A stretch of 64,000 nucleotides of DNA from Erythrobacter sp. YJ-T3-07. Its GTDB lineage: Bacteria > Pseudomonadota > Alphaproteobacteria > Sphingomonadales > Sphingomonadaceae. The translations under genes and the position numbers were made by a program. The notes under the pieces are model-generated. The model worked only from the letters and a program-made list of their open reading frames with translations. It was not told the origin of the DNA and searched no databases. Positions 1-64,000 of the stretch are shown here, in pieces; within the stretch, counting starts at the first letter, position 1, and every line of letters begins with the position of its first letter. The DNA is taken from assembly GCF_015999305.1 (NCBI RefSeq), contig NZ_JAEAGP010000001.1:2693001-2757000 (forward strand), given 5' to 3'.

Positions 1-997
1 GCGCACCCTCGATAGCGGGCAGGAACGCGTTCTTGGCCGCGTCGATCCTCCCCTGCGCAACACCGCAGGTCGCGCCTATCGCATCGAGCCAGGCAGCCGT
101 GCCGTCGCGCCCGACCGGCGCGGAGCCGACCACAGAACGCCCCGCCGCCTCGAACTCGCGCACGCTGGCGGTGTAGAAGGGGTGGATCGCGGCGACGACC
201 GAGCAATCGAGCGCGCTGTACAACTCGCGCCATTCGCGCGTGGGCACCACAGGTCCGGCAGCAAGCCCCAGCGGCTCCAGCATCATGCCGATGCCCACCG
301 GATCGGCAGGAAACATCTCGCCCAGCAGCGCCACACTCGGGCGCTCCGCGATAGGGCCTTCGGGCCGCGCGACCGGGCCCTCCTCGGCCTCCTCGCGCGC
401 ATATTTGAGCATCGCGCCTGCCAGCACATCCTTCGCCTCGGCATGGGTCGGGATGCCGAAGCCGGGCACGTCTATGCCGATAATCCGCACGCCGTTGATC
501 TGGTCGGGCAGCAGCCGCAGCGGCACTCCGCTGGCGGTGGGCACGCACAGGTTGGTGACGATGATCGTGTCGTACTGCGCGGGGTCTGCGAGTTGCTCGA
601 CGGCTTCCTTGATATCCTCGAACAGCTTGCCGGTGACGAGTGTCTCGGAGCTGAAGGGCACGTAGCCGACCGTCCGCCGTGCGCCGTAGAAATGGCTGGT
701 GAAGGTGAGGCCATAGACGCAGCAGGCGCTGCCTGAGAGCACCGTTGCGGTGCGCTTCATCCGCAGGCCGACGCGCAAGCTCCCGAAAGCGGGGCACATA
801 CTCTGCGGCTGGTCGTGCGGGCCCTGCTTGCGCTCGTCGAGCGGATAGTCGCGCGCGTACTGGTCGAGGATGTCGCTCTTGCCCGCCTTGCGGGCGGCCT
901 CGCGCATCGTGTCGCCACTGGCGCAGCCGCCTTCCTCGGGCTTGCCGAGATCGAGCCGGTCGGCGCTTCTCGTATCGGGAGTGATGGCGTCGCTCAT
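1..997 (-). CDS. bchY: Chlorophyllide a reductase subunit Y (3' end outside window)
   Basis: BchY is one half of the nitrogenase-like catalytic component (BchYZ) of chlorophyllide a reductase, which with the ATPase BchX reduces ring B on the way to bacteriochlorophyll a. The reading frame opens with ATG at 997, four bases after the bchX stop, and reads MSDAITPDTRSADRLDLG; about 332 codons are present, so roughly the last third (family length near 500) lies beyond the window start. The cysteine-bearing stretch GSACCVYGLTF and later NLCVPTASGVPLR are typical of BchY. It follows bchC and bchX in the conserved crtF-bchC-X-Y-Z order, so bchZ is expected just outside. Identity is clear from sequence and order; the cluster-ligand role of the cysteines is family knowledge. 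Confidence 0.95.
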   Translation of the reverse strand, partial: MSDAITPDTRSADRLDLGKPEEGGCASGDTMREAARKAGKSDILDQYARDYPLDERKQGPHDQPQSMCPAFGSLRVGLRMKRTATVLSGSACCVYGLTFTSHFYGARRTVGYVPFSSETLVTGKLFEDIKEAVEQLADPAQYDTIIVTNLCVPTASGVPLRLLPDQINGVRIIGIDVPGFGIPTHAEAKDVLAGAMLKYAREEAEEGPVARPEGPIAERPSVALLGEMFPADPVGIGMMLEPLGLAAGPVVPTREWRELYSALDCSVVAAIHPFYTASVREFEAAGRSVVGSAPVGRDGTAAWLDAIGATCGVAQGRIDAAKNAFLPAIEGA

Positions 998-1001
998 TCC
1001 A

Positions 1002-1997
1002 TCAGACCTCGTCGTACACGACTTCGAGGCTGGGCTTGGGCTCGAACGAGCCACCGCGCATGTCTTCTTGGGTGGCCGGGATCAGCTCGACATTGCCGCC
1101 CGTCTCGTCCGGGCTGAAGAGGCCCAGCAGGCCATCCTGCTCAAGCGGAGTCGGGCGATGCGGCGGCGCGGTCGCGACGTTTTCCGCCAGTTCCTCGAAC
1201 AGCGAGGCCCACTCGCCACCGGGCGTGCCGATGATCTGGTAATTGGCCGACTTCTTGCGAATATCGTCGTTCGCGGGGATCGCGCAGAGCACCGGAATAT
1301 CGACCGCCTTGGCGAAGGCCTGCGCCTCGCCCGATCCGTCATCCTTGTTGATGATCATCCCGGCGACGCCGACATTGCCGCCCATGCTGCGGAAATATTC
1401 GACCGCCTTGCAGACATTGTTGGCGACGTAGAGCGACTGCAGGTCGTTCGATCCGACGACGATCACCTTCTGGCACATGTCCCGCGCGATCGGCAGGCCG
1501 AAGCCGCCGCACACCACGTCACCCAGGAAATCGAGCAGCACGTAATCGAAGCCCCACTCGTGGAAGCCCAGCTTCTCGAGCAGTTCGAATCCGTGGATGA
1601 TGCCGCGCCCGCCGCAGCCGCGACCGACTTCGGGCCCGCCCAGCTCCATCGCGAACACGCCGTCGCGCTGGAAGCAGACATCCTCGATGCTCACCTCTTC
1701 GCCTGCGAGCTTCTTCTTGGAGCTGGTTTCGATAATCGTGGGGCAGGCCTTGCCGCCGAACAGCAGGCTGGTCGTGTCGCTCTTGGGATCGCAGCCGATC
1801 AGCAGCACGCGCTTGCCCTGCTGCGCCATCATGTAGCTGAGGTTGGACAGCGCGAAGCTCTTGCCCGAGCCGCCCTTGCCATAGATCGCGATGACCTGCG
1901 TTTCCTTGGTCACCTCGCCATCGTGGACCGGATCGGGTTCGATCGCGGCCTCTTCGCGCAGCGCATCGACGGCAGAATGTGAATCGAGATGGGTCAT
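1002..1997 (-). CDS. bchX: Chlorophyllide a reductase iron protein subunit X
   Basis: This is the NifH/BchL-like homodimeric ATPase that delivers electrons from its [4Fe-4S] cluster to BchYZ. The P-loop GKGGSGKSFALSNLSY lies near residue 40; GGPEVGRGCGGRG and DVVCGGFGLP carry the two cysteines that hold the shared cluster in this family. The start is set at ATG 1997 (MTHLDSHSAV), which overlaps the bchC stop as ATGA, giving 331 residues, the usual BchX size. A longer frame begins inside bchC but lacks family similarity there. Translational coupling with bchC is likely. Confidence 0.96.
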   Translation of the reverse strand: MTHLDSHSAVDALREEAAIEPDPVHDGEVTKETQVIAIYGKGGSGKSFALSNLSYMMAQQGKRVLLIGCDPKSDTTSLLFGGKACPTIIETSSKKKLAGEEVSIEDVCFQRDGVFAMELGGPEVGRGCGGRGIIHGFELLEKLGFHEWGFDYVLLDFLGDVVCGGFGLPIARDMCQKVIVVGSNDLQSLYVANNVCKAVEYFRSMGGNVGVAGMIINKDDGSGEAQAFAKAVDIPVLCAIPANDDIRKKSANYQIIGTPGGEWASLFEELAENVATAPPHRPTPLEQDGLLGLFSPDETGGNVELIPATQEDMRGGSFEPKPSLEVVYDEV

Positions 1998-2929
1998 GCA
2001 AGTTCGCTCCAGTCCAGCACCAGCTTGAGGCATTCCTGATCCTCGAAAGCCGTGGGATATGCGGTCCGCGCGTCACTCGCCGGGGCCACGTCGGTGACAA
2101 GGCCTGCCAGGTTCAGCGCGCCGCTTTCGATGAGAGTATGCGTCGCGGCGAGGTCTTCGGGCTGCCATTCTGCGGCGACACGCAGGCGCGCCTCGCGCTG
2201 GAAGGCGGCAGGGAAAGCGAAGCTGATCCGGCTGGCGTAGAAGCCCGCGAGCACGATCTCACCCTGACGGCCAAGCCGGGTCATCAGGATGTCGATCACG
2301 TCGCTGCTACCGCTGGCGTCGTAGATCGCGCGGTAATCGCGCCGGTCGTCGTCCTTGGGCGCGATCACATCATAGCCGACCGCGCCGGTGCGGCGGTGCG
2401 CCTTGTTGTCCCACACGGTGGGGACAGGCGCGCCCGAAGCGATGGTCATGCGTGCCAGCAAGCGACCAAGCACCCCGTGGCCGACGATCAGATCGGGCGG
2501 CTCTCCGCCAGCCAGTGCGTGCTGCGCTGTCGCGGCGAGCGCGAACAGCACGCCCTGCTCGGCCAGCGACTCGGGAATCGGAAGCGCGCGGGCGGATGGT
2601 ACGATCAGCGTCTGCGCCGCACCGCCGAACAGTCCGCGCGCATCGGCGTAGCAGCTGGCACCGGGGACGAAGACCCACTCGCCGATGCGGCCCGTCGCGT
2701 CGGGTCCGGCATCGACGATCCGCCCGACCGATTCGTAGCCGGGCACCAACGGATAGCCCATGCCCGGGAATGACGGCATTTCGCCGGTCCACAGCAGTTT
2801 CTCGGTGCCGGTGCTGACGCCGCTCCAGTGAATGGAGACGACCACGTCGGCTGCCTCGACCGCATGCAGCTCGAGACGCTTGAGCGCAAGGCGCCCCGGT
2901 CCTTCGAGTGTGACGGCCACTGCATCCAT
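1994..2929 (-). CDS. bchC: Bacteriochlorophyllide a dehydrogenase (3-hydroxyethyl oxidation)
   Basis: BchC is a zinc-alcohol-dehydrogenase-like enzyme that oxidises the C3 hydroxyethyl group to acetyl, late in bacteriochlorophyll a synthesis. The protein of 311 residues begins MDAVAVTLEGPGRLALKRLEL; the ATG at 2929 has a GAGAGGGA ribosome site about 8 bases upstream, which favours it over an in-frame ATG at 3007. The medium-chain dehydrogenase pattern (GVSTGTEKLLWTGEMP, GYESVGRIVDAG) is clear. It is first in the bchC-bchX-bchY block and follows crtF after 112 bases that contain a PpsR-type box. Confidence 0.94.
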   Translation of the reverse strand: MDAVAVTLEGPGRLALKRLELHAVEAADVVVSIHWSGVSTGTEKLLWTGEMPSFPGMGYPLVPGYESVGRIVDAGPDATGRIGEWVFVPGASCYADARGLFGGAAQTLIVPSARALPIPESLAEQGVLFALAATAQHALAGGEPPDLIVGHGVLGRLLARMTIASGAPVPTVWDNKAHRRTGAVGYDVIAPKDDDRRDYRAIYDASGSSDVIDILMTRLGRQGEIVLAGFYASRISFAFPAAFQREARLRVAAEWQPEDLAATHTLIESGALNLAGLVTDVAPASDARTAYPTAFEDQECLKLVLDWSELA

Positions 2930-3000
2930 TGCGTCGGTCCCTCTCTTCACTTGGGTCCGCCGGCACCCCAAAGGTGCGATGGCCCACCCTTTGGCTACGC

Positions 3001-3045
3001 CTGACAACCAACACTGTCAATTCAGGATGACAGATTAGTTGTCAG
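3001..3045. repeat. Nested inverted repeat between crtF and bchC
   Basis: An outer 8-base arm CTGACAAC (3001-3008) pairs with GTTGTCAG (3038-3045), and an inner arm CTGTCA (3014-3019) pairs with TGACAG (3028-3033). The outer right arm overlaps the crtF stop codon. It could fold as a weak hairpin after crtF or serve as a clustered operator; no T-run follows, so a classical terminator is unlikely. Confidence 0.6.
3015..3032. promoter_or_regulatory. PpsR/CrtJ-type operator before bchC
   Basis: The sequence TGTCAATTCAGGATGACA is a perfect TGT-N12-ACA palindrome, the recognition pattern of the PpsR/CrtJ photosynthesis repressor. It lies 86 bases upstream of the bchC start, in the only gap of the crtF-bchCXY run. 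Repression of bchCXY by oxygen and light is inferred from the family. Confidence 0.75.
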
Positions 3046-4160
3046 GCATAGGCGACTATCAGGGATGTCATGATCGGCTGACGCGTGGCAATCCGGCGGC
3101 TGCGCGCGAAACCAGCGTCGCGCAGCATCGAATGGATTTCCTTCGCGGTGCGGGGGCGGCCCTGGCCCATGGCCCAGAGATAGAAGCCGAAATAGGCATC
3201 ACCCATGGCTTCGGCGCCGGGCGTGTCGGCCATTGGCTCGGCGATCAGCAATGTGCCGCCTGGCTCCAGCGCGGCGCGGATGTTGCGCAGGATTTCCAGC
3301 GCCGGGCCGTCGTCGTGATCGTGGAGAATTCGGACCAGAGAGATGCAGTCGTAGCCGCGCGGCAGGGCATCTTCGAAGAAGCTCCCGGGGTGGGCCGCGA
3401 CTCGGCCCGCACCGAGTCGCGCGGTCACGTCGGGCAGATCGAACAGGCCGAGTCGGAGCGCGGGATGCGCAGCACCCACGGCCTCGAGAAACGTGCCCTG
3501 CCCCCCGCCGACATCGAGCAGGGAGGCATGTCGCGACAGGTCGTAGGCCGCCAGAACCTCCTGCGCGACGGGCGCTTGCGAGGCCGACATCAGCTGCGAA
3601 TAGGCACCCGCACGCTGCGGATCGGCCTCGGCCGCCCTCCCCGCGTAGGACCAGAAGTGCGACAATGCGGTCGGCTGTGCGCGGTCGGCACGCAGCAAGG
3701 CGAGCGGATCGGCAAGATCGGCGTAGAGCAGGGTGTGATGACGGATCATCGCCAGCGCGCCGGCATTCCCGTGCAGCGCAGCCCCGTGACGGCCGAGCAC
3801 CCACCAGTCGCCCCCCGCGTTCTCGACAATCCCGATCGCAGCCGCCGCGCGCAGCAGCCTGAGCGTTGCATCGGGCGACAATCCGGCGAGTCGCGCCAGC
3901 TCGCCCGCGCTTGCGGGCCCTTCGCCAAGGCGCTGCACACAACCGCTCTCAACCGCGCACAACAGTACCTGAGAATAGGTGAAGCCCGCCACCAGGTCGA
4001 ACAGCGCACCTGCCCGCCGCCTCGCGATCGGACGCAGAAAAGGGTTCGCCGCCGCATGGCGCTGGAAACGGGCGCTGCCCAGAATCCGGTTACGCCAGCC
4101 CAGCAGGCGCATCCTCCAACCACGTGGGGGACCATCCGATTGCGCTTGACCGATTATCAT
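3042..4160 (-). CDS. crtF: Carotenoid O-methyltransferase (hydroxyneurosporene type)
   Basis: CrtF transfers a methyl group from SAM to the 1-hydroxyl of acyclic carotenoids in the spheroidene/spirilloxanthin branch. The 372-residue protein has an N-terminal winged-helix dimerisation region (GELARLAGLSPDATLRLLRAAAAIGIVE) and a Rossmann SAM site LLDVGGGQGTFLEAVG near residue 210, then SLVRILHDHDD and GGTLLIAEPMAD, as in the CrtF/OMT2 family. It is divergent from crtD across 62 bases holding a PpsR-type box. The upstream ribosome site is poor, so the exact start is less sure than the identity. Confidence 0.93.
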   Translation of the reverse strand: MIIGQAQSDGPPRGWRMRLLGWRNRILGSARFQRHAAANPFLRPIARRRAGALFDLVAGFTYSQVLLCAVESGCVQRLGEGPASAGELARLAGLSPDATLRLLRAAAAIGIVENAGGDWWVLGRHGAALHGNAGALAMIRHHTLLYADLADPLALLRADRAQPTALSHFWSYAGRAAEADPQRAGAYSQLMSASQAPVAQEVLAAYDLSRHASLLDVGGGQGTFLEAVGAAHPALRLGLFDLPDVTARLGAGRVAAHPGSFFEDALPRGYDCISLVRILHDHDDGPALEILRNIRAALEPGGTLLIAEPMADTPGAEAMGDAYFGFYLWAMGQGRPRTAKEIHSMLRDAGFARSRRIATRQPIMTSLIVAYA

Positions 4161-4161
4161 T

Positions 4162-4179
4162 TGTCCAGCTTGTTGGACA
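4162..4179. promoter_or_regulatory. PpsR/CrtJ-type operator in the crtF/crtD divergent gap
   Basis: TGTCCAGCTTGTTGGACA is a perfect TGT-N12-ACA palindrome with extended symmetry (TGTCCA/TGGACA). It lies 2 bases from the crtF start and 44 bases from the crtD start, so one repressor could control both directions. A second small palindrome, ACAT-GCT-ATGT, follows at 4179-4189. Confidence 0.82.
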
Positions 4180-4222
4180 CATGCTATGTCAATAGCAATC
4201 GCCTTCTAGGGAGAGCGAGCGA

Positions 4223-5791
4223 ATGAACGGTAAGGCCGTCGTGATCGGAGCAGGAATTGGCGGGCTGGTCAGCGCCGCGCTCCTCGCCGCGCGCGGGCAC
4301 GACGTCACCGTGATCGAGAAAGAACCCCATGTCGGCGGCAAGGCCCGCAGGCTGGCGGTCGACGGCCAGCCGATCGACGCGGGGCCGACCGTGTTCACCA
4401 TGCGCGAGGTGTTCGAGGAAGTGTTCCGCGTCTGCGGCAGCGACATCCACTCCGCGCTTTCGATCAGGCCCGCGCAAGTCATAGCGCGCCACGCGTGGTC
4501 GCAGGACGAGCGACTCGACCTGTTCGCCGATCCGATGCGCAGCGAAGAGGCGATCGGCGACTTCGCCGGGGCCGATGCGGCGCGCGGCTACCGCGCGTTC
4601 CGGGCCGAGGCGCGGCGGATCTACAACATCCTTGACGAAAGCCTGCTGCGGCAGGGCAAGGTCTTCTGGCCGCTGCCGCTGATGCAGCGGATCGGCCTCA
4701 CCCGGGTCGGCGATCTCGCCGCAATCCGCCCTTACGAGAGCCTGTGGAAGGTGCTGGGCGAGCATTTTCGGGACCAGCGCCTGCGCCAGTTATTCGCCCG
4801 CTACACCACCTATTGCGGCTCCTCCCCCTTCTCCTCCCCCGCCACGCTGATGCTGATCGCGCATGTCGAGGCGCGGGGCGTATGGCTGATCGAGGGCGGG
4901 ATGAGCGCGCTGGCCGAGGCGCTGAAGACGCTGGCAGAGGCGAACGGCGCACGCTTCCGGCTGGGCGAAGGCGTCGCCCTGATAGAGACCGACCGCAAGG
5001 GCGCATCGGGCGTCATGCTGGCCGATGGAGAGCGGATCGCAGCCGACGCGTTGCTGTGCAATGCCGATCCGGCAGCGCTGGCCCACGGGTGTTTCGGCGA
5101 GGAAGCACAGCGCGCGGTCGGCCGCGTACCTCAGGGCCGCCGCTCGCTGTCCGCAATGGTGTGGCTGGCGCACGCGAAGACCGACGGCTTCCCGCTCTCG
5201 CGCCATAACGTGTTCTTCTCGCCCGACTACCGCGCGGAATTCGACCAGCTGAAACGGCGCCGCCAGATCGACGATCCGTCGGTGTACATCTGCGCGCAGG
5301 ATCGCACCGCCGACCTCGCCGAAGAAACCGCTCCGCCACCCGGGCGCGAGCGCTTCCAGGTGATCGTCAACGCCCCGGCCAATGGCGACCGCCACGACTT
5401 TACCCAGAAGGAGCTCGACCAATGCACGCGCAGCATGACACGCAGCCTCGCCCGCTGCGGGCTGGAGCTGGAGGCGGATTTCCCGCACCGGCTGGTCACC
5501 CCGGCGGATTTCGACGCGCTGTTCCCTTCGACGGGTGGGGCCCTTTATGGACGGGCCTCGCACGGATGGGCGGCGTCCTTCCTGCGCCAGGGGGCAGCCA
5601 CGCGGATCCCTGGGCTCTTCTGCGTCGGGGGGAGCACCCATCCGGGCGCGGGCGTGCCGATGGCCGCCTTCTCCGGGCAGATCGGGGCGCGCGCGGCGAT
5701 GGCACGCCTCGCTTCGATGCGGCCATCCCGCCGGGCGGCTATGGCTGGTGGTACGTCGACGCGATCTCGGAAGACGGCCAGCACGGCCTGA
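4223..5791 (+). CDS. crtD: Hydroxycarotenoid 3,4-desaturase (methoxyneurosporene dehydrogenase)
   Basis: An FAD-dependent desaturase of the CrtI/CrtD family that introduces the C3,4 double bond into hydroxylated acyclic carotenoids. The N-terminal dinucleotide fold VVIGAGIGGLVSAALLAARG and VGGKARRLAVDGQPIDAGPTVFTMREVF are diagnostic, and the C-terminal family signature PGLFCVGGSTHPGAGVPMA is present. ATG 4223 follows a GGGAGAGCGAGCG ribosome site. The family would end soon after the GARAAMARL segment; here the frame runs about 90 bases further, into sequence that encodes CrtC in another frame, adding an unrelated tail (MRPSRRAAMAGG...). See the crtC entry. Confidence 0.9.
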   Translation: MNGKAVVIGAGIGGLVSAALLAARGHDVTVIEKEPHVGGKARRLAVDGQPIDAGPTVFTMREVFEEVFRVCGSDIHSALSIRPAQVIARHAWSQDERLDLFADPMRSEEAIGDFAGADAARGYRAFRAEARRIYNILDESLLRQGKVFWPLPLMQRIGLTRVGDLAAIRPYESLWKVLGEHFRDQRLRQLFARYTTYCGSSPFSSPATLMLIAHVEARGVWLIEGGMSALAEALKTLAEANGARFRLGEGVALIETDRKGASGVMLADGERIAADALLCNADPAALAHGCFGEEAQRAVGRVPQGRRSLSAMVWLAHAKTDGFPLSRHNVFFSPDYRAEFDQLKRRRQIDDPSVYICAQDRTADLAEETAPPPGRERFQVIVNAPANGDRHDFTQKELDQCTRSMTRSLARCGLELEADFPHRLVTPADFDALFPSTGGALYGRASHGWAASFLRQGAATRIPGLFCVGGSTHPGAGVPMAAFSGQIGARAAMARLASMRPSRRAAMAGGTSTRSRKTASTA

Positions 5792-6627
5792 CCATCATCG
5801 CCTTTCTGGGCAGCGTCTTCTCGCCCTATTACAAGGCCAGCGGACGCGGCGATCCGCTCAACCACGCAGCGCTCAATGTCGCGCTCTACGGCCCCAGGGC
5901 GCGCTGGGCGATGACCGAGCGCGGCACCGAGGCGGTGGTGCAGGAGCGCGACACGCTGGCGATCGGGCCGAGCAGCGTGCACTGGACCGGCGAGGTGCTG
6001 GAAATCGCGATCGAGGAACGCGACAAGCGGCTGGGCATCCCCTGGCAGCGCCCGGTTCGCGGGGTCATCCGCGTGATCCCCGAAGCGCTCAACCCGGTCG
6101 GCTTCGCGCTCGATCCGGGCGCAAAGCACCACTGGCACTGCCTTGCCCCGCGCGCCCGGATCGAGGTGGAGATGCACGAGCCTTCGCTCAGCTGGACGGG
6201 CCGCGCCTATCTCGATTCCAATTTCGGGAGCGAGTCGCTCGAAGACGGGTTCGACGTCTGGCACTGGTCGCGCGCGCATCTGAAAGACGGCGCCGTGGTC
6301 AGCTATGAAGGCAAGTGCAGCGATGGCTCGCGCTTCGCCAGTGCGATCCGCTTCGACGCTTATGGCCTGCCGCAGCAGGCCGAACTGCCGCTCGCCGCAC
6401 CATTGCCCAACACCGCATGGCAGATGGAACGCCGCACACGCGCGGATCGCGGCCATGCGAGCGTGATCAAGACCTGGGAGGATTCGCCGTTCTACGCCCG
6501 CTCGACGCTGGGTGCGCGGATCTATGGCGAACAGGTGGTGGCGGTGCAGGAGAGCCTGAACCTCAAGCGCTTCGCATCGCCCGTGGTTCAGTTCATGCTG
6601 CCCTACCGGATGCCAAGAGAGTACTGA
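5566..6627 (+). CDS. crtC: Acyclic carotenoid 1,2-hydratase (hydroxyneurosporene synthase)
   Basis: CrtC hydrates the end group of neurosporene or lycopene, giving the substrate for CrtD and CrtF. The recognisable protein begins at about 5710 with PRFDAAIPPGGYGWWYVDA and continues through FLGSVFSPYYKASGRG, the usual CrtC N-terminus. No ATG, GTG or TTG exists in this frame near that point; the nearest ATG is at 5566, which would add 49 atypical residues read through crtD in another frame. The start is therefore uncertain: the 5566 start may be real, a -1 frameshift may fuse CrtD to CrtC, or one base may be missing from the sequence near 5700. The rest of the protein (to PVVQFMLPYRMPREY) is intact. 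Confidence 0.85.
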   Translation: MGGVLPAPGGSHADPWALLRRGEHPSGRGRADGRLLRADRGARGDGTPRFDAAIPPGGYGWWYVDAISEDGQHGLTIIAFLGSVFSPYYKASGRGDPLNHAALNVALYGPRARWAMTERGTEAVVQERDTLAIGPSSVHWTGEVLEIAIEERDKRLGIPWQRPVRGVIRVIPEALNPVGFALDPGAKHHWHCLAPRARIEVEMHEPSLSWTGRAYLDSNFGSESLEDGFDVWHWSRAHLKDGAVVSYEGKCSDGSRFASAIRFDAYGLPQQAELPLAAPLPNTAWQMERRTRADRGHASVIKTWEDSPFYARSTLGARIYGEQVVAVQESLNLKRFASPVVQFMLPYRMPREY

Positions 6628-6642
6628 GAACCTCGATTGCAT

Positions 6643-6675
6643 CCGTTCGTGGTGAGCCTGCCGAACCGCGAACGG
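6643..6675. repeat. Sphingomonad-type intergenic palindrome
   Basis: CCGTTCGTGG and CCGCGAACGG form imperfect arms around TGAGCCTGCCGAA. This GTTCG...GTGAGC...CGAAC pattern is a dispersed intergenic palindrome in sphingomonads (general knowledge). It lies between the convergent crtC and the 48-residue ORF and may act as a two-way transcription stop. Confidence 0.6.
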
Positions 6676-6688
6676 CGCGCCAACGTTC

Positions 6689-6835
6689 TCAGGCTCCCTT
6701 TTCGTCGTCCTTCTCTTCCCTGTCGCGCCTTATCTCCCGGCTGACGGACCAGTATTGCCAGCCGGCAAAGCCCAGCGCGACAACCGCGGTGAACACGATC
6801 TCGATCCAGCCGAAATGCTCGCCGAAGCGTTCCAT
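6689..6835 (-). CDS. Small single-pass membrane protein after bchO
   Basis: A 48-residue ORF reading MERFGEHFGWIEIVFTAVV... with one hydrophobic helix (about residues 10-29, ending AGWQYW) and a strongly charged tail (SREIRRDREEKDDEKGA). The ATG at 6835 has an AGGGGAGAG ribosome site close upstream and lies 21 bases after the bchO stop on the same strand, so it is probably the last gene of bchI-bchD-bchO. I do not recognise the family. A role near the photosynthetic membrane is only suggested by its place. Confidence 0.72.
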   Translation of the reverse strand: MERFGEHFGWIEIVFTAVVALGFAGWQYWSVSREIRRDREEKDDEKGA

Positions 6836-6856
6836 CGCTCGCTCTCCCCTGGCAGA

Positions 6857-7747
6857 CTAGATAGCACGGCCTTCCAGAAACGCGCGGATCAGCTGCGCCA
6901 CCCGCTCGGGCTGTTCCTCGTGCGCAAGGTGGCCGAGGCCGTCGAGCACTTCCAGCGTGGCGTCGGGCAGCTTGCGCGCGGCATCCTGCACGCCGCTGAG
7001 CGGAATGGCATCATCGCCGCGCGCATGGATCAGCAGCACCGGGTTCGCGATGCCGGGCAGCGCGCGGTCGAGCGTATCGAGATCCCAATTGGCCATCATC
7101 GCCAGCGCGCCGCGCGCATGGCGGCTGTTGCCCAGCAGCGTCGCGTAGCAGCGCGCGCCCTCGCGATCGAGGCGGGAGCCGGTCGAGCGCTGGATGAAAT
7201 CCTCGGTATCGCCGGCAAGCCGCGTCATGCCGGAGAAGAACTTCGGCACCAGCGGATTGAGCGCGAGCAGCCGCGCGACCGCGGGGAAGATCTGCGTGGC
7301 GGGCCAGGGAAACGGGGCGAGCGCGGGGTTGAGGCCGATCACCGGCGTATCGGGATAGCGCCCCTGCACCAGCGTCAGCGCGATCGCCGCGCCCGCCGAA
7401 TGGCCGATGATCGCGGCGGGCGCGATATCCATCGTCTGGATCAGGCCATGCACCGCATCGGCCATGCCCGGCAGCGTCATCTGCGAATCGCGCACGCTGC
7501 CGGTAAAGGCATGGCCGGGCAGGTCGGGCGCGATCAGGGTGTAGCGGTCCGCCAGCTGCGGCATCACGCCGCGCCACGAGTGGCACGAAGCGCCGGTGCC
7601 GTGGAGCAGCAGCAGGACCGGCGCGGTGCCAAGCGCCCGCCCCATGACCTGCACGTGCCAGCGAATGCCGCCGCTCGTCACGAAGCGGCTGGCGTCGCGG
7701 TGGGGCCAGTGGCGCCCGTCGCGGTCCCAGTTGAGCGGCTCGCTCAT
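6857..7747 (-). CDS. bchO: Magnesium chelatase accessory alpha/beta hydrolase
   Basis: BchO is an alpha/beta-hydrolase-fold protein carried with the magnesium chelatase genes of phototrophs; its substrate is not established. The sequence shows the oxyanion region LLLLHGTGASCHSWRGVMP, the nucleophile elbow IGHSAGAAIAL near residue 118, an acid region NPVLLIHARGDDAIP and a C-terminal histidine in LGHLAHEEQPE. Length 296 fits. The ATG overlaps the bchD stop (ATGA), showing translational coupling in bchI-bchD-bchO. Confidence 0.93.
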   Translation of the reverse strand: MSEPLNWDRDGRHWPHRDASRFVTSGGIRWHVQVMGRALGTAPVLLLLHGTGASCHSWRGVMPQLADRYTLIAPDLPGHAFTGSVRDSQMTLPGMADAVHGLIQTMDIAPAAIIGHSAGAAIALTLVQGRYPDTPVIGLNPALAPFPWPATQIFPAVARLLALNPLVPKFFSGMTRLAGDTEDFIQRSTGSRLDREGARCYATLLGNSRHARGALAMMANWDLDTLDRALPGIANPVLLIHARGDDAIPLSGVQDAARKLPDATLEVLDGLGHLAHEEQPERVAQLIRAFLEGRAI

Positions 7748-9423
7748 GCGGCGCGCGCCCGCGGGGCGGCAGCACTGACCGCCGCGTGCAGCTTTGCCGC
7801 ATCGGCCATCGGCAGCGCGAGGAAGCGCGCGTGCATCGCCTGCGCCAGTTCGCCCGCCTCGGGCGCGGTGCGCGCGGAGATGTCGACCAACAGCGCATCG
7901 ATCCCGCGCGCGGCGATCGCTCGCGCAGCATCCAGCGCGTCGGCCTTGGCCTGCGGGCGGCCGCCCTTGCCCTCGGCGTCGATATTGGCGCGCCCGTCGG
8001 TCAGGATCACCAGATGCGCGGTCTTACCCCGCGTCTGCACCGCCTCGGCCAGCTGGTGCCCCGCCTGCAGCCCCAGCGCGAGCGGCGTCCCGCCCCCGCC
8101 CGGCATCCCCGACAGCACGCGGCGTGCACGGGTGAGCGATCGGGTGGGCGGCAACAAAAGCTCCGCACCAGTGCCCCGGAAGGCGACCAGGGCAACCTCG
8201 CTGCGGGTGACATAGGCCTGCGCGAGCATCAGCTCGACCGCGCCCTTGGCCTCGGCGAGCCGCGCTGCCGCCGCCGAGCCCGAGGCATCGACGCAGAAAA
8301 TGGTCACGCGCCCCGATCGCTCCTCGTATCGGCGCACGCGGATGTCGGAGCTGCGGATGATGAGGCGGTCGTTGGCGGCTTCGTATTCGCGCCGCCGCAA
8401 TTGCTGCCACGGCACCGCCGCGCGTAAAGTATCGACCAGCGCCAGCCGCGCCCCGCTGCGCGGGCTGCCGGGTCGCGCGGAGAGCGGCTTGCCGCGGAGG
8501 CCGGAGATACGCTTCCTGCCCCCGCCGCTGCCACTGCTGCGCCGCGCCTTGCCCTCTGCGAGACGGGCCAGCAGATCGGGCGGAATGCTCGCCAGCGCGG
8601 CGTCGAGCACGACGTCGTCCAGCGGGTTGTCGCCGGGATCGGATGCCTCGTCGCGTTCGCCCGCGTCGGTGTCTTCGGGCGGTGGGGCCGGCTCCTCCTC
8701 GGGCTGCTCTGACATCTCCGGCAGCCGGGTGGCGCGCGGGCCGAGCACCAGCCGCGCGGCGGCGGCGATGTCCTCCTCGCTCACCGTCCCTCGCCCCTCC
8801 AGCGCGGCATGGGCGCGGGCGGTGGCGCTCGCGAAATTGAGCGCGCGGATCGACTCGACGCCCAGCGCGGCGGCAGTGGCGGCGAGCGCGTGCAGCGCCT
8901 CTTCGTCCAGCGGCGCGACATTGGCGGGGTCGGCGCTGCGCAGCGCGCTCTCCATCAGCCCCGCGCGGGTGAGGTCGCAGTGGAAGGCGATCCGCTCCAG
9001 CAGCGCGGCGGGCGGTCCTTCGTCCTCGGTCCCATCGTCGAGCAGCACCAGGCCGAACCGCGCATCGCCATCCAGCGCCTGCGCAAGCCGCCCCGCTATC
9101 GCATGGTCGAGCCGTTCGGCCAGCGGCACCACCAGCACGCCGCCCGCGATCTCTTCCAGCAGGCCGCGCGCGCGGACCGTGCGCCCGCTGGCAAGACTGG
9201 CGGCGAGGTCGACCCCGCCGAGCAGCCGCTCATCATCGACATGCGCGGGCATCCGCCGCACCGCCACGCCGGTATCGCGCAGCATCTCCAGCAGCGCCTC
9301 GCGCGCAGGGCCACTGCCGCGCAGGCTGAGCCCGCCCAGCTGGGCCGGAGCGGTCAGAAACAGCGAGAGGGCGAGGCACGCATCGCGGGCCGGGTCGGGC
9401 GGCGCGGGCTCTGCCCGGCTCAC
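7744..9423 (-). CDS. bchD: Magnesium chelatase subunit D
   Basis: BchD works with BchI as the AAA+ motor that inserts Mg into protoporphyrin IX together with BchH. Start is the GTG at 9423 (VSRAEPAPPDPARDACLALSLF), overlapping the bchI stop as GTGA and giving 559 residues, normal for BchD; a longer frame upstream is only bchI read out of phase. It has the degenerate AAA+ N-domain, an acidic proline-rich linker (EQPEEEPAPPPEDTDAGERDE) and a C-terminal von Willebrand A domain with the MIDAS motif FCVDASGSAAAAR. Neighbours are bchI and bchO. Confidence 0.94.
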   Translation of the reverse strand: MSRAEPAPPDPARDACLALSLFLTAPAQLGGLSLRGSGPAREALLEMLRDTGVAVRRMPAHVDDERLLGGVDLAASLASGRTVRARGLLEEIAGGVLVVPLAERLDHAIAGRLAQALDGDARFGLVLLDDGTEDEGPPAALLERIAFHCDLTRAGLMESALRSADPANVAPLDEEALHALAATAAALGVESIRALNFASATARAHAALEGRGTVSEEDIAAAARLVLGPRATRLPEMSEQPEEEPAPPPEDTDAGERDEASDPGDNPLDDVVLDAALASIPPDLLARLAEGKARRSSGSGGGRKRISGLRGKPLSARPGSPRSGARLALVDTLRAAVPWQQLRRREYEAANDRLIIRSSDIRVRRYEERSGRVTIFCVDASGSAAAARLAEAKGAVELMLAQAYVTRSEVALVAFRGTGAELLLPPTRSLTRARRVLSGMPGGGGTPLALGLQAGHQLAEAVQTRGKTAHLVILTDGRANIDAEGKGGRPQAKADALDAARAIAARGIDALLVDISARTAPEAGELAQAMHARFLALPMADAAKLHAAVSAAAPRARAA

Positions 9424-10421
9424 GCAAACACTTCGTCGAGCGCGCGCTCGATCCGCGCGGTCGAGCCGGTCTCGTCGAGTACGTCGCGCCGCAGGCGGTG
9501 CCGCAATGCCGAGGGGGCGACCGCGACCAGATGCGCCTGGCCGACCGTCTTGGCACCTTGCAGCGCGGCCAGCGCCTTGGCCGCGCGCATCAGCGTGAGC
9601 TCGCCGCGCAGGCCATCCGCGCCCACCGCCATGCACAGCTCGGCGGCCTTGTGCAGTACCGCATCGGGAGTAGTCACGGAGGCGAGCCTTTTGCGCCCCC
9701 GGTCCACCCGGCGCAGCACCTTGGCATCTTCATCCGCCCAGTTGTCGGCGAAGAGTTGGGAATCAGCCTCCTGCGCCGCACACCGCCGCATGATCTCGAC
9801 GCGGGATTCGATGTCGCCCGGCGTGCGCACTTCGACCGAAAGGCCGAACCGGTCGAGCAGCTGCGGGCGCAGCTCGCCCTCTTCCGGGTTGCCGCTGCCG
9901 ATCAGCACGAACTTCGCCGGATGGCGGACCGACAGGCCTTCACGCTCGACCACGTTCTCGCCCGAGGCGGCGACATCCAGCAACAGGTCGACCAGATGGT
10001 CTTCGAGCAGATTGATCTCGTCGATATAGAGAAAACCGCGATGCGCCTTGGCCAGCAGCCCGGGCTCGAACGCCTTCTCGCCGCTGCGCAGCGCACGTTC
10101 GAGGTCGAGCGCGCCCAGCACACGGTCTTCGGTTGCGCCCAGCGGCAGGTCGACGAAGGGCACGGGGCGCTTGCGCAGCGGGCCGGTGCCGCAGACATCG
10201 GGGTAGCGCGCCTGATCGTCCTTGGAGCAACCGTAGGGACAATCCTGAATTGCGCTGATCGGAGGGAGCAGGCTGGCGAGCGCGCGCGCAGCGGTGGACT
10301 TGCCCGTCCCCCGGTCGCCGAACACCATCACCCCGCCAATCGCAGGATCGACCGCGGCGATCAGCAGCGCCTGCTTCATCTCGTCCTGACCGACGATCGC
10401 TGAAAACGGGAAACGCGCCAT
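9420..10421 (-). CDS. bchI: Magnesium chelatase ATPase subunit I
   Basis: BchI is the AAA+ ATPase of magnesium chelatase. Walker A FGDRGTGKST is at residues 34-43, Walker B is GFLYIDEINLLEDH, and the sensor region FVLIGSGNPEEGELRPQLLDRFG follows. Length 333 is standard. First gene of the bchI-bchD-bchO operon, divergent from a glyoxalase gene. A near-match to the PpsR pattern lies about 12 bases upstream (TGT-N12-ACG) but is imperfect. Confidence 0.97.
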   Translation of the reverse strand: MARFPFSAIVGQDEMKQALLIAAVDPAIGGVMVFGDRGTGKSTAARALASLLPPISAIQDCPYGCSKDDQARYPDVCGTGPLRKRPVPFVDLPLGATEDRVLGALDLERALRSGEKAFEPGLLAKAHRGFLYIDEINLLEDHLVDLLLDVAASGENVVEREGLSVRHPAKFVLIGSGNPEEGELRPQLLDRFGLSVEVRTPGDIESRVEIMRRCAAQEADSQLFADNWADEDAKVLRRVDRGRKRLASVTTPDAVLHKAAELCMAVGADGLRGELTLMRAAKALAALQGAKTVGQAHLVAVAPSALRHRLRRDVLDETGSTARIERALDEVFA

Positions 10422-10546
10422 CTGACAGCAGAGTGTCGCAGCAAGCGCACGCTGGCAAGGGCATTCATCCCCATTCCCGCATTGTGCGGCGCGCCCGCGC
10501 TGCTAGGGAAAGGTGGCAGACTGCAACCAATATGGGAGAGAAACAT

Positions 10547-10927
10547 ATGTTCAGCCACGTCATGCTCGGCGCCGAAGATATCGAGGCGTCCAAGACCTTC
10601 TACGATGCGTGCTTCAAGGCGCTCGGCGGGCGCGAGGGTTCGGTCGATCCCAAGGGCCGGGTGATCTACATGCACAATGGCGGCATCTTCCTGATCACCA
10701 AGCCGATCGACGGCCAGCCCGCGAGCTGCGGCAATGGCTCGACCATCGGCTTCGCCGCGACCAGCGAGGAACAGGCCAATGCATGGCACGAGGCTGGCCT
10801 TGCCCATGGCGGCACCGCGATCGAAGACCCGCCGGGCCTGCGCGAAGGCGCGGGGATGAAGCTGTATCTCGCCTATCTGCGCGATCCGGCGGGCAACAAG
10901 ATTTGCGCGATGTATCGCCCGGGCTGA
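10547..10927 (+). CDS. VOC/glyoxalase-fold family protein
   Basis: A 126-residue single-domain vicinal-oxygen-chelate protein: MFSHVMLGAEDIEASKTFYDACFKALG at the start and YLAYLRDPAGNKICAMYRP at the end, typical of small glyoxalase/bleomycin-resistance-like proteins. Start ATG 10547 follows GGGAGAGAAACAT. Metal-binding residues and substrate cannot be fixed from sequence alone. It stands by itself, divergent from bchI. Confidence 0.85.
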   Translation: MFSHVMLGAEDIEASKTFYDACFKALGGREGSVDPKGRVIYMHNGGIFLITKPIDGQPASCGNGSTIGFAATSEEQANAWHEAGLAHGGTAIEDPPGLREGAGMKLYLAYLRDPAGNKICAMYRPG

Positions 10928-10980
10928 TGCCCGCAACGCCTACCCCCTTCGGCTGGCTGGCAAAGCCAGCCGCTCAGAAC

Positions 10981-11085
10981 AGGCCTTGAGGGGGAGGTTG
11001 GGTGGGGGGTGTACGACGCTGGTGGGTCGTAGAAGCTTACGGGCGCAGTACCCCCACCCCCGGCCCCTCCCCCAAGGGAGGGGAG
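10981..11085. repeat. GC-rich inverted-repeat element after the glyoxalase gene
   Basis: A left arm near 10985-11011 (CTTGAGGGGGAGGTTGGGTG...) and a right arm near 11050-11076, whose complement reads CTTGGGGGAGGGGCCGGGGG, flank about 40 bases. The right arm contains its own small palindrome CCCCTCCC-CCAA-GGGAGGGG. The make-up resembles the element at 27157-27300. It separates the glyoxalase gene from the convergent metW. Confidence 0.55.
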
Positions 11086-11094
11086 ATTTTGGCG

Positions 11095-11697
11095 CTAACC
11101 GCGCCCGATCAGGAACAGGGCGAATTCGGCGCGCAGGTTTGCGCCGAGTTCGCCGATCTCGCGACCCTTCGCGAAGTACCAGCTGCGCTCGATCCGCGCG
11201 CCGCGATCGCTCACCAGTTCCTTGAAATCGACCACGGTCAGATTGCGGATATTGCCGGTCGCGTGCCAGCTCTCGGGCAGGGCCGGCGTCACCGGCATGC
11301 GCCCGCCCAGCCCCAGCGCGACCCGCATCCGCCAGTGCGCGAAGTTGGGGAAGCTGACGAAGGCGGAGCGACCCACGCGCAGCAATGCGTCGATCACCTC
11401 AGCAGGCCGGTCGACCATCTGGATCGTCTGGCCGAGGATCGCGTAATCGAACGCGTCGTCCGGGTAATGCACCAGATCGGCCTCGGCATCGCCCTGTACC
11501 ACCGATAGCCCGCGCGACACGCAGGTCGCCACGCGCTCGGGGTCGATCTCCAGCCCGCGCGCGTCGATTCCCTTGTGCTCCGCCAGCGCGGCGAGCAGCG
11601 TGCCCTCTCCGCAGCCGATATCGAGCACGCGCGACCCGTCGGGGATCGCCCCGGCAATCGCCGCAAGATCCGGGCGCAGATCGGGGAGCTTGCTCAT
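11095..11697 (-). CDS. metW: Methionine biosynthesis protein MetW
   Basis: MetW is a small SAM-methyltransferase-fold protein that partners MetX in homoserine acylation; its exact role is unsettled. The 200-residue product opens [40 protein letters not shown] with the SAM-binding loop, then IQMVDRPAEVIDALLRVGRSAFVSFPNFAHWRMR, a MetW hallmark. ATG 11697 overlaps the stop of the upstream GNAT gene (ATGA). It is third in metX-GNAT-metW. Confidence 0.93.
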   Translation of the reverse strand: MSKLPDLRPDLAAIAGAIPDGSRVLDIGCGEGTLLAALAEHKGIDARGLEIDPERVATCVSRGLSVVQGDAEADLVHYPDDAFDYAILGQTIQMVDRPAEVIDALLRVGRSAFVSFPNFAHWRMRVALGLGGRMPVTPALPESWHATGNIRNLTVVDFKELVSDRGARIERSWYFAKGREIGELGANLRAEFALFLIGRG

Positions 11698-12116
11698 GCG
11701 TAGATGTCCGGAAAATGGCGCTGCATGAAAAGGCTCGGGTCGGGAAGAGACTGCCAGCCGAGACTTTCGTACAAACCGTGCGCATCGCGTGTCGCCAGCA
11801 TCCAGCGACGCAACCCCTGCAACTCGGGATGCTCCTGCAAATGGCCGACCATCGCCTTGGCCAGCCCTTTGCCGCCGTGCCCGTCGAGCACATAGACATC
11901 CGCGAGATAGGCGAAGGTGGCCCGGTCGGTGATGACGCGCGCCATGCCGACCTGCGCGGCGCCATGCAGCGCCGACACGCACAGGCTGTTGACCAGCGCG
12001 CGCTCGACCGTTTCGAGCGGAATGCCCGGCGACCAGTAGCTTTGCGTCAGGAAAGCGTGCGCGGACCGGGCATCGGCCCCCTCGCGCAGCTCGTAGCCTT
12101 CAGGGAGTTCGGTCAC
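11694..12116 (-). CDS. GNAT-family N-acetyltransferase between metX and metW
   Basis: A 140-residue GNAT protein with the acetyl-CoA region [26 protein letters not shown] and ending [15 protein letters not shown]. Start is GTG 12116 ([13 protein letters not shown]), overlapping the metX stop as GTGA; its own stop overlaps the metW ATG. It is thus embedded in the metX-metW operon and co-translated with both. Substrate unknown; an amino-acid or amine substrate is a guess. Confidence 0.82.
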
Positions 12117-13234
12117 GACACGAACCCCTGCACGACCTCGTCCAGCCCCGGCGTATCGAGCAGGAAGCCGTCGTGCCCATAAGGCGATGACAGCTCGACG
12201 AAGCTGACCGGCGCGCCCGCCGCGTTCAGCGCGCGCACGATGTGGCGGCTTTCCTCGGTCGGGTAGAGCCAGTCGGTATCGAAGCTGACGATGCAGAACC
12301 GGGCAGTGGCGTGCGCGAAGGCATCGGCCAGCCGCCCGCCGTGTGTTTCCGCGAGATCGAAATAGTCCATCGCGCGGGTGATATAGAGGTAGGAATTGGC
12401 GTCGAACCTGCGGGTGAACCCGCTGCCCTGGTATCGCAAATAGGATTCGACCTGGAAATCCGCCTCGAACCCGAAGGACTTGGCACCATCGCTGCCATCG
12501 GGCCGCTGTTGCAGCCGTCGCCCGAACTTCTCTGTCAGCCCGGCTTCGGACAGATAGGTAATGTGCGCCGCCATTCGCGCGACCGCGAGGCCCGCGTCGG
12601 GATGCGCGCCATCGTAGTACGCGCCACCGTTCCAGTTGGCATCGGCCATGATCGCCTGCCGCCCGACCTCGTGGAAGGCGATGTTCTGGGCGGACTGGCG
12701 CGCGGCGCTGGCCAGCACCAGCACGCGCTCCGCCCGCTCGGGAAAGTCGGACGCGAAGGCGAGCGCCTGCATCCCGCCCATCGATCCGCCGACCGCAGCA
12801 TGGAGCCGCTCGATCCCCAGCGCATCGAGCAGGCGCGCGATCGCGCGGACCATGTCGTGGATAGTCACCACCGGGAAGCGCTGGCCGTAGGGCGTGCCCT
12901 CGCCGCCAGCTTCGGGATCGACACTGGCCGGGCCGGTCGAGCCCATGCATCCGCCGATCACATTGGCGCAGATCACGCAAAAGCGATCCGTATCGATCGG
13001 CTTGCCCGGGCCGACCATCCGGTCCCACCAGCCCGGTTTGCCGGTCGCCGGATGCGGGCTCGCCACATACTGGTCGCCGGTCAGCGCGTGGAAGATCAGC
13101 ACCACATTGTCGCGGTCCGGCGAAAGCTCGCCATATTGCTGGTAGGCGATGGTGACGGGCGCGAGCGTCGCGCCGCTATCCAGTGGCAGCGGATCGGGCA
13201 GCGTCAGGCACAGGTCGGGATTACAGGCTGGCAT
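12113..13234 (-). CDS. metX: Homoserine O-acyltransferase
   Basis: MetX acylates homoserine as the committed step of methionine synthesis (acetyl or succinyl donor cannot be told from sequence by eye). It is an alpha/beta hydrolase with nucleophile Ser151 in [15 protein letters not shown], a catalytic Asp in [14 protein letters not shown] and His in [15 protein letters not shown] 13234 ([10 protein letters not shown]) gives 373 residues; an in-frame ATG 33 codons upstream would add an atypical leader reaching into hisC. Leads metX-GNAT-metW and is divergent from hisC. Confidence 0.93.
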
Positions 13235-13304
13235 TGTCGCCGGTCGCCTTACCGCCACTTCGCATGCTTGTGAAAGTGCAGATTTTGCGTAAGCGCTTGG
13301 GTCC

Positions 13305-14402
13305 ATGACAAACCCGTCCATCCCCACGCCCAAGCCCTACATCCTCGACATCGCGCCCTATGTGCCGGGCGTCGCCAAGGCGGCGGACGGGCGCGCGCTG
13401 ACCAAGCTTTCCGCCAACGAGAACCCGCTGGGGTGCAGCGAAGCGGCGCTGGCGGCGATGATGCAGAGCCGCGAGGCGGCGCGCTATCCCGATCCGGACA
13501 GCATCGCGCTGCGCACTGCGCTGGGCGAACTGCACGGGATCGCCCCCGCGCACATCGTGTGCGGCACCGGCTCGGACGAGCTGCTTAATCTCGCCGCGCA
13601 GGCCTTCGCCGGGGTGGGCGACGAAGTGCTGATGCCGCAATTCTCGTTTGCCGTGTACCCGATCGCCGCCCGGCGCGTGGGCGCGGTGCCGGTGGAGGCC
13701 AAGGCGAAGGACTTCGGGGCAGACGTGGACGCGCTGCTCGCGGCGGTGACGCCCGCGACGCGGATCGTGTTCATTGCCAACCCCAACAACCCGACGGGCA
13801 CCTGGCTGCCCCATTCGGAGATCGTGCGGCTGCACGCCGGGCTGCCGGGCGACGTGCTGCTGGTGCTCGACCAGGCCTATGCCGAATATCTGGACGACGA
13901 GGGCGCGCCCGGCCTCGCTCTGGCGGGCGAGGCGGAGAATGTGCTGGTCACCCGGACCTTCTCCAAGATCTACGGCCTCGCCTCGGCGCGGGTCGGCTGG
14001 GCGACCGGAGCGCCGCATCTGGTCGATGCGCTCAACCGGATACGCGGGCCGTTCAACGTGACGGGCGCCGCGCAGGCCGGGGCTCTGGCCGCGCTGGGCG
14101 ACCAGGATTTCGTGCGCCGATCGCGCGAGGCGAATGCGCGGGTGCGCGCGGATTTCGTCGCGCGGCTGGAGGGTCTGGGCAATCGCGGCGTTTCCTTGGT
14201 GCCGAGCGAGGCGAATTTCGTGCTGGTCCGCTTTGCCGACCAGCCGACTGCGGAACGCGTGCGCGATGCCATTGCCGATGCAGGCTACGCGGTGCGGCAC
14301 CTGCCCGGCCAGGGCCTGGGCGAAGCCTTGCGCATCACGATCGGCAGCGCAGAGGATATGGCCACGGTCGGCGACGCGATCGAGCGCGCCATCACCGGTT
14401 GA
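13305..14402 (+). CDS. hisC: Histidinol-phosphate aminotransferase
   Basis: A 365-residue PLP-dependent class I/II aminotransferase of the HisC family: [41 protein letters not shown], the [14 protein letters not shown] strand, and the PLP lysine in [17 protein letters not shown]. It converts histidinol phosphate and 2-oxoglutarate, and may also transaminate aromatic amino acids. The 3' end overlaps the convergent acyltransferase gene by 11 bases. Confidence 0.92.
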
Positions 14403-15063
14403 GCGCGTTGATCGCCTCGCGCACCTTCGCTTCCACCTCCGCGCGCGGCAGGCCCGGTTCGATGGCTGCGCCGAAGCGATAGGTGATCTGCCCGGGGCGC
14501 TTCACGAAGCTGCGATAGAGCGGCCCGCTGTTCACCGCGACCGGCACCACCGGCAGGTCGAGCAGCTTGTAGAGCCCCGCAAAGCCGGAGACGATATCGC
14601 CCTCTTCCCCATGCGGGGTGCGGGTGCCTTCGGGGAAGATCAGGAACGGGCGGCCTTCCGCCTTGGCCTCTTTCGCGGCGCGCATCAGATCGCGCAGTGC
14701 CTTGGCCCCGTCCGCGCGGGCAACCGGAATGATGCCGTACTTGGTCGCGGCCCCGCCCCAGACCGGGATTTCGAGCAGTTCCTGCTTCGCGAAAACCACC
14801 GGCGCATCGAACAGCTTCGCCGAGTCGATCGCTTCGAAAAAGCTCTCGTGCCGCATGGCGTAGAGTGCGGGGCGATCGATCGGCGCGCCCTCGCAGATCA
14901 CGCGGATGCGCAGGATATGGCGCAGCGCCCAGCGATGCACCCCGCTCCACGCGCCTGCGACCCGTCGCATCCCATGCCGCCCCTGAAAGGGCACCAGCAC
15001 CAGCAACGCCAGCGTGCCGGCGTAGAAAACGACATAGAACAGAAGGCTGCGGATCAGGTTCAT
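14392..15063 (-). CDS. 1-acyl-sn-glycerol-3-phosphate acyltransferase (PlsC family)
   Basis: A membrane-anchored LPAAT-like protein of 223 residues. An N-terminal hydrophobic segment ([22 protein letters not shown]) precedes the acyltransferase blocks: motif I is RHESFFE, an H-X4-E variant of the usual H-X4-D, and motif III is FPEGTRT. It likely makes phosphatidic acid. Last gene of ftsE-ftsX-ydcF-plsC; its ATG is one base from the ydcF stop. Confidence 0.88.
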
Positions 15064-15064
15064 A

Positions 15065-15595
15065 TCAGGAGAACAGCGGCCCGACCGTGCGGCTGACCAG
15101 CCACTTGTGATACTCGATCAGCAGCAGCCACAGGCTCGGCTCGCTGCGCACCGCATCCTTGATCAGTTTCACATTGTCGGGCAGCTGGCGACGCAGCTCG
15201 GTCGCCGCGCGGCGCATGTGCCAGTCGCTGGTGACCAGGCGCAGGCTCTTGATCCCGTGCGCCTCCACCCATTCGCGCGTTTCCTGCGCATTGCCGCGCG
15301 TATCGGTCGCCGCAAAGCCGAGCGTGACGCAGCATTCCATCACATCTTCGGGCACCTTGAACTGCGCGGCGAACTCGCCCGGCTTGACCTCGGGATCGAC
15401 GCCGGTGACCAGCAGGGTGTCGGCGCTGTCGGTCTGAACCACCTCCAGCCCGCGCTCGATCCGCCCGGCATAGCCGGTGGGCACGATCACCGCATCGGTC
15501 CGCTCCATCGGCGCAGGGCCCGGCAGCCAGCCGGCAAACCAGATGAAGCCGAGCACCCAGACGAGCACGATGGCAAGGCCGACACGCCAGATCAC
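15065..15595 (-). CDS. YdcF/DUF218 family membrane-anchored protein
   Basis: A 176-residue protein with one N-terminal membrane helix (VGLAIVLVWVLGFIWFAGWL) and a DUF218 domain: DAVIVPTGYAGRIERGLEV, LLVTGVDP, ATDTRGNAQETREWV, LRLVTSDWHMRRAATELRR. The family includes the E. coli vancomycin-sensitivity protein SanA and ElyC, linked to envelope integrity. Its start overlaps the ftsX stop (ATGA). An envelope role fits its neighbours but is inferred. Confidence 0.85.
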   Translation of the reverse strand: MIWRVGLAIVLVWVLGFIWFAGWLPGPAPMERTDAVIVPTGYAGRIERGLEVVQTDSADTLLVTGVDPEVKPGEFAAQFKVPEDVMECCVTLGFAATDTRGNAQETREWVEAHGIKSLRLVTSDWHMRRAATELRRQLPDNVKLIKDAVRSEPSLWLLLIEYHKWLVSRTVGPLFS

Positions 15596-16521
15596 AACAT
15601 CTTCCTTACTGCCGCGAGGACGGTGAAGCGTGCAGTCGCGACTGCCAGCAACACCCCAAAAACCGGGATCAGCGCGATCACGATCCAGTCGACCCAGTCA
15701 AGCCCCGCGCTCGCGATCATCCCGCTATCGAGCGCCGCGAACTGGTAGCCGAGGGCGAGCACCGCGGCGAGCCCGAGGACCAGCCCGGCCGCCCCGCCGA
15801 GGATCGAATCGACCAGCACCGCCCGCTGGAACAGCTGCGCGATCTGCCCGTCGGTCCCGCCCAGCAGGTGGACGATCTCGATCGTCGCACGGTTGTTACC
15901 CAGCGCGCTTCTGGCCGCGAGGAACACCGCCGCCGCACTGGTCACCGCCAGCAGCAGGACCAACGCGAGCGCGAGATATTGGAGCGACCTGAGCGCACTG
16001 AACACCGGCTGCAGCCAAGATGACTGCGCATCGATCCGCGCATCGGGCGCGGTCCCGGCGAGCGCGTCGGCCAGCGCCTCGATCGCCTGCGGAGTCGCCT
16101 TGCCGCCCAGCCGCACGTCGATCAGCGCGGGCACCGGCACGGTCTCTGCATCGCCTGCACTGCCCAGCCACGGCTCGATCAGGCGGTCGAGCTCTTCCTG
16201 CGGCACGATCCGGCTTTGCGCGACCATATCCATCCCCTGCAGCACGGCCTGCGCAGCCTGCGCCTGCTCCGCCCGGCTGCGCGGATCGGCGTCGAGGATC
16301 TGCACGGTCACCCCGCCCGAGAGTTCCGAACGCGCATCGCCCGCCAGATTGCCGAGCGACAGCCCCGCGCCCGCCGCCAGCACGGTGAGCGCGACCATGA
16401 TCGCCAGCACCCACGGCATCGGCCCGGCCAGCCGCGCCTGCGGGATCAGCGCACGCGCTTTCTCGCCTGCGAAGGGCGAATGGCCCACGCGCGCCGCATC
16501 GCTCAGCGGTGGCTGGCTCAT
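15592..16521 (-). CDS. ftsX: Cell division permease-like protein FtsX
   Basis: FtsX pairs with FtsE in an ABC-type complex that controls septal peptidoglycan hydrolases. The 309-residue protein has a cytoplasmic start, a helix near 36-58 (MPWVLAIMVALTVLAAGAGLSL), a periplasmic loop, and three more helices including LAALVLLLAVT-like and ILGGAAGLVLGLAAVLALGY segments; IEIVHLLGGTDGQIAQLFQ is an FtsX feature. ATG overlaps the ftsE stop. Confidence 0.9.
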   Translation of the reverse strand: MSQPPLSDAARVGHSPFAGEKARALIPQARLAGPMPWVLAIMVALTVLAAGAGLSLGNLAGDARSELSGGVTVQILDADPRSRAEQAQAAQAVLQGMDMVAQSRIVPQEELDRLIEPWLGSAGDAETVPVPALIDVRLGGKATPQAIEALADALAGTAPDARIDAQSSWLQPVFSALRSLQYLALALVLLLAVTSAAAVFLAARSALGNNRATIEIVHLLGGTDGQIAQLFQRAVLVDSILGGAAGLVLGLAAVLALGYQFAALDSGMIASAGLDWVDWIVIALIPVFGVLLAVATARFTVLAAVRKML

Positions 16522-17252
16522 CGCGGCGTCTTCCCGCCCGCTGGGCTGCGCGGGGGATAGCGCAGCGCGCCGGTCGGGTCCGCCAAGCGCCCTTTGTCCA
16601 GCCGCATGATCATCGAACTGCGCACGTTCTGCAGCAGATGCACATCATGGGTCGCGACGATCACCGTCGTGCCCAGCCGGTTGAGCGATTCGAACAGGCG
16701 CATCAGCTTCAATGCCATGTCGGGATCGACGTTACCGGTCGGCTCGTCCGCCAGCAGCATGTCGGGCCGGCCGATCACCGCACGCGCGATGGCCACCCGC
16801 TGCTTCTCCCCGCCGGACAATGTCTCGGGCCGCGCTTCGGCCCGATGCGCCAGGCCGACCCATTCGAGCATGTCGGACACCGGCTGCACCAGCTCGCTCT
16901 CGTCCACCCCCGCAATGCGCAGCGGCAGCGCGACATTGTCGAACGCGGAGAGATGGTCGACCAGCCTGAAGTCCTGGAAAACAACGCCCAGCCGCCGCCT
17001 AAAGCCGGGCAGGCGCGACCGCGGCAGGGTGATGACGTCGCTGCCGAACATGCGGATGATCCCGCGCGACGGGCGCTGGGCAAGGTACAGCAGCTTGAGC
17101 AGGCTGGTCTTGCCCGCCCCGCTCGCGCCGGTCAGGAAATAGAAGCTGCCCGGCCACAGCGAAAAGCTGACGTCGGTCAGGATTTCCTTGCCGGTCCCGT
17201 AGCGCAGGCCGACATTGTCGAAGAACGCGACTTCGCCGTCACCCCCCGACAT
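16518..17252 (-). CDS. ftsE: Cell division ATP-binding protein FtsE
   Basis: An ABC ATPase of 244 residues with Walker A LTGASGAGKTSLLKL, Q-loop VFQDFRLVDHLSAFDN, signature LSGGEKQRVAIARAV, Walker B MLLADEPTGNVD and switch His in VATHD. Followed directly by ftsX, so it is FtsE rather than a general exporter. First gene of a four-gene minus-strand operon, divergent from the zinc-ribbon gene. Confidence 0.94.
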   Translation of the reverse strand: MSGGDGEVAFFDNVGLRYGTGKEILTDVSFSLWPGSFYFLTGASGAGKTSLLKLLYLAQRPSRGIIRMFGSDVITLPRSRLPGFRRRLGVVFQDFRLVDHLSAFDNVALPLRIAGVDESELVQPVSDMLEWVGLAHRAEARPETLSGGEKQRVAIARAVIGRPDMLLADEPTGNVDPDMALKLMRLFESLNRLGTTVIVATHDVHLLQNVRSSMIMRLDKGRLADPTGALRYPPRSPAGGKTPR

Positions 17253-17403
17253 CGTGCTGCCTCATCACCTGTCGACCCGTCCCATCGTTAACCAAGCAGG
17301 GGATATAGGGGGCATTGTGTGTGGACAAAAGGCGCAAAACCGGCCCGTCCACCGACGGGAAGCTTGCCTGCCGCCGCTTGCCGGGCGTAATGCAAAAGGC
17401 ACT

Positions 17404-18120
17404 ATGATACTCGCCTGCCCTGCCTGCGATACACGCTATGCCGTACCCGATAGCGCAATCGGCCCCGAAGGACGCACGGTGCGCTGCGCCCGGTGCCGCC
17501 ATAGCTGGTTCCAGTCGGGCAGCGAACTCGACCTTGAAGAGCTTGAGCGCGATGGCACCGCGACCAGCGTCGATGACGAGCCGACCGCGCGCCAGCCCTG
17601 GCACGACGTTCCTCCGATCGCCGCTACCGAACCGCGCGAACGGGCGAGCGAGGACCGCTCCCAGTTTTCGGCCGAACCGCCGTTTCGCCCGCGCCGCAAT
17701 CCGCTCAAGATGTGGGGCATGGCGGCCGGCCTGTTCGCGGTCATCTCGGTCGGCGCGATCGCGGCGGTGAGCTATGCGGGCCTGCCCGACTGGGTGCCGG
17801 TGAGCCGTCCCACCTTCGCGATGGAAGAGCCCGACCTGGTGCTCGAATTCCCGGCCAGCAAGCAGGATCGGCGCACCTTGCCCGACGGCAGCGAATATTT
17901 CGGCGTCGCGGGCGAGATCAAGAATGTCGGGCGCGAGACCAAGGCAGTGCCGCCGGTGCTGATCGTCCTGTACGATTCGCGCAATCGCAAGGTCTACAAC
18001 TGGGAAATCCTCCCCCGTCAGGGCCGCCTGCAGCCGGGCGAGACACTCAGCATCAACGAGGCGATCACCGACCTGCCCAAATCGGCGCGTTTTGCGGAGA
18101 TCGGCTGGAGCCCGTCCTGA
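17404..18120 (+). CDS. MJ0042-type zinc-ribbon / DUF3426 membrane protein
   Basis: A 238-residue protein. The N-terminus MILACPACDTRYAVPDSAIGPEGRTVRCARCRHSW is an MJ0042 zinc ribbon with two CxxC pairs; a polar linker leads to one membrane helix (MWGMAAGLFAVISVGAIAAVSYAGL, about 108-132) and a DUF3426-like outer domain (GEIKNVGRETKAVPPVLIVLYDSRNRKVYNWEI). Common in alphaproteobacteria beside ftsEX. Function not established. Confidence 0.85.
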   Translation: MILACPACDTRYAVPDSAIGPEGRTVRCARCRHSWFQSGSELDLEELERDGTATSVDDEPTARQPWHDVPPIAATEPRERASEDRSQFSAEPPFRPRRNPLKMWGMAAGLFAVISVGAIAAVSYAGLPDWVPVSRPTFAMEEPDLVLEFPASKQDRRTLPDGSEYFGVAGEIKNVGRETKAVPPVLIVLYDSRNRKVYNWEILPRQGRLQPGETLSINEAITDLPKSARFAEIGWSPS

Positions 18121-18278
18121 CGCAAAAGCCACATAGCGGACGCGTGTGGAGATTCTTGCAAGATTGTTCCGCAAACCCGCTTGCGGGGTGCCGCGCCCCC
18201 TGCTAGTGGGCCGCTTCCTCACGGGGCAGAGCCTGACTGGCTGGCCCCGGATGCAGCCCGAAACTTACGGGCTTGTGT

Positions 18279-18365
18279 GCGGTCGTGGCGGAACTGGTAG
18301 ACGCGCAACGTTGAGGTCGTTGTGGCCGCAAGGCCGTGGAAGTTCGAGTCTTCTCGACCGCACCA
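18279..18365 (+). tRNA. tRNA-Leu (anticodon GAG), CCA encoded
   Basis: A class II tRNA of 87 bases. The acceptor GCGGTCG (18279-18285) pairs with CGACCGC (18355-18361), the discriminator is A and CCA is encoded at 18363-18365. The anticodon loop TTGAGGT gives GAG (leucine CUC/CUU), the variable arm is long, and the T loop is TTCGAGT. Confidence 0.95.
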
Positions 18366-18651
18366 AAATCTCCTTCGGGAATCGCAGAGACGGTACCAGC
18401 ACAGCCAGGGCGCCCACGGCGCCTGGTTGAGCGCGCATAAGCGCACCGTGACAACCGTGCACGCCGAACACCCCTTCGCGCCGTTTTGCGCGACGCTGTT
18501 AGCGAATCTGCCAGCCCGGAAAGCGTGCTTTGCACGCCCGGACCGCTGTTAACCTCCGATTCGCCGCGGGCGATATCAACGCGCGGACCACGCTGAAACT
18601 GCCTTGCCAGACACCGTCGCAGGCCCTCTGCGAACCCCATACATCAATAAA
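18366..18651. other. Intergenic stretch with no supported gene
   Basis: About 285 bases between tRNA-Leu and the terminator. It holds scattered small stems such as GCGCCC...GGCGCC and GCGTGC...GCACGC, but no ORF with a ribosome site and no RNA that I recognise. Confidence 0.5.
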
Positions 18652-18676
18652 AAAGGCCCCGAAAATCGGGGCCTTT
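18652..18676. terminator. Bidirectional intrinsic terminator
   Basis: AAAGGCCCCGA and TCGGGGCCTTT form a perfect 11-base stem around a 3-base loop, with A-rich and T-rich flanks on both sides. It ends transcription from the minus-strand mini-ORF at 18705-18740 and could also stop the plus strand after tRNA-Leu. Confidence 0.88.
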
Positions 18677-18704
18677 CATTGATTTAGTCAGCCAAGACGG
18701 TCGC

Positions 18705-18740
18705 TTAGCTGCGGAAAATCCATTCCCAAATATCCCACAT
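18705..18740 (-). CDS. Candidate 11-residue peptide with ribosome site and terminator
   Basis: The mini-ORF encodes MWDIWEWIFRS. The ATG at 18740 is preceded by AAGGGG at a proper distance (about 8 bases), and the stop is followed 28 bases on by an intrinsic terminator. It lies 68 bases downstream of the EAL gene on the same strand. Three Trp among 11 residues give an amphipathic or hydrophobic peptide. No family is known to me; translation is inferred from the site alone. Confidence 0.45.
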   Translation of the reverse strand: MWDIWEWIFRS

Positions 18741-18808
18741 GAGTCGTCCCCTTCGGTTACAAGGATAGAGGACGTCTACGTATGTTAACCAAACCCGTTA
18801 GTAAAGTG

Positions 18809-21085
18809 TTAACCATAGTCGGGGCGCGACAGCACGTCCCGGTTGAGCTCCAGCAGGTTGCGAAACTGGGAAATCACCATCGGCTTCGCGATGAAGTATC
18901 CTTGGCCGCGATCGCAGCCGATGCTCGACAGCCAGGTGTGGGTCTCAAGATCCTCGATCCCTTCGGCGACCGACGTCATCCCCGCTCTCGACGTTGTGTG
19001 GAGGACCCCCTCGACGATTGCGCGCGTCTTGCACGACCCGGCCAGCTGCTGGATGAAGAGCTGATCGATCTTGACCTCGTCGAACGGGAGCCGTTGCAGC
19101 GCCTCCAGATTGGCGCTCCCCACCCCGAAATCGTCGAGCGAGAACGCGATCCCCTGGCTGCGCAAGCGCTCGACAATCTTCCGCGCGGTTTCGAAATCTT
19201 CGATGCGCGCAGTTTCGGTGACCTCGATCTTCAGCAGCGAGGGGTCTACAGCGTAATCCCTGAGGCTCTTTTCGACCATTTCGGCGATCCTGTCGTCCAC
19301 GAACTGAACGGCCGACACGTTGACCGACAGGGGAAGGACGCACCCGTTGTCCTGCAAGGAGCGCAGCGCGGCCATCGCCTTGTCCAAAATCCGGCCTGTC
19401 AGTTCATCGAGCCGGGCCATGCGCTCGAACTGGGGGATGAAGCGGGCGGGCGAAATCTCGTTGCCTGCCTGATCCTGCCACCGCGCGAGCACTTCGGCGG
19501 CCACCAACTTACCTGTCTTGAGGTCCACCTGCGGCTGGACCTTGATCGAAATACGATCTTCGGCAAGCGCTTCGGCCAGTCGCGCGGTCAGCGAATGGTC
19601 CCATTCGTCGTCGTGGCAGGCATCGGAAACGATGAACACGGGCTGGAATGCTTCGCGTGCGTGGTCGGCGGCGGCGATGGCCGAACTCAACCTGTGCGCG
19701 GGCAGGCCTTTCGACGAGAAGTCGGCCCCTACCGTCACCGCAACGTCGATCGATTTGCTGGCGATGATGATGGGCTGCGACACGATTGCGCGCAGACCCG
19801 AGAGGTGGGACTCATAGTCGATCGCCCCGTCGAGCATGAAGGCGAAGTACTTGCCCCCGTCGAAATAGATCTTCGTATCCTTGCCCGTGATGCACAGGCG
19901 ATCCGAAACCTGTCGCAGATAGGCGCGCTTCTCCCCTTCCGAAACATGGGCGAAGATGGAGTCCAGGCGAAGGATCTTGACGACCACGACGCCCTGATTG
20001 CCCTGCCCTTCGCTGGCGTAAAAGTCGCGGCGCAGCGCGGAGAAGTTCGGCAGCCTGGTGATCGGATCGATGTAAAGATGGCGCTGCTTGTACAACACCA
20101 GCGCGCGCAGGCTTGCATATACCGTCAGCAGGAGCAGCGTATCGGCAAAGTGCGCCTGCACCCCGGCAAGGCCTGTGCCGACAAACACGGACACGAAGGC
20201 AACCACACAGGCCGCGTAGACCATCCGCCTGAGTCTGGGGGTCCGCGCAAACCATACGCCAAGCAACAGGGCCAATCCGATGGCAAGCGGCAGGACATAG
20301 AATGCAACGCGCTGTCCGGTGCCCCGCAGCAGCGTTTCCGCCCCAAGGATATGGGCAACAGAGTTTGTCACATACCCGTGCTTTGCGACCCGCAATTCGT
20401 TTCCGAGCTTGCCGACACCAATGACAAATGCGGTATCGGGGACATCGATACGATCGATCGCGAGATCGAAGTTTCCTTGGTTGAGCCGGGGAATCGATGT
20501 GGAATCGATCGTGCCATCGATGAAGACTTCGGTGCGCTTTTGACCGGATCGACTGAGCGCGAAAGCAAGGCTTTCACGGCCACCATCCCCCTCAGCCCTG
20601 ATAGTCCAGACGAACCTGAGGAAGTCCTGCGCGACGTCGTTGTCGAAGCCCTTCAGTCTCTCGAACGACAAGGCGTTGGCACGCAGATCTTCCGTTGCAC
20701 TCTGTTGCCCGGGCAGGTTTGCACCCGCCAGATAGACATAATCGAGATTGTCGTAGAGGACCCTTGAGAGCTCTTCATCCACCGAAGGCAAGTTGCTCTC
20801 ACGCAAGGGAATATTGACGAATATCCGCGTCGCTCCTCGCGCGCGTAATTTCCGTATCAGAGATGCGATGTGGCGGTTTTCTTCTGCGGCGTTTTGGTCC
20901 GTGTAAGCCCCAACTTCAACGAGCGCGATGGTGCCGCTCGCGTCCCTGTCGCTCAGCCTCGACTGGATGGCCCAAGCGGTGATGTCCAGCGGCTTGAGAA
21001 GAATAATCACGCCCGCCAGCAGCGCGATCGCGATCGCGATGTACAGGTGGCGCGACCTCTCGCTCAGCCAGAACTTGCGATGCAC
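18809..21085 (-). CDS. CHASE2-GGDEF(degenerate)-EAL c-di-GMP phosphodiesterase
   Basis: A 758-residue membrane signalling protein. After a helix at about 14-32 comes an extracytoplasmic CHASE2-like region (to about 260), then three helices (about 265-335), a degenerate GGDEF domain in which the active-site loop reads FDGGKYFAFM, and an EAL domain. The EAL domain keeps the expected acidic and metal-binding residues: AAEVLARWQ (EVL for EAL), SVNVSAVQF, LKIEVTET, FSLDDFGVGSANLEAL, VKIDQLFIQQL and AEGIED. It is therefore probably an active c-di-GMP phosphodiesterase whose GGDEF part senses or regulates. Divergent from cls. A link to the flagella in this window is possible but not shown. Confidence 0.88.
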   Translation of the reverse strand: MHRKFWLSERSRHLYIAIAIALLAGVIILLKPLDITAWAIQSRLSDRDASGTIALVEVGAYTDQNAAEENRHIASLIRKLRARGATRIFVNIPLRESNLPSVDEELSRVLYDNLDYVYLAGANLPGQQSATEDLRANALSFERLKGFDNDVAQDFLRFVWTIRAEGDGGRESLAFALSRSGQKRTEVFIDGTIDSTSIPRLNQGNFDLAIDRIDVPDTAFVIGVGKLGNELRVAKHGYVTNSVAHILGAETLLRGTGQRVAFYVLPLAIGLALLLGVWFARTPRLRRMVYAACVVAFVSVFVGTGLAGVQAHFADTLLLLTVYASLRALVLYKQRHLYIDPITRLPNFSALRRDFYASEGQGNQGVVVVKILRLDSIFAHVSEGEKRAYLRQVSDRLCITGKDTKIYFDGGKYFAFMLDGAIDYESHLSGLRAIVSQPIIIASKSIDVAVTVGADFSSKGLPAHRLSSAIAAADHAREAFQPVFIVSDACHDDEWDHSLTARLAEALAEDRISIKVQPQVDLKTGKLVAAEVLARWQDQAGNEISPARFIPQFERMARLDELTGRILDKAMAALRSLQDNGCVLPLSVNVSAVQFVDDRIAEMVEKSLRDYAVDPSLLKIEVTETARIEDFETARKIVERLRSQGIAFSLDDFGVGSANLEALQRLPFDEVKIDQLFIQQLAGSCKTRAIVEGVLHTTSRAGMTSVAEGIEDLETHTWLSSIGCDRGQGYFIAKPMVISQFRNLLELNRDVLSRPDYG

Positions 21086-21334
21086 GAAATTGGACCCTTC
21101 CGGTTTTGCGCGCCCGTTCTAGTAAATATGCGTAAAACAAATGTTCACAGCGCGTCGACGAGCGCCGATGGCCTCGACCACCGCAAAATGGTTGCGTAGC
21201 GCTCCCGGCATGCCGAAAACGGAGGCCTTCCCGGAAACGGCGGAGCACGACCGCCGTTGACAAGACGGGGAGCCAACCGGGTCAATCATGCGAATTTTCG
21301 ATTTTCTGCCATTTCCAGATACCGGGCGCGCCCG
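21086..21334. other. Divergent promoter region between the EAL gene and cls
   Basis: About 250 bases. AACGGCGG (21236-21243) and CCGCCGTT (21251-21258) form a perfect 8-base hairpin that overlaps a TTGACA (21257-21262), a possible -35 for cls with a poor -10 about 17 bases later. An AT-rich patch at 21119-21150 may promote the EAL gene. Confidence 0.45.
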
Positions 21335-22789
21335 ATGATCGACATCGGCAGCGTGATGGATGGCACCTTTGCCTGGGTCTGGGACCACCTGCTGGCAATC
21401 ATGGGCTGGATCATCGCCATGATCGCCTTCGTGGTCGTGCCGTTTCGTCGCCCGCCGGCAGAGGCACGCAACTGGCTGCTGATCTTCTTCGCGCTGCCCT
21501 GGGTGGCATTACCCATCTACTGGCTCATCGGCCGCCCGCGATATGCCAAGCAGCGTCGGGAGCGGGTTGAGGATCTGCCGGGTATTCTTGAGCGGATCGC
21601 CCGCAAGACGGGCTTCGACCAGGTACAGATCACGCCGAACCTGTGCGAAGACAACCATTCGCTGGCCAACCTCGCGCACGGGCTGGGCCAGTTTCCTGCG
21701 GTGGATGGCAACCGGATAGAGCTTCTGGGCGACTATCACGGCACCATCGACCGGATTATCGCCGACATCGACCGCGCGCAGCATCACGTGAACGTCGAGT
21801 TCTATATCTTCAAGAGCGACCGGGTCGGAGACCGTCTGATGGCGGCGCTGGAGCGGGCGAATGCGCGCGGCGTGACCTGCCGCGTGCTGCTCGACGCGCT
21901 GGGTTCCTACGGTTCGGTCGCATCGATCAAGCACCGGCTGGAGGCTGCAGGCATCGAGGTGCACGACATCCTGCCGCTGCGCCGGCGCCTGTCCAGCTCG
22001 CGCGTGGACCTGCGCAATCACCGCAAGATCGTGGTGGTGGACGGGCGGGTCGGTTACACCGGATCGCAGAATATCTGGGCGCCCGAGGATCACGGACGAC
22101 AGGCCAATCGGGAACTCGCGGTTCGCGTTACCGGGCCGCTCGTCGTGCAGTTGCAGGCGATCTTCGTGTGCGACTGGTATCTCGAAACGCTCGAAGAGCT
22201 GGCGGAGGACGCGATGTTCCCCCCGCTCGACCGGGGCACCGGACTGGCTGCGCAGATCATCGCCACCGGTCCCGACAACCCGGTGGGCGGGATGGATCTG
22301 ATCGTCGCGCAGGCAATGCACAATGCGAGCGAGGAGATCGTGATCGTCACGCCCTATTTCGTGCCCAACGACTCGCTGCTGACGGCCATCCGCGGGGCGG
22401 TGCTGCGAGGGGTGCGGGTGCGGCTGATCACGGCGGCGAAGTGCGATCAGTACCTCGCCGGGCTGGCGCAGCGCAGCTATTACGAGGAAATCCTCTCGCT
22501 CGGGGCGGAAATCCACCTATTCGGCCCGGAATTCCTGCATGCGAAACATTCCCGGGTGGATCATGAGGTGGCGATCCTGGGGTCGAGCAACATGGATATG
22601 CGCTCGTTCGAACTGAATGCCGAGATCGATCTGCTATGTTATGACGAGGCTTTCGCCAAAGACCTCCAGCAGGTGGAAAATCGCTATCTCGAACGCTCTA
22701 CTCCCCTCTCCTGCGACGAATGGAAGCGTCGCCCGCTGATGCACAAGGTGCTGGAGAACGCCGCGCGAATGATGAGCGAACTGATCTGA
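21335..22789 (+). CDS. cls: Cardiolipin synthase (phospholipase D family)
   Basis: A 484-residue membrane enzyme that condenses phosphatidylglycerol into cardiolipin. Two N-terminal helices (HLLAIMGWIIAMIAFVVVPF and NWLLIFFALPWVALPIYWLIG) precede two PLD domains with HKD motifs NHRKIVVVDGRVGYTGSQN and HAKHSRVDHEVAILGSSNMD. ATG 21335 (MIDIGSVMDG) is preferred; ATG 21356 is an alternative. Directly followed (4 bases) by an EEP-family gene, as in the enterobacterial ybhP-clsB pair. Confidence 0.9.
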   Translation: MIDIGSVMDGTFAWVWDHLLAIMGWIIAMIAFVVVPFRRPPAEARNWLLIFFALPWVALPIYWLIGRPRYAKQRRERVEDLPGILERIARKTGFDQVQITPNLCEDNHSLANLAHGLGQFPAVDGNRIELLGDYHGTIDRIIADIDRAQHHVNVEFYIFKSDRVGDRLMAALERANARGVTCRVLLDALGSYGSVASIKHRLEAAGIEVHDILPLRRRLSSSRVDLRNHRKIVVVDGRVGYTGSQNIWAPEDHGRQANRELAVRVTGPLVVQLQAIFVCDWYLETLEELAEDAMFPPLDRGTGLAAQIIATGPDNPVGGMDLIVAQAMHNASEEIVIVTPYFVPNDSLLTAIRGAVLRGVRVRLITAAKCDQYLAGLAQRSYYEEILSLGAEIHLFGPEFLHAKHSRVDHEVAILGSSNMDMRSFELNAEIDLLCYDEAFAKDLQQVENRYLERSTPLSCDEWKRRPLMHKVLENAARMMSELI

Positions 22790-22793
22790 ACCC

Positions 22794-23507
22794 ATGCACG
22801 CCCCGACCTTCAAGCTCGCCAGTTACAACATTCACAAGGCCGTCGGCACGGATCGCAAGCGCGATCCGCAGCGCATCCTGAACGTGCTGGGCGAGGTCGA
22901 TGCGGATATCGTGATCCTGCAGGAGGCAGACCGGCGGTTCGGGCAGCGCGAGCGCACCCTGCCCGATTTTCTGGTCGAGCAGCATACCGATTACGTGCCG
23001 GTCCCCTTCGACGTGCAGCATGATTCAATGGGCTGGCACGGCAACACGATCATGGTCCGGCGCGATATCGCCGTCCTTGAGCATGACATCCTCCACATCC
23101 CCTATCTCGAACCGCGCGGGGTCGTGACCGCGACCCTGCGGCTTCCCGCTGGGCTGGAACTCTCGGTGTTCGGAATGCACCTGGACCTGTCTGGCCTGTG
23201 GCGCCTGCGCCAGGCGCGGGCGATCGCCGAGCTGGCGCGCGCGGCGCAGGAGCACCGGCCCACCCTGCTGGCGGGCGATCTGAACGAATGGCGCCCCAAC
23301 GGCGGCTGCCTGAAGGAATTCGCGCGCCATTTCACCGTGCTCGATTGCGGCCGCAGCTTCCACAGCCAGCGCCCGATGGGGCGGCTCGACCGGATCATCC
23401 ACGGGGCCACGCTGGAGGCGGTGGAATGCGGCGTGCACCACAGCGCGCTGGCTTCGCGCGCATCGGACCACCTGCCCGTCTGGGCAAAGTTGCGCGCTTC
23501 AGCCTGA
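22794..23507 (+). CDS. Endonuclease/exonuclease/phosphatase (EEP) family protein
   Basis: A 237-residue EEP-fold hydrolase: LASYNIHKAVGTD, DADIVILQEADRRFG, GMHLDLSGLWRLRQA, LLAGDLNEW and ASDHLPVWAKL carry the usual Asn, Glu, Asp-Asn and terminal Asp-His residues. There is no clear signal peptide. Coupling to cls suggests a phospholipid- or headgroup-related phosphodiesterase, as inferred for YbhP; the substrate is unknown. Confidence 0.85.
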   Translation: MHAPTFKLASYNIHKAVGTDRKRDPQRILNVLGEVDADIVILQEADRRFGQRERTLPDFLVEQHTDYVPVPFDVQHDSMGWHGNTIMVRRDIAVLEHDILHIPYLEPRGVVTATLRLPAGLELSVFGMHLDLSGLWRLRQARAIAELARAAQEHRPTLLAGDLNEWRPNGGCLKEFARHFTVLDCGRSFHSQRPMGRLDRIIHGATLEAVECGVHHSALASRASDHLPVWAKLRASA

Positions 23508-23545
23508 TTTGCCGGCAGATCGGCCAGCCGACATGGGTGCGCCGG

Positions 23546-23574
23546 TTGGACAAGCCCGCACGCGCCCCTACAAC
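23546..23574 (+). promoter_or_regulatory. Predicted sigma-70 promoter of the 5-oxoprolinase operon
   Basis: TTGGAC (23546-23551) and TACAAC (23569-23574) are separated by exactly 17 bases, 39 bases before the GTG start at 23613. A good match to the housekeeping pattern, found by eye. Confidence 0.5.
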
Positions 23575-23612
23575 GGTTCGCCTCCCTCCCGTGGCAAAAT
23601 GAGCGAGCCTTC

Positions 23613-26600
23613 GTGACCGAACATTCCCGTGCCTGGCGCTTCGCGGTCGACCGCGGCGGTACCTTCACCGATGTGGTCGCGACCACGCCCGACGGGCGGC
23701 TGGTGACCGACAAGCTGCTGTCCGAAAATCCCGGCCATTACGACGACGCCGCCACCGAAGCCGTTCGCCGCCTGATGGCGGAGCATGGAGAGGCGCCGAT
23801 CTCCGAACTGCGGATCGGCACCACCGTGGCAACCAACGCGCTGCTGGAGCGTAAGGGTGAACGCCTCGCGCTGGTGACCACGCGCGGCTTCGGCGATGCG
23901 TTGAGGATCGGCGCGCAAGCGCGGCCCGAGATTTTCGCCCGCCACATCGTTCTGCCTGAGCAGCTGCCTGCCAAGGTTGTCGAGATCGACGAACGGATCG
24001 GGGCCGACGGAACGATCCTCCAGCCGCTCGACGATGATGCCGCGCGCGCGACGTTGCAGAACCTGCGCGACGAGGGGTTCGATGCGCTGGCGATCATCCT
24101 GATGCACGGCTGGAAATACCGCGATCACGAGGCACGGCTGGGCGAGATCTCGCGCGCGCTCGGCTTCACGCAAGTCAGCGTCAGTCACGAGGTCGCACCG
24201 CTGATCAAATACGTCCCGCGCGGCGATACCACCGTGGTCGACGCCTATCTCTCCCCGGTGCTCAAACGCTACACCGACGGGCTTCAGCGGGACCTGCCCC
24301 CGGTCGAGCGGCTCGGCTTCATGCAATCCAATGGCGGGCTGGCGGAGGTCGGCGCGTTTCGCGGCAAGGACGCAATCCTGTCGGGCCCGGCAGGTGGCGT
24401 GGTCGGGATGGTCGCCGCGGGCGAACCGCTCGGCCATCGCAAGCTGATCGGCTTCGACATGGGCGGCACCAGTACCGATGTCGCGCATTATGCGGGCGAA
24501 CTGGAACTGGCGGCGGAAAACCTCGTCGCGGGTGTGAGGGTCGCCGCGCCGATGATGCAGATTCACACCGTCGCGGCGGGCGGCGGGTCGGTGTGCAGCT
24601 TCGACGGCGCACGCTTCCGCGTCGGGCCCGAAAGCGGCGGCGCGGACCCGGGCCCGGCCTGCTACCGCAAGGGCGGCCCGCTGACCGTGACCGACTGCAA
24701 CCTGTTTCTCGGCCGGATCGACCCGGCTTTCTTCCCGCATGTCTTCGGACCCGAGGGCGACCAGCCGCTCGACCCCGAGGCATCGTGCGAACGGCTCGAA
24801 GAGATCGCGCGCGCGCTGCCCGAACCCACGCCGCTGGAGGACATCGCACGCGGCTTCCTCGCGATCGCGGTCGACAACATGGCCAATGCGATCCGCAAGA
24901 TCTCGGTCGCCCGCGGGCACGACGTGACCGAATATGCCCTCGCCTGCTTCGGCGGCGCGGGCGGGCAGCACGCGTGCAAGGTGGCGGACGAGCTGGGGAT
25001 CGAGACCGTGCTGGTCCATCCGCTCGCCGGAATCCTCTCCGCCTATGGCATCGGCCTCGCCCCCGTAAAGGCTATCCGCGAGGTCAGCCTGGTCCGGCCA
25101 TTGCACGATGGCTTTGCCGAAGAACTCGACGTCTTGCGAGACGAGGCTCGCGCCGCGCTGACCGAACAGGGCATCGCCGCGAAGGACGTCACACTCGCCG
25201 CCCGCGCGCGTCTGCGGTTCGACGGCAGCGATTCCATGCTGACCATCGAGTGCACCGATGCGGACGCGATGGATGCCGCCTTCCGCGTGCTTCACCGCCA
25301 GCGCTACGGCTATTCGGACAAGGACGCCGCAATCATCGTCGAAGCGCTGAGCGTGGAGGCGAGCGGAACCTCCGGCGGGCTTGGCGATGCGAGCATCGAA
25401 CCCGTGCCGGTCGATGGGGAAGCCTCGGGAGAGTGGCCGACCTACGAGCGCGCCGCGCTTACCACCGGCCAGGCGATTGCAGGCCCCGCGCTGGTAATCG
25501 ATCCGGGCTCTACCACGGTGGTCGACGAAGGATGGGAAGCGCAGCTCGCCAGGGAAGGCAGCCTGGTGCTGACCCGCACGGTCCCGCTCGAACGCACGCG
25601 CGCGGCGGGGACTAAGGTCGATCCCGTCAGGCTGGAGATCTTCAACAACCTGTTCATGGCGATCGCCGAGGAAATGGGCGTGGTGCTGCAGAACACCGCG
25701 ACCTCTGTGAACATCAAGGAACGCCTCGATTTCTCCTGCGCGCTGTTCAACGCACGCGGAGAGTTGATCGCCAATGCGCCACATATTCCGGTGCATCTGG
25801 GCAGTATGGGTGACAGCATCGCCCGCGTGATCGAGGTGCGCGGAGATGCGCGCGACGGTCGCGGCATCCGGCGCGGCGATGCCTATGTGGTCAATGATCC
25901 GTTCCGCGGCGGCACCCACCTGCCCGACATCACGGTGATCGCGCCGGTGTTCTATTCCGACGGCGGCGATCAGCCGGACGCCTTCGTCGCCGCGCGCGGC
26001 CATCACGCCGATATCGGCGGGATCGCGCCCGGCTCGATGCCGCCCGAAAGCCGCACGATCGAGCAGGAAGGGGTGATGATCGACAACCTCCTGCTGGTCG
26101 ACGAGGGCACCTTCCGCGAAGATGCGGTCCGCGCGGCGCTGGCCGATGCGAAATACCCGGCACGGCGGCCCGACCGCAACCTGTCGGACCTGCGCGCGCA
26201 GCTGGCCGCCTGCACCCGCGGCGCGGAGCTGCTGCATCAGACGGCGCACGAGCGCGGGAGCCAGATGGTCACGGCCTACATGGACCACGTCCTCGCCAAT
26301 GCGGAGGAAAGCGTACGCGCGCTGCTCGGCCGACTGGAGGATGGCGCGTTCACCTACCCGATGGACAATGGCGCGCAGGTCAAGGTCGCGATCCGGATCG
26401 ACGATGCAAGCCGCTCTGCCGTGTTCGATTTCACCGGCACGAGCGATCAGCAGCCGAACAACTTCAACGCGCCGCGATCGATCACCCGCGCCGCCGCGCT
26501 CTATGTGCTGCGCACGCTGATCGACGATCCGATCCCGATGAACGATGGCTGCCTGCGCCCGGTCGAGCTGATCGTGCCCGAAGGCTCGATGCTCAATCCG

Positions 26601-27218
26601 CAGCCCGGTGCAGCGGTGGTCGCGGGCAATGTCGAGACCAGCCAAGTGGTGACCGATTGCCTGTTCGCGGCGACCGGCCGCCTCGCACCCAGCCAGGGCA
26701 CGATGAACAACTTCACCTTCGGCAACGAGGACCACCAGTATTACGAGACGATCGCTGGCGGATCGGGCGCAGGCCCCGACCATGACGGGACCAGCGCGGT
26801 GCAGACCCACATGACCAACAGCCGCCTGACCGACCCCGAAATCCTCGAAACGCGGCTGCCCGTGCGGCTGGACACCTTCGCGATCCGACGCGGATCGGGC
26901 GGCAGGGGCGCGCATACCGGCGGTGACGGGGTCGAGCGGCGGGTGACCTTCCTCGAGCCGATGCGCGCGAACATCCTCGCCAACCGGCGCACGGTCCCGC
27001 CGCGCGGGATCGCGGGCGGCGGCGACGCGCTGCCGGGGGAAAACTGGGTCGAACGCGGCGACGGATCGCGCGAGGACTTGTCCGCGACCGACAGCGCGGA
27101 CATGCAACCGGGCGATAGTTTCGTGATCCTCACGCCCGGCGGGGGCGGGTATGGCGATCCTCCCCCACCGGGGGAGGGGGACCACCCGCAGGGTGGTGGA
27201 GGGGCACCTTCGAAGTGA
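23613..27218 (+). CDS. 5-oxoprolinase (ATP-hydrolysing) / hydantoinase A-B fusion
   Basis: A 1201-residue fused HyuA-HyuB protein of the OPLAH type, which opens 5-oxoproline to glutamate at the cost of ATP. Signs are the N-terminal [37 protein letters not shown], the ATP-binding [22 protein letters not shown], and the HyuB half from about residue 660 ([43 protein letters not shown]). Start is GTG 23613. The last residues ([21 protein letters not shown]) are encoded by a repeat element that also supplies the stop. The following DUF969/DUF979 genes, annotated elsewhere as a 5-oxoproline transporter, favour 5-oxoproline over hydantoins. Confidence 0.9.
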   Translation: [1201 protein letters not shown]

Positions 27219-27300
27219 ACAAGACGGTGAGGTCCGGAGCCGGGCAAGCGTGCCCCTCCACCATGCTTCGCATGGTCCCCCTCCCCGTTTCGGGGAGGAT
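27157..27300. mobile_element. 144-bp inverted-repeat element (MITE-like) inside the 5-oxoprolinase operon
   Basis: Two inverted copies of a roughly 52-base unit: the left begins ATCCTCCCCCACCGGGGGAG, and the complement of the right begins ATCCTCCCCGAAACGGGGAG. Both continue GGGGACCA, then a short palindrome, then GGTGGAGGGGCAC. About 40 unrelated bases lie between. Each unit contains two small hairpins. The element holds the last codons and stop of the 5-oxoprolinase gene and ends 3 bases before the DUF969 start. No ORF lies within it, so any movement would need help in trans. Confidence 0.75.
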
Positions 27301-27303
27301 TAG

Positions 27304-28044
27304 ATGAACTACTGGCCCCTGATCGGCATCGCGCTGGTCGTCATCGGGTTTGCCCTCAAATTCAATCCGCTGCTGGTGGTGGTCGGCGCGGCGATCGCGA
27401 CCGGGCTGCTGGCCGGGCTCGATCCGGTTTCGGTGATCGAGGCGCTGGGGCAGGCGTTCAACGACAACCGCTACATCTCCGTCACCTGGATCATCCTGCC
27501 GGTGATCGGGCTGCTCGAGCGGTATGGATTGCAGCAGCGCGCGCGCGGCCTGATCGAAAGCGTGCGCGGGGCGACCATGGGCAAGCTACTGGTGATCTAC
27601 CTCGCGTTTCGCCAGCTGACCGCGGCGCTCGGCATGAAAGACATCGGCGGACACCCGCAGGCGGTCCGCCCGCTGGTCGCGCCGATGGCCGAGGCGGCGG
27701 CGGTCAAGACACACGGCGACCTGCCCGAGGATGAGCGGCAGAAGGTGCTCGCGATGTCCGCCGCGACCGACAATGTCGGTCTGTTCTTTGGCGAGGACAT
27801 CTTCTTCGCCATCGCCTCCATCCTGCTGATCCAGGGCGTGTTCGAGGCGGCGGGCTATCCGATGACGCCGCTGCACCTTTCGGTCTGGGCGATCCCGACC
27901 GCGATCTGCGCCTTCCTGATCCATTCCAGCCGCCTGATGGCGATGGACCGGCGACTGGGGCGGCTCCCATCGGCCATCGCGTACAGAGACAGGCCTGTCG
28001 AAGAACCCACTGTCGTCCTCACCAAACGGGGAGACGGCCAGTGA
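27304..28044 (+). CDS. DUF969 membrane protein, probable 5-oxoproline transporter subunit
   Basis: A 246-residue polytopic membrane protein (helices in YWPLIGIALVVIGFALKFNPLLVVVGAAIATGLLAGL, SVTWIILPVIGLLERYGL, MGKLLVIYLAFRQLTAALG, IFFAIASILLIQGVFEAAG) with the conserved AVRPLVAPMAEAA and MSAATDNVGLFFGEDIFFA blocks of DUF969. It pairs with DUF979 (GTGA overlap). The transport role is taken from the family annotation and the operon with 5-oxoprolinase. Confidence 0.85.
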   Translation: MNYWPLIGIALVVIGFALKFNPLLVVVGAAIATGLLAGLDPVSVIEALGQAFNDNRYISVTWIILPVIGLLERYGLQQRARGLIESVRGATMGKLLVIYLAFRQLTAALGMKDIGGHPQAVRPLVAPMAEAAAVKTHGDLPEDERQKVLAMSAATDNVGLFFGEDIFFAIASILLIQGVFEAAGYPMTPLHLSVWAIPTAICAFLIHSSRLMAMDRRLGRLPSAIAYRDRPVEEPTVVLTKRGDGQ

Positions 28045-29003
28045 TCACCTACGAATGGCTCTACATCCTTTCCGGCATCTTCTTCGCCATCTGGGCGGTG
28101 CTGAGCGCGCTCGACCGGAGCAATGGCAAGCGCTGGGGAAATGCCGCTTTCTGGGGGCTGCTTGCGGGGAGTTTCCTGTTCGGCAGCCATATCGGCGACT
28201 TTGCAAACGGCGTGCTGGTGCTGGCGCTGGTCGCCATCGCGGGCGTGGGCGGGCTCGGCCGCAGCGATCCGCCAACGACGACGCTGGAAGAACGCTTCAA
28301 GCTCGCCGAACTGAAGGGCAACCGGCTCTTCATCCCCGCTTTGATTGTGCCCTTCGTCGCGGTCGTCGGGACGCTCGCCTATAACTGGACGCCTTTTGGC
28401 CAGACCGGCCTGTTCGAGCCGCGGCGCGAGACGCTGCTGCTGTTCGCGATCGGCGTGCTGGTCGCACTGGCGGTGGCGATGGCGTGGCTGAGGCCCCCTG
28501 CCCTCGCCCCGGCACAGGAAGGGCGCCGCCTGCTCGACTCGATCGGCTGGGCGGCGATCCTGCCGCAGATGCTCGCAGCGCTGGGTGCGGTGTTTGCGCT
28601 GGCCGGCGTGGGGGAGATCATCGGAAGCCTTGCAGGGCAGGTCATTCCCGAAGGCAGCATCATCCTGACCGTGATCGTCTACGCGCTGGGGATGGCGATC
28701 TTCACCATGATCATGGGCAATGCCTTCGCCGCCTTCCCGGTGATGGCCGCCGCAATCGGCATTCCGCTGCTGGTCGAGGGCTATGACGGCAACCCGGCGG
28801 TGATCGGCGCGGTCGGAATGCTGGCGGGCTTCTGCGGCACGCTGCTGACCCCGATGGCGGCCAATTTCAACATCGTGCCCGCCGCGCTGCTGGAGCTTGA
28901 CGATCAGAACGGCGTCATCAAACAGCAGGTGTGGACCGCGATCCCGCTGTGGGTCTGCAACATCGCAATCATCTATATCGGAGGGTTCCTGCTATGGACC
29001 TGA
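28041..29003 (+). CDS. DUF979 membrane protein, probable 5-oxoproline transporter subunit
   Basis: A 320-residue membrane protein with about eight to nine helices; YEWLYILSGIFFAIWAVLSALD at the start, then MGNAFAAFPVMAAAIGIPLLVEG and GFCGTLLTPMAANFNIVPAALLEL, the DUF979 core. The GTG start overlaps the DUF969 stop, and the 3' end overlaps the DUF2891 start by 10 bases, so the three are tightly coupled. Confidence 0.85.
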   Translation: MITYEWLYILSGIFFAIWAVLSALDRSNGKRWGNAAFWGLLAGSFLFGSHIGDFANGVLVLALVAIAGVGGLGRSDPPTTTLEERFKLAELKGNRLFIPALIVPFVAVVGTLAYNWTPFGQTGLFEPRRETLLLFAIGVLVALAVAMAWLRPPALAPAQEGRRLLDSIGWAAILPQMLAALGAVFALAGVGEIIGSLAGQVIPEGSIILTVIVYALGMAIFTMIMGNAFAAFPVMAAAIGIPLLVEGYDGNPAVIGAVGMLAGFCGTLLTPMAANFNIVPAALLELDDQNGVIKQQVWTAIPLWVCNIAIIYIGGFLLWT

Positions 29004-29977
29004 CGCAGGAAACGGCGGCCCGCTTCGCGCAGGCCGCGCTGGGCCACGTGGCGCGCGAGTATCCGCACAAGCTCGATCACGTGATGGACGGCGATGCCGA
29101 CGTAGCCCCCCCGCGCGAACTGCATCCGTGCTTCTTCGGCAGCTTCGACTGGCATTCGTGCGTGCATGGCTGGTGGACCCTGCTGACCCTGCGGCGCCTG
29201 TTTCCCGACAGCGAAGAAGCGCGCGCGATCGAAACGCTTGGCCGAGAGACCTTCACCACCGACAAGCTGGCGGTGGAACTGGCCTACGCGCAGCGGCCTT
29301 CCTCGCGCGGGTTCGAGAGGCCCTATGGCTGGGGCTGGCTGCTCTATCTGCACCACGAAGCCGCGCGCCATGACGAAGAATGGGCCGCACGGCTGGAGCC
29401 GCTGGCGCGCCATTTCGCGCAGGCGTTCAAGGACTATCTGGGCGTCCTCACCTACCCCGTCTTTGTCGGCACGCACTACAACACCGCCTTCGCGCTGACG
29501 CTGGCGCGCGAGTGGGCCGAAACCCGCGACGCGGAACTGGTCGAAACGATCGATACCTGGGCAGATCGGGTATTCGCCGAGCGCAGCAACTATGCCGGAT
29601 GGGAGCCGGGCGGCGACGAGTTTCTCTCCCCCGTGCTCAGCGCCGCGCTGCTGATGCGCAACGTCCTGCCCCGGGTCGATTTCGCTCGCTGGTTCGCCGA
29701 TTTGGTGCTCGACAACGGCTGGCTCGAACGGCTTCAGCCCGCGAGCGTCTCCGACCGAGGCGATGGCAAGGTCGCCCATCTCGACGGGCTCAATCTCAGC
29801 CGCGCCTGGGCCCTGCGCGCGATGCTCCCCGCGCTCAGCCATGCCGAGGATCGCGACCTGCTGGATGGCTGCGCCAACGCGCATCTCGAGGCGGCACTGC
29901 CCCATGTAACCGGCGACTATATGGGAGAGCACTGGCTGGCGAGCTTCGCTCTGCTCGCCCTGCTGGAGAAGCCCTAG
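28994..29977 (+). CDS. DUF2891 family protein
   Basis: A 327-residue soluble, alpha-helical protein: HPCFFGSFDWHSCVHGWWTLLTLRRLFP, YGWGWLLYLHHEA, YPVFVGTHYNTAFALTLA, NYAGWEPGGDEFLSPVLSAALLM and HLDGLNLSRAWALRAM. The Trp/His-rich blocks resemble the alpha-toroid fold of glycan-processing enzymes, but DUF2891 has no proven activity. ATG 28994 lies inside the end of the DUF979 gene. Genomic coupling points to a role in 5-oxoproline or pyroglutamyl-compound use. Confidence 0.82.
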   Translation: MDLTQETAARFAQAALGHVAREYPHKLDHVMDGDADVAPPRELHPCFFGSFDWHSCVHGWWTLLTLRRLFPDSEEARAIETLGRETFTTDKLAVELAYAQRPSSRGFERPYGWGWLLYLHHEAARHDEEWAARLEPLARHFAQAFKDYLGVLTYPVFVGTHYNTAFALTLAREWAETRDAELVETIDTWADRVFAERSNYAGWEPGGDEFLSPVLSAALLMRNVLPRVDFARWFADLVLDNGWLERLQPASVSDRGDGKVAHLDGLNLSRAWALRAMLPALSHAEDRDLLDGCANAHLEAALPHVTGDYMGEHWLASFALLALLEKP

Positions 29978-29981
29978 CGGG

Positions 29982-31919
29982 TCAGGCCGGGCGTCCTGCA
30001 TCCGGCGACCCGAAGAAGGTCGCATGCTCGGTGAAGCCATCCACCTCGCAGGCGAACCATTGGCTTGCCTTGTCGCCGCCTGCCGGTGCTTCGATCGCGG
30101 CGAAGCCCAGTCGCGGCAAGAGATCGGCAACCAGCGCGTTCTTGCTGGTCGGGATGTACTCGCCAAGCACGCGGCGCGCGCCCTCGCTACGCGCTGCCTC
30201 GACCAGCCTGTTGGCGATTTCCTGCTCCACCCCGCGCTGCAGGATCCGGCAGGATTGCAGCCAGGTGTCGATCAACCAGTCCTCCCCGCGCTTGGCCACG
30301 ATGACGACGGCGATCATGCCGTGATCGGCAAACCGGTCGCTGAGGCGCACCTGCCAGCACAGCACATCGCCTGATGCCTGCATTCGGGCGAGCTCGTCCT
30401 TCCCGTGGCGCCGCGTGGTCAGGTTGAACTGGTTCGACTTGGCCACCAGCTGCGCAATGCGCGGCAGGCCTATATCATCGAACGGGGTGATGGAGATCTC
30501 CATCTGGAGCGCGCGCAGGTAATCCTCGTAATTGCCGATGGCCGCCTGCATCTCGACCCGCTTCGCATCGCTGCCGTAGGACTGCGCGCGGGCGAGATCG
30601 TCACCGCTGAGCAGCCCGTGCTCGAATGCGCCCGACGCGGCGAGGATCGTGGCGTAGCGGAACGGCTGCTCGGGCAGTTCGGGCACGAAGACGAAGGGCA
30701 GCTCCTGCCGCACCCGCGCGCGCTCCGCCGGATTGTCGTCCATGAAGACGAGCGATTCCGGCCCCAGCCGCAGCGCTTGCGCAATGGCCCTGACGCCGCT
30801 TGCCTTGTCGTCCCAGGAGGCGTGAAACACGGCGAAGTCGTCCAGCCGCAGCAGCATGTCGGGATGCTCTGCGAAGGGCTGGCGTGCGTTCTCATCGTTG
30901 TTCTTGGAGCACACGCATAGCGCAACGCCGCGATGCTTGAGGGTTAGCGCGAGCTGCTGCAGCGCAAGGAAGGCCTCGCCCGCCGCACTGCCCTGCCCGA
31001 CTTCGATCCCCTCCAGCCCGTCGTCGCCGATCACCCCGCCCCACAGCGTGTTGTCGAGATCGAGCACCAGCGCACGCCGTGCCTTTCCGAAGGCCCCCGC
31101 CAGGTGGCGTGCGACATGGTCCGCGACCACGGGATTGAGCTCCATCGCGAAAGGCACTTTGAGATCGAACAGGCGCATCGGATCGAACCAGCTCGCGTGC
31201 CCCACATCGGCGGCGAGCGCGGCGATATCGATCAATGTCCAGTCACCGCGTGCCGCGCCCTCGATCACCGCCGCGTTGGTTTGTGCGACATGCGCGGCCA
31301 TGGCGCCGGGTGTGATTGCGTCGACCGACGAGATACGGTGTGCAGGGGGCAGCGGTGTGGTCGATACCATCACGTCCGCGCGGCACTTTGTCTGCAGCGC
31401 TTCGACCGTCTGTCGTAGCGCTGCGGTGCTCGCGTAGATCGTCGCCTCTTGCGCCTGCACGTCGAGCAGCGCGGTACGCGCGTGGGTCATCGTGGCGTCG
31501 TGCCAGTAGAGCACGATGTCCACCGGTCCGCCGAAAGGGTCGCCTGCGCCGAACGCCAGCGCCCCCGCGCTGCCCGGCGGTGCCAGCACCGGCTCGATCA
31601 GCAGCAACCGCGCGAGCCCGGCTGCCTGAAGCGTAGGAGCGAGAAAATCGAGCGTGCGATCGGAGACGATGCCGACCCTCAGAAACCGAAACGGCTCCAG
31701 CTGCGGCACGGCCTGGACCGCACGGCGCGCCAGCCGTTCCAGCTGCAATTGCTGCATCGGCCCCAGCTTTTCGCCGGCCATGCGGTGAAGGCACTCGGCC
31801 AGTTGCCGTTGCGCGACGGGAGCAAGCTCAGCGCCGTTTTCCGCCTCGGTCAGCAGCGCATCGGCGGTGGACTTCCACTCGCCCCATTCCGGCGACAGCG
31901 GAGGCTTCCATTCGAGCAT
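29982..31919 (-). CDS. FkbH-like HAD-IIIC protein (predicted glyceryl-ACP synthase)
   Basis: A 645-residue protein with an N-terminal SGNH-like/FkbH region, a HAD phosphatase domain (ALVLDLDNTLWGGVIGDDG near residue 280, then CSKNNDENA and LVFMDDNPAERARVRQELP) and a C-terminal acetyltransferase-like domain (AQLVAKSNQFNLTTRRH...LIDTWLQSCRILQRGVE). FkbH proteins move a glyceryl group from 1,3-bisphosphoglycerate to an ACP with dephosphorylation. The neighbouring 81-residue ACP is the likely partner. Last gene of the cluster. The glyceryl substrate is inferred from family members. Confidence 0.85.
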   Translation of the reverse strand: MLEWKPPLSPEWGEWKSTADALLTEAENGAELAPVAQRQLAECLHRMAGEKLGPMQQLQLERLARRAVQAVPQLEPFRFLRVGIVSDRTLDFLAPTLQAAGLARLLLIEPVLAPPGSAGALAFGAGDPFGGPVDIVLYWHDATMTHARTALLDVQAQEATIYASTAALRQTVEALQTKCRADVMVSTTPLPPAHRISSVDAITPGAMAAHVAQTNAAVIEGAARGDWTLIDIAALAADVGHASWFDPMRLFDLKVPFAMELNPVVADHVARHLAGAFGKARRALVLDLDNTLWGGVIGDDGLEGIEVGQGSAAGEAFLALQQLALTLKHRGVALCVCSKNNDENARQPFAEHPDMLLRLDDFAVFHASWDDKASGVRAIAQALRLGPESLVFMDDNPAERARVRQELPFVFVPELPEQPFRYATILAASGAFEHGLLSGDDLARAQSYGSDAKRVEMQAAIGNYEDYLRALQMEISITPFDDIGLPRIAQLVAKSNQFNLTTRRHGKDELARMQASGDVLCWQVRLSDRFADHGMIAVVIVAKRGEDWLIDTWLQSCRILQRGVEQEIANRLVEAARSEGARRVLGEYIPTSKNALVADLLPRLGFAAIEAPAGGDKASQWFACEVDGFTEHATFFGSPDAGRPA

Positions 31920-31937
31920 CGCCCGCGCCGGCGCGGC

Positions 31938-32183
31938 TCAGGCCTGGGTCTTGGCGGCGAAAAGATCGACCAGCGCGCCCAGATCGGGCAGTCCGGTGAC
32001 CTCCTGCGGGGCGCAGCGCACGCCGCATTCCTGCTCCAGCGCGACGACCAGCTGCACATGGCCGAGGCTGTCCCACTGTTCGACATCATTGGCCGTCAGC
32101 TCGTCGGTGATCGGCCCGTCGTACTGATCGAACAGCTCCCGAAAGATCGGTTCGAGCTTTGCGTAAACGTCTTCCCTGGTCAT
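31938..32183 (-). CDS. Acyl carrier protein
   Basis: An 81-residue acidic ACP with the phosphopantetheine site in VEQWDSLGHVQLVVALEQ (Ser of DSL). ATG 32183 follows AAAGGGTGCAG. It sits between the methyltransferase and the FkbH gene, indicating a dedicated carrier rather than the fatty-acid ACP. Confidence 0.9.
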   Translation of the reverse strand: MTREDVYAKLEPIFRELFDQYDGPITDELTANDVEQWDSLGHVQLVVALEQECGVRCAPQEVTGLPDLGALVDLFAAKTQA

Positions 32184-32194
32184 CTGCACCCTTT

Positions 32195-33109
32195 CTAGAT
32201 CGCGGTCCCGACGACGATAGTCGAGATCGTCAGCTTCAGCTTGCGCGCCCGCTCCAGCGAGGCGTCCATGCCGGGAAAATTCACCGTCTCGTCGATCGCG
32301 AAGCCCGCATCCCGCACCATCTCGACGATCTCCTCCGGCTCGCGGAACAGATAGATGTGATCGGGCGCGGGCGAGTTGACCGGCGCGTGGACGAAAATCT
32401 TGCCCCCGTCGTTGAGCAGCGCGCGAAGCGTCTTCAGCGCATCGCGCGGCTGTTCCAGATGTTCGAGCACTTCGGAGAAGGTGAGGCTGTCGAACTTGCC
32501 CGAGGGGGCATCGACGATGTTGTGCGCTTCCAGCGTCACCGGCTTCTGCACACCCATCGCCTCGAGCGCGTGGCGCGTATCGCGCAGGCTGGTCGCGCTG
32601 ACATCCCAGCCGGTCACCGATCCGGTGCGCGGCGAATTGGCGGCCAGATACAGCAGCAGGCCGTGTCCGGGCCCGACCTCCAGATGATGCGCGCCCTGCT
32701 TGATGCGGGACAGGAATTCGCGATGGAAGTGGATGATCACGCGCGAGTGATTGCCCCACCACAGGTGGGAAAACAGCACGCCGTTCATGTATTTCTGCAT
32801 GAACTCCGCATTGGCGTAGACCGTGCGCTCCGCCTCCTCGAAGGTGGAGAGGCGATAGGTGCCATGGCGCCGGAAGTAGTATTCCTCTTCCAGCATCTCG
32901 TTGGTCAGCCACGCATAGTCGCGCGCGATCGTCTCCAGCTTGCCTCCGCCGATCCGCGCGATCACCTGCGCCAGGTGCTCCAGTTCGACGAGATGCTCGT
33001 CGGAACTGTTCGCGATCCGGCGGCCGAGGAAATCCTCATGCTCGGGAAATACCTCCAGCTGCAGCGCGTAAAGCCTTGCCAGGGTAGAATGCTGTTCCAG
33101 CCTGCTCAT
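32195..33109 (-). CDS. Class I SAM-dependent methyltransferase
   Basis: A 304-residue methyltransferase with SAM loop HHLEVGPGHGLLLYLAA (about residue 142), WDVSATSLRDTRHALE, and FSEVLEHLEQPRDALKTLRALLNDGGKIFVHAP. There is an N-terminal helical extension of about 130 residues. Its start overlaps the upstream SGNH-like gene (ATGA). The target is unknown; the ACP-bound unit or the glycan are the obvious candidates. Confidence 0.82.
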   Translation of the reverse strand: MSRLEQHSTLARLYALQLEVFPEHEDFLGRRIANSSDEHLVELEHLAQVIARIGGGKLETIARDYAWLTNEMLEEEYYFRRHGTYRLSTFEEAERTVYANAEFMQKYMNGVLFSHLWWGNHSRVIIHFHREFLSRIKQGAHHLEVGPGHGLLLYLAANSPRTGSVTGWDVSATSLRDTRHALEAMGVQKPVTLEAHNIVDAPSGKFDSLTFSEVLEHLEQPRDALKTLRALLNDGGKIFVHAPVNSPAPDHIYLFREPEEIVEMVRDAGFAIDETVNFPGMDASLERARKLKLTISTIVVGTAI

Positions 33110-34275
33110 GTCGCCGGCCCCCTCTCGTCCGGTTCTGATAGCGCGTCCCGCTCCACATTGCGGGTCAGGGTCGCGGCATAGTTCTCGAAATTCCCGGTGG
33201 TCAGACGATGGCTCCCCTGCGTCATACTGTTCAGGATGAAGCGGTAGATGGCCGGGTTCTGTACGTGCGCCTCGTCGCGGTAATTGGTCAGGTCGCCGGT
33301 AATCCAGGTCTCGTTGTCGAAAGCGAACACCCTGACATCGTCACGCCCGGCAAAGGCGCGGACGAGGCAGCGGCGGATCGCGATCTGCTTTGGCAGAAAG
33401 GGTTCGGCCATGGCAACCTCCGCCGCGGTGCCGTAATCCTGCCAGCGGCGATAAAGCCGCAAGGAATAGGGCGGAATCACGAAATCGACTGTCTTGCCGC
33501 GCGCGGTCATCCGGCCGACCAGTTCCGGCAGGCTCTGCGAGACCAGCGGGTAGTCCGCGCAGTCCTGCGAAGCGGATGCGTTGCCCGGTGTCCCAGCAGA
33601 TGCGCCGCGCCGGTCCTCCGCCCGCTCTTTTGCCAGCTTCTGCTGGAATGCCGCATACTCCTGCCGCTCAGGCTCCAGCACGGTGGAATACTCCCACCCC
33701 GGCAGGCCGATCGGCTCACCCTTCAGTTTCTGCCAGGTCAGCCGCAGCACCTCGGGCGAGGCTATTCTGAGATCGTTGAGCGGATTGTCGTCATACAGAT
33801 AGGCCGGCAACACGTCCGACGCGTAGTCTGGCGGCAGGACGAAGAGATAGTCGAAGCTGACGATCACCCGCTCGGCGGGCGAATGGGCGGCCACCTGCTC
33901 AAGCAGGAAACGGCGGTCTGCCGGGCGTGGGCCGGAAACCGCAAAGTTGAACGCCTTTTCGACGCCGAAGCTCTTTTCCATCTCGTCGCTGGTGATTGCG
34001 GCGAGCGTCGAGCTGCTGAGCAGCAGCACGTCCACATCCGCGCGCGCGGCGACCATGTACATCTCGCGATTGGTGTGGCGGTTATAGTCCGGCAGCAGAC
34101 GCGGCGGCTCACCCCAGTCGTAGAGGTCGAGCGGGTCGATCGCGATCACCGCCCCGGTCACCACCCAGAAGAACGCGACCACCGAGAGGACCGCGAGGAT
34201 GAAGGGAGAGCGCAGGATACGGCCGCCGCGCTGGCGTTCTGCGGGAGAGGTCGTGCTGTCTTCGGGCTTCGTCAC
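33106..34275 (-). CDS. Membrane-anchored SGNH/AlgX-DltD-like protein
   Basis: A 389-residue protein with one N-terminal helix (SPFILAVLSVVAFFWVVTGAVIAI) and an extracytoplasmic domain. A Ser-rich LLLSSSTLAAITSDEM segment and a C-terminal DxxH (NYRDEAHVQNP) match SGNH-fold proteins that partner MBOAT acyltransferases (AlgJ/AlgX/DltD). It follows the MBOAT gene by 6 bases. It probably completes acyl transfer at the cell surface. Confidence 0.75.
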   Translation of the reverse strand: MTKPEDSTTSPAERQRGGRILRSPFILAVLSVVAFFWVVTGAVIAIDPLDLYDWGEPPRLLPDYNRHTNREMYMVAARADVDVLLLSSSTLAAITSDEMEKSFGVEKAFNFAVSGPRPADRRFLLEQVAAHSPAERVIVSFDYLFVLPPDYASDVLPAYLYDDNPLNDLRIASPEVLRLTWQKLKGEPIGLPGWEYSTVLEPERQEYAAFQQKLAKERAEDRRGASAGTPGNASASQDCADYPLVSQSLPELVGRMTARGKTVDFVIPPYSLRLYRRWQDYGTAAEVAMAEPFLPKQIAIRRCLVRAFAGRDDVRVFAFDNETWITGDLTNYRDEAHVQNPAIYRFILNSMTQGSHRLTTGNFENYAATLTRNVERDALSEPDERGPAT

Positions 34276-34281
34276 GATCGC

Positions 34282-35856
34282 TCAGAATCCCAGATAGATG
34301 AAGGGCGGAAGACGGCTGACGTAATACAGCGTGCCGAGCAAGGCCCCCGCCATGATCCCGCCCCAGATGATGTTGGGCGCCCATTTGATCCGCGCCAGCA
34401 GGTTGCGGTTGGCCGGGTAGGTCCAGGTGAACAGCCCCGGCTTGTGATCGCGCGCCAGTTCGTAGGCATTGGGCAGGAACCAGCAGAAGCCGAGAATGGC
34501 GAAGACCAGCGCCAGCTCGCCAAAGTCGCGCAGGCCAACCCGGTCTAGGGGGAGCGCCTGCTGGCCGAACATGGCACCCACCATATGCCCCCAGCTGGTG
34601 ACGCTTTCCGACCGGAACAGCGCGAAACACAGCACCATCGGCACGGTGAAGGCGACCCGGCCGATGATGTTGCGCGCGGTCTCGCTGGAGCGTGATTTCC
34701 ATGTGCGCCAGGCCGACGTCTTCTTCGCCTCGGTCTCCAGCACGTACCACAACCCGTGCAGCAGGCCGAACAGCACGAAGGTCATCGTCGCGCCGTGCCA
34801 CAGCGCGATGACCTCGAAATTGACCAGCAGCGGAAGCCAGATCAGCGGGAACCGGGCGAGCGGCTTCCACTTGATATGCCTCGCCGCGAACCGAGCGCCG
34901 AACAGCGACAGCGGCGTGTACATGAACAGCGCGATCACGCGGGTCAGCGTGATGTGCCAGCGGCGATAGAAGTCGCCGATCGAGTTCGCCTTGAGCGGCG
35001 AGGCGAAGTTGATCGGCAGGATGATGCCAAGGATGCGCGCCGAGCCGAGCGCCATGTCGCTATAGCCCGAAAAGTCGAAATAGAGCTGCGCGTAATAGCC
35101 CAGCGCAGCGGTCCATGCGTCGATCAGATTGGGTTCGCCGCCCACCGCAACCATGTCGAACACGGGGTCGACATAGCGCGCGATATTGTCCGCGATCAGC
35201 ACCTTCTTGAACAGGCCGACGATGATCAGGAACAGGCCGACTTCGATATTGATGCGCACCAGCCGCCCGAAATCGGCGCTGCGGACCTGCGGCGCGAATT
35301 CCTTCAGATAGACGATCGGGCCGATCACCAGCTGGGGAAAGAAGGCGATGAAGGCGGCGTAGCGCACGAAGCCGCGCGCCCGTCCGCGCGCGCCGCGCTC
35401 CGTCCCCAGATAGTCGATCACCTCGCGGTCGCGCCGGTACGCGTCGAGCAGGAAGACCGCCTGCTGGAAGGTGTAGAAGGAAATGCCGACCGGGATCGCC
35501 ACCAGCCCGGCGTTGAAGGCGGCCGAGCTTTCCGCGTAATTCAGGAAGAAGAACGAGTATTTGAACCAGATCAGCGCGCCGAAATTGAACGCGATGCCGG
35601 CCCAGAAGATCGCCCTGCGCAGCGGTTTGCGATCGTCGCCCAGATGGATCAGCGACTGCGACGCGGCCCAGTTCACCAGGATGCTCGCCAGCATCATGAT
35701 CAGATAATCGACGCCCCAGCCGACGTAGAATGCGCAAGAGGCGATGAACAGGAAGGCCAGCGCCCACTCGACCCCGAAGCGCGAGCGCACGCCTGCGCAC
35801 ACGAAGGCGACGATCGGCAGGAACAGGAAGAGGTAGGCCGGGTCAGTAAACAGCAC
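34282..35856 (-). CDS. MBOAT-family membrane O-acyltransferase (AlgI/DltB-like)
   Basis: A 524-residue polytopic protein. Family marks are GISFYTFQQAVFLLDAYRRD, FPQLVIGPIVYLKEF, YAQLYFDFSGYSDMALGSARILGI, NSIGDFYRRWHITLTR and the catalytic histidine in VIALWHGATMTFVLFG. Start is GTG 35856 after an AAGG site. Such enzymes carry acyl groups across the membrane to a surface polymer; here the ACP and FkbH genes downstream suggest an unusual acyl donor. First gene of the five-gene run. Confidence 0.93.
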   Translation of the reverse strand: MLFTDPAYLFLFLPIVAFVCAGVRSRFGVEWALAFLFIASCAFYVGWGVDYLIMMLASILVNWAASQSLIHLGDDRKPLRRAIFWAGIAFNFGALIWFKYSFFFLNYAESSAAFNAGLVAIPVGISFYTFQQAVFLLDAYRRDREVIDYLGTERGARGRARGFVRYAAFIAFFPQLVIGPIVYLKEFAPQVRSADFGRLVRINIEVGLFLIIVGLFKKVLIADNIARYVDPVFDMVAVGGEPNLIDAWTAALGYYAQLYFDFSGYSDMALGSARILGIILPINFASPLKANSIGDFYRRWHITLTRVIALFMYTPLSLFGARFAARHIKWKPLARFPLIWLPLLVNFEVIALWHGATMTFVLFGLLHGLWYVLETEAKKTSAWRTWKSRSSETARNIIGRVAFTVPMVLCFALFRSESVTSWGHMVGAMFGQQALPLDRVGLRDFGELALVFAILGFCWFLPNAYELARDHKPGLFTWTYPANRNLLARIKWAPNIIWGGIMAGALLGTLYYVSRLPPFIYLGF

Positions 35857-36311
35857 TGTCAGCAGCCTTTTCGAACCCCGGCGCGCCTCGCCGGCCCGGG
35901 TGGGCCGGACCGGTGGAGGGAGGATGGGGGATCAACGCAAAGCACTCGCTTCCCCCCCTGGCCTGCCCGCTGCGATCATCCAGCTGGCATCAGACCGTCG
36001 GCGAAAAATCCCGCGCGCACCAGTAGATACGGCGGCGGATTCGTCAAGCGGCGCGGTGACGGCGGCGCCCGATCAAGCGACGCGGGCCCGTTGGAGTGGG
36101 ACATCGAAACACCGGGGGGAACGCTCAAAAAGTGAAGCCTTCCAGTACATTATATACCCGAACGAATTACCTTACGACCAGCATGACGAATGCGCCTAAT
36201 TCCCTCACCTCATCCTTTTATCCATACCGTCTCTATTTTCTTGTTTTGTTATTGCTACGTGGTACCGGCAGTTGCGCCGGATAATCCTGTCCTCCGCTTT
36301 TCGGAGGAAAC
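35857..36311. other. Intergenic region, AT-rich towards its right end
   Basis: The first 240 bases are GC-rich with no convincing ORF. From about 36120 the base composition shifts to AT-rich (TACATTATATACCCG, TTTTCTTGTTTTGTTATTG), unlike the rest of the window, which is probably the promoter area of the 39-residue peptide. The end carries the hairpin listed separately. Confidence 0.5.
36290..36308 (+). promoter_or_regulatory. Hairpin that hides the ribosome site of the 39-residue ORF
   Basis: TCCTCCG (36290-36296) pairs perfectly with CGGAGGA (36302-36308) around the loop CTTTT. The right arm is the ribosome binding site (GGAGGA), 3 bases before the ATG at 36312. Pairing would block initiation, so translation may depend on temperature, a protein or a small RNA. 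Confidence 0.6.
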
Positions 36312-36431
36312 ATGGAAACTCGCCTCGTAATTGCCTATTCGATTATCGCGCTTCTGATCTTATCGGCCGCGCTCGGCATCGCTGCCTACAGGCGGGATCG
36401 CAAACGCAAGCACAAGGGCCGCTGGCGGTAG
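36312..36431 (+). CDS. Small membrane peptide, 39 residues
   Basis: The ORF METRLVIAYSIIALLILSAA... has one hydrophobic helix (residues 5-25) and a very basic tail (YRRDRKRKHKGRWR). The ribosome site GGAGGA is close to ideal though 3 bases is a short gap. No family recognised. The strong site inside a hairpin makes chance unlikely. Confidence 0.65.
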   Translation: METRLVIAYSIIALLILSAALGIAAYRRDRKRKHKGRWR

Positions 36432-36709
36432 GAAGCGAGCTCCGATCAAAAGCTGGATCGACGAGAAGGCCCCGCGCCTAGACCAGAAAAATATTGCTAG
36501 CTGCCGCTCAAATGCAAAAGCCGGTGCTACACCATTGTAATTTTTTCACATGTCGTTATATTGATCTTGCCTGACGTCGTTTGCGACGGATTGTTACCGC
36601 CGAGGTATGCGCCTGAGCGCAAGTTCGGCACCAATTCCTTTTCACACACCACGGCTCCGTGACGGAATACGTCCGCACGGATGATTTTACGTACGTTAAG
36701 GACTATGGT
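36432..36709. other. Intergenic region before infA
   Basis: About 280 bases. It has an AT-rich segment near 36535-36570 (TTGTAATTTTTTCACATG, TTATATTGATCTTGCC) that may hold the infA promoter, and ends with AAGGA (36698-36702). No ORF or RNA gene is supported. Confidence 0.45.
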
Positions 36710-36976
36710 TTGGCGAAAGAAGAGCTCATCACGATGGAAGGCGCGATCGACGAGATCCTGCCTGACGGACGTTTCGGCGTCACCCTCGATAATGAGCACC
36801 GCATCATCTGCTACACTGCTGGCAAGATGCGTCGCTACCGTATCCGATCGGTCGTTGGAGACCGCGTACATGTCGAAATGACGCCCTACGATCTGAGCAA
36901 AGGCCGGATCGTCTTCCGCGAGCGTACACCCGGGCAAGGGCCCGCCGGTGCACGCAGCCGCGGCGGCAGGCGCTGA
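36710..36976 (+). CDS. infA: Translation initiation factor IF-1 (TTG start, extended C-terminus)
   Basis: IF-1 binds the ribosomal A site during initiation. The protein reads (M)[31 protein letters not shown], with [35 protein letters not shown] matching IF-1 closely. Family alignment and the AAGGA site 7 bases upstream place the start at TTG 36710; an in-frame ATG upstream does not fit and ATG 36734 would remove conserved residues. At 88 residues it is about 16 longer than usual, with a Gly/Arg-rich tail ([15 protein letters not shown]). Confidence 0.9.
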
Positions 36977-37022
36977 CAATACCAGAAGGCGGCGGGAAAA
37001 TATCCGCCGGACATACTTACAA

Positions 37023-37175
37023 ATGAATATCTCGAATACGCGCGGCACGCCGCGCGCCAAGCTTTCGCTGCGCTATGGCGCAGTCCATGCACGGGCACTC
37101 ACGGGCAAGGTCCCGACGCCCGCAATCATCCCGACGCCCGAGTTGAGAAAGATCGTCGCGACGATGGTCGATTGA
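37023..37175 (+). CDS. Hypothetical protein, 50 residues, after infA
   Basis: The ORF MNISNTRGTPRAKLSLRYGAVHARAL...LRKIVATMVD lies 46 bases after infA and 55 bases before a strong terminator, so it is probably co-transcribed. Basic, no membrane segment. The ribosome site is weak. Family unknown. Confidence 0.5.
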   Translation: MNISNTRGTPRAKLSLRYGAVHARALTGKVPTPAIIPTPELRKIVATMVD

Positions 37176-37230
37176 GACCGGTCCGACCGACGCGAGCGCT
37201 GCGGGTGCTTGCACCCCGGACATAATGAAA

Positions 37231-37270
37231 GGCCTCCGCCCTGTTCCAAGGGGCGGAGGCCTCTTTTTTT
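37231..37270 (+). terminator. Intrinsic terminator after the infA unit
   Basis: GGCCTCCGCCC and GGGCGGAGGCC form an 11-base stem with a 9-base loop, followed by TCTTTTTTT. A strong plus-strand terminator, 48 bases from the convergent sigma-factor stop. Confidence 0.93.
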
Positions 37271-37317
37271 GGAAAGGTGAGCTTTACGCCATCGCCCGGC
37301 GCCCGACGGCGCCATGC

Positions 37318-38370
37318 TCAGGCAGACAGCCCACCCGACTGGTGCCGCACCGGAATGACCGGAAGACCGCGGACTGCCACCCGATCGGTCGAGGGTTCGG
37401 CCGGAACCGTGACGGTGATCGTCTGATTGTGCGGCTGGTTCATGGCCGGCAGCATGCCGACAGGGGCCGGCGTCGTTTCAGGGCGCTTCGTCGCGGCGGG
37501 TTCGATCTGAATCCCGGCCTGCTCGGCAAGCATGGCGAAGCGGGGGTCGGTCTGCACCAGCTGCGCCATGTGCTTGCCAGCGCGGCGGACGATCTGGCGG
37601 ATCCGTTCACGGGTCAGGCTGGTGTCGATGCTGAGCGCCAGCTTGGTGTCGCCCGAGAACATGCTGCGCTCGATGATGGCGCGATCGCGCTCCAGCCGTT
37701 CGTGCAGCTTTTCCAGTTCCACCGGATCGGGGCCGGCCATGTGGGCACGAAAGCTCGCGGGAAGATCGGGGCGGGATTCACGGATATCCTGGGCGGGACG
37801 ACGGGTCCGGGCGCGCTTGCGCAGCTGTTCGACCCCTGCCTTGCGCTCGGCTTCGATATAGGCATCGACCAGAGCGACACAGGCCTGATTGGCGAGATAT
37901 TCCGAGGCAGAGCTCTCGGTCCGCTCCAGCGCCGCTTCGTCTTCGATCAGCGCTTCGAGGCTGGTTTCTTCGCCATCGTCGGTGGTCGTTCCGGTGGTGA
38001 GAGCGATAGTCACCGCTTCCACCTTGCGGGCGGACGGGCGCTGATCGGTCATCAGGCGGAAGCGCAGGCTCTGCAGCTCGCCACGGATCTGCCAGTTGAG
38101 GAAGGTGGTGAACTTGGCCTTGGTCGGGTCATAGGCCTCGATCGCGCGGTGGACTGCAATCGCGCAGACCTGCTCGGCGTCTTCGTAATGAGCAGCCAGG
38201 CCGTATTGGCGAATGAAGTGCCTAATACGCGGCGCTGCGATCTTGAGAATTCTGACAAAAGCGCGGTCGATATTTGCGCGCTGACGAGCGGACCCACGCG
38301 ATCCGTCCGAATTCATGTTAGCGATAACTTCGGCTACCGCGACTTCCAGTGCTTCAGTACTTTTCGACAT
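37318..38370 (-). CDS. Atypical sigma-70 family RNA polymerase sigma factor
   Basis: A 350-residue protein. Residues about 50-105 form a sigma region 2 (HFIRQYGLAAHYEDAEQVCAIAVHRAIEAYDPTKAKFTTFLNWQIRGELQSL). After a long charged linker, residues about 245-270 (LALSIDTSLTRERIRQIVRRAGKHMAQL) form a region-4 helix-turn-helix. A C-terminal extension of about 80 residues is rich in Pro and Thr. It is neither RpoD, RpoH nor a typical FliA. ATG 38370 follows AAGGGGAGC. It is the gene next to the flagellar run, but the link to flagellar transcription is inference. Its upstream region holds TTTATAGG, resembling the box found in the flagellar gaps. Confidence 0.8.
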   Translation of the reverse strand: MSKSTEALEVAVAEVIANMNSDGSRGSARQRANIDRAFVRILKIAAPRIRHFIRQYGLAAHYEDAEQVCAIAVHRAIEAYDPTKAKFTTFLNWQIRGELQSLRFRLMTDQRPSARKVEAVTIALTTGTTTDDGEETSLEALIEDEAALERTESSASEYLANQACVALVDAYIEAERKAGVEQLRKRARTRRPAQDIRESRPDLPASFRAHMAGPDPVELEKLHERLERDRAIIERSMFSGDTKLALSIDTSLTRERIRQIVRRAGKHMAQLVQTDPRFAMLAEQAGIQIEPAATKRPETTPAPVGMLPAMNQPHNQTITVTVPAEPSTDRVAVRGLPVIPVRHQSGGLSA

Positions 38371-38642
38371 GAGTAAGCTCCCCTTACGTCCAATGCTGTC
38401 TTGTGACGATCAAGGGATAGTAGGCAGCCTATAAACGACCTCTTTCTTGGTGCTTCCGGTTTTATCCTTTAAGGAACCATACCGAACTCGGCTTCAGTAC
38501 TTTTACGGAAGGCCCGCTATGGGCATGCCCGGAGGGCTTAGGAGCCCCGCCTGGGGGCGCATCGCAGGTCAACGGGGCGGGCAGATTTCCCCGGAAAATC
38601 AGGCATTCTGCGGGTTATCGGCAGTTCGTCTGTCTGTCCGGA
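38371..38642. other. Region upstream of the sigma gene and downstream of the flagellar operon
   Basis: 272 bases. It includes CCTATAAA (38429-38436; TTTATAGG on the minus strand) and an AT-rich stretch TTTTATCCTTTAAGG at 38460-38474, a probable promoter area for the sigma gene. No terminator with a T-run was seen after the transglycosylase-like gene. Confidence 0.45.
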
Positions 38643-39719
38643 TCAGCTGCTGGCCGCCTGCGGAAGGACGGCAAAACGATCGGGCCGGATCTTGCGGGCG
38701 ATGTAACTGTTGAGCCAGTCACGATGCGCCGCGGACGCATCTCCGGTACGCGCGATCCGCTCACGCGCCGATGTCGCACCGATCTGCGCCTTCAGGAGGA
38801 CGCTCGCGCGGCCCTCGCCCAGCCCGCCCTTGAGGTAACGGATCGCATCGCCCGGCCCCAGGTGGTGGCCGAGATAGGCAATCCGGGCGAGCGCCTGAGG
38901 ATCGTCACCGGTCCTGACGCCCGACCTGCGAATGGTCTCGATATTCGATGTGGCATAGTCGGCGATGCTGTTGATCGATGCCGTGGCATCGTAACGCAAC
39001 GCCAGCAGCGATCCGCGCGCCGCCGGAACCACCCGGCCGCTCTCGGTCAGCCAGCCCCTCTGCTTCGCCACGTCATGCAGCCAGGTGCCCGGCTTCTGCG
39101 CCATGCCGATCCATGTGCCGGAAAGGAACTGGCCCAGCCCCGCCGCGCTCGAACGCGGATTGCGCGACATCAGGTTCCAGCTGCCATCGGGGCGCTTGGC
39201 CGCTTCGGCATCGATGATCGCCGCGAGCGTGGTCGCGGGCAGCCCGCTACGCTCGGCGGCGCTTTGCAGGGTTGCGGCATAGCCGGAATTGGCCCCCAGG
39301 CTGCCCAGCGGACCAATGCCCGAACCCTCCTTGATGGCGGGGCTCGCGGGCGTCGGCGCATCGAAACCCAGCCCGGGCTTGGTCACCGCCGGGGTCATGC
39401 GCTCGACGGCGATCTCGGGCTTTACCTCGGGGGGGCGGATGCCATCGCCCCCGATCCCCGGCCTTGCGGAGGCGCCGGGCATCGCTTCGAGAACCCGCGC
39501 GAGCGCGCCTGCATCCTGCCCGGTGCCGAGCAGATCCCACATCCCGGTCGGGAGCATTCCGACGCCGTGCCGACACGGCCCCTGCGCGCCCGACTTATCG
39601 TCCTGCGCACCACCGATGGCCGCCTGCCACAGGCGGTCGGTCATCTCGGAACGGGCCTGCGTATAGATGACGCGTGCCCGGTCCTGCGGGGAGAGTGATT
39701 CGAGTCCTACCTGCTGCAT
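38643..39719 (-). CDS. Lytic-transglycosylase-like protein of the flagellar operon
   Basis: A 358-residue protein. The C-terminal half has a lysozyme-like fold signature: TTLAAIIDAEAAKRPDGSWNLMSRNPRSSAAGLGQFLSGTWIGMAQ, with a Glu in DAEAAK as the likely catalytic acid. The N-terminal 100 residues look FlgJ-like or disordered. It lies 6 bases after fliJ in flbT-fliI-fliJ, so it probably opens the peptidoglycan for the rod. No signal peptide was seen; export through the flagellar apparatus is possible. Confidence 0.72.
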   Translation of the reverse strand: MQQVGLESLSPQDRARVIYTQARSEMTDRLWQAAIGGAQDDKSGAQGPCRHGVGMLPTGMWDLLGTGQDAGALARVLEAMPGASARPGIGGDGIRPPEVKPEIAVERMTPAVTKPGLGFDAPTPASPAIKEGSGIGPLGSLGANSGYAATLQSAAERSGLPATTLAAIIDAEAAKRPDGSWNLMSRNPRSSAAGLGQFLSGTWIGMAQKPGTWLHDVAKQRGWLTESGRVVPAARGSLLALRYDATASINSIADYATSNIETIRRSGVRTGDDPQALARIAYLGHHLGPGDAIRYLKGGLGEGRASVLLKAQIGATSARERIARTGDASAAHRDWLNSYIARKIRPDRFAVLPQAASS

Positions 39720-39725
39720 CGCGCG

Positions 39726-40178
39726 TCACCGGGGCGGAAGCTGGAGGACCGTGGGTGCGGCTGCGGCACGCGGTGCGGGGATCGCACGCGCCGCGCACAG
39801 GTCATCCGCCTCGCGCTGTTCCGCGCGCGATTGCTGCCGCCGATGGCCGGTGCGAAACGCCTCTGCGGCATTTTCCAGCACGTGCTGCGAGCCATAGGCG
39901 TCGATCGCTTCGCGGCGCAGGCGGCCGATCTGTTCCGATACCACGACGCGCTGCGCCATCAGGTCGGCCTGCTGCGACATCCTGCGGCGAACGAAGGCCT
40001 CGGCAGACGCAGCCCAGCTCTGCGCGCAAACCTCGTACTCGCGCGCCAGCTCTTCCTCCAGCGCACGGCTCTGCTGGTCGATCTCCGTGAGCCGGGTCGT
40101 TTCCATGTGAATGGCGATGCGGGTGCGGTCGATTTCCCGCCGCCGCATCCGCAGGACGGTGTCGAAGGGCGTCTTCAT
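39726..40178 (-). CDS. fliJ: Flagellar export chaperone FliJ-like coiled-coil protein
   Basis: A 150-residue, charged, largely helical protein (MKTPFDTVLRMRRREIDRTRIAIHMETTRLTEIDQQSRALEEELAREYE...) fitting FliJ in size, coiled-coil make-up and place right after fliI (ATGA overlap). FliJ links the ATPase ring to the export gate. Sequence identity in this family is low, so the call relies partly on position. Confidence 0.75.
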   Translation of the reverse strand: MKTPFDTVLRMRRREIDRTRIAIHMETTRLTEIDQQSRALEEELAREYEVCAQSWAASAEAFVRRRMSQQADLMAQRVVVSEQIGRLRREAIDAYGSQHVLENAAEAFRTGHRRQQSRAEQREADDLCAARAIPAPRAAAAPTVLQLPPR

Positions 40179-41503
40179 CGCGAAGTCTCCGTCATCAGTT
40201 CGGCAAGCCGGGCGAAGCTGTGGGCCACCGATCCGCGATCGTCCTTGCGCTGCTTCAGCAGGTCCTCGATCGCCGGGGCGAGGCGGATTGCTTCGTCCAC
40301 CTCCGCATCCGAGCCGGTCTTGTAGGCACCCAGCCGGACGAGTTCTTCCATGTCGGCATAGTTGGAGAGGTGCCTCAGCGCCGCGAGGCGCAGCCGGTTC
40401 TCCTCCTCCTCGTGGCAGTCGGGCAGCATGCGCGAGACCGACTTGAGAATGTCGATCGCAGGGAAGCGGCCACGCTCGGCAATCTTGCGCGACATGACGA
40501 TGTGGCCATCCAGAATGCCGCGCACCGCGTCGGCGATCGGCTCGTCGTGATCGTCGCCGTCGACCAGCACGCTGAACAGACCGGTGATCGACCCCTGTCC
40601 GGGCCCACCCGGCCCCGCCCGTTCGAGCAACCTCGGCAATTCGGCAAAGACGGTTGGCGTATATCCCTTGGTCGCAGGGGGCTCGCCATTGGCGAGGCCG
40701 ATCTCCCGCTGCGCCATGGCAAAGCGGGTGACCGAATCCATCAGGCACATGACGTCGCGCCCGGCGTCACGGAAATGCTCCGCGATGGCGAGCGTGGTCC
40801 ACGCCGCCTGACGGCGCATGAGGGCCGGTGAATCGGAGGTCGCGACGACAACGACGCTGCGCGCCAGACCTTCCGGCCCCAGATCGTCCTCGATGAATTC
40901 CTGAACTTCGCGGCCACGCTCGCCGATCAGGCCGATCACCGCGATATCGGTTTCGACCCAGCGCGCCAGCATCGAGAGCAGGGTCGACTTGCCTACGCCC
41001 GAGCCTGCGAACAGGCCGAGCCGCTGGCCCCGGCAAAGCGGCGCGAACAGGTCGAGCGAGCGGACCCCCGTCTCCAGCCTGCGGCCCACGCGGGTGCGGT
41101 TGGCAGCGGCAGGCGGGTCGGACTTGAACAGACGCGGTTCCGGGCCGACGGGCAGCGGCCCCTTGTTGTCGATCGGCCGACCCAGCCCGTCCACTACCCG
41201 GCCCAGCCACTGGTCCGTCGGGCGCAGCACCGACTGGCCCTGCAACAGGTCCGCCCGGGTTCCGGTGGCGATCCCGTGCGGATCGTTGAACGACAGGCAG
41301 TGAGCGGTCTCCCGGTCGAGTCCGGTGACCTCCGCATCCACGGTTCCGCCCTCGCACTCGATCGCAATACGCGACCCGATGCGGGCGGAGCCGAGCAGAC
41401 CGTCGATCTCGATCAGCGCGCCGCGTACTGCGGCGACGGAACCGAAGTGCCGATCGGTCGGGAACGCGCGGATCGCCCGCGCGGCGGAGGCCAGCGTCTG
41501 CAT
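40175..41503 (-). CDS. fliI: Flagellum-specific ATPase FliI
   Basis: A 442-residue F1-beta-like ATPase that energises flagellar export. Walker A LFAGSGVGKSTLLSML near residue 165; GLIGERGREVQEFIEDDLG; the Walker B strand DVMCLMDSVTRFAMAQREIGLANGEPPATKGYTPTVF. It follows flbT by 10 bases and overlaps fliJ. Complete. Confidence 0.96.
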   Translation of the reverse strand: MQTLASAARAIRAFPTDRHFGSVAAVRGALIEIDGLLGSARIGSRIAIECEGGTVDAEVTGLDRETAHCLSFNDPHGIATGTRADLLQGQSVLRPTDQWLGRVVDGLGRPIDNKGPLPVGPEPRLFKSDPPAAANRTRVGRRLETGVRSLDLFAPLCRGQRLGLFAGSGVGKSTLLSMLARWVETDIAVIGLIGERGREVQEFIEDDLGPEGLARSVVVVATSDSPALMRRQAAWTTLAIAEHFRDAGRDVMCLMDSVTRFAMAQREIGLANGEPPATKGYTPTVFAELPRLLERAGPGGPGQGSITGLFSVLVDGDDHDEPIADAVRGILDGHIVMSRKIAERGRFPAIDILKSVSRMLPDCHEEEENRLRLAALRHLSNYADMEELVRLGAYKTGSDAEVDEAIRLAPAIEDLLKQRKDDRGSVAHSFARLAELMTETSR

Positions 41504-41513
41504 GGCGAAGGGC

Positions 41514-41945
41514 TCAGGCCGCGTTGGCCGCTTGCGCGGTTTCGGTCTCTTCGACCGGGGCGAAACGGGCCAGCGCCTGGGCTTCGTAGGCGATCAGCGC
41601 GCGGCAATCGTTGAGCGCGCGATAGAAATCGCAATAGGCGACGCTGCGCGCGAACGAGACGCAGTGCGCCTTTGCCTCGGGCGCTTCCACCGCTTCGACG
41701 AGATCCTCGAACAGCGACAGGATGCGGCCCTGATACTGGGTCAGGTTGGCCGGATCGAGATAGGCCATCATGCACGCGAAGTAGAGCCGCCGGGCCGGCG
41801 TGTTCGCTTCTGCGGGCGACATGACGTCGCGCCCGCGCAGGATTGCCGCAGCGTTCTCGACAACGATCTCTGCGCGACCGGTCGAGCGCAGCACCGCACC
41901 GTTGATGACGACCTTTTCGCCTTCGCGAAGAGTAATGTGGAGCAT
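41514..41945 (-). CDS. flbT: Flagellar biosynthesis regulator FlbT
   Basis: FlbT binds flagellin mRNA and controls its stability in alphaproteobacteria. This 143-residue protein matches: MLHITLREGEKVVINGAVLRSTGRAEIVVEN, AAILRGRDVMSPAEANTPARRLYFACMMAYLDP, FYRALNDCRALIAYEAQAL. The usual partner gene flaF is not beside it. ATG 41945 has AGAAGGGA upstream, 28 bases after a CTATAAT box. Confidence 0.88.
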   Translation of the reverse strand: MLHITLREGEKVVINGAVLRSTGRAEIVVENAAAILRGRDVMSPAEANTPARRLYFACMMAYLDPANLTQYQGRILSLFEDLVEAVEAPEAKAHCVSFARSVAYCDFYRALNDCRALIAYEAQALARFAPVEETETAQAANAA

Positions 41946-41972
41946 CTCATGTCCCTTCTGACTGATGGGACC

Positions 41973-41979
41973 ATTATAG
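41973..41979 (-). promoter_or_regulatory. CTATAAT box before flbT-fliI-fliJ
   Basis: CTATAAT on the minus strand (in CCTCTATAATGG), 28 bases from the flbT start. The same 7-mer occurs in four other gaps of the flagellar locus. No shared -35 is visible by eye. Confidence 0.6.
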
Positions 41980-42050
41980 AGGGGTGCGAGTGGTGCCGGT
42001 GGCGGGGCGGAAAAAATTGCCTGCTTTTGGGTTTGCTCCTGCCGCTCTCC

Positions 42051-42056
42051 TACAAT
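42051..42056 (+). promoter_or_regulatory. Candidate flgE promoter -10
   Basis: TACAAT within CTCCTACAATGCTCTT, 49 bases before the flgE GTG. The 13-base core TCCTACAATGCTC differs by one base from the box in front of fliK (TCCTATAATGCTC). TTGGGT 18 bases upstream could be a -35. Confidence 0.55.
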
Positions 42057-42104
42057 GCTCTTGTGACCGGGCGCGCGTGCCCGCCAAGCAGGAGTTGCAA
42101 TTCA

Positions 42105-43403
42105 GTGAGCCTATATTCTGCCCTGTACGCCGGTGTGTCCGGCCTCGGTGCCCAATCGAGCGCGATGGCGACGGTTGCCGACAACATCACCAACATCAAC
42201 ACCGTGGGATACAAGGGCGCAGAAGCGGACTTTCGCACGCTCGTCACGGACGGACGCCTGAAGAGCAGCTATTCGGCCGGCGGCGTTGCGGCGGCACCGC
42301 GTGCGATGATTTCCAAGCAGGGGCTCCTCCAGGCATCCTCCAGCCAGACCGATCTGGGCATCGACGGGGGCGGCTTCTTCGTCACCCGCACGGGGAGCAG
42401 CGCCGACAGCGGCATCGCGTTCACCCGTGCCGGTGCCTTCCGCCCGGACGAACAGGGCTATCTGCGCAATACCGGCGGCTATTTCCTGCAGGGCTGGCGA
42501 CTGGACTCGACCGGCGGTTACACCAGCACTGGTGGCGTCAGCGAGCTGGAGCCCGTTCGCCTGAGCGGACTGACCGGCACCGCGGCGGCCACCACGCGCC
42601 TGACCGCCCGCGCCAACCTGCAATCGACGCAGGAGCCGTTCACCGGTGCCTATGCCGCAGGCGATATGGCGACCGGCGCTTTGGAGCCGCATTTCTCGCG
42701 CACCTTCGAGATCTTCGATGCACAGGGTGGCGGCCATCAGGTGACGATGGGTTTCGTCAAAACCGGCCCCAACCAGTGGGTTTCGGAGATCTATGGCGAC
42801 CCCGCGGATGTGACCGCGGCCAACGGCCTGCTGGCCAGCGGCAACGTCGCCTTCAACCCGGACGGCAGCCTCGATCTGGCCAACTCCTCGCCCGCCCTGT
42901 TCGGTACGCTGAACGTCTCCTGGGCCAACCAGGCCGGCTCCTCTCCCATAAGCCTGAACCTCGGCAGCCAGGACGGGCTCGACGGGCTGACCCAGTTCGG
43001 CAGCGCTTCGGCCCTGATCGCCTCGAGCACCGACGGCGGAATGCTCAACAACCTGGTCTCGGTTGAAGTCAGCAAGGACGGGATCGTCAGCGCCGTCTTC
43101 GACGACGGCACGTCGCGCCCGGTATTCCAGCTGCCGATGGCTACCTTCGCCAATCCGGACGGTCTCTCGCGCCTGCCGGGCAATGCCTACACCGTCTCGC
43201 AGCAGTCCGGCAATGTCGCCATCGGCCGCCCGGGCGAGCTTGGCAGCGGCAATATTTCGGCAGGCACACTGGAAGCCTCCAACGTCGATCTGGCGCAGGA
43301 ATTCACCAACATGATCCGCTTCCAGCGCGCCTACAGCGCATCGTCCAAGATCATCACCACGGTCGATGACATGCTCCAGGAAGTCAGTGCGCTCAAGCGC
43401 TAG
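42105..43403 (+). CDS. flgE: Flagellar hook protein FlgE
   Basis: A 432-residue hook protein with the rod/hook N-terminal motif SLYSALYAGVSGLGAQSSAMATVADNITNINTVGYKG and the C-terminal NISAGTLEASNVDLAQEFTNMIRFQRAYSASSKIITTVDDMLQE. Start is GTG 42105, with AGGAG 10 bases upstream; the longer open frame upstream has no similarity to hook proteins. Heads flgE-flgK-flgL. Confidence 0.95.
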   Translation: MSLYSALYAGVSGLGAQSSAMATVADNITNINTVGYKGAEADFRTLVTDGRLKSSYSAGGVAAAPRAMISKQGLLQASSSQTDLGIDGGGFFVTRTGSSADSGIAFTRAGAFRPDEQGYLRNTGGYFLQGWRLDSTGGYTSTGGVSELEPVRLSGLTGTAAATTRLTARANLQSTQEPFTGAYAAGDMATGALEPHFSRTFEIFDAQGGGHQVTMGFVKTGPNQWVSEIYGDPADVTAANGLLASGNVAFNPDGSLDLANSSPALFGTLNVSWANQAGSSPISLNLGSQDGLDGLTQFGSASALIASSTDGGMLNNLVSVEVSKDGIVSAVFDDGTSRPVFQLPMATFANPDGLSRLPGNAYTVSQQSGNVAIGRPGELGSGNISAGTLEASNVDLAQEFTNMIRFQRAYSASSKIITTVDDMLQEVSALKR

Positions 43404-43430
43404 AGCTCGGTCGCACGGGGGAGCTGATTA

Positions 43431-45527
43431 ATGTCGCTGAGCAATATCCTGGGATCGGCGGTGTCCGGCCTTGCGGCATCGCAGGCCGGCATCAAATCGA
43501 TATCCAACAACATCGCCAACATCAGTACGCCGGGATACGCGCGCGAGCGCGTATCCCTGAGTACCGGTGTAACCCAGGGCCGTATCAACGGGGTCGTGAT
43601 CGGCGAGCCTACCCGGATTGCCGACCGGTTTCTGGAACAGACGGTCTATCTTCGCGCGGGCGATATGGGCCGGGCGGAGGTGACCGCGAATTACATGGAA
43701 CGGCTGCAGTCGTTCCTGGGCGAGCCGGGGGCCGAAAGCGGTCTTCCCGCGCGCCTCGATGCGATCAGCGCATCCGCGATCGCTCTGACGAGCGGGCAAA
43801 GCTCGCCCCAGAAGGCATCGAACTTCATTGCCGAGGTGCAGGATGCGATCGGCTCCATCCGCCAGCTCGACGACGATATTCAGGTGCTGCGCGGCGATGT
43901 TGAATCAGAAGTCGGCTATTCGATAGAAGCGGTCAACGTCCTGCTCGAACGTATCCATACGCTGAACGCCACGGTGGCCCAGCTTCGCGGCCTCGGCCGC
44001 ACCGCCGGCGGGGCCGAGGATCAGCGCATGTCCGCGCTCGAAGAGCTGAGCGGGCTGATGAAAGTCTCGATCCGCGAACAGCCCGATGGCCGGGTCAATA
44101 TCGACGCGGCCAATGGCGCAGTCCTGCTCGACGGGCGGCTGCGGCAATTGTCATACCCCAGTCCGGGCGACGGGGTCGCGCAGCCGACCTACCCCGTGAT
44201 CGACATTCGCTTCACCAATGATGCAGGCGAGCCGACCACCGCCACGGGGGAAAAGCTGGAATCCTCCGCCATAGGGGGCAAGCTGGGCGGATTGCTCGAT
44301 CTGCGCGATCGCGCATTGCCGGAATTCTCCGACCAGCTCGGCTCGCTATTCGGCGGTCTTGCAGAAACCATCAATGCGGTGGCCAACTCGGGCACGTCCT
44401 ACCCGCCGCCCAACCGGCTCGACGGCAGGCCGACCGGCCTGATCGGCAGCGACCGACTGGGCTTCACCGGGCAGGCCACCTTCGCGGTTACCGACAAGAG
44501 CGGCACGCTGGTCGCCAGCACCACCGTCGATTTCGACGCTTTGGGTCCGCTGGCTACGCTCGACGATGCGGTCGCCGCGATCAATGGCGGCCTCGGCGGC
44601 AACGCCACGGTCGCCCTGCAGGACGGGCGCCTCTCCTTTGTCGCGGCAAGCGGCAATAATGGTGTGGCGGTGGCGCAGGGCGATCCGCCGAGCGCGCGCG
44701 CAGGCAACGGCTTCTCGCATTACTTCGGCCTCAACGACGTCATCCGCAGCGATTCCGCGACGCTTGTCGCGCCTGGGTTCGTCGCCAGCGATCCGCACGG
44801 GTTCGCTGCGGGGCAATCCACGCAGCTGGTCCTGCGCGATGCCACCGGTCGCTCTCTCGCGACCACCACGCTGACGGGCTCGGTCGGTCCCACTTTCGGC
44901 GATCTGGTCACCGAACTGGGCCAGAGCCCGCTCGCCGCGTTCGGCACTTTTGCGATGGACGACCGTGGCCGGATGACTTTCACGCCCTCTCCGGGCGCGA
45001 GCGGTGCGGTGCTCTCTATCCCCTCGGATTCGACCGACCGCTTCGGCACCGGCGTATCCTTCACCGCCCTTTCCGGCCTGACCGGCAGTGCCAGCGGGCT
45101 CGGCGGGGCGGGCGTACGGGCCGATATTCTGGCCAGTGCAGACAGGCTGCCGCTGTCCCGCCTGCGGACCGACGCCGCAGTTGGCGAGTCAGCGCTGGGC
45201 GGCGGCGACACGCGGGTGGCCGGTGCCTTCGTCGAGGCGCTGGGCAAGCCGATCGACTTCGGCAAGGCGGGCTCCGCCACGATGGAGCGTTTCTCCAGCC
45301 TGCTGATGGGACGCGCCGGAACCCAGGCTGCGCGGGCCCAGGACATGCTGGTGGATGCCGCTGCACGCCGGGACGACGCGATCAACCGCCGCGACAGCTT
45401 CTCGGGCGTCAATCTCGATGAGGAACTGTCGCAGATGGTGGTCCTCCAGAACAGCTATTCCGCCGCCGCGCGCGTCATGACGACCGCCACGCAGATGTAC
45501 GACACTCTCCTCGATATGGTCCGCTGA
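43431..45527 (+). CDS. flgK: Flagellar hook-associated protein 1 (FlgK)
   Basis: A 698-residue hook-filament junction protein: MSLSNILGSAVSGLAASQAGIKSISNNIANISTPGYARERVSLST at the start and SGVNLDEELSQMVVLQNSYSAAARVMTTATQMYDTLLDMVR at the end, both HAP1 marks. The middle is variable, as usual. 27 bases after flgE. Confidence 0.95.
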   Translation: MSLSNILGSAVSGLAASQAGIKSISNNIANISTPGYARERVSLSTGVTQGRINGVVIGEPTRIADRFLEQTVYLRAGDMGRAEVTANYMERLQSFLGEPGAESGLPARLDAISASAIALTSGQSSPQKASNFIAEVQDAIGSIRQLDDDIQVLRGDVESEVGYSIEAVNVLLERIHTLNATVAQLRGLGRTAGGAEDQRMSALEELSGLMKVSIREQPDGRVNIDAANGAVLLDGRLRQLSYPSPGDGVAQPTYPVIDIRFTNDAGEPTTATGEKLESSAIGGKLGGLLDLRDRALPEFSDQLGSLFGGLAETINAVANSGTSYPPPNRLDGRPTGLIGSDRLGFTGQATFAVTDKSGTLVASTTVDFDALGPLATLDDAVAAINGGLGGNATVALQDGRLSFVAASGNNGVAVAQGDPPSARAGNGFSHYFGLNDVIRSDSATLVAPGFVASDPHGFAAGQSTQLVLRDATGRSLATTTLTGSVGPTFGDLVTELGQSPLAAFGTFAMDDRGRMTFTPSPGASGAVLSIPSDSTDRFGTGVSFTALSGLTGSASGLGGAGVRADILASADRLPLSRLRTDAAVGESALGGGDTRVAGAFVEALGKPIDFGKAGSATMERFSSLLMGRAGTQAARAQDMLVDAAARRDDAINRRDSFSGVNLDEELSQMVVLQNSYSAAARVMTTATQMYDTLLDMVR

Positions 45528-45538
45528 AAGGTCCCACA

Positions 45539-46444
45539 ATGAACCGGGTTGCCACCATTCCCCTGCAGCGCACGATGGCGGACGCCATCCAGCGCGCGCA
45601 GCAAAACCTCGCCAAGACGCAGACCGCTCTTTCCACGGGCAAGAAGGCGCAGGATTACGCCAGCCTGGGCACGGAAGCCGTACGCACGATGTCGGCGCGC
45701 TCCATGCTCGCCAAGCAGGACGCGCAGGCAGTCGTCTCCAAACACGTGACCACCACGCTTGCCATCTACGACGCGCATGTCACCGGTCTCGACAACTCTC
45801 TGATCGACCTGCGTACCCGGATGACGACAGCGATCGGGACCGACGATTCCGCGGGCCTGCAGGAAACGATCAAGGGTGCGTTCGAACAGTTCCGCAGCAC
45901 CCTCAATGCCAAGGAAGGCGGCATCCCGCTGTTCGGCGGCTCGCGCACCGATGTGCTGCCCTTCACCCCGGAAAGTCTGGCCGATGTGGCCGCCACGCCG
46001 GCCGCCGACGCGTTCCTGAACGATGACGTGCGGGCCGTCGCCCATCTCGCGGAAGGGACTTCGGTGACCTACGGCATCATCGCGAGCGATCTCGGCACCG
46101 AGATCTACGAGGCGTTTCGCACGCTGGCTGCCGCCGGTCCGATCGGAGAGCGGCTGACCGACGCGCAGAAAACCGCCCTGCAGGACGCACTCGCGCAGAT
46201 CGACACGGCCGCTGTGGGACTGCGCGCCGTAAACGCAGAGAATGGCCGCAAGCAGTCACGCGTGGAAACTCTGGGCGAGCGTGCGGAACAGCGATCGCTG
46301 GTGCTCAACGACATCATCGCCGCCAACGAAGACGCGGATCTGGGTCAGGTGGCGGTGGACCTGGCGCAGCAGAAGGCCACGCTGGAGGCGAGCTATTCCG
46401 TCTTCGCTCAGCTCACCCAGCTCAATCTCACCAAATACCTCTAA
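45539..46444 (+). CDS. flgL: Flagellar hook-associated protein 3 (FlgL)
   Basis: A 301-residue flagellin-like HAP3: IPLQRTMADAIQRAQQNLAKTQTALSTGKKAQDYASLG near the start and LGQVAVDLAQQKATLEASYSVFAQLTQLNLTKYL at the end. 11 bases after flgK; last gene of this plus-strand run. Confidence 0.92.
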   Translation: MNRVATIPLQRTMADAIQRAQQNLAKTQTALSTGKKAQDYASLGTEAVRTMSARSMLAKQDAQAVVSKHVTTTLAIYDAHVTGLDNSLIDLRTRMTTAIGTDDSAGLQETIKGAFEQFRSTLNAKEGGIPLFGGSRTDVLPFTPESLADVAATPAADAFLNDDVRAVAHLAEGTSVTYGIIASDLGTEIYEAFRTLAAAGPIGERLTDAQKTALQDALAQIDTAAVGLRAVNAENGRKQSRVETLGERAEQRSLVLNDIIAANEDADLGQVAVDLAQQKATLEASYSVFAQLTQLNLTKYL

Positions 46445-46467
46445 AACGGAAGGTCGGTGCTGAAGGC

Positions 46468-46499
46468 GGAGGGCGCATGGCATAGCCATGTCGCCCTCC
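46468..46499. terminator. Hairpin between convergent flgL and the helical-repeat gene
   Basis: GGAGGGCGCATGGC and GCCATGTCGCCCTCC form a long near-perfect stem around ATA. There is no T-run on either strand, so it is a likely barrier or RNA-stabilising stem rather than a textbook terminator. Confidence 0.55.
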
Positions 46500-46509
46500 C
46501 CTTCGCGCC

Positions 46510-48408
46510 CTAGGACTTCTGCGCCCTGGTCTTGGACTTGCTCTTGGCCTTGGCTTTCGGCGTTTCGCCGGCCAGCAGATCCGCGAATTCGCCCGCCGGG
46601 CTCGCCGTGGGCATCGCCGCGAGCGCCTGGGCGATCGCCGTCGGATCCAGATCTTCGACCGGTCCGGTCAACAGATCGAATGCAGCGGCGGTCGGCTGCC
46701 CTGCAAAGGCGCTGCCATAGCGCGAGCGCAGACCTTCGAGCGACGTCTCGCGGCCGAGCATGGCCAGCGCCACCGCACGCCGCAGGATGACCGTCTGCTC
46801 GACCTGAGACAGTCCCCCATTCCGCGCCGCAGGCAGCGCGTCGGAGCCGGACAGGGCCTGCCAGTTCTGGCGGCCCCATTCGATTTCGTCGCGAATGGCA
46901 TCGCCTTGCGGCACGCCGTCGAGCACCGCCAGCGCCTCGTCCGTCCGCCCCAGCTTGTGCAGCGCAACCGCCTCGATCCGCAGTCGCTCCCACAGCATCG
47001 GGTTGGGATAGATATTGTCGTCGGTGGCGCGCAGCGCCCGCACGGCCTCGTTGGGCTTCTCGGCGAGAATGTAGAGCTTCGCCACGCGCACGGAGAGCGG
47101 GCCTTGAGTGACGTCCTTCGCGCGGGCCATCAGCTGATAGTCCAACAGTTCCGCTGCGCGTTCATACAGCCCGGCGTTCTGAAGCCGGTCGGCCAACCGG
47201 CTGACCAGCAGATCGCCGCCAGCCCCGCTCGGGCTGAGATCGCGATAATCCCAGAACAATCCTGCCGCCTCGGGCAGCGGCACCTTGCTGTCCGGCTCCA
47301 GAACCGCCTGGAGACGACCTTGCAGCATCTTCAGCATCGCACCGGTGTCGACCGACACCGGATGGTAACGCAGCAGCGCCGCACCGGCAGCAAGCGCCGC
47401 CCGATCATCTTGCAGTTCTTCGGCCAGAGCGAAGCGGAGCTTGAGCCCTCGCCGTTCGAGCGGCCCGCCACGCCAGACATAGCCGAGCCGCTCGAGCTGG
47501 GCGAGCGCCTTGCGCGGCTTGGCCCGGCGTTGTGCCACCAGCCCTTCGAGCAGCGAGATGCGCGCATCGATCCGCTGTTCCTGCGTGCCGTTGTCGGCCG
47601 CGCGGTCGAACCTGAGCCGGGCCTGCTGATCGCCGCCAAGCTGCAGGAGCGCACGACCGCGGACCAGATTGGCTGCGGCATCGGCGTCGGAAAGATGCTT
47701 CAACAGGGAGAGCGTGCTGCGGGGATTTCCCTCGTCGAGCGCGGCCTGCGCCGCGGCGAGCAGGAAGGATGCTCCCTGCCGCTGCGTGCGCGAGGCGATG
47801 GCCGTGCGCGCGCAGGCCCATTCGCCGACCGCTTCGGCGGTCATGTCCAACGCGGCCATCGCCCGCAGGCGCCAGGCGCACGCTTCGGGGTTCTGGGCAA
47901 GCTGCTCGGCCGAGAGCATGTCGAGCGCGTCCATCGGTCGGTCGAGTTGCACCAGCGCGACGCCGAGCGCGAGCCTGTGCGCGGGGACGAACGATAGATC
48001 GGGGTCGTCCTTGGCCATCGTGACGAGCACGCCATAGGCCTCCGCTGCGCGCCCCTTGCCGATCAGGCTGCGCGCATAGCGCCACCGCGCCGCCTGGCGC
48101 GTCTGCTCGCTGCTGCTGGCGATAGCGTGCCATGCCTCGCGGTCGGAGACGGCCTGCCAGCCCTTCACATCCTGAACCAGCGGCTGATTGGCCAGCGCCG
48201 CCGCGAACCCCGGCAGGCGCACCGTCGGCAGCGCGTTTCCTGCGGCTGCATCGGGTTCGCTCTCGCTCTGCCCGTCATCATGCGTATCGGCACCCGCTTC
48301 AGCCTGATCCGGCGCGGGCTTTTCATTGCCGTGGTGGGCGTCCTCGGCGAGTGCCGAAGCAGCCAGAGCCAGCGTCAGGCTGGCGGAAAGGGCGGTAATT
48401 TTGCGCAT
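46510..48408 (-). CDS. Large periplasmic TPR-like helical-repeat protein of the flagellar locus
   Basis: A 632-residue protein. A signal peptide (MRKITALSASLTLALAASALA) is followed by an acidic low-complexity segment (about 22-60), then helical repeats resembling TPRs through about residue 560 (for example ARSLIGKGRAAEAYGVLVTMAKDDP, AVALHKLGRTDEALAVLDGVP), and a lysine-rich tail. I know no firm family; it resembles in plan the periplasmic TPR motor proteins such as PflA. It is 7 bases after the 83-residue ORF and convergent with flgL. ATG 48408 is preferred because it begins the signal peptide. Confidence 0.75.
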   Translation of the reverse strand: MRKITALSASLTLALAASALAEDAHHGNEKPAPDQAEAGADTHDDGQSESEPDAAAGNALPTVRLPGFAAALANQPLVQDVKGWQAVSDREAWHAIASSSEQTRQAARWRYARSLIGKGRAAEAYGVLVTMAKDDPDLSFVPAHRLALGVALVQLDRPMDALDMLSAEQLAQNPEACAWRLRAMAALDMTAEAVGEWACARTAIASRTQRQGASFLLAAAQAALDEGNPRSTLSLLKHLSDADAAANLVRGRALLQLGGDQQARLRFDRAADNGTQEQRIDARISLLEGLVAQRRAKPRKALAQLERLGYVWRGGPLERRGLKLRFALAEELQDDRAALAAGAALLRYHPVSVDTGAMLKMLQGRLQAVLEPDSKVPLPEAAGLFWDYRDLSPSGAGGDLLVSRLADRLQNAGLYERAAELLDYQLMARAKDVTQGPLSVRVAKLYILAEKPNEAVRALRATDDNIYPNPMLWERLRIEAVALHKLGRTDEALAVLDGVPQGDAIRDEIEWGRQNWQALSGSDALPAARNGGLSQVEQTVILRRAVALAMLGRETSLEGLRSRYGSAFAGQPTAAAFDLLTGPVEDLDPTAIAQALAAMPTASPAGEFADLLAGETPKAKAKSKSKTRAQKS

Positions 48409-48415
48409 CTGTATG

Positions 48416-48667
48416 TCAGCCGGCCAGATGCGGCCAGGCGGCAAGACCGGCCCCGCCGATGGCGCATCCGGCGAGGAACAGGATCGCGGACAGAATCGAA
48501 AAACGCCGCGCGGGTGCAGGTTCGGCGGCGGAAGCCCGCGCGTTTTCGGCAGCCTGCTCGATCGCCTGCTCGATCGGCCTGGTGTCGGTTGGCCCATTCT
48601 GAGGCGCGCGCGCGGGCCCGCCCGAGCTGACGAGCTTGATGCGACTGGGTTTTTGGTCGTGACTCAT
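48416..48667 (-). CDS. Small membrane protein, 83 residues, flagellar locus
   Basis: The ORF MSHDQKPSRIKLVSSGGPAR... has a polar N-terminal half and one helix near the C-terminus (SILSAILFLAGCAIGGAGLAAW), then ends PHLAG. Start 48667 lies 26 bases after a CTATAAT box and has CGGAGCG upstream. It is the first gene before the TPR-like protein. Family unknown. Confidence 0.65.
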   Translation of the reverse strand: MSHDQKPSRIKLVSSGGPARAPQNGPTDTRPIEQAIEQAAENARASAAEPAPARRFSILSAILFLAGCAIGGAGLAAWPHLAG

Positions 48668-48690
48668 GTGCGCTCCGGTCGGGATATCCT

Positions 48691-48700
48691 CTATTATAGG
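48691..48700. promoter_or_regulatory. CTATTATAGG box in a divergent flagellar gap
   Basis: On the minus strand it reads CCTATAATAG and points at the 83-residue ORF (26 bases). On the plus strand TATTAT lies 65 bases before the secreted-protein gene at 48762. Flanks CTCTA and TAGAG extend the symmetry. Confidence 0.62.
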
Positions 48701-48761
48701 GTAGAGACCGGCTTGCAGGCCGGCTGCAGCACCCCTTTTTCGAACGGATTGGCAGCGCGAC

Positions 48762-49166
48762 ATGAATAGCAAGAAACTCCTGCTGGGTGGCGCACTGCTG
48801 GCCGTGGTGCCTGTCAGCAGCGCTTCGGGCGCAGGCGGCGGTGGCAGTGGTGCCGCTGGCGATCTGGTCGACATGGAGGCGATTGCGGTGCCAATCGTCG
48901 ATGGCGCGAAGCTCCAGGGCACATTGCGCTTCCGCATCGTTCTGGAAGCGCACGACGCCGAGGCGGCCGCGGAGATCACCGCAGATCTGCCCGACTTGCG
49001 GGCCGAGGCCCTGGCCACAGGGGCGGAATTTTCCCGGCTGCGGGCCTCGCCATTCCTGGCGGTAGATGCACAGCGGCTGTCGGACGAACTGACCGAAGCC
49101 CTGCACGCGCGCTACGAGGGGATCGACAGGGTGCTGCTGGTAGAAGTGGCCGCCAGATCGTCCTGA
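48762..49166 (+). CDS. Small secreted protein, FliL-like, flagellar locus
   Basis: A 134-residue protein with a signal peptide (MNSKKLLLGGALLAVVPVSSASG) and a compact domain: MEAIAVPIVDGAKLQGTLRFRIVLEAHDAEAAAEITADLPDLRAEALATG...LSDELTEALHARYEGIDRVLLVEV. The order of strands and the YEGIDRVLLVEV ending are reminiscent of the FliL periplasmic domain, but no membrane anchor remains. Divergent from the 83-residue ORF. The call is tentative. Confidence 0.6.
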   Translation: MNSKKLLLGGALLAVVPVSSASGAGGGGSGAAGDLVDMEAIAVPIVDGAKLQGTLRFRIVLEAHDAEAAAEITADLPDLRAEALATGAEFSRLRASPFLAVDAQRLSDELTEALHARYEGIDRVLLVEVAARSS

Positions 49167-49245
49167 ACCGGGCCGCCCCGCCCCGCAGTCTGACGTCCTG
49201 AATTCCCTGACATCGACATTCCTGATCGCCGGGTGAGCCTGGAGC

Positions 49246-49818
49246 TCACCCGACCGGGGCCGGTCCAACCCGTTTCGGCTGCGCGGGTCGCTTGCCCGCA
49301 AGGGCCATGCTCAGGCGCGCTGCACCAGCCGGGGTCATCGCGGCGAGGATCTGTGCGGTCGAGCGCTCGCGCATCTTGCGCGCCACGGCGATCTGCACAT
49401 CGATGTCCAGCTGTTCGAACACGACCGCCGCCTGCTTGGGTTTCATCGACTGGTATATGCGCGCCAGCTGATCAAGCGTCTCCGCCTCCTCAGCCTCCTT
49501 GTCCGCCTTGGCGCCAGCCCTTGTGGCGGCTGCATCATCGGCCTTGGGACGCTGCTGTTGGTTCTGAAGACTGTCCTTCAGCCGCTTTTCGGACGCCCTG
49601 ATGGCCTGCTCGCGCAGATCGAGCGCGCGCGCACGCTCCTTCGCGGTCTGCTGATTTTCATTCATCTCCGACTGAATGGCCGAGCCGAGCCGCGACTGCG
49701 AGGCCTTGGCCGGGGCCTTTTCCTGGCTCGTGCCGGACGCGCTGACGCCATGGGCCAGCGTCGATAGCGCCGCGGCACCTGCCATCATCATCAGGAGCGA
49801 GGGGCGCTTGATGGTCAT
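49246..49818 (-). CDS. motE: MotE-like periplasmic flagellar chaperone
   Basis: A 190-residue protein with a signal peptide (PSLLMMMAGAAALSTLAHGVSA), a coiled coil (RARALDLREQAIRASEKRLKDSL) and a C-terminal MgtE-N-like domain (LDQLARIYQSMKPKQAAVVFEQLDIDVQIAVARKMRERSTAQILAAMTPAGAARLSMAL). This is the layout of MotE, which in Sinorhizobium stabilises the motor protein MotC. It overlaps the DUF6468 gene, next to fliM. Confidence 0.8.
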   Translation of the reverse strand: MTIKRPSLLMMMAGAAALSTLAHGVSASGTSQEKAPAKASQSRLGSAIQSEMNENQQTAKERARALDLREQAIRASEKRLKDSLQNQQQRPKADDAAATRAGAKADKEAEEAETLDQLARIYQSMKPKQAAVVFEQLDIDVQIAVARKMRERSTAQILAAMTPAGAARLSMALAGKRPAQPKRVGPAPVG

Positions 49819-50435
49819 GCTGCTTCCTTGACGGGGGTGCGTTGCGCGGAGGTCTTGCGCGACGGGCGCGCCGGAGCCTTTTTGGTCGCGGCAACTTTCA
49901 GCGCGGGGTCCGCGCCGGTTGCCTTCGGAGTGATCGCCTTTGCAGCCGTCGGCTTCGCGCTGCTGCCCTTCGCGCCGGAAGCCTTCGCAATCGATGCCTT
50001 TGCATTGGCGCTCTTGCCCGCCTTGGGCGCATCCGCCTTGGGCTGCGCAGCCTTCGTGGTGCGAGAACGCACCGGACGGGTCGCCTTGGCCCGAACGGAG
50101 GCAGCTTCGGCTTCATGACGCGACACGCTGGCCGCGGCCTCGATCAGGCGTTCCGCCATCGCATTGGCGATGCCGATCATGACGTTCAGCTCTTCGCGCA
50201 CCTCACGGGCATCGCCCAGGATCCGCGCATGTGCCGATCCATCGGTCACGAGCGTCTGCCTGAGTTCGGAAAGCACGCCCTGCGCCTTCGCCGTCGCGGT
50301 ATCGAGCGCGCCGACCGTGCGGTCGAGCTGGTTCTCGCGAACATCCTTGAGGCTGCGCATCATCCGCACGCTCTGAATGAGCACCGCGATGCAGAAGAGG
50401 ACCGTGATGACATTGGTGAAGACGGTGAAGCTCAT
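49815..50435 (-). CDS. DUF6468 flagellar-locus membrane protein
   Basis: A 206-residue protein with an N-terminal helix (VFTNVITVLFCIAVLIQSVRMM), a helical domain (LDTATAKAQGVLSELRQTLVTDG...VREELNVMIGIANAMAERLIEAA) and an Ala/Lys/Pro-rich tail of about 100 residues. DUF6468 proteins are found between fliM and motE in alphaproteobacteria. Overlaps fliM upstream and motE downstream. Function unknown. Confidence 0.72.
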   Translation of the reverse strand: MSFTVFTNVITVLFCIAVLIQSVRMMRSLKDVRENQLDRTVGALDTATAKAQGVLSELRQTLVTDGSAHARILGDAREVREELNVMIGIANAMAERLIEAAASVSRHEAEAASVRAKATRPVRSRTTKAAQPKADAPKAGKSANAKASIAKASGAKGSSAKPTAAKAITPKATGADPALKVAATKKAPARPSRKTSAQRTPVKEAA

Positions 50436-51451
50436 TGCGATTGACCCTGTTTGATGGTGTCGACGATGCCGATGGCGACGTGGTTGCGCTGGCGACCGAT
50501 CTGCGCGCGGGCGATCGGTACGCCCCCGCAGCAGACCTCGAAGGGATCGTCGGGAGTGACGTCGAAGGGGATGGTCTGGCCGACTTCCAGCGAGTGGACG
50601 TCGGCAAGGCGCATCTCCCGCTCGCCAAGGACGGTGTAGATTTCGACCTCGGTCCGCATGATCTCGTTGCGCATGTGATCGCGCCAGGTGTTATCGCCGC
50701 CCAGCTTTTCACCCATGAAGCGCTGCGACAGCTTGCCCCGCACCGGCTCGAGCGTGGCGAACGGCAGCAGAATGGTGAAATTGCCGCCGCGCCCGTCCAT
50801 ATCGACCGCGAAGGTCGCGGCAGAGGCAACGTTGGTCGGCCCGGCAATGGCGGCGAAGCGCGGGCTGGTCTCGATCCGTTCAAGCTCCATCGTGATCGGC
50901 GCGATCGGTTCGAACGCGGTGCTGAATTCGCGCAACACCAGTTCGATCATCTTCGATACCAGCGTGGTCTCGATCGTGGTGAAGGCGCGCCCTTCGATCT
51001 TGCGCGGGGCAGCGCCCTTGCGGCCGCCCAGCAGCGCATCGACCACCGCATAGATCAGGTTCGCCTCGATCGTGACGAGGCCGTAATCCTGCCACGCGGG
51101 CACCTTGAACACGGCGAGCATGCAGGGCAGCGGAACGCGGTTCATGAAGTCGCCGAAGCGGACCGATGCAATATCGTCGAGCGAGACCTCGATCGCGTCC
51201 GAGGTAAGGTTGCGCATGCTGGTGGCGAAGGAGCGGACCATGCGTTCGCACACCACCTCCAGCATCGGCAGCCGGGCATGGCTGACGACGCGGGATTCGA
51301 TCACCGCACGCAGGCCACTCTTTTGCGGCAGGTCCGAGCTGGAATCGCCGAACAGCGCATCGATGCTGGCCTGGTCGAACGTCGCCCCCTCCGGCATGTC
51401 CATTGCCGGGGGATCGGGAAGTTCGAGTTCTTCGAAATCGTCGTCCATCAC
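50432..51451 (-). CDS. fliM: Flagellar motor switch protein FliM
   Basis: A 339-residue C-ring protein. The CheY-binding N-terminal part carries DQASIDALFG (usual motif LSQ.EIDALL), then the middle CheC-like domain (IEVSLDDIASVRFGDFMNRVPLPCMLAVFKV, LGGRKGAAPRKIEGRAFTTIE) and the C-terminal SpoA domain (LGEREMRLADVHSLEVGQTIPFD). It overlaps both fliL and the DUF6468 gene. Confidence 0.94.
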   Translation of the reverse strand: MMDDDFEELELPDPPAMDMPEGATFDQASIDALFGDSSSDLPQKSGLRAVIESRVVSHARLPMLEVVCERMVRSFATSMRNLTSDAIEVSLDDIASVRFGDFMNRVPLPCMLAVFKVPAWQDYGLVTIEANLIYAVVDALLGGRKGAAPRKIEGRAFTTIETTLVSKMIELVLREFSTAFEPIAPITMELERIETSPRFAAIAGPTNVASAATFAVDMDGRGGNFTILLPFATLEPVRGKLSQRFMGEKLGGDNTWRDHMRNEIMRTEVEIYTVLGEREMRLADVHSLEVGQTIPFDVTPDDPFEVCCGGVPIARAQIGRQRNHVAIGIVDTIKQGQSQ

Positions 51452-51999
51452 TGCTGAACCATGTCCTGGATGAGAACGTCGGCAACCACGCCTTCGCCCA
51501 CGGTGTCTGCCGCGCGCAAAAGCAGCTCTTCCTTAAGGCGGTAGACCGCCGCCGATCCGGCCAGATCTTCCGGACGCAGTTCGCGCAGGAACGGCTGGTA
51601 GCGGTCGATGATCATCGGCATGCTCGCTTCGATCGTGCCTGCATCCTCGGGCGAGCCGGGGACCATGAGAATTCGCAGCTTCAGGAACCGGGCCTGGCCG
51701 TCATTGGTGCGCAGGTTGACCATCATCGGATCGACCTCGACCATCCCGCCACCGTCCTTTTCGCCGTGGCCGCCACCCGATTTCTCGCCGTGGCCGGCCT
51801 CCTTCTTGGCGTCCCCGCCCGAATGATCGCCGGACTCCTTGGCCTCGGCATCGCCGCCGCCGCCCATAAGAAAGGCCCCGGCACCACCGCCGACCAGCAG
51901 CACAGCGCCCGCCGCGGCAATGATCTTTTTCTTCTTGGAAAAGCGCGGCGGCTTTGCGCCCTCTTCAGGCTTGGCCTCGTCCTGCGTCTCGGTGGTCAT
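51448..51999 (-). CDS. fliL: Flagellar basal body-associated protein FliL
   Basis: A 183-residue protein: cytoplasmic Lys-rich start, one helix (KKIIAAAGAVLLVGGGAGAFLMGG), a Gly/His/Lys-rich linker with GEKSGGGHGEKDGGG repeats, and the FliL domain (VDPMMVNLRTNDGQARFLKLRILMVP...LKEELLLRAADTVGEGVVADVLIQDMVQQ). ATG 51999 (MTTETQDEAK). First gene of fliL-fliM-DUF6468-motE, divergent from flgF. Confidence 0.9.
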   Translation of the reverse strand: MTTETQDEAKPEEGAKPPRFSKKKKIIAAAGAVLLVGGGAGAFLMGGGGDAEAKESGDHSGGDAKKEAGHGEKSGGGHGEKDGGGMVEVDPMMVNLRTNDGQARFLKLRILMVPGSPEDAGTIEASMPMIIDRYQPFLRELRPEDLAGSAAVYRLKEELLLRAADTVGEGVVADVLIQDMVQQ

Positions 52000-52056
52000 G
52001 GCTCGAATGCCTTTCTTTACCAAAAGCCGGCGGTCGAAACGTCGGCGGTGATTTTC

Positions 52057-52069
52057 TCCTATTATAGGA
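52057..52069. promoter_or_regulatory. TCCTATTATAGGA palindrome in the fliL/flgF gap
   Basis: A perfect palindrome (TCCTA-TTA-TAGGA) between divergent fliL (58 bases) and flgF (65 bases). Its minus-strand decamer CCTATAATAG is identical to that at 48691-48700. Confidence 0.65.
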
Positions 52070-52133
52070 TCGTCACCCGGCAAGATTTGCCCAGTGGCGA
52101 TTTTCGAAGCAGTTTTTTCGGAGCGGCAAGCCG

Positions 52134-52880
52134 ATGGATATTTCCTCATACGTTCTGCTCAGCCAGGAACAGGCGCTGAGGCGACGGATGGACATCGTCG
52201 CCAATAATCTGGCCAACACCTCGACCGTCGGCTTTCGCCGCGAACAGCCCATGTTCCGCGAATATGTGGAGCGCGCAGACGAGGCGATCATCGACGATGC
52301 GAAGCCGACCTCTTTCGTGCTCGACTTCCGCGCGATCCACGACATGACGCCCGGCGCATTCCAGCCGACCGGCAATCCGCTCGACGTGATGATCGAGGGG
52401 CCGGGCTATCTCGCGGTCGAACTGCCCGATGGAGCCGGCACGGCCTACACGCGCGCGGGCTTCGTCAGCATTCTGGAGACCGGCGAACTCGCCACCGCAG
52501 GCGGCCAGCGCCTGCTCGACGAAGGCGGGCAGCCGATCGTGGTGCCGCCCGAAGAGGTCGGCCGCGTCTCGATCGCCGCCGATGGCAGCGTAATGGGCGC
52601 GAACGGAGCGCTCGGACGATTGGCAGTCACCGTATTCGACGACGAAACCGGCCTCGCCCCCAAGGGCGACGGGCTTTACGCCGGTGCAGAAGGCCGCGTG
52701 CTTCCCGCCGAGGAAACCAAATTTCGCAGCGGCGGCGTCGAGGGGTCCAACGTCCAGCCGATCGTGGAGACCACCGCGATGATCGACATCCTGCGCTCCT
52801 ACCAGAACAGCGTGCGGATGACCGAAAGCCTCAACGACATGCGCAAGCGTGCGCTCGACCGGCTCGGCCGCGTCGGCTGA
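52134..52880 (+). CDS. flgF: Flagellar proximal rod protein FlgF
   Basis: A 248-residue rod protein: VLLSQEQALRRRMDIVANNLANTSTVGFRREQPMFREY and, at the C-terminus, GGVEGSNVQPIVETTAMIDILRSYQNSVRMTESLNDM. The length and the neighbour flgG separate it from FlgG. Heads flgF-flgG-flgA-flgH. Confidence 0.93.
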   Translation: MDISSYVLLSQEQALRRRMDIVANNLANTSTVGFRREQPMFREYVERADEAIIDDAKPTSFVLDFRAIHDMTPGAFQPTGNPLDVMIEGPGYLAVELPDGAGTAYTRAGFVSILETGELATAGGQRLLDEGGQPIVVPPEEVGRVSIAADGSVMGANGALGRLAVTVFDDETGLAPKGDGLYAGAEGRVLPAEETKFRSGGVEGSNVQPIVETTAMIDILRSYQNSVRMTESLNDMRKRALDRLGRVG

Positions 52881-52920
52881 TCGCCCTCACCCAGACAATA
52901 TCGAAGAAGGATAGAAAATC

Positions 52921-53706
52921 ATGCGTTCGCTCTCGATCGCCGGCACCGGCATGCTTGCTCAGCAGACCAATGTCGACGTCATCTCCAACAACATCGCCAA
53001 TATGAACACCACCGGGTTCAAGCGTCAGCGCGCCCAGTTCCAGGATCTGCTCTATCAGCAGGTCTCGCGCCCCGGTGCCTCTTCCGCCGGACCCGAGGCG
53101 CGGGCACCCACGGGCATCCAGATTGGCGCAGGCGTGCGCACCGGCGGCGTCTATCGCATCGCCGAACAGGGCGCGCTGGTCCAGACCGACAACCGCTTCG
53201 ACCTGGCGATTCAGGGCCTTGGCTATTTCCAGGTCCAGATGCCGACCGGCGAGATCGGCTATACCCGCGACGGCACCTTCCAGCTGTCCGACCAGGGCGA
53301 GCTGGTCACCTCGCAGGGCCTCGTCGTGGAGCCGGGAATCACCATTCCGCAGGGCGCGGTCGATGTCGCGGTGTCGCGCACGGGCGAGGTCCAGATCAAG
53401 ATCGCCGGCGAGACCGAGATGCAGACCGTCGGCCAGATCGAACTCGCCACCTTCGTCAACGAGGCCGGGCTGGAAGCCAAGGGCGACAACCTGTTCCTCG
53501 CCACCGCAGCCTCGGGCGAGCCGACCATCGCCGCGCCGGGCGAGCCCGGCTTCGGCAGCGTGGCGCAGGGTTTCGTCGAAGCCTCCAATGTCAATCCGGT
53601 GGCGGAAATCACCGCGCTCATCACCGCGCAGCGCGCCTATGAGATGAACAGCCGGGTGGTGAAGACCGCCGACGAAATGCTCGGCACGACGAGCCAGCTG
53701 CGCTGA
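52921..53706 (+). CDS. flgG: Flagellar distal rod protein FlgG
   Basis: A 261-residue rod protein with MRSLSIAGTGMLAQQTNVDVISNNIANMNTTGFKRQRAQFQDLLYQ, the conserved GYFQVQMPTGEIGYTRDGTFQLSDQGELVTSQG and QGFVEASNVNPVAEITALITAQRAYEMNSRVVKTADEML. Its stop overlaps the flgA start (TGATG). Confidence 0.96.
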   Translation: MRSLSIAGTGMLAQQTNVDVISNNIANMNTTGFKRQRAQFQDLLYQQVSRPGASSAGPEARAPTGIQIGAGVRTGGVYRIAEQGALVQTDNRFDLAIQGLGYFQVQMPTGEIGYTRDGTFQLSDQGELVTSQGLVVEPGITIPQGAVDVAVSRTGEVQIKIAGETEMQTVGQIELATFVNEAGLEAKGDNLFLATAASGEPTIAAPGEPGFGSVAQGFVEASNVNPVAEITALITAQRAYEMNSRVVKTADEMLGTTSQLR

Positions 53707-54176
53707 TGGCCCGCCGGTTTTTGCTCACCGCCCCGCTGCTCGCCGGGCTGGCGCTGCTGCCATGCGGCGCGCTCCATGCCCAGAGCGCGGCCGATGGTGC
53801 CATGGCAGACGTTCTCACCCGCCCGATCCAGCGCGGCGACCTGCTGTCGGAACGCGACTTCGCGCCCGAGGAAGTCACCGCAGCGCTGGCCCGGGGCAGC
53901 CTCTCGGCGCAGCAGGCTGCGGGCATGGAGGCGCGGCGCACGCTGCGTGCCGGGCAGCCGGTGCGCGCGAGCGACCTGGCCGAGCCGCGCCTCGTCAAAC
54001 GGGGCGAGACGGTCAAGATCAGCGTCCGCGAAGGCGCGCTGACGATCACCGCCATGGGCCGCGCGCTGGGCGATGCAGCGCTGGGCGAACAGGTGCGCGT
54101 CTTCAGCGAAGCCACCAACCAGACGCTTCAGGGCGTGGTCGAAGACGCGGGCACCGTCCGTGTGCTCGCCCCCTGA
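53706..54176 (+). CDS. flgA: P-ring assembly chaperone FlgA
   Basis: A 156-residue periplasmic protein with a signal peptide (RRFLLTAPLLAGLALLPCGALHAQS) and a short SAF-type domain: DLLSERDFAPEEV, GMEARRTLRAGQPVRASDLAEPRLVKRGETVKISVREGALTITAMGRALGDAALGEQVRVFS. At this length it lacks the N-terminal domain of longer FlgA proteins. Its target FlgI is not encoded in the window. Confidence 0.9.
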   Translation: MARRFLLTAPLLAGLALLPCGALHAQSAADGAMADVLTRPIQRGDLLSERDFAPEEVTAALARGSLSAQQAAGMEARRTLRAGQPVRASDLAEPRLVKRGETVKISVREGALTITAMGRALGDAALGEQVRVFSEATNQTLQGVVEDAGTVRVLAP

Positions 54177-54198
54177 TCCGCAAGCCAAGGAAATGAAG

Positions 54199-54978
54199 AT
54201 GAAGAAAGTCGTCACGATCGCCGTCACGGCGTCGCTGCTGTCGGGTTGCGGCTCGATCGACCGCCTCAAGAATGTCGGCAAGGCACCGGCCATGTCGCCG
54301 GTAGACGCCTACACCGCCCCCGCATACGAGCCGTCGATCGCGAGCACGGACCCCGTCCGGATGCGCGGAACCGTGCCGACCGCGCCCATCCCGCAAGGTC
54401 CGGCCCAGGCCCAGGCCCAAGCTCAGACCCAAGTCCCCAACGCCTCGCTGTTCCGCGCAGGTGCGGGCGAGCTGTTTCAGGACCAGCGTGCCTCGCGCGT
54501 GGGCGACATCCTGACGGTCGAGATCAACATCGCCGACAAGGCCGAGTTCGGCAATTCGACCTCGCGTTCGCGGAGTGGCTCGGAGAGCATGGGCATCGGC
54601 GCGCTGCTCGGCCTGCAGGACCTGCTCCCGGGCAACCCTGCCCAGGCGGTCGATGCGACGTCGAACTCGGCCTCGGGCGGCCAGGGGCGCACCACCCGCA
54701 GCGAGACGATCAACATGACGATGGCGGCGATCGTCACCGATGTGCTGCCCAACGGCAATCTGGTGATCCGCGGACGTCAGGAGATGCGCGTCAATTTCGA
54801 GCTGCGCGAACTGATCGTCACCGGCATCGTGCGGCCGCAGGACATCGCCAAGGGCAACACGATCCAGCACGGCAAGATCGCCGAGGCGCGGATCAGCTAT
54901 GGTGGTCGCGGCCAGCTAACCGACGTGCAGCAGGCGCGCTGGGGCCAGCAGATCTACGAAGCGCTGTTCCCGTTCTGA
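54199..54978 (+). CDS. flgH: Flagellar L-ring lipoprotein FlgH
   Basis: A 259-residue outer-membrane L-ring protein with a lipoprotein signal (MKKVVTIAVTASLLSGCGS; lipobox LLSGC), a Gln/Ala repeat (AQAQAQAQTQ) and the FlgH core SLFRAGAGELFQDQRASRVGDILTVEINI, TDVLPNGNLVIRGRQEMRVNFELRELIVTGIVRPQDI, ISYGGRG. ATG 54199 is chosen over 54193 because AAGGA then stands 7 bases away. Confidence 0.93.
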   Translation: MKKVVTIAVTASLLSGCGSIDRLKNVGKAPAMSPVDAYTAPAYEPSIASTDPVRMRGTVPTAPIPQGPAQAQAQAQTQVPNASLFRAGAGELFQDQRASRVGDILTVEINIADKAEFGNSTSRSRSGSESMGIGALLGLQDLLPGNPAQAVDATSNSASGGQGRTTRSETINMTMAAIVTDVLPNGNLVIRGRQEMRVNFELRELIVTGIVRPQDIAKGNTIQHGKIAEARISYGGRGQLTDVQQARWGQQIYEALFPF

Positions 54979-55142
54979 TACGGCGGCGCGGAGCGGCAAA
55001 AATATCTGCCGATCCGCTTGGGATGGAGTGCCATTTCTTTCCAGAATGAAAGGCGCACCGAAGCTTTTTGTCGGGCGTCGTGGCCAGCGCTTCTGGCCGG
55101 GACCGCAGAATGCGGTTCGCCTATCCAAGAAGGAAATGAAAA

Positions 55143-55970
55143 ATGGCGTTCTCAGTCAATACCAATGTCGGCGCAATGGCGGCCCTGCAGAGCCTGAACC
55201 AGACCAACAAGGGTCTGTCGCAGGTTCAGAGCCGTATCAATACCGGCCTGAACGTCGCATCGACCAAGGACGATTCGGCATCGTTCACGATTGCGCAGTC
55301 TCTCCGCGGCGACGTGGGTGGTCTCTCGGCGGTCAATTCCTCGCTCAACCGGGGTAAGAGCACCGTCGATGTGGCGATTGCGGGTGCGGAGCAGATCTCC
55401 GACGTCCTCAATCAGATGAAGGCAAAGGCCATTCAGGCGTCGGATGACGGTCTGGATGCTGAAAGCCGTACCGCGATCAACGCCGACTACACGGCTCTGA
55501 AGGAGCAGATCACCACGATCATCGCTTCGTCGGAGTTCAACGGCACGAACCTGCTGAAGGATGACGCAACCTCGACCGGTAAGGTTTCCGCGCTGCAGTC
55601 GCTCGATACCACGAGCACGATCGGCGTGGCCAACCAGGCCTTCGAGACCAACGTCACCACCGCCCTTGGCACCGGTCTCGGCACCAAAGCCGATGCCGAT
55701 ACTGCACTGACCGAAATCGCCACCGTGACCTCCACGGTGACGTCGACGCTGAGCACTCTGGGTTCGGCTTCGCGCAAGATCGAAGGGCAGCTGTCGTTCA
55801 ACAGCAAGCTGTCCGACGTGATCGAGAGCGGTATCGGCAACCTCGTCGATGCCGATCTGGCCAAGGAATCGGCCAAGCTGCAGGCCCTGCAGGTCAAGCA
55901 GCAGCTGGGTGTCCAGGCTCTGTCGATCGCCAACCAGGCGCCGCAGACGATCACTTCGCTCTTCCGTTAA
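55143..55970 (+). CDS. fliC: Flagellin
   Basis: A 275-residue short flagellin having mostly the conserved D0/D1 parts: MAFSVNTNVGAMAALQSLNQTNKGLSQVQSRINTGLNVASTKDDSA and LAKESAKLQALQVKQQLGVQALSIANQAPQTITSLFR. AAGGA stands just before ATG 55143. A 164-base leader separates it from flgH, and two hairpins follow. FlbT, encoded in this locus, is a candidate regulator of its mRNA. The only flagellin gene in the window. Confidence 0.95.
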   Translation: MAFSVNTNVGAMAALQSLNQTNKGLSQVQSRINTGLNVASTKDDSASFTIAQSLRGDVGGLSAVNSSLNRGKSTVDVAIAGAEQISDVLNQMKAKAIQASDDGLDAESRTAINADYTALKEQITTIIASSEFNGTNLLKDDATSTGKVSALQSLDTTSTIGVANQAFETNVTTALGTGLGTKADADTALTEIATVTSTVTSTLSTLGSASRKIEGQLSFNSKLSDVIESGIGNLVDADLAKESAKLQALQVKQQLGVQALSIANQAPQTITSLFR

Positions 55971-55984
55971 TCGGTCGACGAAGT

Positions 55985-56045
55985 CCTTCCCCTTTCGGGG
56001 GGAAGGCCACCTGGGGCCGGGCGCAAGTCCGGCCCCTTTTGTTTT
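55985..56045 (+). terminator. Two hairpins ending the flagellin transcript
   Basis: The first hairpin is CCTTCCCC/GGGGAAGG (55985-56006). The second, GGGGCCGG/CCGGCCCC (56013-56036), is followed by TTTTGTTTT and is the intrinsic terminator. Confidence 0.88.
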
Positions 56046-56121
56046 CCCGTCGCGCGATGCATGAAGCGCCGCCGACGCTGCCGATTGCAGCAGCATCAAC
56101 AGCAGGCAGGTATCACACCCG

Positions 56122-56535
56122 GTGGCAACGAATTTTCCCCGCGTTCGCGAAATTTCCGATCCTTACGGCGAGGTCCTGCGGATCAGCGTAGAACCCCATC
56201 CCGGCGGCGCGCTGGTCCTGATAGATCGCCCGAACGCGCAGGGCTCGGGGAAGATCATGCTCGATGCCTATGGCGCGGATATCCTGCTCGGCTACATCAT
56301 GTCCGCCAGGCTCGCCGTGCCCGGGACCATGCCCGAAGAAGAAATCGGCGGTGCCTTCCCGACCCGTTTCCAGCTGGAGCCGGGGCCGGACGCGGCGGTC
56401 ATTATCGACCAGCTCAACGATGAACCTGCGCTCATGATCCTGGCCGCGTTGTGGGACAGGGTGTACGCCGAATTGTGCATCGTCTGCGCGCATGCGCGCG
56501 AGCTCGGCCGGGGGCGGCAGGCCTATCTGCACTGA
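56122..56535 (+). CDS. Unknown protein between fliC and flgD
   Basis: A 137-residue soluble protein starting at GTG 56122 (VATNFPRVREISDPYGEVLRISVEPH). Notable parts are GSGKIMLDAYGADILLGYIMSARLAVPG and AALWDRVYAELCIVCAHARELGRG. No membrane segment, signal or family recognised. Its place suggests a flagellar role (for example in flagellin regulation), but nothing in the sequence proves this. Confidence 0.65.
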   Translation: MATNFPRVREISDPYGEVLRISVEPHPGGALVLIDRPNAQGSGKIMLDAYGADILLGYIMSARLAVPGTMPEEEIGGAFPTRFQLEPGPDAAVIIDQLNDEPALMILAALWDRVYAELCIVCAHARELGRGRQAYLH

Positions 56536-56884
56536 GCCTTCCACCGGCGGCAGCGAGGTCTCACGGACTGGTCTGTTCGCGCTGTTATCGCACTAAAGGC
56601 GCACGCCAAGGCTGCCTCAGCGCAGGAATGCCGGGCGATCGGACTCAACCATCGCGGATTGCAGACGATTATCGCCTGACAACCCGATGGTATTCGAAAC
56701 TGTGCGGGGATGCAGGCCGGCTGGGCTTCCGGGGCGGGCGAGAGACGAGAACCATGTCTATCGACCCTGGGGAGGGGGAAGATTGCCCCGGAAGTCCGAC
56801 CTGGCAGATTGAGACTAGGAAACTGCCGGCCTGATTTGATTATAGAGGATTTGCAGGCGCAAGCGGGCGCCGGCCGAACAATTA
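56536..56884. other. 349-bp gap with an isolated CTATAAT box
   Basis: The gap lies between two convergent genes (unknown gene and flgD). It has no ORF with a ribosome site. At 56839-56845 lies a CTATAAT box (minus strand) that points into the gap, away from any gene start, so a small RNA of up to about 300 bases could arise here. Confidence 0.45.
56839..56845 (-). promoter_or_regulatory. Orphan CTATAAT box
   Basis: CTATAAT in the minus-strand context ATCCTCTATAATCAAATC. It matches the boxes before flbT and fliK but has no protein gene downstream. Confidence 0.5.
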
Positions 56885-57547
56885 TTAACCCGTGACCACG
56901 CGGGCCAGCACGGTTGAGGGGAAGTTCAGGCCGTTGATGCCCAGCAACACCGCCCCATTGCGCGTGACCACCTCGTCGATGATGCCCGTGCTGCGAATAT
57001 CGACGGGCACTTCCTGCCCTGCTGCGTCCACGCCGCTGAGCGAGAGCGAATAGGCGCCCTCCGGCGCCGTATCGCCGGAGGCGAGCGAACCGTCCCAGAC
57101 GAAGCTGCCAGCGGTCGCCGGATCGAGCTCGCGCGTCTCGACCACCCGCCCGCGTGCATCGGTAATCGTCGCGGTCAGGCTCTGGATCGGGCGATCTGCG
57201 TGCCACGCCCACTGCGCAGGCGTTTCGGCGGAGAGGCCGGCCGTGCTGCTGTCGAGCTCGGCACGCTGCCCCAGGAAATTCGCCGACTGGGCGAGATCCT
57301 GCGTCGACAGCGCAGAGAGAATGTCCTTCAGCGCAGCAGTCTGCTGGATCGACTGCTCGACCTGCGAATACTGCGTCAGCTGCTGGGTATATTCGGAGGT
57401 TTCCATCGGATCGAGCGGATCCTGGTTCTGCATCTGCGTGGTCAGCAGTTTCAGGAACATGTCGAAATTGGCGTTGAGCTCGGCTCCCGCCGCACCGCCG
57501 GCGCCATTGCCCGGCACGCCGGACGTCATCGAGGAAATTACTGTCAT
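56885..57547 (-). CDS. flgD: Flagellar hook cap protein FlgD
   Basis: A 220-residue hook scaffold protein: NANFDMFLKLLTTQMQNQDPLDPMETSEYTQQLTQYSQVEQSIQQTAALKDIL is the FlgD N-terminal signature, and GSFVWDGSLASGDTAPEGAYSLSLSGVDAAG is the FlgD Ig-like part. 10 bases after fliK. Confidence 0.95.
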   Translation of the reverse strand: MTVISSMTSGVPGNGAGGAAGAELNANFDMFLKLLTTQMQNQDPLDPMETSEYTQQLTQYSQVEQSIQQTAALKDILSALSTQDLAQSANFLGQRAELDSSTAGLSAETPAQWAWHADRPIQSLTATITDARGRVVETRELDPATAGSFVWDGSLASGDTAPEGAYSLSLSGVDAAGQEVPVDIRSTGIIDEVVTRNGAVLLGINGLNFPSTVLARVVTG

Positions 57548-57557
57548 GTCTTGGTCC

Positions 57558-59063
57558 TCAAGCGAAGAGATCTAGGCTTCCGCTACCGAGGCGCTTCGCG
57601 CGCGCTGGCTGCGCGCCGTCATCGGCTTCGGCTTCGGATTGTGCGGTGTTCGCACCGGAAGGATTTTCGGCGCGGTTCTGCTGGCCCTGCTGGTCGCTGC
57701 GGCCTTGGCTGCGCGCCTCGAACTGGAAGGATTGGCCATCGGTGCGCACACCTGCATCGCCCAGCGCACGGGCGAGATCGCCACTATCGCGCCGCAGCAT
57801 ATCCAGCGCCGCGGCGCTCTCTGCGGTCACATGCGCACGCATCGTGCCCTTGTCGTCGAACTGCAGGCGGATGTGAATCTCGCCCATTTCCGCCGGATCG
57901 AGGCGGATGGTGAGGCTGTCGCGACCATCGCGGGTGTACCGGGCGATTTCGACGCCAAGTTCACGCCCGATCTCGCCCGGCCGCGCGGAGACGGTTCCGG
58001 GCACCGATCCGGCGTGTTTGACCGTGTCGAGAGCCGGCTTGGCAGGGTCGAGGCGTGTCTGGGCGAGCATGTCCGCCGTGCCATCCCCGCCTTCACTCGC
58101 AGGGGCGGCGGCATCTGCGCCATTGTCTTTGACGAGCTGGGCAAAGTCGCGGGTGCTGCCGTTGTCGGATGCCTGGGCCGCCGTGGAGCGGGGCGCAGCG
58201 GCATCGGGTGCCTGGCGAGCGTCACGAGCGGACACCGAAATCTTGCTGTCGTCCTGAGCAATATCGTCCGCCGTGGGTTCATCCGAAACCACAGAAGGAT
58301 GCCGCGCAGGGGGCGCAGGGACCGCCTCGACCATGCCATCTGCGGGCATCGCCACAACGACCCCATCCGCCGTCTCCGGCATATCATCCGCGCTTGGGAC
58401 GACGTCGGGATCGCTTTCGGGCTGATCGACCGGCACAGGCCCAGCATCCGTCTGAACGGGCGCTTGTTCGATCGCGCTGTCGGCATTTTCACCGACGGGT
58501 GTGGCGGGCTGTTCGAGAGCCTGCTCGGGCGTTGCCTGCACAATCGGGTCTGGACGAGCGGGGTTGGGCTGCGAGACGGGCGCCACATCGCGCGCCTGCT
58601 CATCCGGCGCGGTCGCGGGGCTGTCCCCCTCGGCCACGACGCCCGGCGATGTCGGCAGGCCCTCGTCGTCCCCCGAAGGCTGGAGGTCGGCAAGCTGGAT
58701 GGCGCTCTGCCCCGGATTATCGCCGAGCGGCGCATCGACCCGCTGGTCAGACACGTCCGCCGCCACGGTGGTCGCCACCGGCGGCATCGCGGGATCGGGC
58801 ATCAAGGTCTGGCCCGCCATGCCGGACGCAGCGGCGAGCTGGCCCGGGATCATCCCGGGGCGCGCGAGCTGCTGGCTGCCGTCGAGGATCATGCCCGGCG
58901 TGTTGCGCAGGCCTGCAAATCCGGTGAGCTGCGTTGCCTGCTGCGACGAAGGCGCAGTCAGCAGTGCCGCGAAGGAGGGGCCTTGCGAAGGGAATGGGGT
59001 GGCGCCCCCAGACAATCCAGAAGGGGAGCTGTTGCCGGGAACAAGCGAGAGGAGTTGGGTCAT
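57558..59063 (-). CDS. fliK: Flagellar hook-length control protein FliK
   Basis: A 501-residue protein with a long, disordered Ala/Pro/Asp-rich N-terminal part and a C-terminal hook-length domain: IGRELGVEIARYTRDGRDSLTIRLDPAEMGEIHIRLQFDDKGTMRAHVTAESAAALDMLRRDSGDLARALGDAG, matching FliK. ATG 59063 follows AAAGGA. Its own CTATAAT box stands in the 53-base gap after the flhA remnant, so fliK-flgD does not depend on flhA transcription. Confidence 0.9.
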   Translation of the reverse strand: MTQLLSLVPGNSSPSGLSGGATPFPSQGPSFAALLTAPSSQQATQLTGFAGLRNTPGMILDGSQQLARPGMIPGQLAAASGMAGQTLMPDPAMPPVATTVAADVSDQRVDAPLGDNPGQSAIQLADLQPSGDDEGLPTSPGVVAEGDSPATAPDEQARDVAPVSQPNPARPDPIVQATPEQALEQPATPVGENADSAIEQAPVQTDAGPVPVDQPESDPDVVPSADDMPETADGVVVAMPADGMVEAVPAPPARHPSVVSDEPTADDIAQDDSKISVSARDARQAPDAAAPRSTAAQASDNGSTRDFAQLVKDNGADAAAPASEGGDGTADMLAQTRLDPAKPALDTVKHAGSVPGTVSARPGEIGRELGVEIARYTRDGRDSLTIRLDPAEMGEIHIRLQFDDKGTMRAHVTAESAAALDMLRRDSGDLARALGDAGVRTDGQSFQFEARSQGRSDQQGQQNRAENPSGANTAQSEAEADDGAQPARAKRLGSGSLDLFA

Positions 59064-59095
59064 GCGGTCCTTTCGCCCGGGGGGCGCCTAAGAGC

Positions 59096-59102
59096 ATTAT
59101 AG
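59096..59102 (-). promoter_or_regulatory. CTATAAT box before fliK-flgD
   Basis: CTATAAT in minus-strand context CTTCCTATAATGCTC, 33 bases from the fliK start and 15 bases after the flhA stop. Nearly the same 13-mer occurs before flgE. Confidence 0.62.
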
Positions 59103-59116
59103 GAAGATGAAAGCGA

Positions 59117-60124
59117 TCAGGGCGCTTCGAGCACATTTTGTTGGCCGATGCTGCCGACCGAGCGGACCCGGGTGCGCGGATGGATCTCGTTTTGCGAGAG
59201 AACCACGGTTGCCGGGCGCACCCGTTCGATGATCGAGCGCACGAACGGGCGGATCGACGGGCTGACCAGGAGGCAGGGAATCTCGTTCCTCGCGGCCAGC
59301 GTGTCGTAGAGTTCGCGCACCTGGGTGATGAAGCGCTGCAGGTTCGACGGCGCCATCGCGAGGTGACGTTCGTCCCCCTCCCCGATGATGCTCTCGGCAA
59401 ATTGCTGGTCCCAGTCGGGCGACAGGGTAAGGATCGGGATGTAGCCGTCGCGGGTCTGCTGGGCGGAAATCTGCCGGGCCAGCCGGGCGCGGACGTGCTC
59501 GGTGATCTGGGTCAGGTTCTGGGTCAGCGGAGCGGTCTCCGCGATCGCTTCCAGAATGGTCGCCATGTCGCGCACGGAGACCCCTTCGGCGAGCAGGTTC
59601 TGGAGGATCCGCTGGATGCCCGAGATGCTGATCTTCGCAGGGACCAGATCGGCGACCAGTTTCTCCGCGTCGGTATGCACCTCGTTCAGCAGTTTCTGCG
59701 TTTCGGTGTAGGACAGAAGCTCGGCGATATTGTCCTTCACCAGTTCCGCCAGATGGGTGGTGACGATGGTGCCGCAGTCGACCACGGTCAGATTGCGCAG
59801 GCCCGCTTCGTCGCGCAGTTCGCGATCGATCCACAGCGCGGGCAGGCCGAACACCGGCTCCTGCGCAGGATCGCCCGGCAGGCCGACATCGCCGCCGCCC
59901 GGATTGATGACCATCAGCTTGTCGAGCCGCAGCTCGCCCGCCGCGACCTCGGTCTCTCGGATGAAGACGCGATAGTCGTGTGCGCCCAGCCCCATATTGT
60001 CGATGATCCGCACCGCAGGCAGCACGAAACCGTAATCGGTCGCCATCTGGCGGCGCAGCGCGCGCACCTGATCGTCGAGCCGCGGCTCCGCCCCGGTCTG
60101 GTCGATAAGTGTTTGCGTTAGGAA
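59117..60124 (-). pseudogene. flhA: flhA remnant, N-terminal half missing
   Basis: FlhA is the main export-gate protein, about 700 residues, with eight membrane helices in its N-terminal half and a cytoplasmic ring domain after. Here only about 335 codons remain: from about 60106 LIDQTGAEPRLDDQVRALRRQMATDYGFVLPAVRIIDNMGLGAHDYRVFIRETEVAAGELRLDKLMVINP through LSQNEIHPRTRVRSVGSIGQQ, a good match to the FlhA cytoplasmic domain. No membrane segment is present. The frame is open only from 60124; just before it is a stop codon that closes an integrase fragment in the same frame. No plausible start or ribosome site was found near the break, though an internal ATG lies at 60046. The gene has been cut and cannot give a working gate by itself. 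Confidence 0.88.
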
Positions 60125-60274
60125 TCATCGGAAGAAAACCGAGGCCAAAAGCGCACCTTTGCAGGCCAGATTTTGTGGCCGCTCGGCGATACGTGGGTGC
60201 GAACCACGGCTGTCTCTGACCATGTAAGCCTCGTCTCGTACGGCTGCCGCTCGCACCGCCTTGTCCGTCACCAT
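60125..60274 (-). pseudogene. Tyrosine integrase N-terminal fragment next to tRNA-Ser
   Basis: A 49-codon fragment beginning MVTDKAVRAAAVRDEAYMVRDSRG, which matches the arm-binding (DUF4102-type) start of genomic-island tyrosine integrases (consensus LTDxAVRxAKPRxKxYxLxDxxGL). The preceding CTGGGGTATTGGATG is also like the leader of such genes. Similarity fades after about residue 32 and a TGA ends the frame at 60125. The core and catalytic domains are missing. With tRNA-Ser 128 bases away, this is the classic tRNA-int arrangement, now decayed. Confidence 0.75.
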
Positions 60275-60402
60275 CCAATACCCCAGTCAGATCGGTTCGT
60301 TGGCCCAATGACCCGCACTCGCATTCAGCTGGGGTGTGGGTGGCGTCGGACAGCGCAGGAGCCGTAAATGGCGGACGGTATCGGATCGGCCGGAAAGGCC
60401 CG

Positions 60403-60493
60403 TGGCGGAGCGGGAGGGATTCGAACCCTCGATACGGGGTTACCGTATACACACTTTCCAGGCGTGCGCCTTCGACCACTCGGCCACCGCTCC
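60403..60493 (-). tRNA. tRNA-Ser (anticodon GGA), CCA encoded
   Basis: A class II tRNA of 91 bases including CCA. Acceptor GGAGCGG pairs with CCGCTCC, the discriminator is G, the D arm starts TGGCCGAGTGG, the anticodon loop CTGGAAA gives GGA, there is a long variable arm, and the T loop is TTCGAAT. The 3' end faces the integrase fragment and flhA remnant, as expected for an integration target. Confidence 0.96.
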
Positions 60494-60575
60494 GCATCGC
60501 CCGTTCGGGAAGGGTGCGCACCTAGCTGCGTTCCGTGCGCTTCGCAAGACGCGGATGCTCCGCTAGGCACCGGGC

Positions 60576-60980
60576 ATGAGAGAATTCGGACTTCCCGTGA
60601 CGCTGAACGAGATGGAAGCGCTTGGCCGGGCGGCGATCGCCGCGCTTCCGCAGGCTTTTGCCGAACAGCTGGGCGATGTCGTGTTCGCGGTAGAGGACTT
60701 CGCCGATGAGGAGACCCTGCGCGAGCTGGGAATGGAAGATCCCTTCGAACTGACCGGGGTCTACGAGGGCCACGCGCTGACCGAGCGGAGCATCGAGATG
60801 TCGGGCACGCTGCCCACCCGCATCCGCCTGTTCCGCCGCCCAATCCTCGACGAATGGGCAGAACGCGGCGATGAGACTCTGGAGCACCTGGTGCGCCATG
60901 TCGTGATCCACGAGATCGGCCATCACTTCGGCCTCTCGGACGACGACATGCACGCGCTGGAGGACATGGCCGACCGCTAA
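60576..60980 (+). CDS. Metallopeptidase family protein (HExxH, DUF1025 type)
   Basis: A 134-residue minimal zincin-like protein with HEIGHHFGLSDDDMHALE, the HExxHxxGLSDxDM pattern of this family. It begins MREFGLPVTLNEMEALGRAAIAALP. Activity has not been shown widely for the family. It stands alone after tRNA-Ser. Confidence 0.88.
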   Translation: MREFGLPVTLNEMEALGRAAIAALPQAFAEQLGDVVFAVEDFADEETLRELGMEDPFELTGVYEGHALTERSIEMSGTLPTRIRLFRRPILDEWAERGDETLEHLVRHVVIHEIGHHFGLSDDDMHALEDMADR

Positions 60981-61083
60981 ATTTGCGTCTGGCATTGCAG
61001 GGAGCATCGCAAGGACGCAATCTGGGGCGGCGATGCGCTCCGCTCCGGATTGTTTCGCGATGCTCGCCATGAGGGGGAAGCCA

Positions 61084-62073
61084 ATGCGTATTCTTTTTGC
61101 CGCCACTGCCGCTCTCGCGCTCGCCACTGCCGCGTTCGCGCAAGAAGTCGAGGCGCCCCCGCCTTCGCCGGGCGAGATCGTAAGCTCGGCGCCCACCGAT
61201 GACTGGATTGCGATCGATCCGGAGAACCTCGTGGTGATGACGCTGCCCCCGCTCGACAACGGGACCGAGCGCAGGATCGTGATGCAGCTGATCGGCGCGC
61301 CGTTCAGCCAGGGCTGGGTCGCGAACATCCGCACGCTCGCCCGCGCGAAGTACTGGGACGGCAGCCAGATCCTGCGGGTGCAGGACAATTACGTGGTCCA
61401 GTGGGGCCAGCCCGACCCCGAGATGGGGGTCGAGCCCAAGCCCGTGCCCGAGGGACTGAAGGTGATGGCCGAGGGCGAGTATACTGCCGGATCGCCCAAC
61501 TGGCTCACCGGGCCGGTGCTGCAGGCCAAGCGCCAGCCGCAGGTGTTCGAGGACTGGCCCGCCCCGATGATGACCGACGCCTACGCCGATTTCGCAAGCT
61601 TCCGTGACGGCTGGCCGATTGCCGGCGTGCAGGGGATGCATCTGGCACGCCAGTGGCCGGTCCACTGCTACGGGATGGTCGGCGTGGGTCGCAACATGTC
61701 GCCCGATACCGGCGACGGATCGCAGCTCTACACCGTGATCGGCCACGCGCCGCGCCATCTCGACCGCAATATCGCGGTCGTGGGCCGGATCGTGGAAGGG
61801 ATAGAGCACCTCTCCAGCCTGCCGCGTGGCACCGGCCCGCTCGGCTTCTACGAGGAGGAGAGCAAGCGCGTGCCGATCGTCTCGGTGCGCATGGCAGCCG
61901 ATCTGCCCGAGAGCGAGCGGCCCCGCTTCGAATACCTCTCCACCGCGAGCGAGAGCTTCGCGCGCTATGCCGATGCGCGCGCCAACCGGCGCGATCCGTT
62001 CTTCATCCAGCCTGCCGGCGGGGCGGACGTCTGCAATATCCCGGTGCCCGTGCGCAGGACGGACGCCGAGTGA
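61084..62073 (+). CDS. Cyclophilin-type peptidyl-prolyl isomerase, periplasmic
   Basis: A 329-residue protein with a signal peptide (MRILFAATAALALATAAFAQE) and a cyclophilin-like domain carrying insertions: IVMQLIGAPFSQGWVANIRTLARAKYWDGSQILRVQDNYVVQWG, MVGVGRNMSPDTGDGSQLYTVIGHAPRHLDRNIAVVGRIVEGIEHLSSLP. The usual Arg-Phe-Gln active site is altered, so catalysis may be weak. Overlaps the GNAT gene by GTGA. Confidence 0.82.
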   Translation: MRILFAATAALALATAAFAQEVEAPPPSPGEIVSSAPTDDWIAIDPENLVVMTLPPLDNGTERRIVMQLIGAPFSQGWVANIRTLARAKYWDGSQILRVQDNYVVQWGQPDPEMGVEPKPVPEGLKVMAEGEYTAGSPNWLTGPVLQAKRQPQVFEDWPAPMMTDAYADFASFRDGWPIAGVQGMHLARQWPVHCYGMVGVGRNMSPDTGDGSQLYTVIGHAPRHLDRNIAVVGRIVEGIEHLSSLPRGTGPLGFYEEESKRVPIVSVRMAADLPESERPRFEYLSTASESFARYADARANRRDPFFIQPAGGADVCNIPVPVRRTDAE

Positions 62074-62603
62074 GCACATTCGCGCTGCGCACCGCCGATG
62101 CTGGCGATGCCGCGGCGATCGCGGCGCTACACACCGCCAACTGGCGCAGCGCCTATGCCGGCATCCTCGACCCGGCCTATCTCGCCGGGCCGGTGGAGGA
62201 AGATCGGCGCGCGGTGTGGCATGAGCGTCTCACCGCCGGGCCAGACGACCTTGAGGTTATCGTCGCCGAGAGCGGTCACGGCATCGTCGGCTTCGCCAGC
62301 CTGTTCCACGAGCGCGAGCCCGACTGGGGCGGCTTCGTCGACAACCTGCACAGCGCCGCATCGGTACGCGGACAGGGTGTGGGCAAGGCGCTGCTGACCG
62401 AGGCAGCACGGCGGGTCGCCAAACGCGATCGGCACAAAGGGCTCTACCTGTGGGTGTTCGAACGCAACGAAGCTGCGGTCGGCTTCTACCGCGCGCTCGG
62501 CGGGGAGATCGCCGAGCGGATCATGTCCGACTGGGACAAGGCGCCCGACGAGGTGCGCTATCGCATGCACTGGCCCCGGGCCGCGGCCCTCGCCAACCGC
62601 TAG
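62070..62603 (+). CDS. GNAT-family N-acetyltransferase
   Basis: A 177-residue GNAT protein starting at GTG 62070 (VSTFALRTADAGDAAAIAALHTANWRSAYAG). The acetyl-CoA motif is VRGQGVGKALLTEAARRVAKR and the C-terminal part is FERNEAAVGFYRALGGEIAE. Substrate unknown. Its stop overlaps that of the convergent glyoxalase gene by 2 bases. Confidence 0.88.
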   Translation: MSTFALRTADAGDAAAIAALHTANWRSAYAGILDPAYLAGPVEEDRRAVWHERLTAGPDDLEVIVAESGHGIVGFASLFHEREPDWGGFVDNLHSAASVRGQGVGKALLTEAARRVAKRDRHKGLYLWVFERNEAAVGFYRALGGEIAERIMSDWDKAPDEVRYRMHWPRAAALANR

Positions 62604-62962
62604 ACCTTCTGCATGAATTCGAGCCGGTTGCCGAAAGGGTCGGCGGTGAAGAAACGACGGTAGCCTGCAACCGGCTTGTCGTCGCGGCAGGCGATACCGG
62701 CCTGTTCAAGCCGCACGCGCATGACGTCCAGATCGCTGGTGAGGAACGCGGGATGCGCCTTTGTTGCGGGGCGGAAATCTGGGTCGATACCCACATGCAG
62801 CGCGACCTCGCCCGCCGCGAACCAGCAGCCCTGGGGCGAGAGCGTGTCGGGCTTTGGCACCTCGCGCATGCCGATCAGATCGACGAAGAAGGCGCGCGCG
62901 CGATCCTCGCCGCCTTTGGGGATGGCCAGTTGAACGTGATCATAGGCCAGCAACTCGGTCAT
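62600..62962 (-). CDS. VOC/glyoxalase family protein
   Basis: A 120-residue VOC-fold protein: MTELLAYDHVQLAIPKGGEDRARAFFVDLIGMREVPKP, GEVALHVGIDPDFRPATKAHPAFL, FFTADPFGNRLEFMQKV. ATG 62962 overlaps the stop of the RelA/SpoT gene (ATGA), so it is co-translated with it. Function unknown. Confidence 0.87.
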   Translation of the reverse strand: MTELLAYDHVQLAIPKGGEDRARAFFVDLIGMREVPKPDTLSPQGCWFAAGEVALHVGIDPDFRPATKAHPAFLTSDLDVMRVRLEQAGIACRDDKPVAGYRRFFTADPFGNRLEFMQKV

Positions 62963-64000
62963 ATCCGGTCGGCCTGGGCCACCGCATCGCTCGCCCGCAG
63001 CGCGCTGAGGATGCGGGTGAGGTGGGCGAGGTCCTGCACTTCGATGTCGATCTCGTAGGTCGCGAAGGGGTCTTCGATCCGCACCTTGTCGAGGCTGCGC
63101 ACGTCGGCATTGTTGCGCGCGACGATATTGGCCATTTCGGCGATCGTCCCGCGCCGGTCGTACAACGTGACCGACAGCCGACCGGTCGCAAGGCCAGAGC
63201 GATTGCCCCAGTCGAGATCGAGCCAGTCGTTGTCGATCCCGCTGGCAAGGCTGAGGCACTGGATATTGTGCACCTCCACACTCTCCCCCTTGCGCCGCAG
63301 CCCGACGATCCGGTCGCCCGGCACCGGGTGGCAGCACTGGGCGAGCGTGTAGGCATTGCCGGGTTTGAGCCCGCGGATGGACATCGCCTGCTTCTTGTGC
63401 CGCCCCCAGTCGGGGTCGTCCTCGAAATCGGCGGTGCTGCCGGGGACCAGCGCCTCCATCACCTCGTGATCGGTGATCTGCGCCGCCCCGATGGCGTACA
63501 TCAGGTCTTCCTCTTCCTCCATCCCGAGGCGTTTCAGCGCCTCGCGCAGTGCCTTCTTGCCGACCTTGGCCGGGGTGCGCGCGGCGATCTGGTCGTACAG
63601 CTTGGAGCCCAGTTCGGCGACGTCTTCGCGTTCCTTGTTGCGCACCGCCCGGCGGATCGCGGCGCGCGCCTTGCCCGTCACCACGAAGCCCAGCCAGGAT
63701 AGCTGCGGCTCCGCCTCGCTGCCCTTGATGATCTCCACCACGTCGCCATTCGCGAGCGGGGTGCGCAGCGGCATATGGCGCCCGTTGATCTTCGCGCCGA
63801 CCGTCTGCGCGCCCAGATCGGTGTGCACCGCGAACGCGAAATCGACCGGTGTCGCGCCCTTGGGCAACTGGAACAGCGCCCCCTTGGGCGTGAAGGCGAA
63901 GATGCGGTCCTGATAGATTGCCAGCCGCGTATGTTCGAGCAGCTCGTCGGGGTCGTGGCTGGCGTCGACGATCTCGATCAGGTCGCGCAGCCAGCCGACC
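62959..64000 (-). CDS. RelA/SpoT bifunctional (p)ppGpp synthetase/hydrolase, C-terminal part
   Basis: The last 346 or so codons of a Rel protein; the N-terminal hydrolase and synthetase domains lie beyond the window. Visible are the end of the synthetase domain (WLRDLIEIVDASHDPDELLEHTRLAIYQDRIFAFTPKG), the TGS domain (LPKGATPVDFAFAVHTDLGAQTVGAKINGR), helical and zinc-finger-like parts (AQCCHPVPGDRIVGL) and a C-terminal ACT domain (VTLYDRRGTIAEMANIVARNNADVRSLDKV). It controls the stringent response. Confidence 0.93.
   Translation of the reverse strand, partial: VGWLRDLIEIVDASHDPDELLEHTRLAIYQDRIFAFTPKGALFQLPKGATPVDFAFAVHTDLGAQTVGAKINGRHMPLRTPLANGDVVEIIKGSEAEPQLSWLGFVVTGKARAAIRRAVRNKEREDVAELGSKLYDQIAARTPAKVGKKALREALKRLGMEEEEDLMYAIGAAQITDHEVMEALVPGSTADFEDDPDWGRHKKQAMSIRGLKPGNAYTLAQCCHPVPGDRIVGLRRKGESVEVHNIQCLSLASGIDNDWLDLDWGNRSGLATGRLSVTLYDRRGTIAEMANIVARNNADVRSLDKVRIEDPFATYEIDIEVQDLAHLTRILSALRASDAVAQADRI

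Follow-up and report, generated by a model that had tools for sequence, protein, structure and literature searches.

Erythrobacter sp. YJ-T3-07 is a marine bacterium with two flagellar gene sets, one of which apparently lost a large piece not long ago. Our reading, to which sequence comparison leads us to assign a probability of roughly 0.86, is that a recent deletion ran from a decaying island integrase into the flhA gene of one set (system II) and left there a remnant that should be non-functional, with the other set (system I) remaining. The window, by which we mean the whole 64,000-nucleotide stretch analysed, would contain the edge of an accessory flagellar cluster, system II, next to tRNA-Ser(GGA), an insertion site of integrase-bearing islands. 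One deletion, or a short series, would have reached from inside the integrase to codon ~372 of flhA-II, taking with it the remainder of the island along with the che/mot, export-gate and basal-body genes, and the ends would have been joined imprecisely with ~62 bp of filler, that is, without long homology. We regard the case as real but fairly ordinary gene loss and as a good example of a known process. A second flagellar system is apparently being lost as the first stays, and its break points are not the same in the two close relatives concerned; in live strains one could study the purpose of the second flagellum and the pace at which orphaned flagellar genes decay. Two warnings for annotation follow: a working flagellum cannot be read from intact flagellar genes in a window, nor a lack of motility from a broken flhA.

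The flhA fragment and its junction with tRNA-Ser(GGA)

The flhA-II frame is open over 335 codons (window 59117-60124, minus strand), and the longest ORF with a start codon in it begins at a GTG and encodes 316 aa (59117-60067). As the sequence-only reading had stated, only the cytoplasmic half of the gene is left: the product matches Pfam FHIPEP over positions 349-655 of 657 (E 9e-87) and TIGR01398 (FlhA) over positions 364-678 of 678, the latter below the cut-off that the model sets for full-length proteins. FlhA-C chains in the PDB match it with E values down to 8e-57, and query residues 16-327 align to residues 80-387 of the chain in the FlhA-C crystal structure 3a5i. The fragment clearly represents the C-terminal portion of FlhA and has its cytoplasmic domain, but it lacks the N-terminal membrane half (~350 residues) through which FlhA belongs to the export gate; in the window the frame stops at a TGA at 60125.

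Table 1. Features of system II and of the junction, in window coordinates
Feature	Position	Strand	Remark
fliI-II, retained	40175..41503	-	NCBIfam FliI_clade3, above cut-off
flgK-II, retained	43431..45527	+	TIGR02492
flgL-like hook-associated protein/flagellin, retained	45539..46444	+	below curated cut-offs
fliM-II, retained	50432..51451	-	TIGR01397
fliL-II, retained	51448..52149	-	below curated cut-offs
flgF-II, retained	52134..52880	+	FlgEFG subfamily model above cut-off, flgF models below
flgG-II, retained	52921..53706	+	TIGR02488
flgA-II, retained	53706..54176	+	TIGR03170
flgH-II, retained	54073..54978	+	NF001305; true start probably within this ORF
flagellin gene fliC-II, retained	55143..55970	+	below curated cut-offs
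flgD-II, retained	56885..57547	-	below curated cut-offs
fliK-II, retained	57558..59063	-	weak match; 501 aa, against 508-539 aa in four relatives
flhA-II fragment, cytoplasmic half of FlhA	59117..60095	-	homology to the 701-codon flhA of relatives begins at ~FlhA residue 372
junction filler, ~62 bp	60096..60157	.	no convincing match found
49-codon open frame, integrase N-terminus at its start, TGA at its end	60125..60274	-	integrase homology exits the frame after ~25 codons
integrase-gene remnant and its upstream region	60158..60375	-	homologues next to tRNA-Ser (G004, G009) and at further loci
31 bp across tRNA 3' end	60394..60424	.	exact copy in G009 at C6:361072-361102
tRNA-Ser(GGA), candidate island insertion point	60403..60493	-	3' end faces the break

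Beyond the fragment, the window, which is free of any N, runs through the filler and a frameshifted integrase N-terminus to tRNA-Ser(GGA), whose orientation was given correctly in the first description. Homology to flhA stops at 60091-60095 and homology to the integrase starts at ~60158. When the filler was compared with 298 genomes of the family, matches outside the window's own genome (G000) started at query position 64 at the earliest, which corresponds to window 60153. A BLAST search with word size 7 against the fetched loci returned short matches at chance level only, and alignment to four related integrases collapses across the filler.

The translation of the 60125-60274 frame reads MVTDKAVRAAAVRDEAYMV..., and residues 10-38 (29 residues) of the integrase of the genus-mate G004 align to it at 72% identity (E 3e-7, in a small set of loci). 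Because integrase homology goes on in another frame after these residues, the frame is a frameshifted remnant; searched alone, the 50-aa piece gave no Pfam match. The window thus holds an arm-binding integrase N-terminus adjoining a tRNA 3' end, and the catalytic C-terminal domain was not found in it, homology ending at ~60158. The earlier proposal that an integrase N-terminus lies directly against flhA therefore stands as to the integrase, but not as to the contact, since the filler lies between the two and the remnant is frameshifted.

This arrangement resembles integrase-bearing islands at tRNA 3' ends, in that a distance of 129 bp separates the integrase start codon from the 3' end of tRNA-Ser, with the gene reading away from the tRNA. 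The same tRNA carries in G009 a 437-aa integrase of the window's family (Arm-DNA-bind_3 and Phage_int_M above cut-offs, Phage_integrase just below) together with a repeat of the tRNA end 37 kb away, whose 31 bp are identical to the window's tRNA end; against G009's own tRNA the last 22 bp are identical, with 85% identity over 72 bp. This repeat (C6:361072-361102) is likely, to judge from its sequence, to be the far end of an island. The window differs from such islands in keeping the frameshifted N-terminal remnant only, and searches of G000 reported no further exact copy of the 31 bp, giving just imperfect matches at other places. A different integrase of 410 aa stands at tRNA-Ser in G001, and G007 has a decayed integrase copy beside its own tRNA. 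Elsewhere in G000 (C1:1201262-1201625) another tRNA-Ser-like match adjoins an integrase-like match, perhaps a second island site.

Retained genes and the second flagellar cluster

Eighteen retained frames between 37 and 60 kb of the window, including the flhA fragment and some unnamed genes, have lengths near those of their counterparts in four relatives (G001, G004, G009 and G008); fliK-II is the shortest in G000 of the five carriers compared. The suggestion of a broken flagellar system whose remaining genes look intact consequently holds for this cluster. FliF, FliG, the FlhA/FlhB/FliP/FliR gate and FlgI of system II were not found in G000, where only their system I paralogues occur, and because FliF, FliG, FlhB, FliP and FlgI are missing we infer that what remains of system II is a non-functional remnant, intact as far as its sequence goes. 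Also lying among the retained flagellar genes, window 46510-48597 encodes a 695-aa protein with weak TPR matches only, belonging to no named flagellar family and having relatives in the same four genomes. Within window 49246-54978 the G000 genes at 49246 and 49815, flgA and flgH diverge more than their neighbours, possibly through recombination; the product of the gene at 49815 has 63-67% amino-acid identity to those of G001, G004 and G009, and flgG has 100%.

A second flagellar cluster, system I, was located in G000 at C1 ~600-632 kb, and each of the 20 products tested from it matched a flagellar family: FlhA (full), FliR, FliQ, FliP, FliN, FliM (weakly), FliI, FliG, FliF, FliE, FlhB, FlgI, FlgH, FlgG, FlgF, FlgE, FlgB, FlgK (truncated where the fetched sequence stops), FliC and MotA. 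The set lacking from system II (FliF, FliG, FlhA/FlhB/FliP/FliR and FlgI) is present here, some members below equivalog cut-offs; the products falling below them include FlhA, FlhB, FliG, FliQ and FlgH. FlgD, FlgL, FliK, FliL and MotB of system I were named by eye only, and FlgC was not identified in the cluster. The sequence-only reading had implied that, FlhA being essential, export and motility must be lost. This implication is not supported, since system I, with full FlhA, FlhB, FliPQR, FliF, FliG and FliN, is present; with a complete flhA in this cluster, motility need not be lost, and the strain may be motile although system II cannot be expected to work. If motile, it would depend on system I, whose presence would make system II dispensable.

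The locus in genus-mates and the search for the missing DNA

Ten genomes of the genus, the window's own included, were compared. The flhA-II gene is full-length in four of the nine genus-mates (G001, G004, G008 and G009), absent from five, and halved in G000; flhA-I is present in all ten, its product 27-29% identical to the window fragment. In a wider set of 60 genomes including G000, some match was found in 48. An FlhA tree of 55 rows separates the system I and system II proteins of the genus into two clades with full support and groups the fragment with G009, G001, G004 and G008, with Stakelama marina as neighbour. Of 59 locus rows, five did not enter the tree: L008, L026 and L109 as partial and L091 and L092 as duplicates. 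System I FlhA is ruled out as the supplier of the missing N-terminal half by its 28% identity and its separate clade. One of the partial rows, L008, comes from another genus of the family (G015, a genome 86% complete with 7% contamination), where a system-II-type flhA aligns over residues 1-698 and has two internal stop codons.

Comparison at tRNA-Ser(GGA) supported the proposal that a deletion joined an island integrase to flhA. Three genus-mates have a full flhA and, between it and tRNA-Ser, the DNA that is missing from G000: 14 kb in G004, 61 kb in G001 and 101 kb in G009. We infer that such DNA formerly stood in G000 as well and was lost in a single event, with joining that would not have required long homology. 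The G004 sequence follows the window over 31920-60091 in three blocks; 13,975 bp are then skipped, and the alignment picks up again at 60158 in an integrase and covers 60394-64000. The adjacency of flhA-II and tRNA-Ser is not universal, because in G008 the two lie far apart on one 2.75-Mb contig (flhA at 2,648,786, tRNA-Ser at ~26,197). G009 and G001 have in common a 46-kb block (92% identity) in which chemotaxis, mot and flagellar genes were named by eye. All ten proteins of the G009 interval scanned against NCBIfam matched a family; nine are flagellar (FliP, FliR, FlhB, FlgI, FlgB, FliG, FliF, FliN and an FlbD-like regulator, with FlgB, FliG and FlbD below their equivalog cut-offs) and the tenth is an SBBP-repeat protein. 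At the edge of system II in G009 (C6:394048-398279), probable chemotaxis receptor genes contain three copies of ~0.8-1 kb that are 86-88% alike, with related copies in G001 and G008.

Four query stretches from these relatives, 45 kb in total, were searched against the whole G000 assembly (491 contigs, one of 3,074,277 bp and 490 others, 3,315,910 bp in total); 370-390 kb and 324.5-361 kb of G009 lay outside the queries. The 12-kb G004 query, which runs from inside flgI up to where fliK begins, found only the retained part of flhA, the system I flhA at 70% and short matches. G009 390-405 kb (15 kb) and 405-414 kb (9 kb), with che/mot and fliP-fliR-flhB, gave only matches of 65-91% identity and at most 860 bp, and G009 361-370 kb (9 kb) gave only paralogue-level or short matches and the tRNA end. 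No N-terminal half of the flhA-II type exists in the genome; the only one present belongs to system I and is 70% identical in DNA. A search for the FHIPEP family returned two loci, the flhA-II fragment and one full flhA, with no third. The 9-kb putA-like stretch beside the G009 island was considered as a native flank lost in G000; this is not supported, G001 and G004 likewise having only paralogue-level or short DNA matches to it. A 9-kb stretch, 93% identical between G009 (C6:361059-369999) and G003 (C26:458603-467652), adjoins tRNA-Ser in G003 and lies inside the interval in G009.

These searches weigh on two other accounts of the join. The first is that the strain has a whole system II and that the assembler left out the DNA in between and fused its two flanks. 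The odd composition of the assembly, one very large contig and 490 others, would suit such an error, as would the undecayed look of the remnant genes, but the searched stretches are absent from all 491 contigs save for paralogues and short matches, no repeat was seen at the join, and the filler matched nothing else in G000 or in 297 other genomes. The integrase piece at the join is moreover the strain's own degenerate copy, in a window without N, and the single-contig G004 genome shows a similar loss at the same place; we therefore hold an assembly artefact to be improbable. The second account, an inversion or translocation that placed the N-terminal half of flhA and its neighbours elsewhere beside the rest of the integrase, had been raised by the sequence-only reading, and islands at tRNA genes do rearrange. 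Relocation is nevertheless very unlikely, because the 12-, 15- and 9-kb DNA searches gave only paralogue-level or short matches besides the retained flhA and because the FHIPEP loci number only two.

Age of the loss and a second case at the same tRNA

Under the deletion reading the loss looks recent, because the protein encoded by the 316-aa flhA-C ORF is identical to the same part in G001 and G009 despite silent base differences (27/951 and 32/951 bases, respectively, all silent); amino-acid differences number 2/315 to G004 and 14/315 to G008. The identity to the full FlhA-II of G001 and G009 would also be expected if the short FlhA-C were kept for its own use, for instance as a soluble cytoplasmic domain that serves system I or a different exporter, and the fragment does cover most of the domain in the FlhA-C crystal structures (3a5i), but we give this idea scant credence, the fragment lacking both the beginning of that domain and the membrane half, system I FlhA being only 28% identical, and recent loss explaining the identity equally well.

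Selection on the orphaned genes points the same way as the flhA-C comparison. Singleton nonsynonymous/synonymous counts over 18 genes, with G008 as outgroup and the genes at 46510 and 49815 (the latter strongly diverged) left out, were 59/121 in G000, 35/94 in G001, 10/68 in G004 and 14/51 in G009. The G000 ratio does not differ significantly from that of G001 (Fisher p 0.32) and is higher than that of G001, G004 and G009 pooled (59/121 vs 59/213, p 0.012), so relaxation may have gone on for longer. Three flanking non-flagellar genes tilt likewise (41/70 in G000, 6/45 in G001 and 26/51 in G009); five other flanking genes were unused, the relatives' fetched stretches not containing them whole. 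Estimated without outgroup, omega for G000/G001/G009 was 0.13/0.10/0.15 in the 18 genes and 0.19/0.04/0.17 in the three flanking genes. Neutral evolution along the whole branch would be expected to give ~348 nonsynonymous changes in the 18 genes, and the neutral share of the G000 tip branch comes to 4.6%, with an upper bound of 10.3%, if the genes were neutral after the loss. Because the orphaned genes show so little relaxation of selection, the deletion looks recent on the scale of the tip branch, with the proviso that singletons leave room for an effect of recombination.

A second case was found in G004, a single-contig genome. Next to the same tRNA-Ser stands an integrase remnant of 225 aa, and after it comes part of a second-copy biotin-carboxylase gene (75% identity to the native copy at G004 C1:923323), which meets the tail of flhB-II with a 3-bp overlap (C1:997299-998649, L035:17300-18650). 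The fliP-fliR-flhB stretch, present in G001, G008 and G009, is absent from G004 save for a short paralogous match. These observations argue for two events, G004 having probably undergone a separate deletion from the same tRNA-Ser island into flhB-II, because the end points differ, the joins differ, and within the cluster G004 is 97% identical to the uncut G009 (over 13.4 kb) vs ~90-91% to G000. One ancestral deletion common to G000 and G004 is less likely, given end points in flhA and flhB and joins made of filler in one and biotin carboxylase in the other; the losses being nested, one older loss that was later extended would strictly be compatible with them. Beyond the tRNA, G004 is closer to G000 (96.5%), so that recombination blurs the order of splits, and the integrase type does not settle the number of events, because those of G004 and G009 share 84% identity over 527 bp.

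System II is thus cut in two of the five carriers examined, in flhB in G004 and in flhA in G000. On this footing we put forward, tentatively and as somewhat less probable than its opposite, that the tRNA-Ser(GGA) island site may be a repeated start of one-sided deletions into system II, and that islands may drive the loss of one of two flagella in the genus. Each integrase scar would then no longer be excisable, because each deletion would have removed the far side of its island.

Other losses of a redundant second flagellar system are the Flag-2 remnant of many E. coli and the fla1/fla2 systems of Rhodobacter sphaeroides. They resemble the present case in having two divergent flagellar sets per genome, one reduced to a remnant and the other kept; the present case differs in that the loss appears to begin in an island integrase at tRNA-Ser and in that two members of the genus show different break points in the same cluster.
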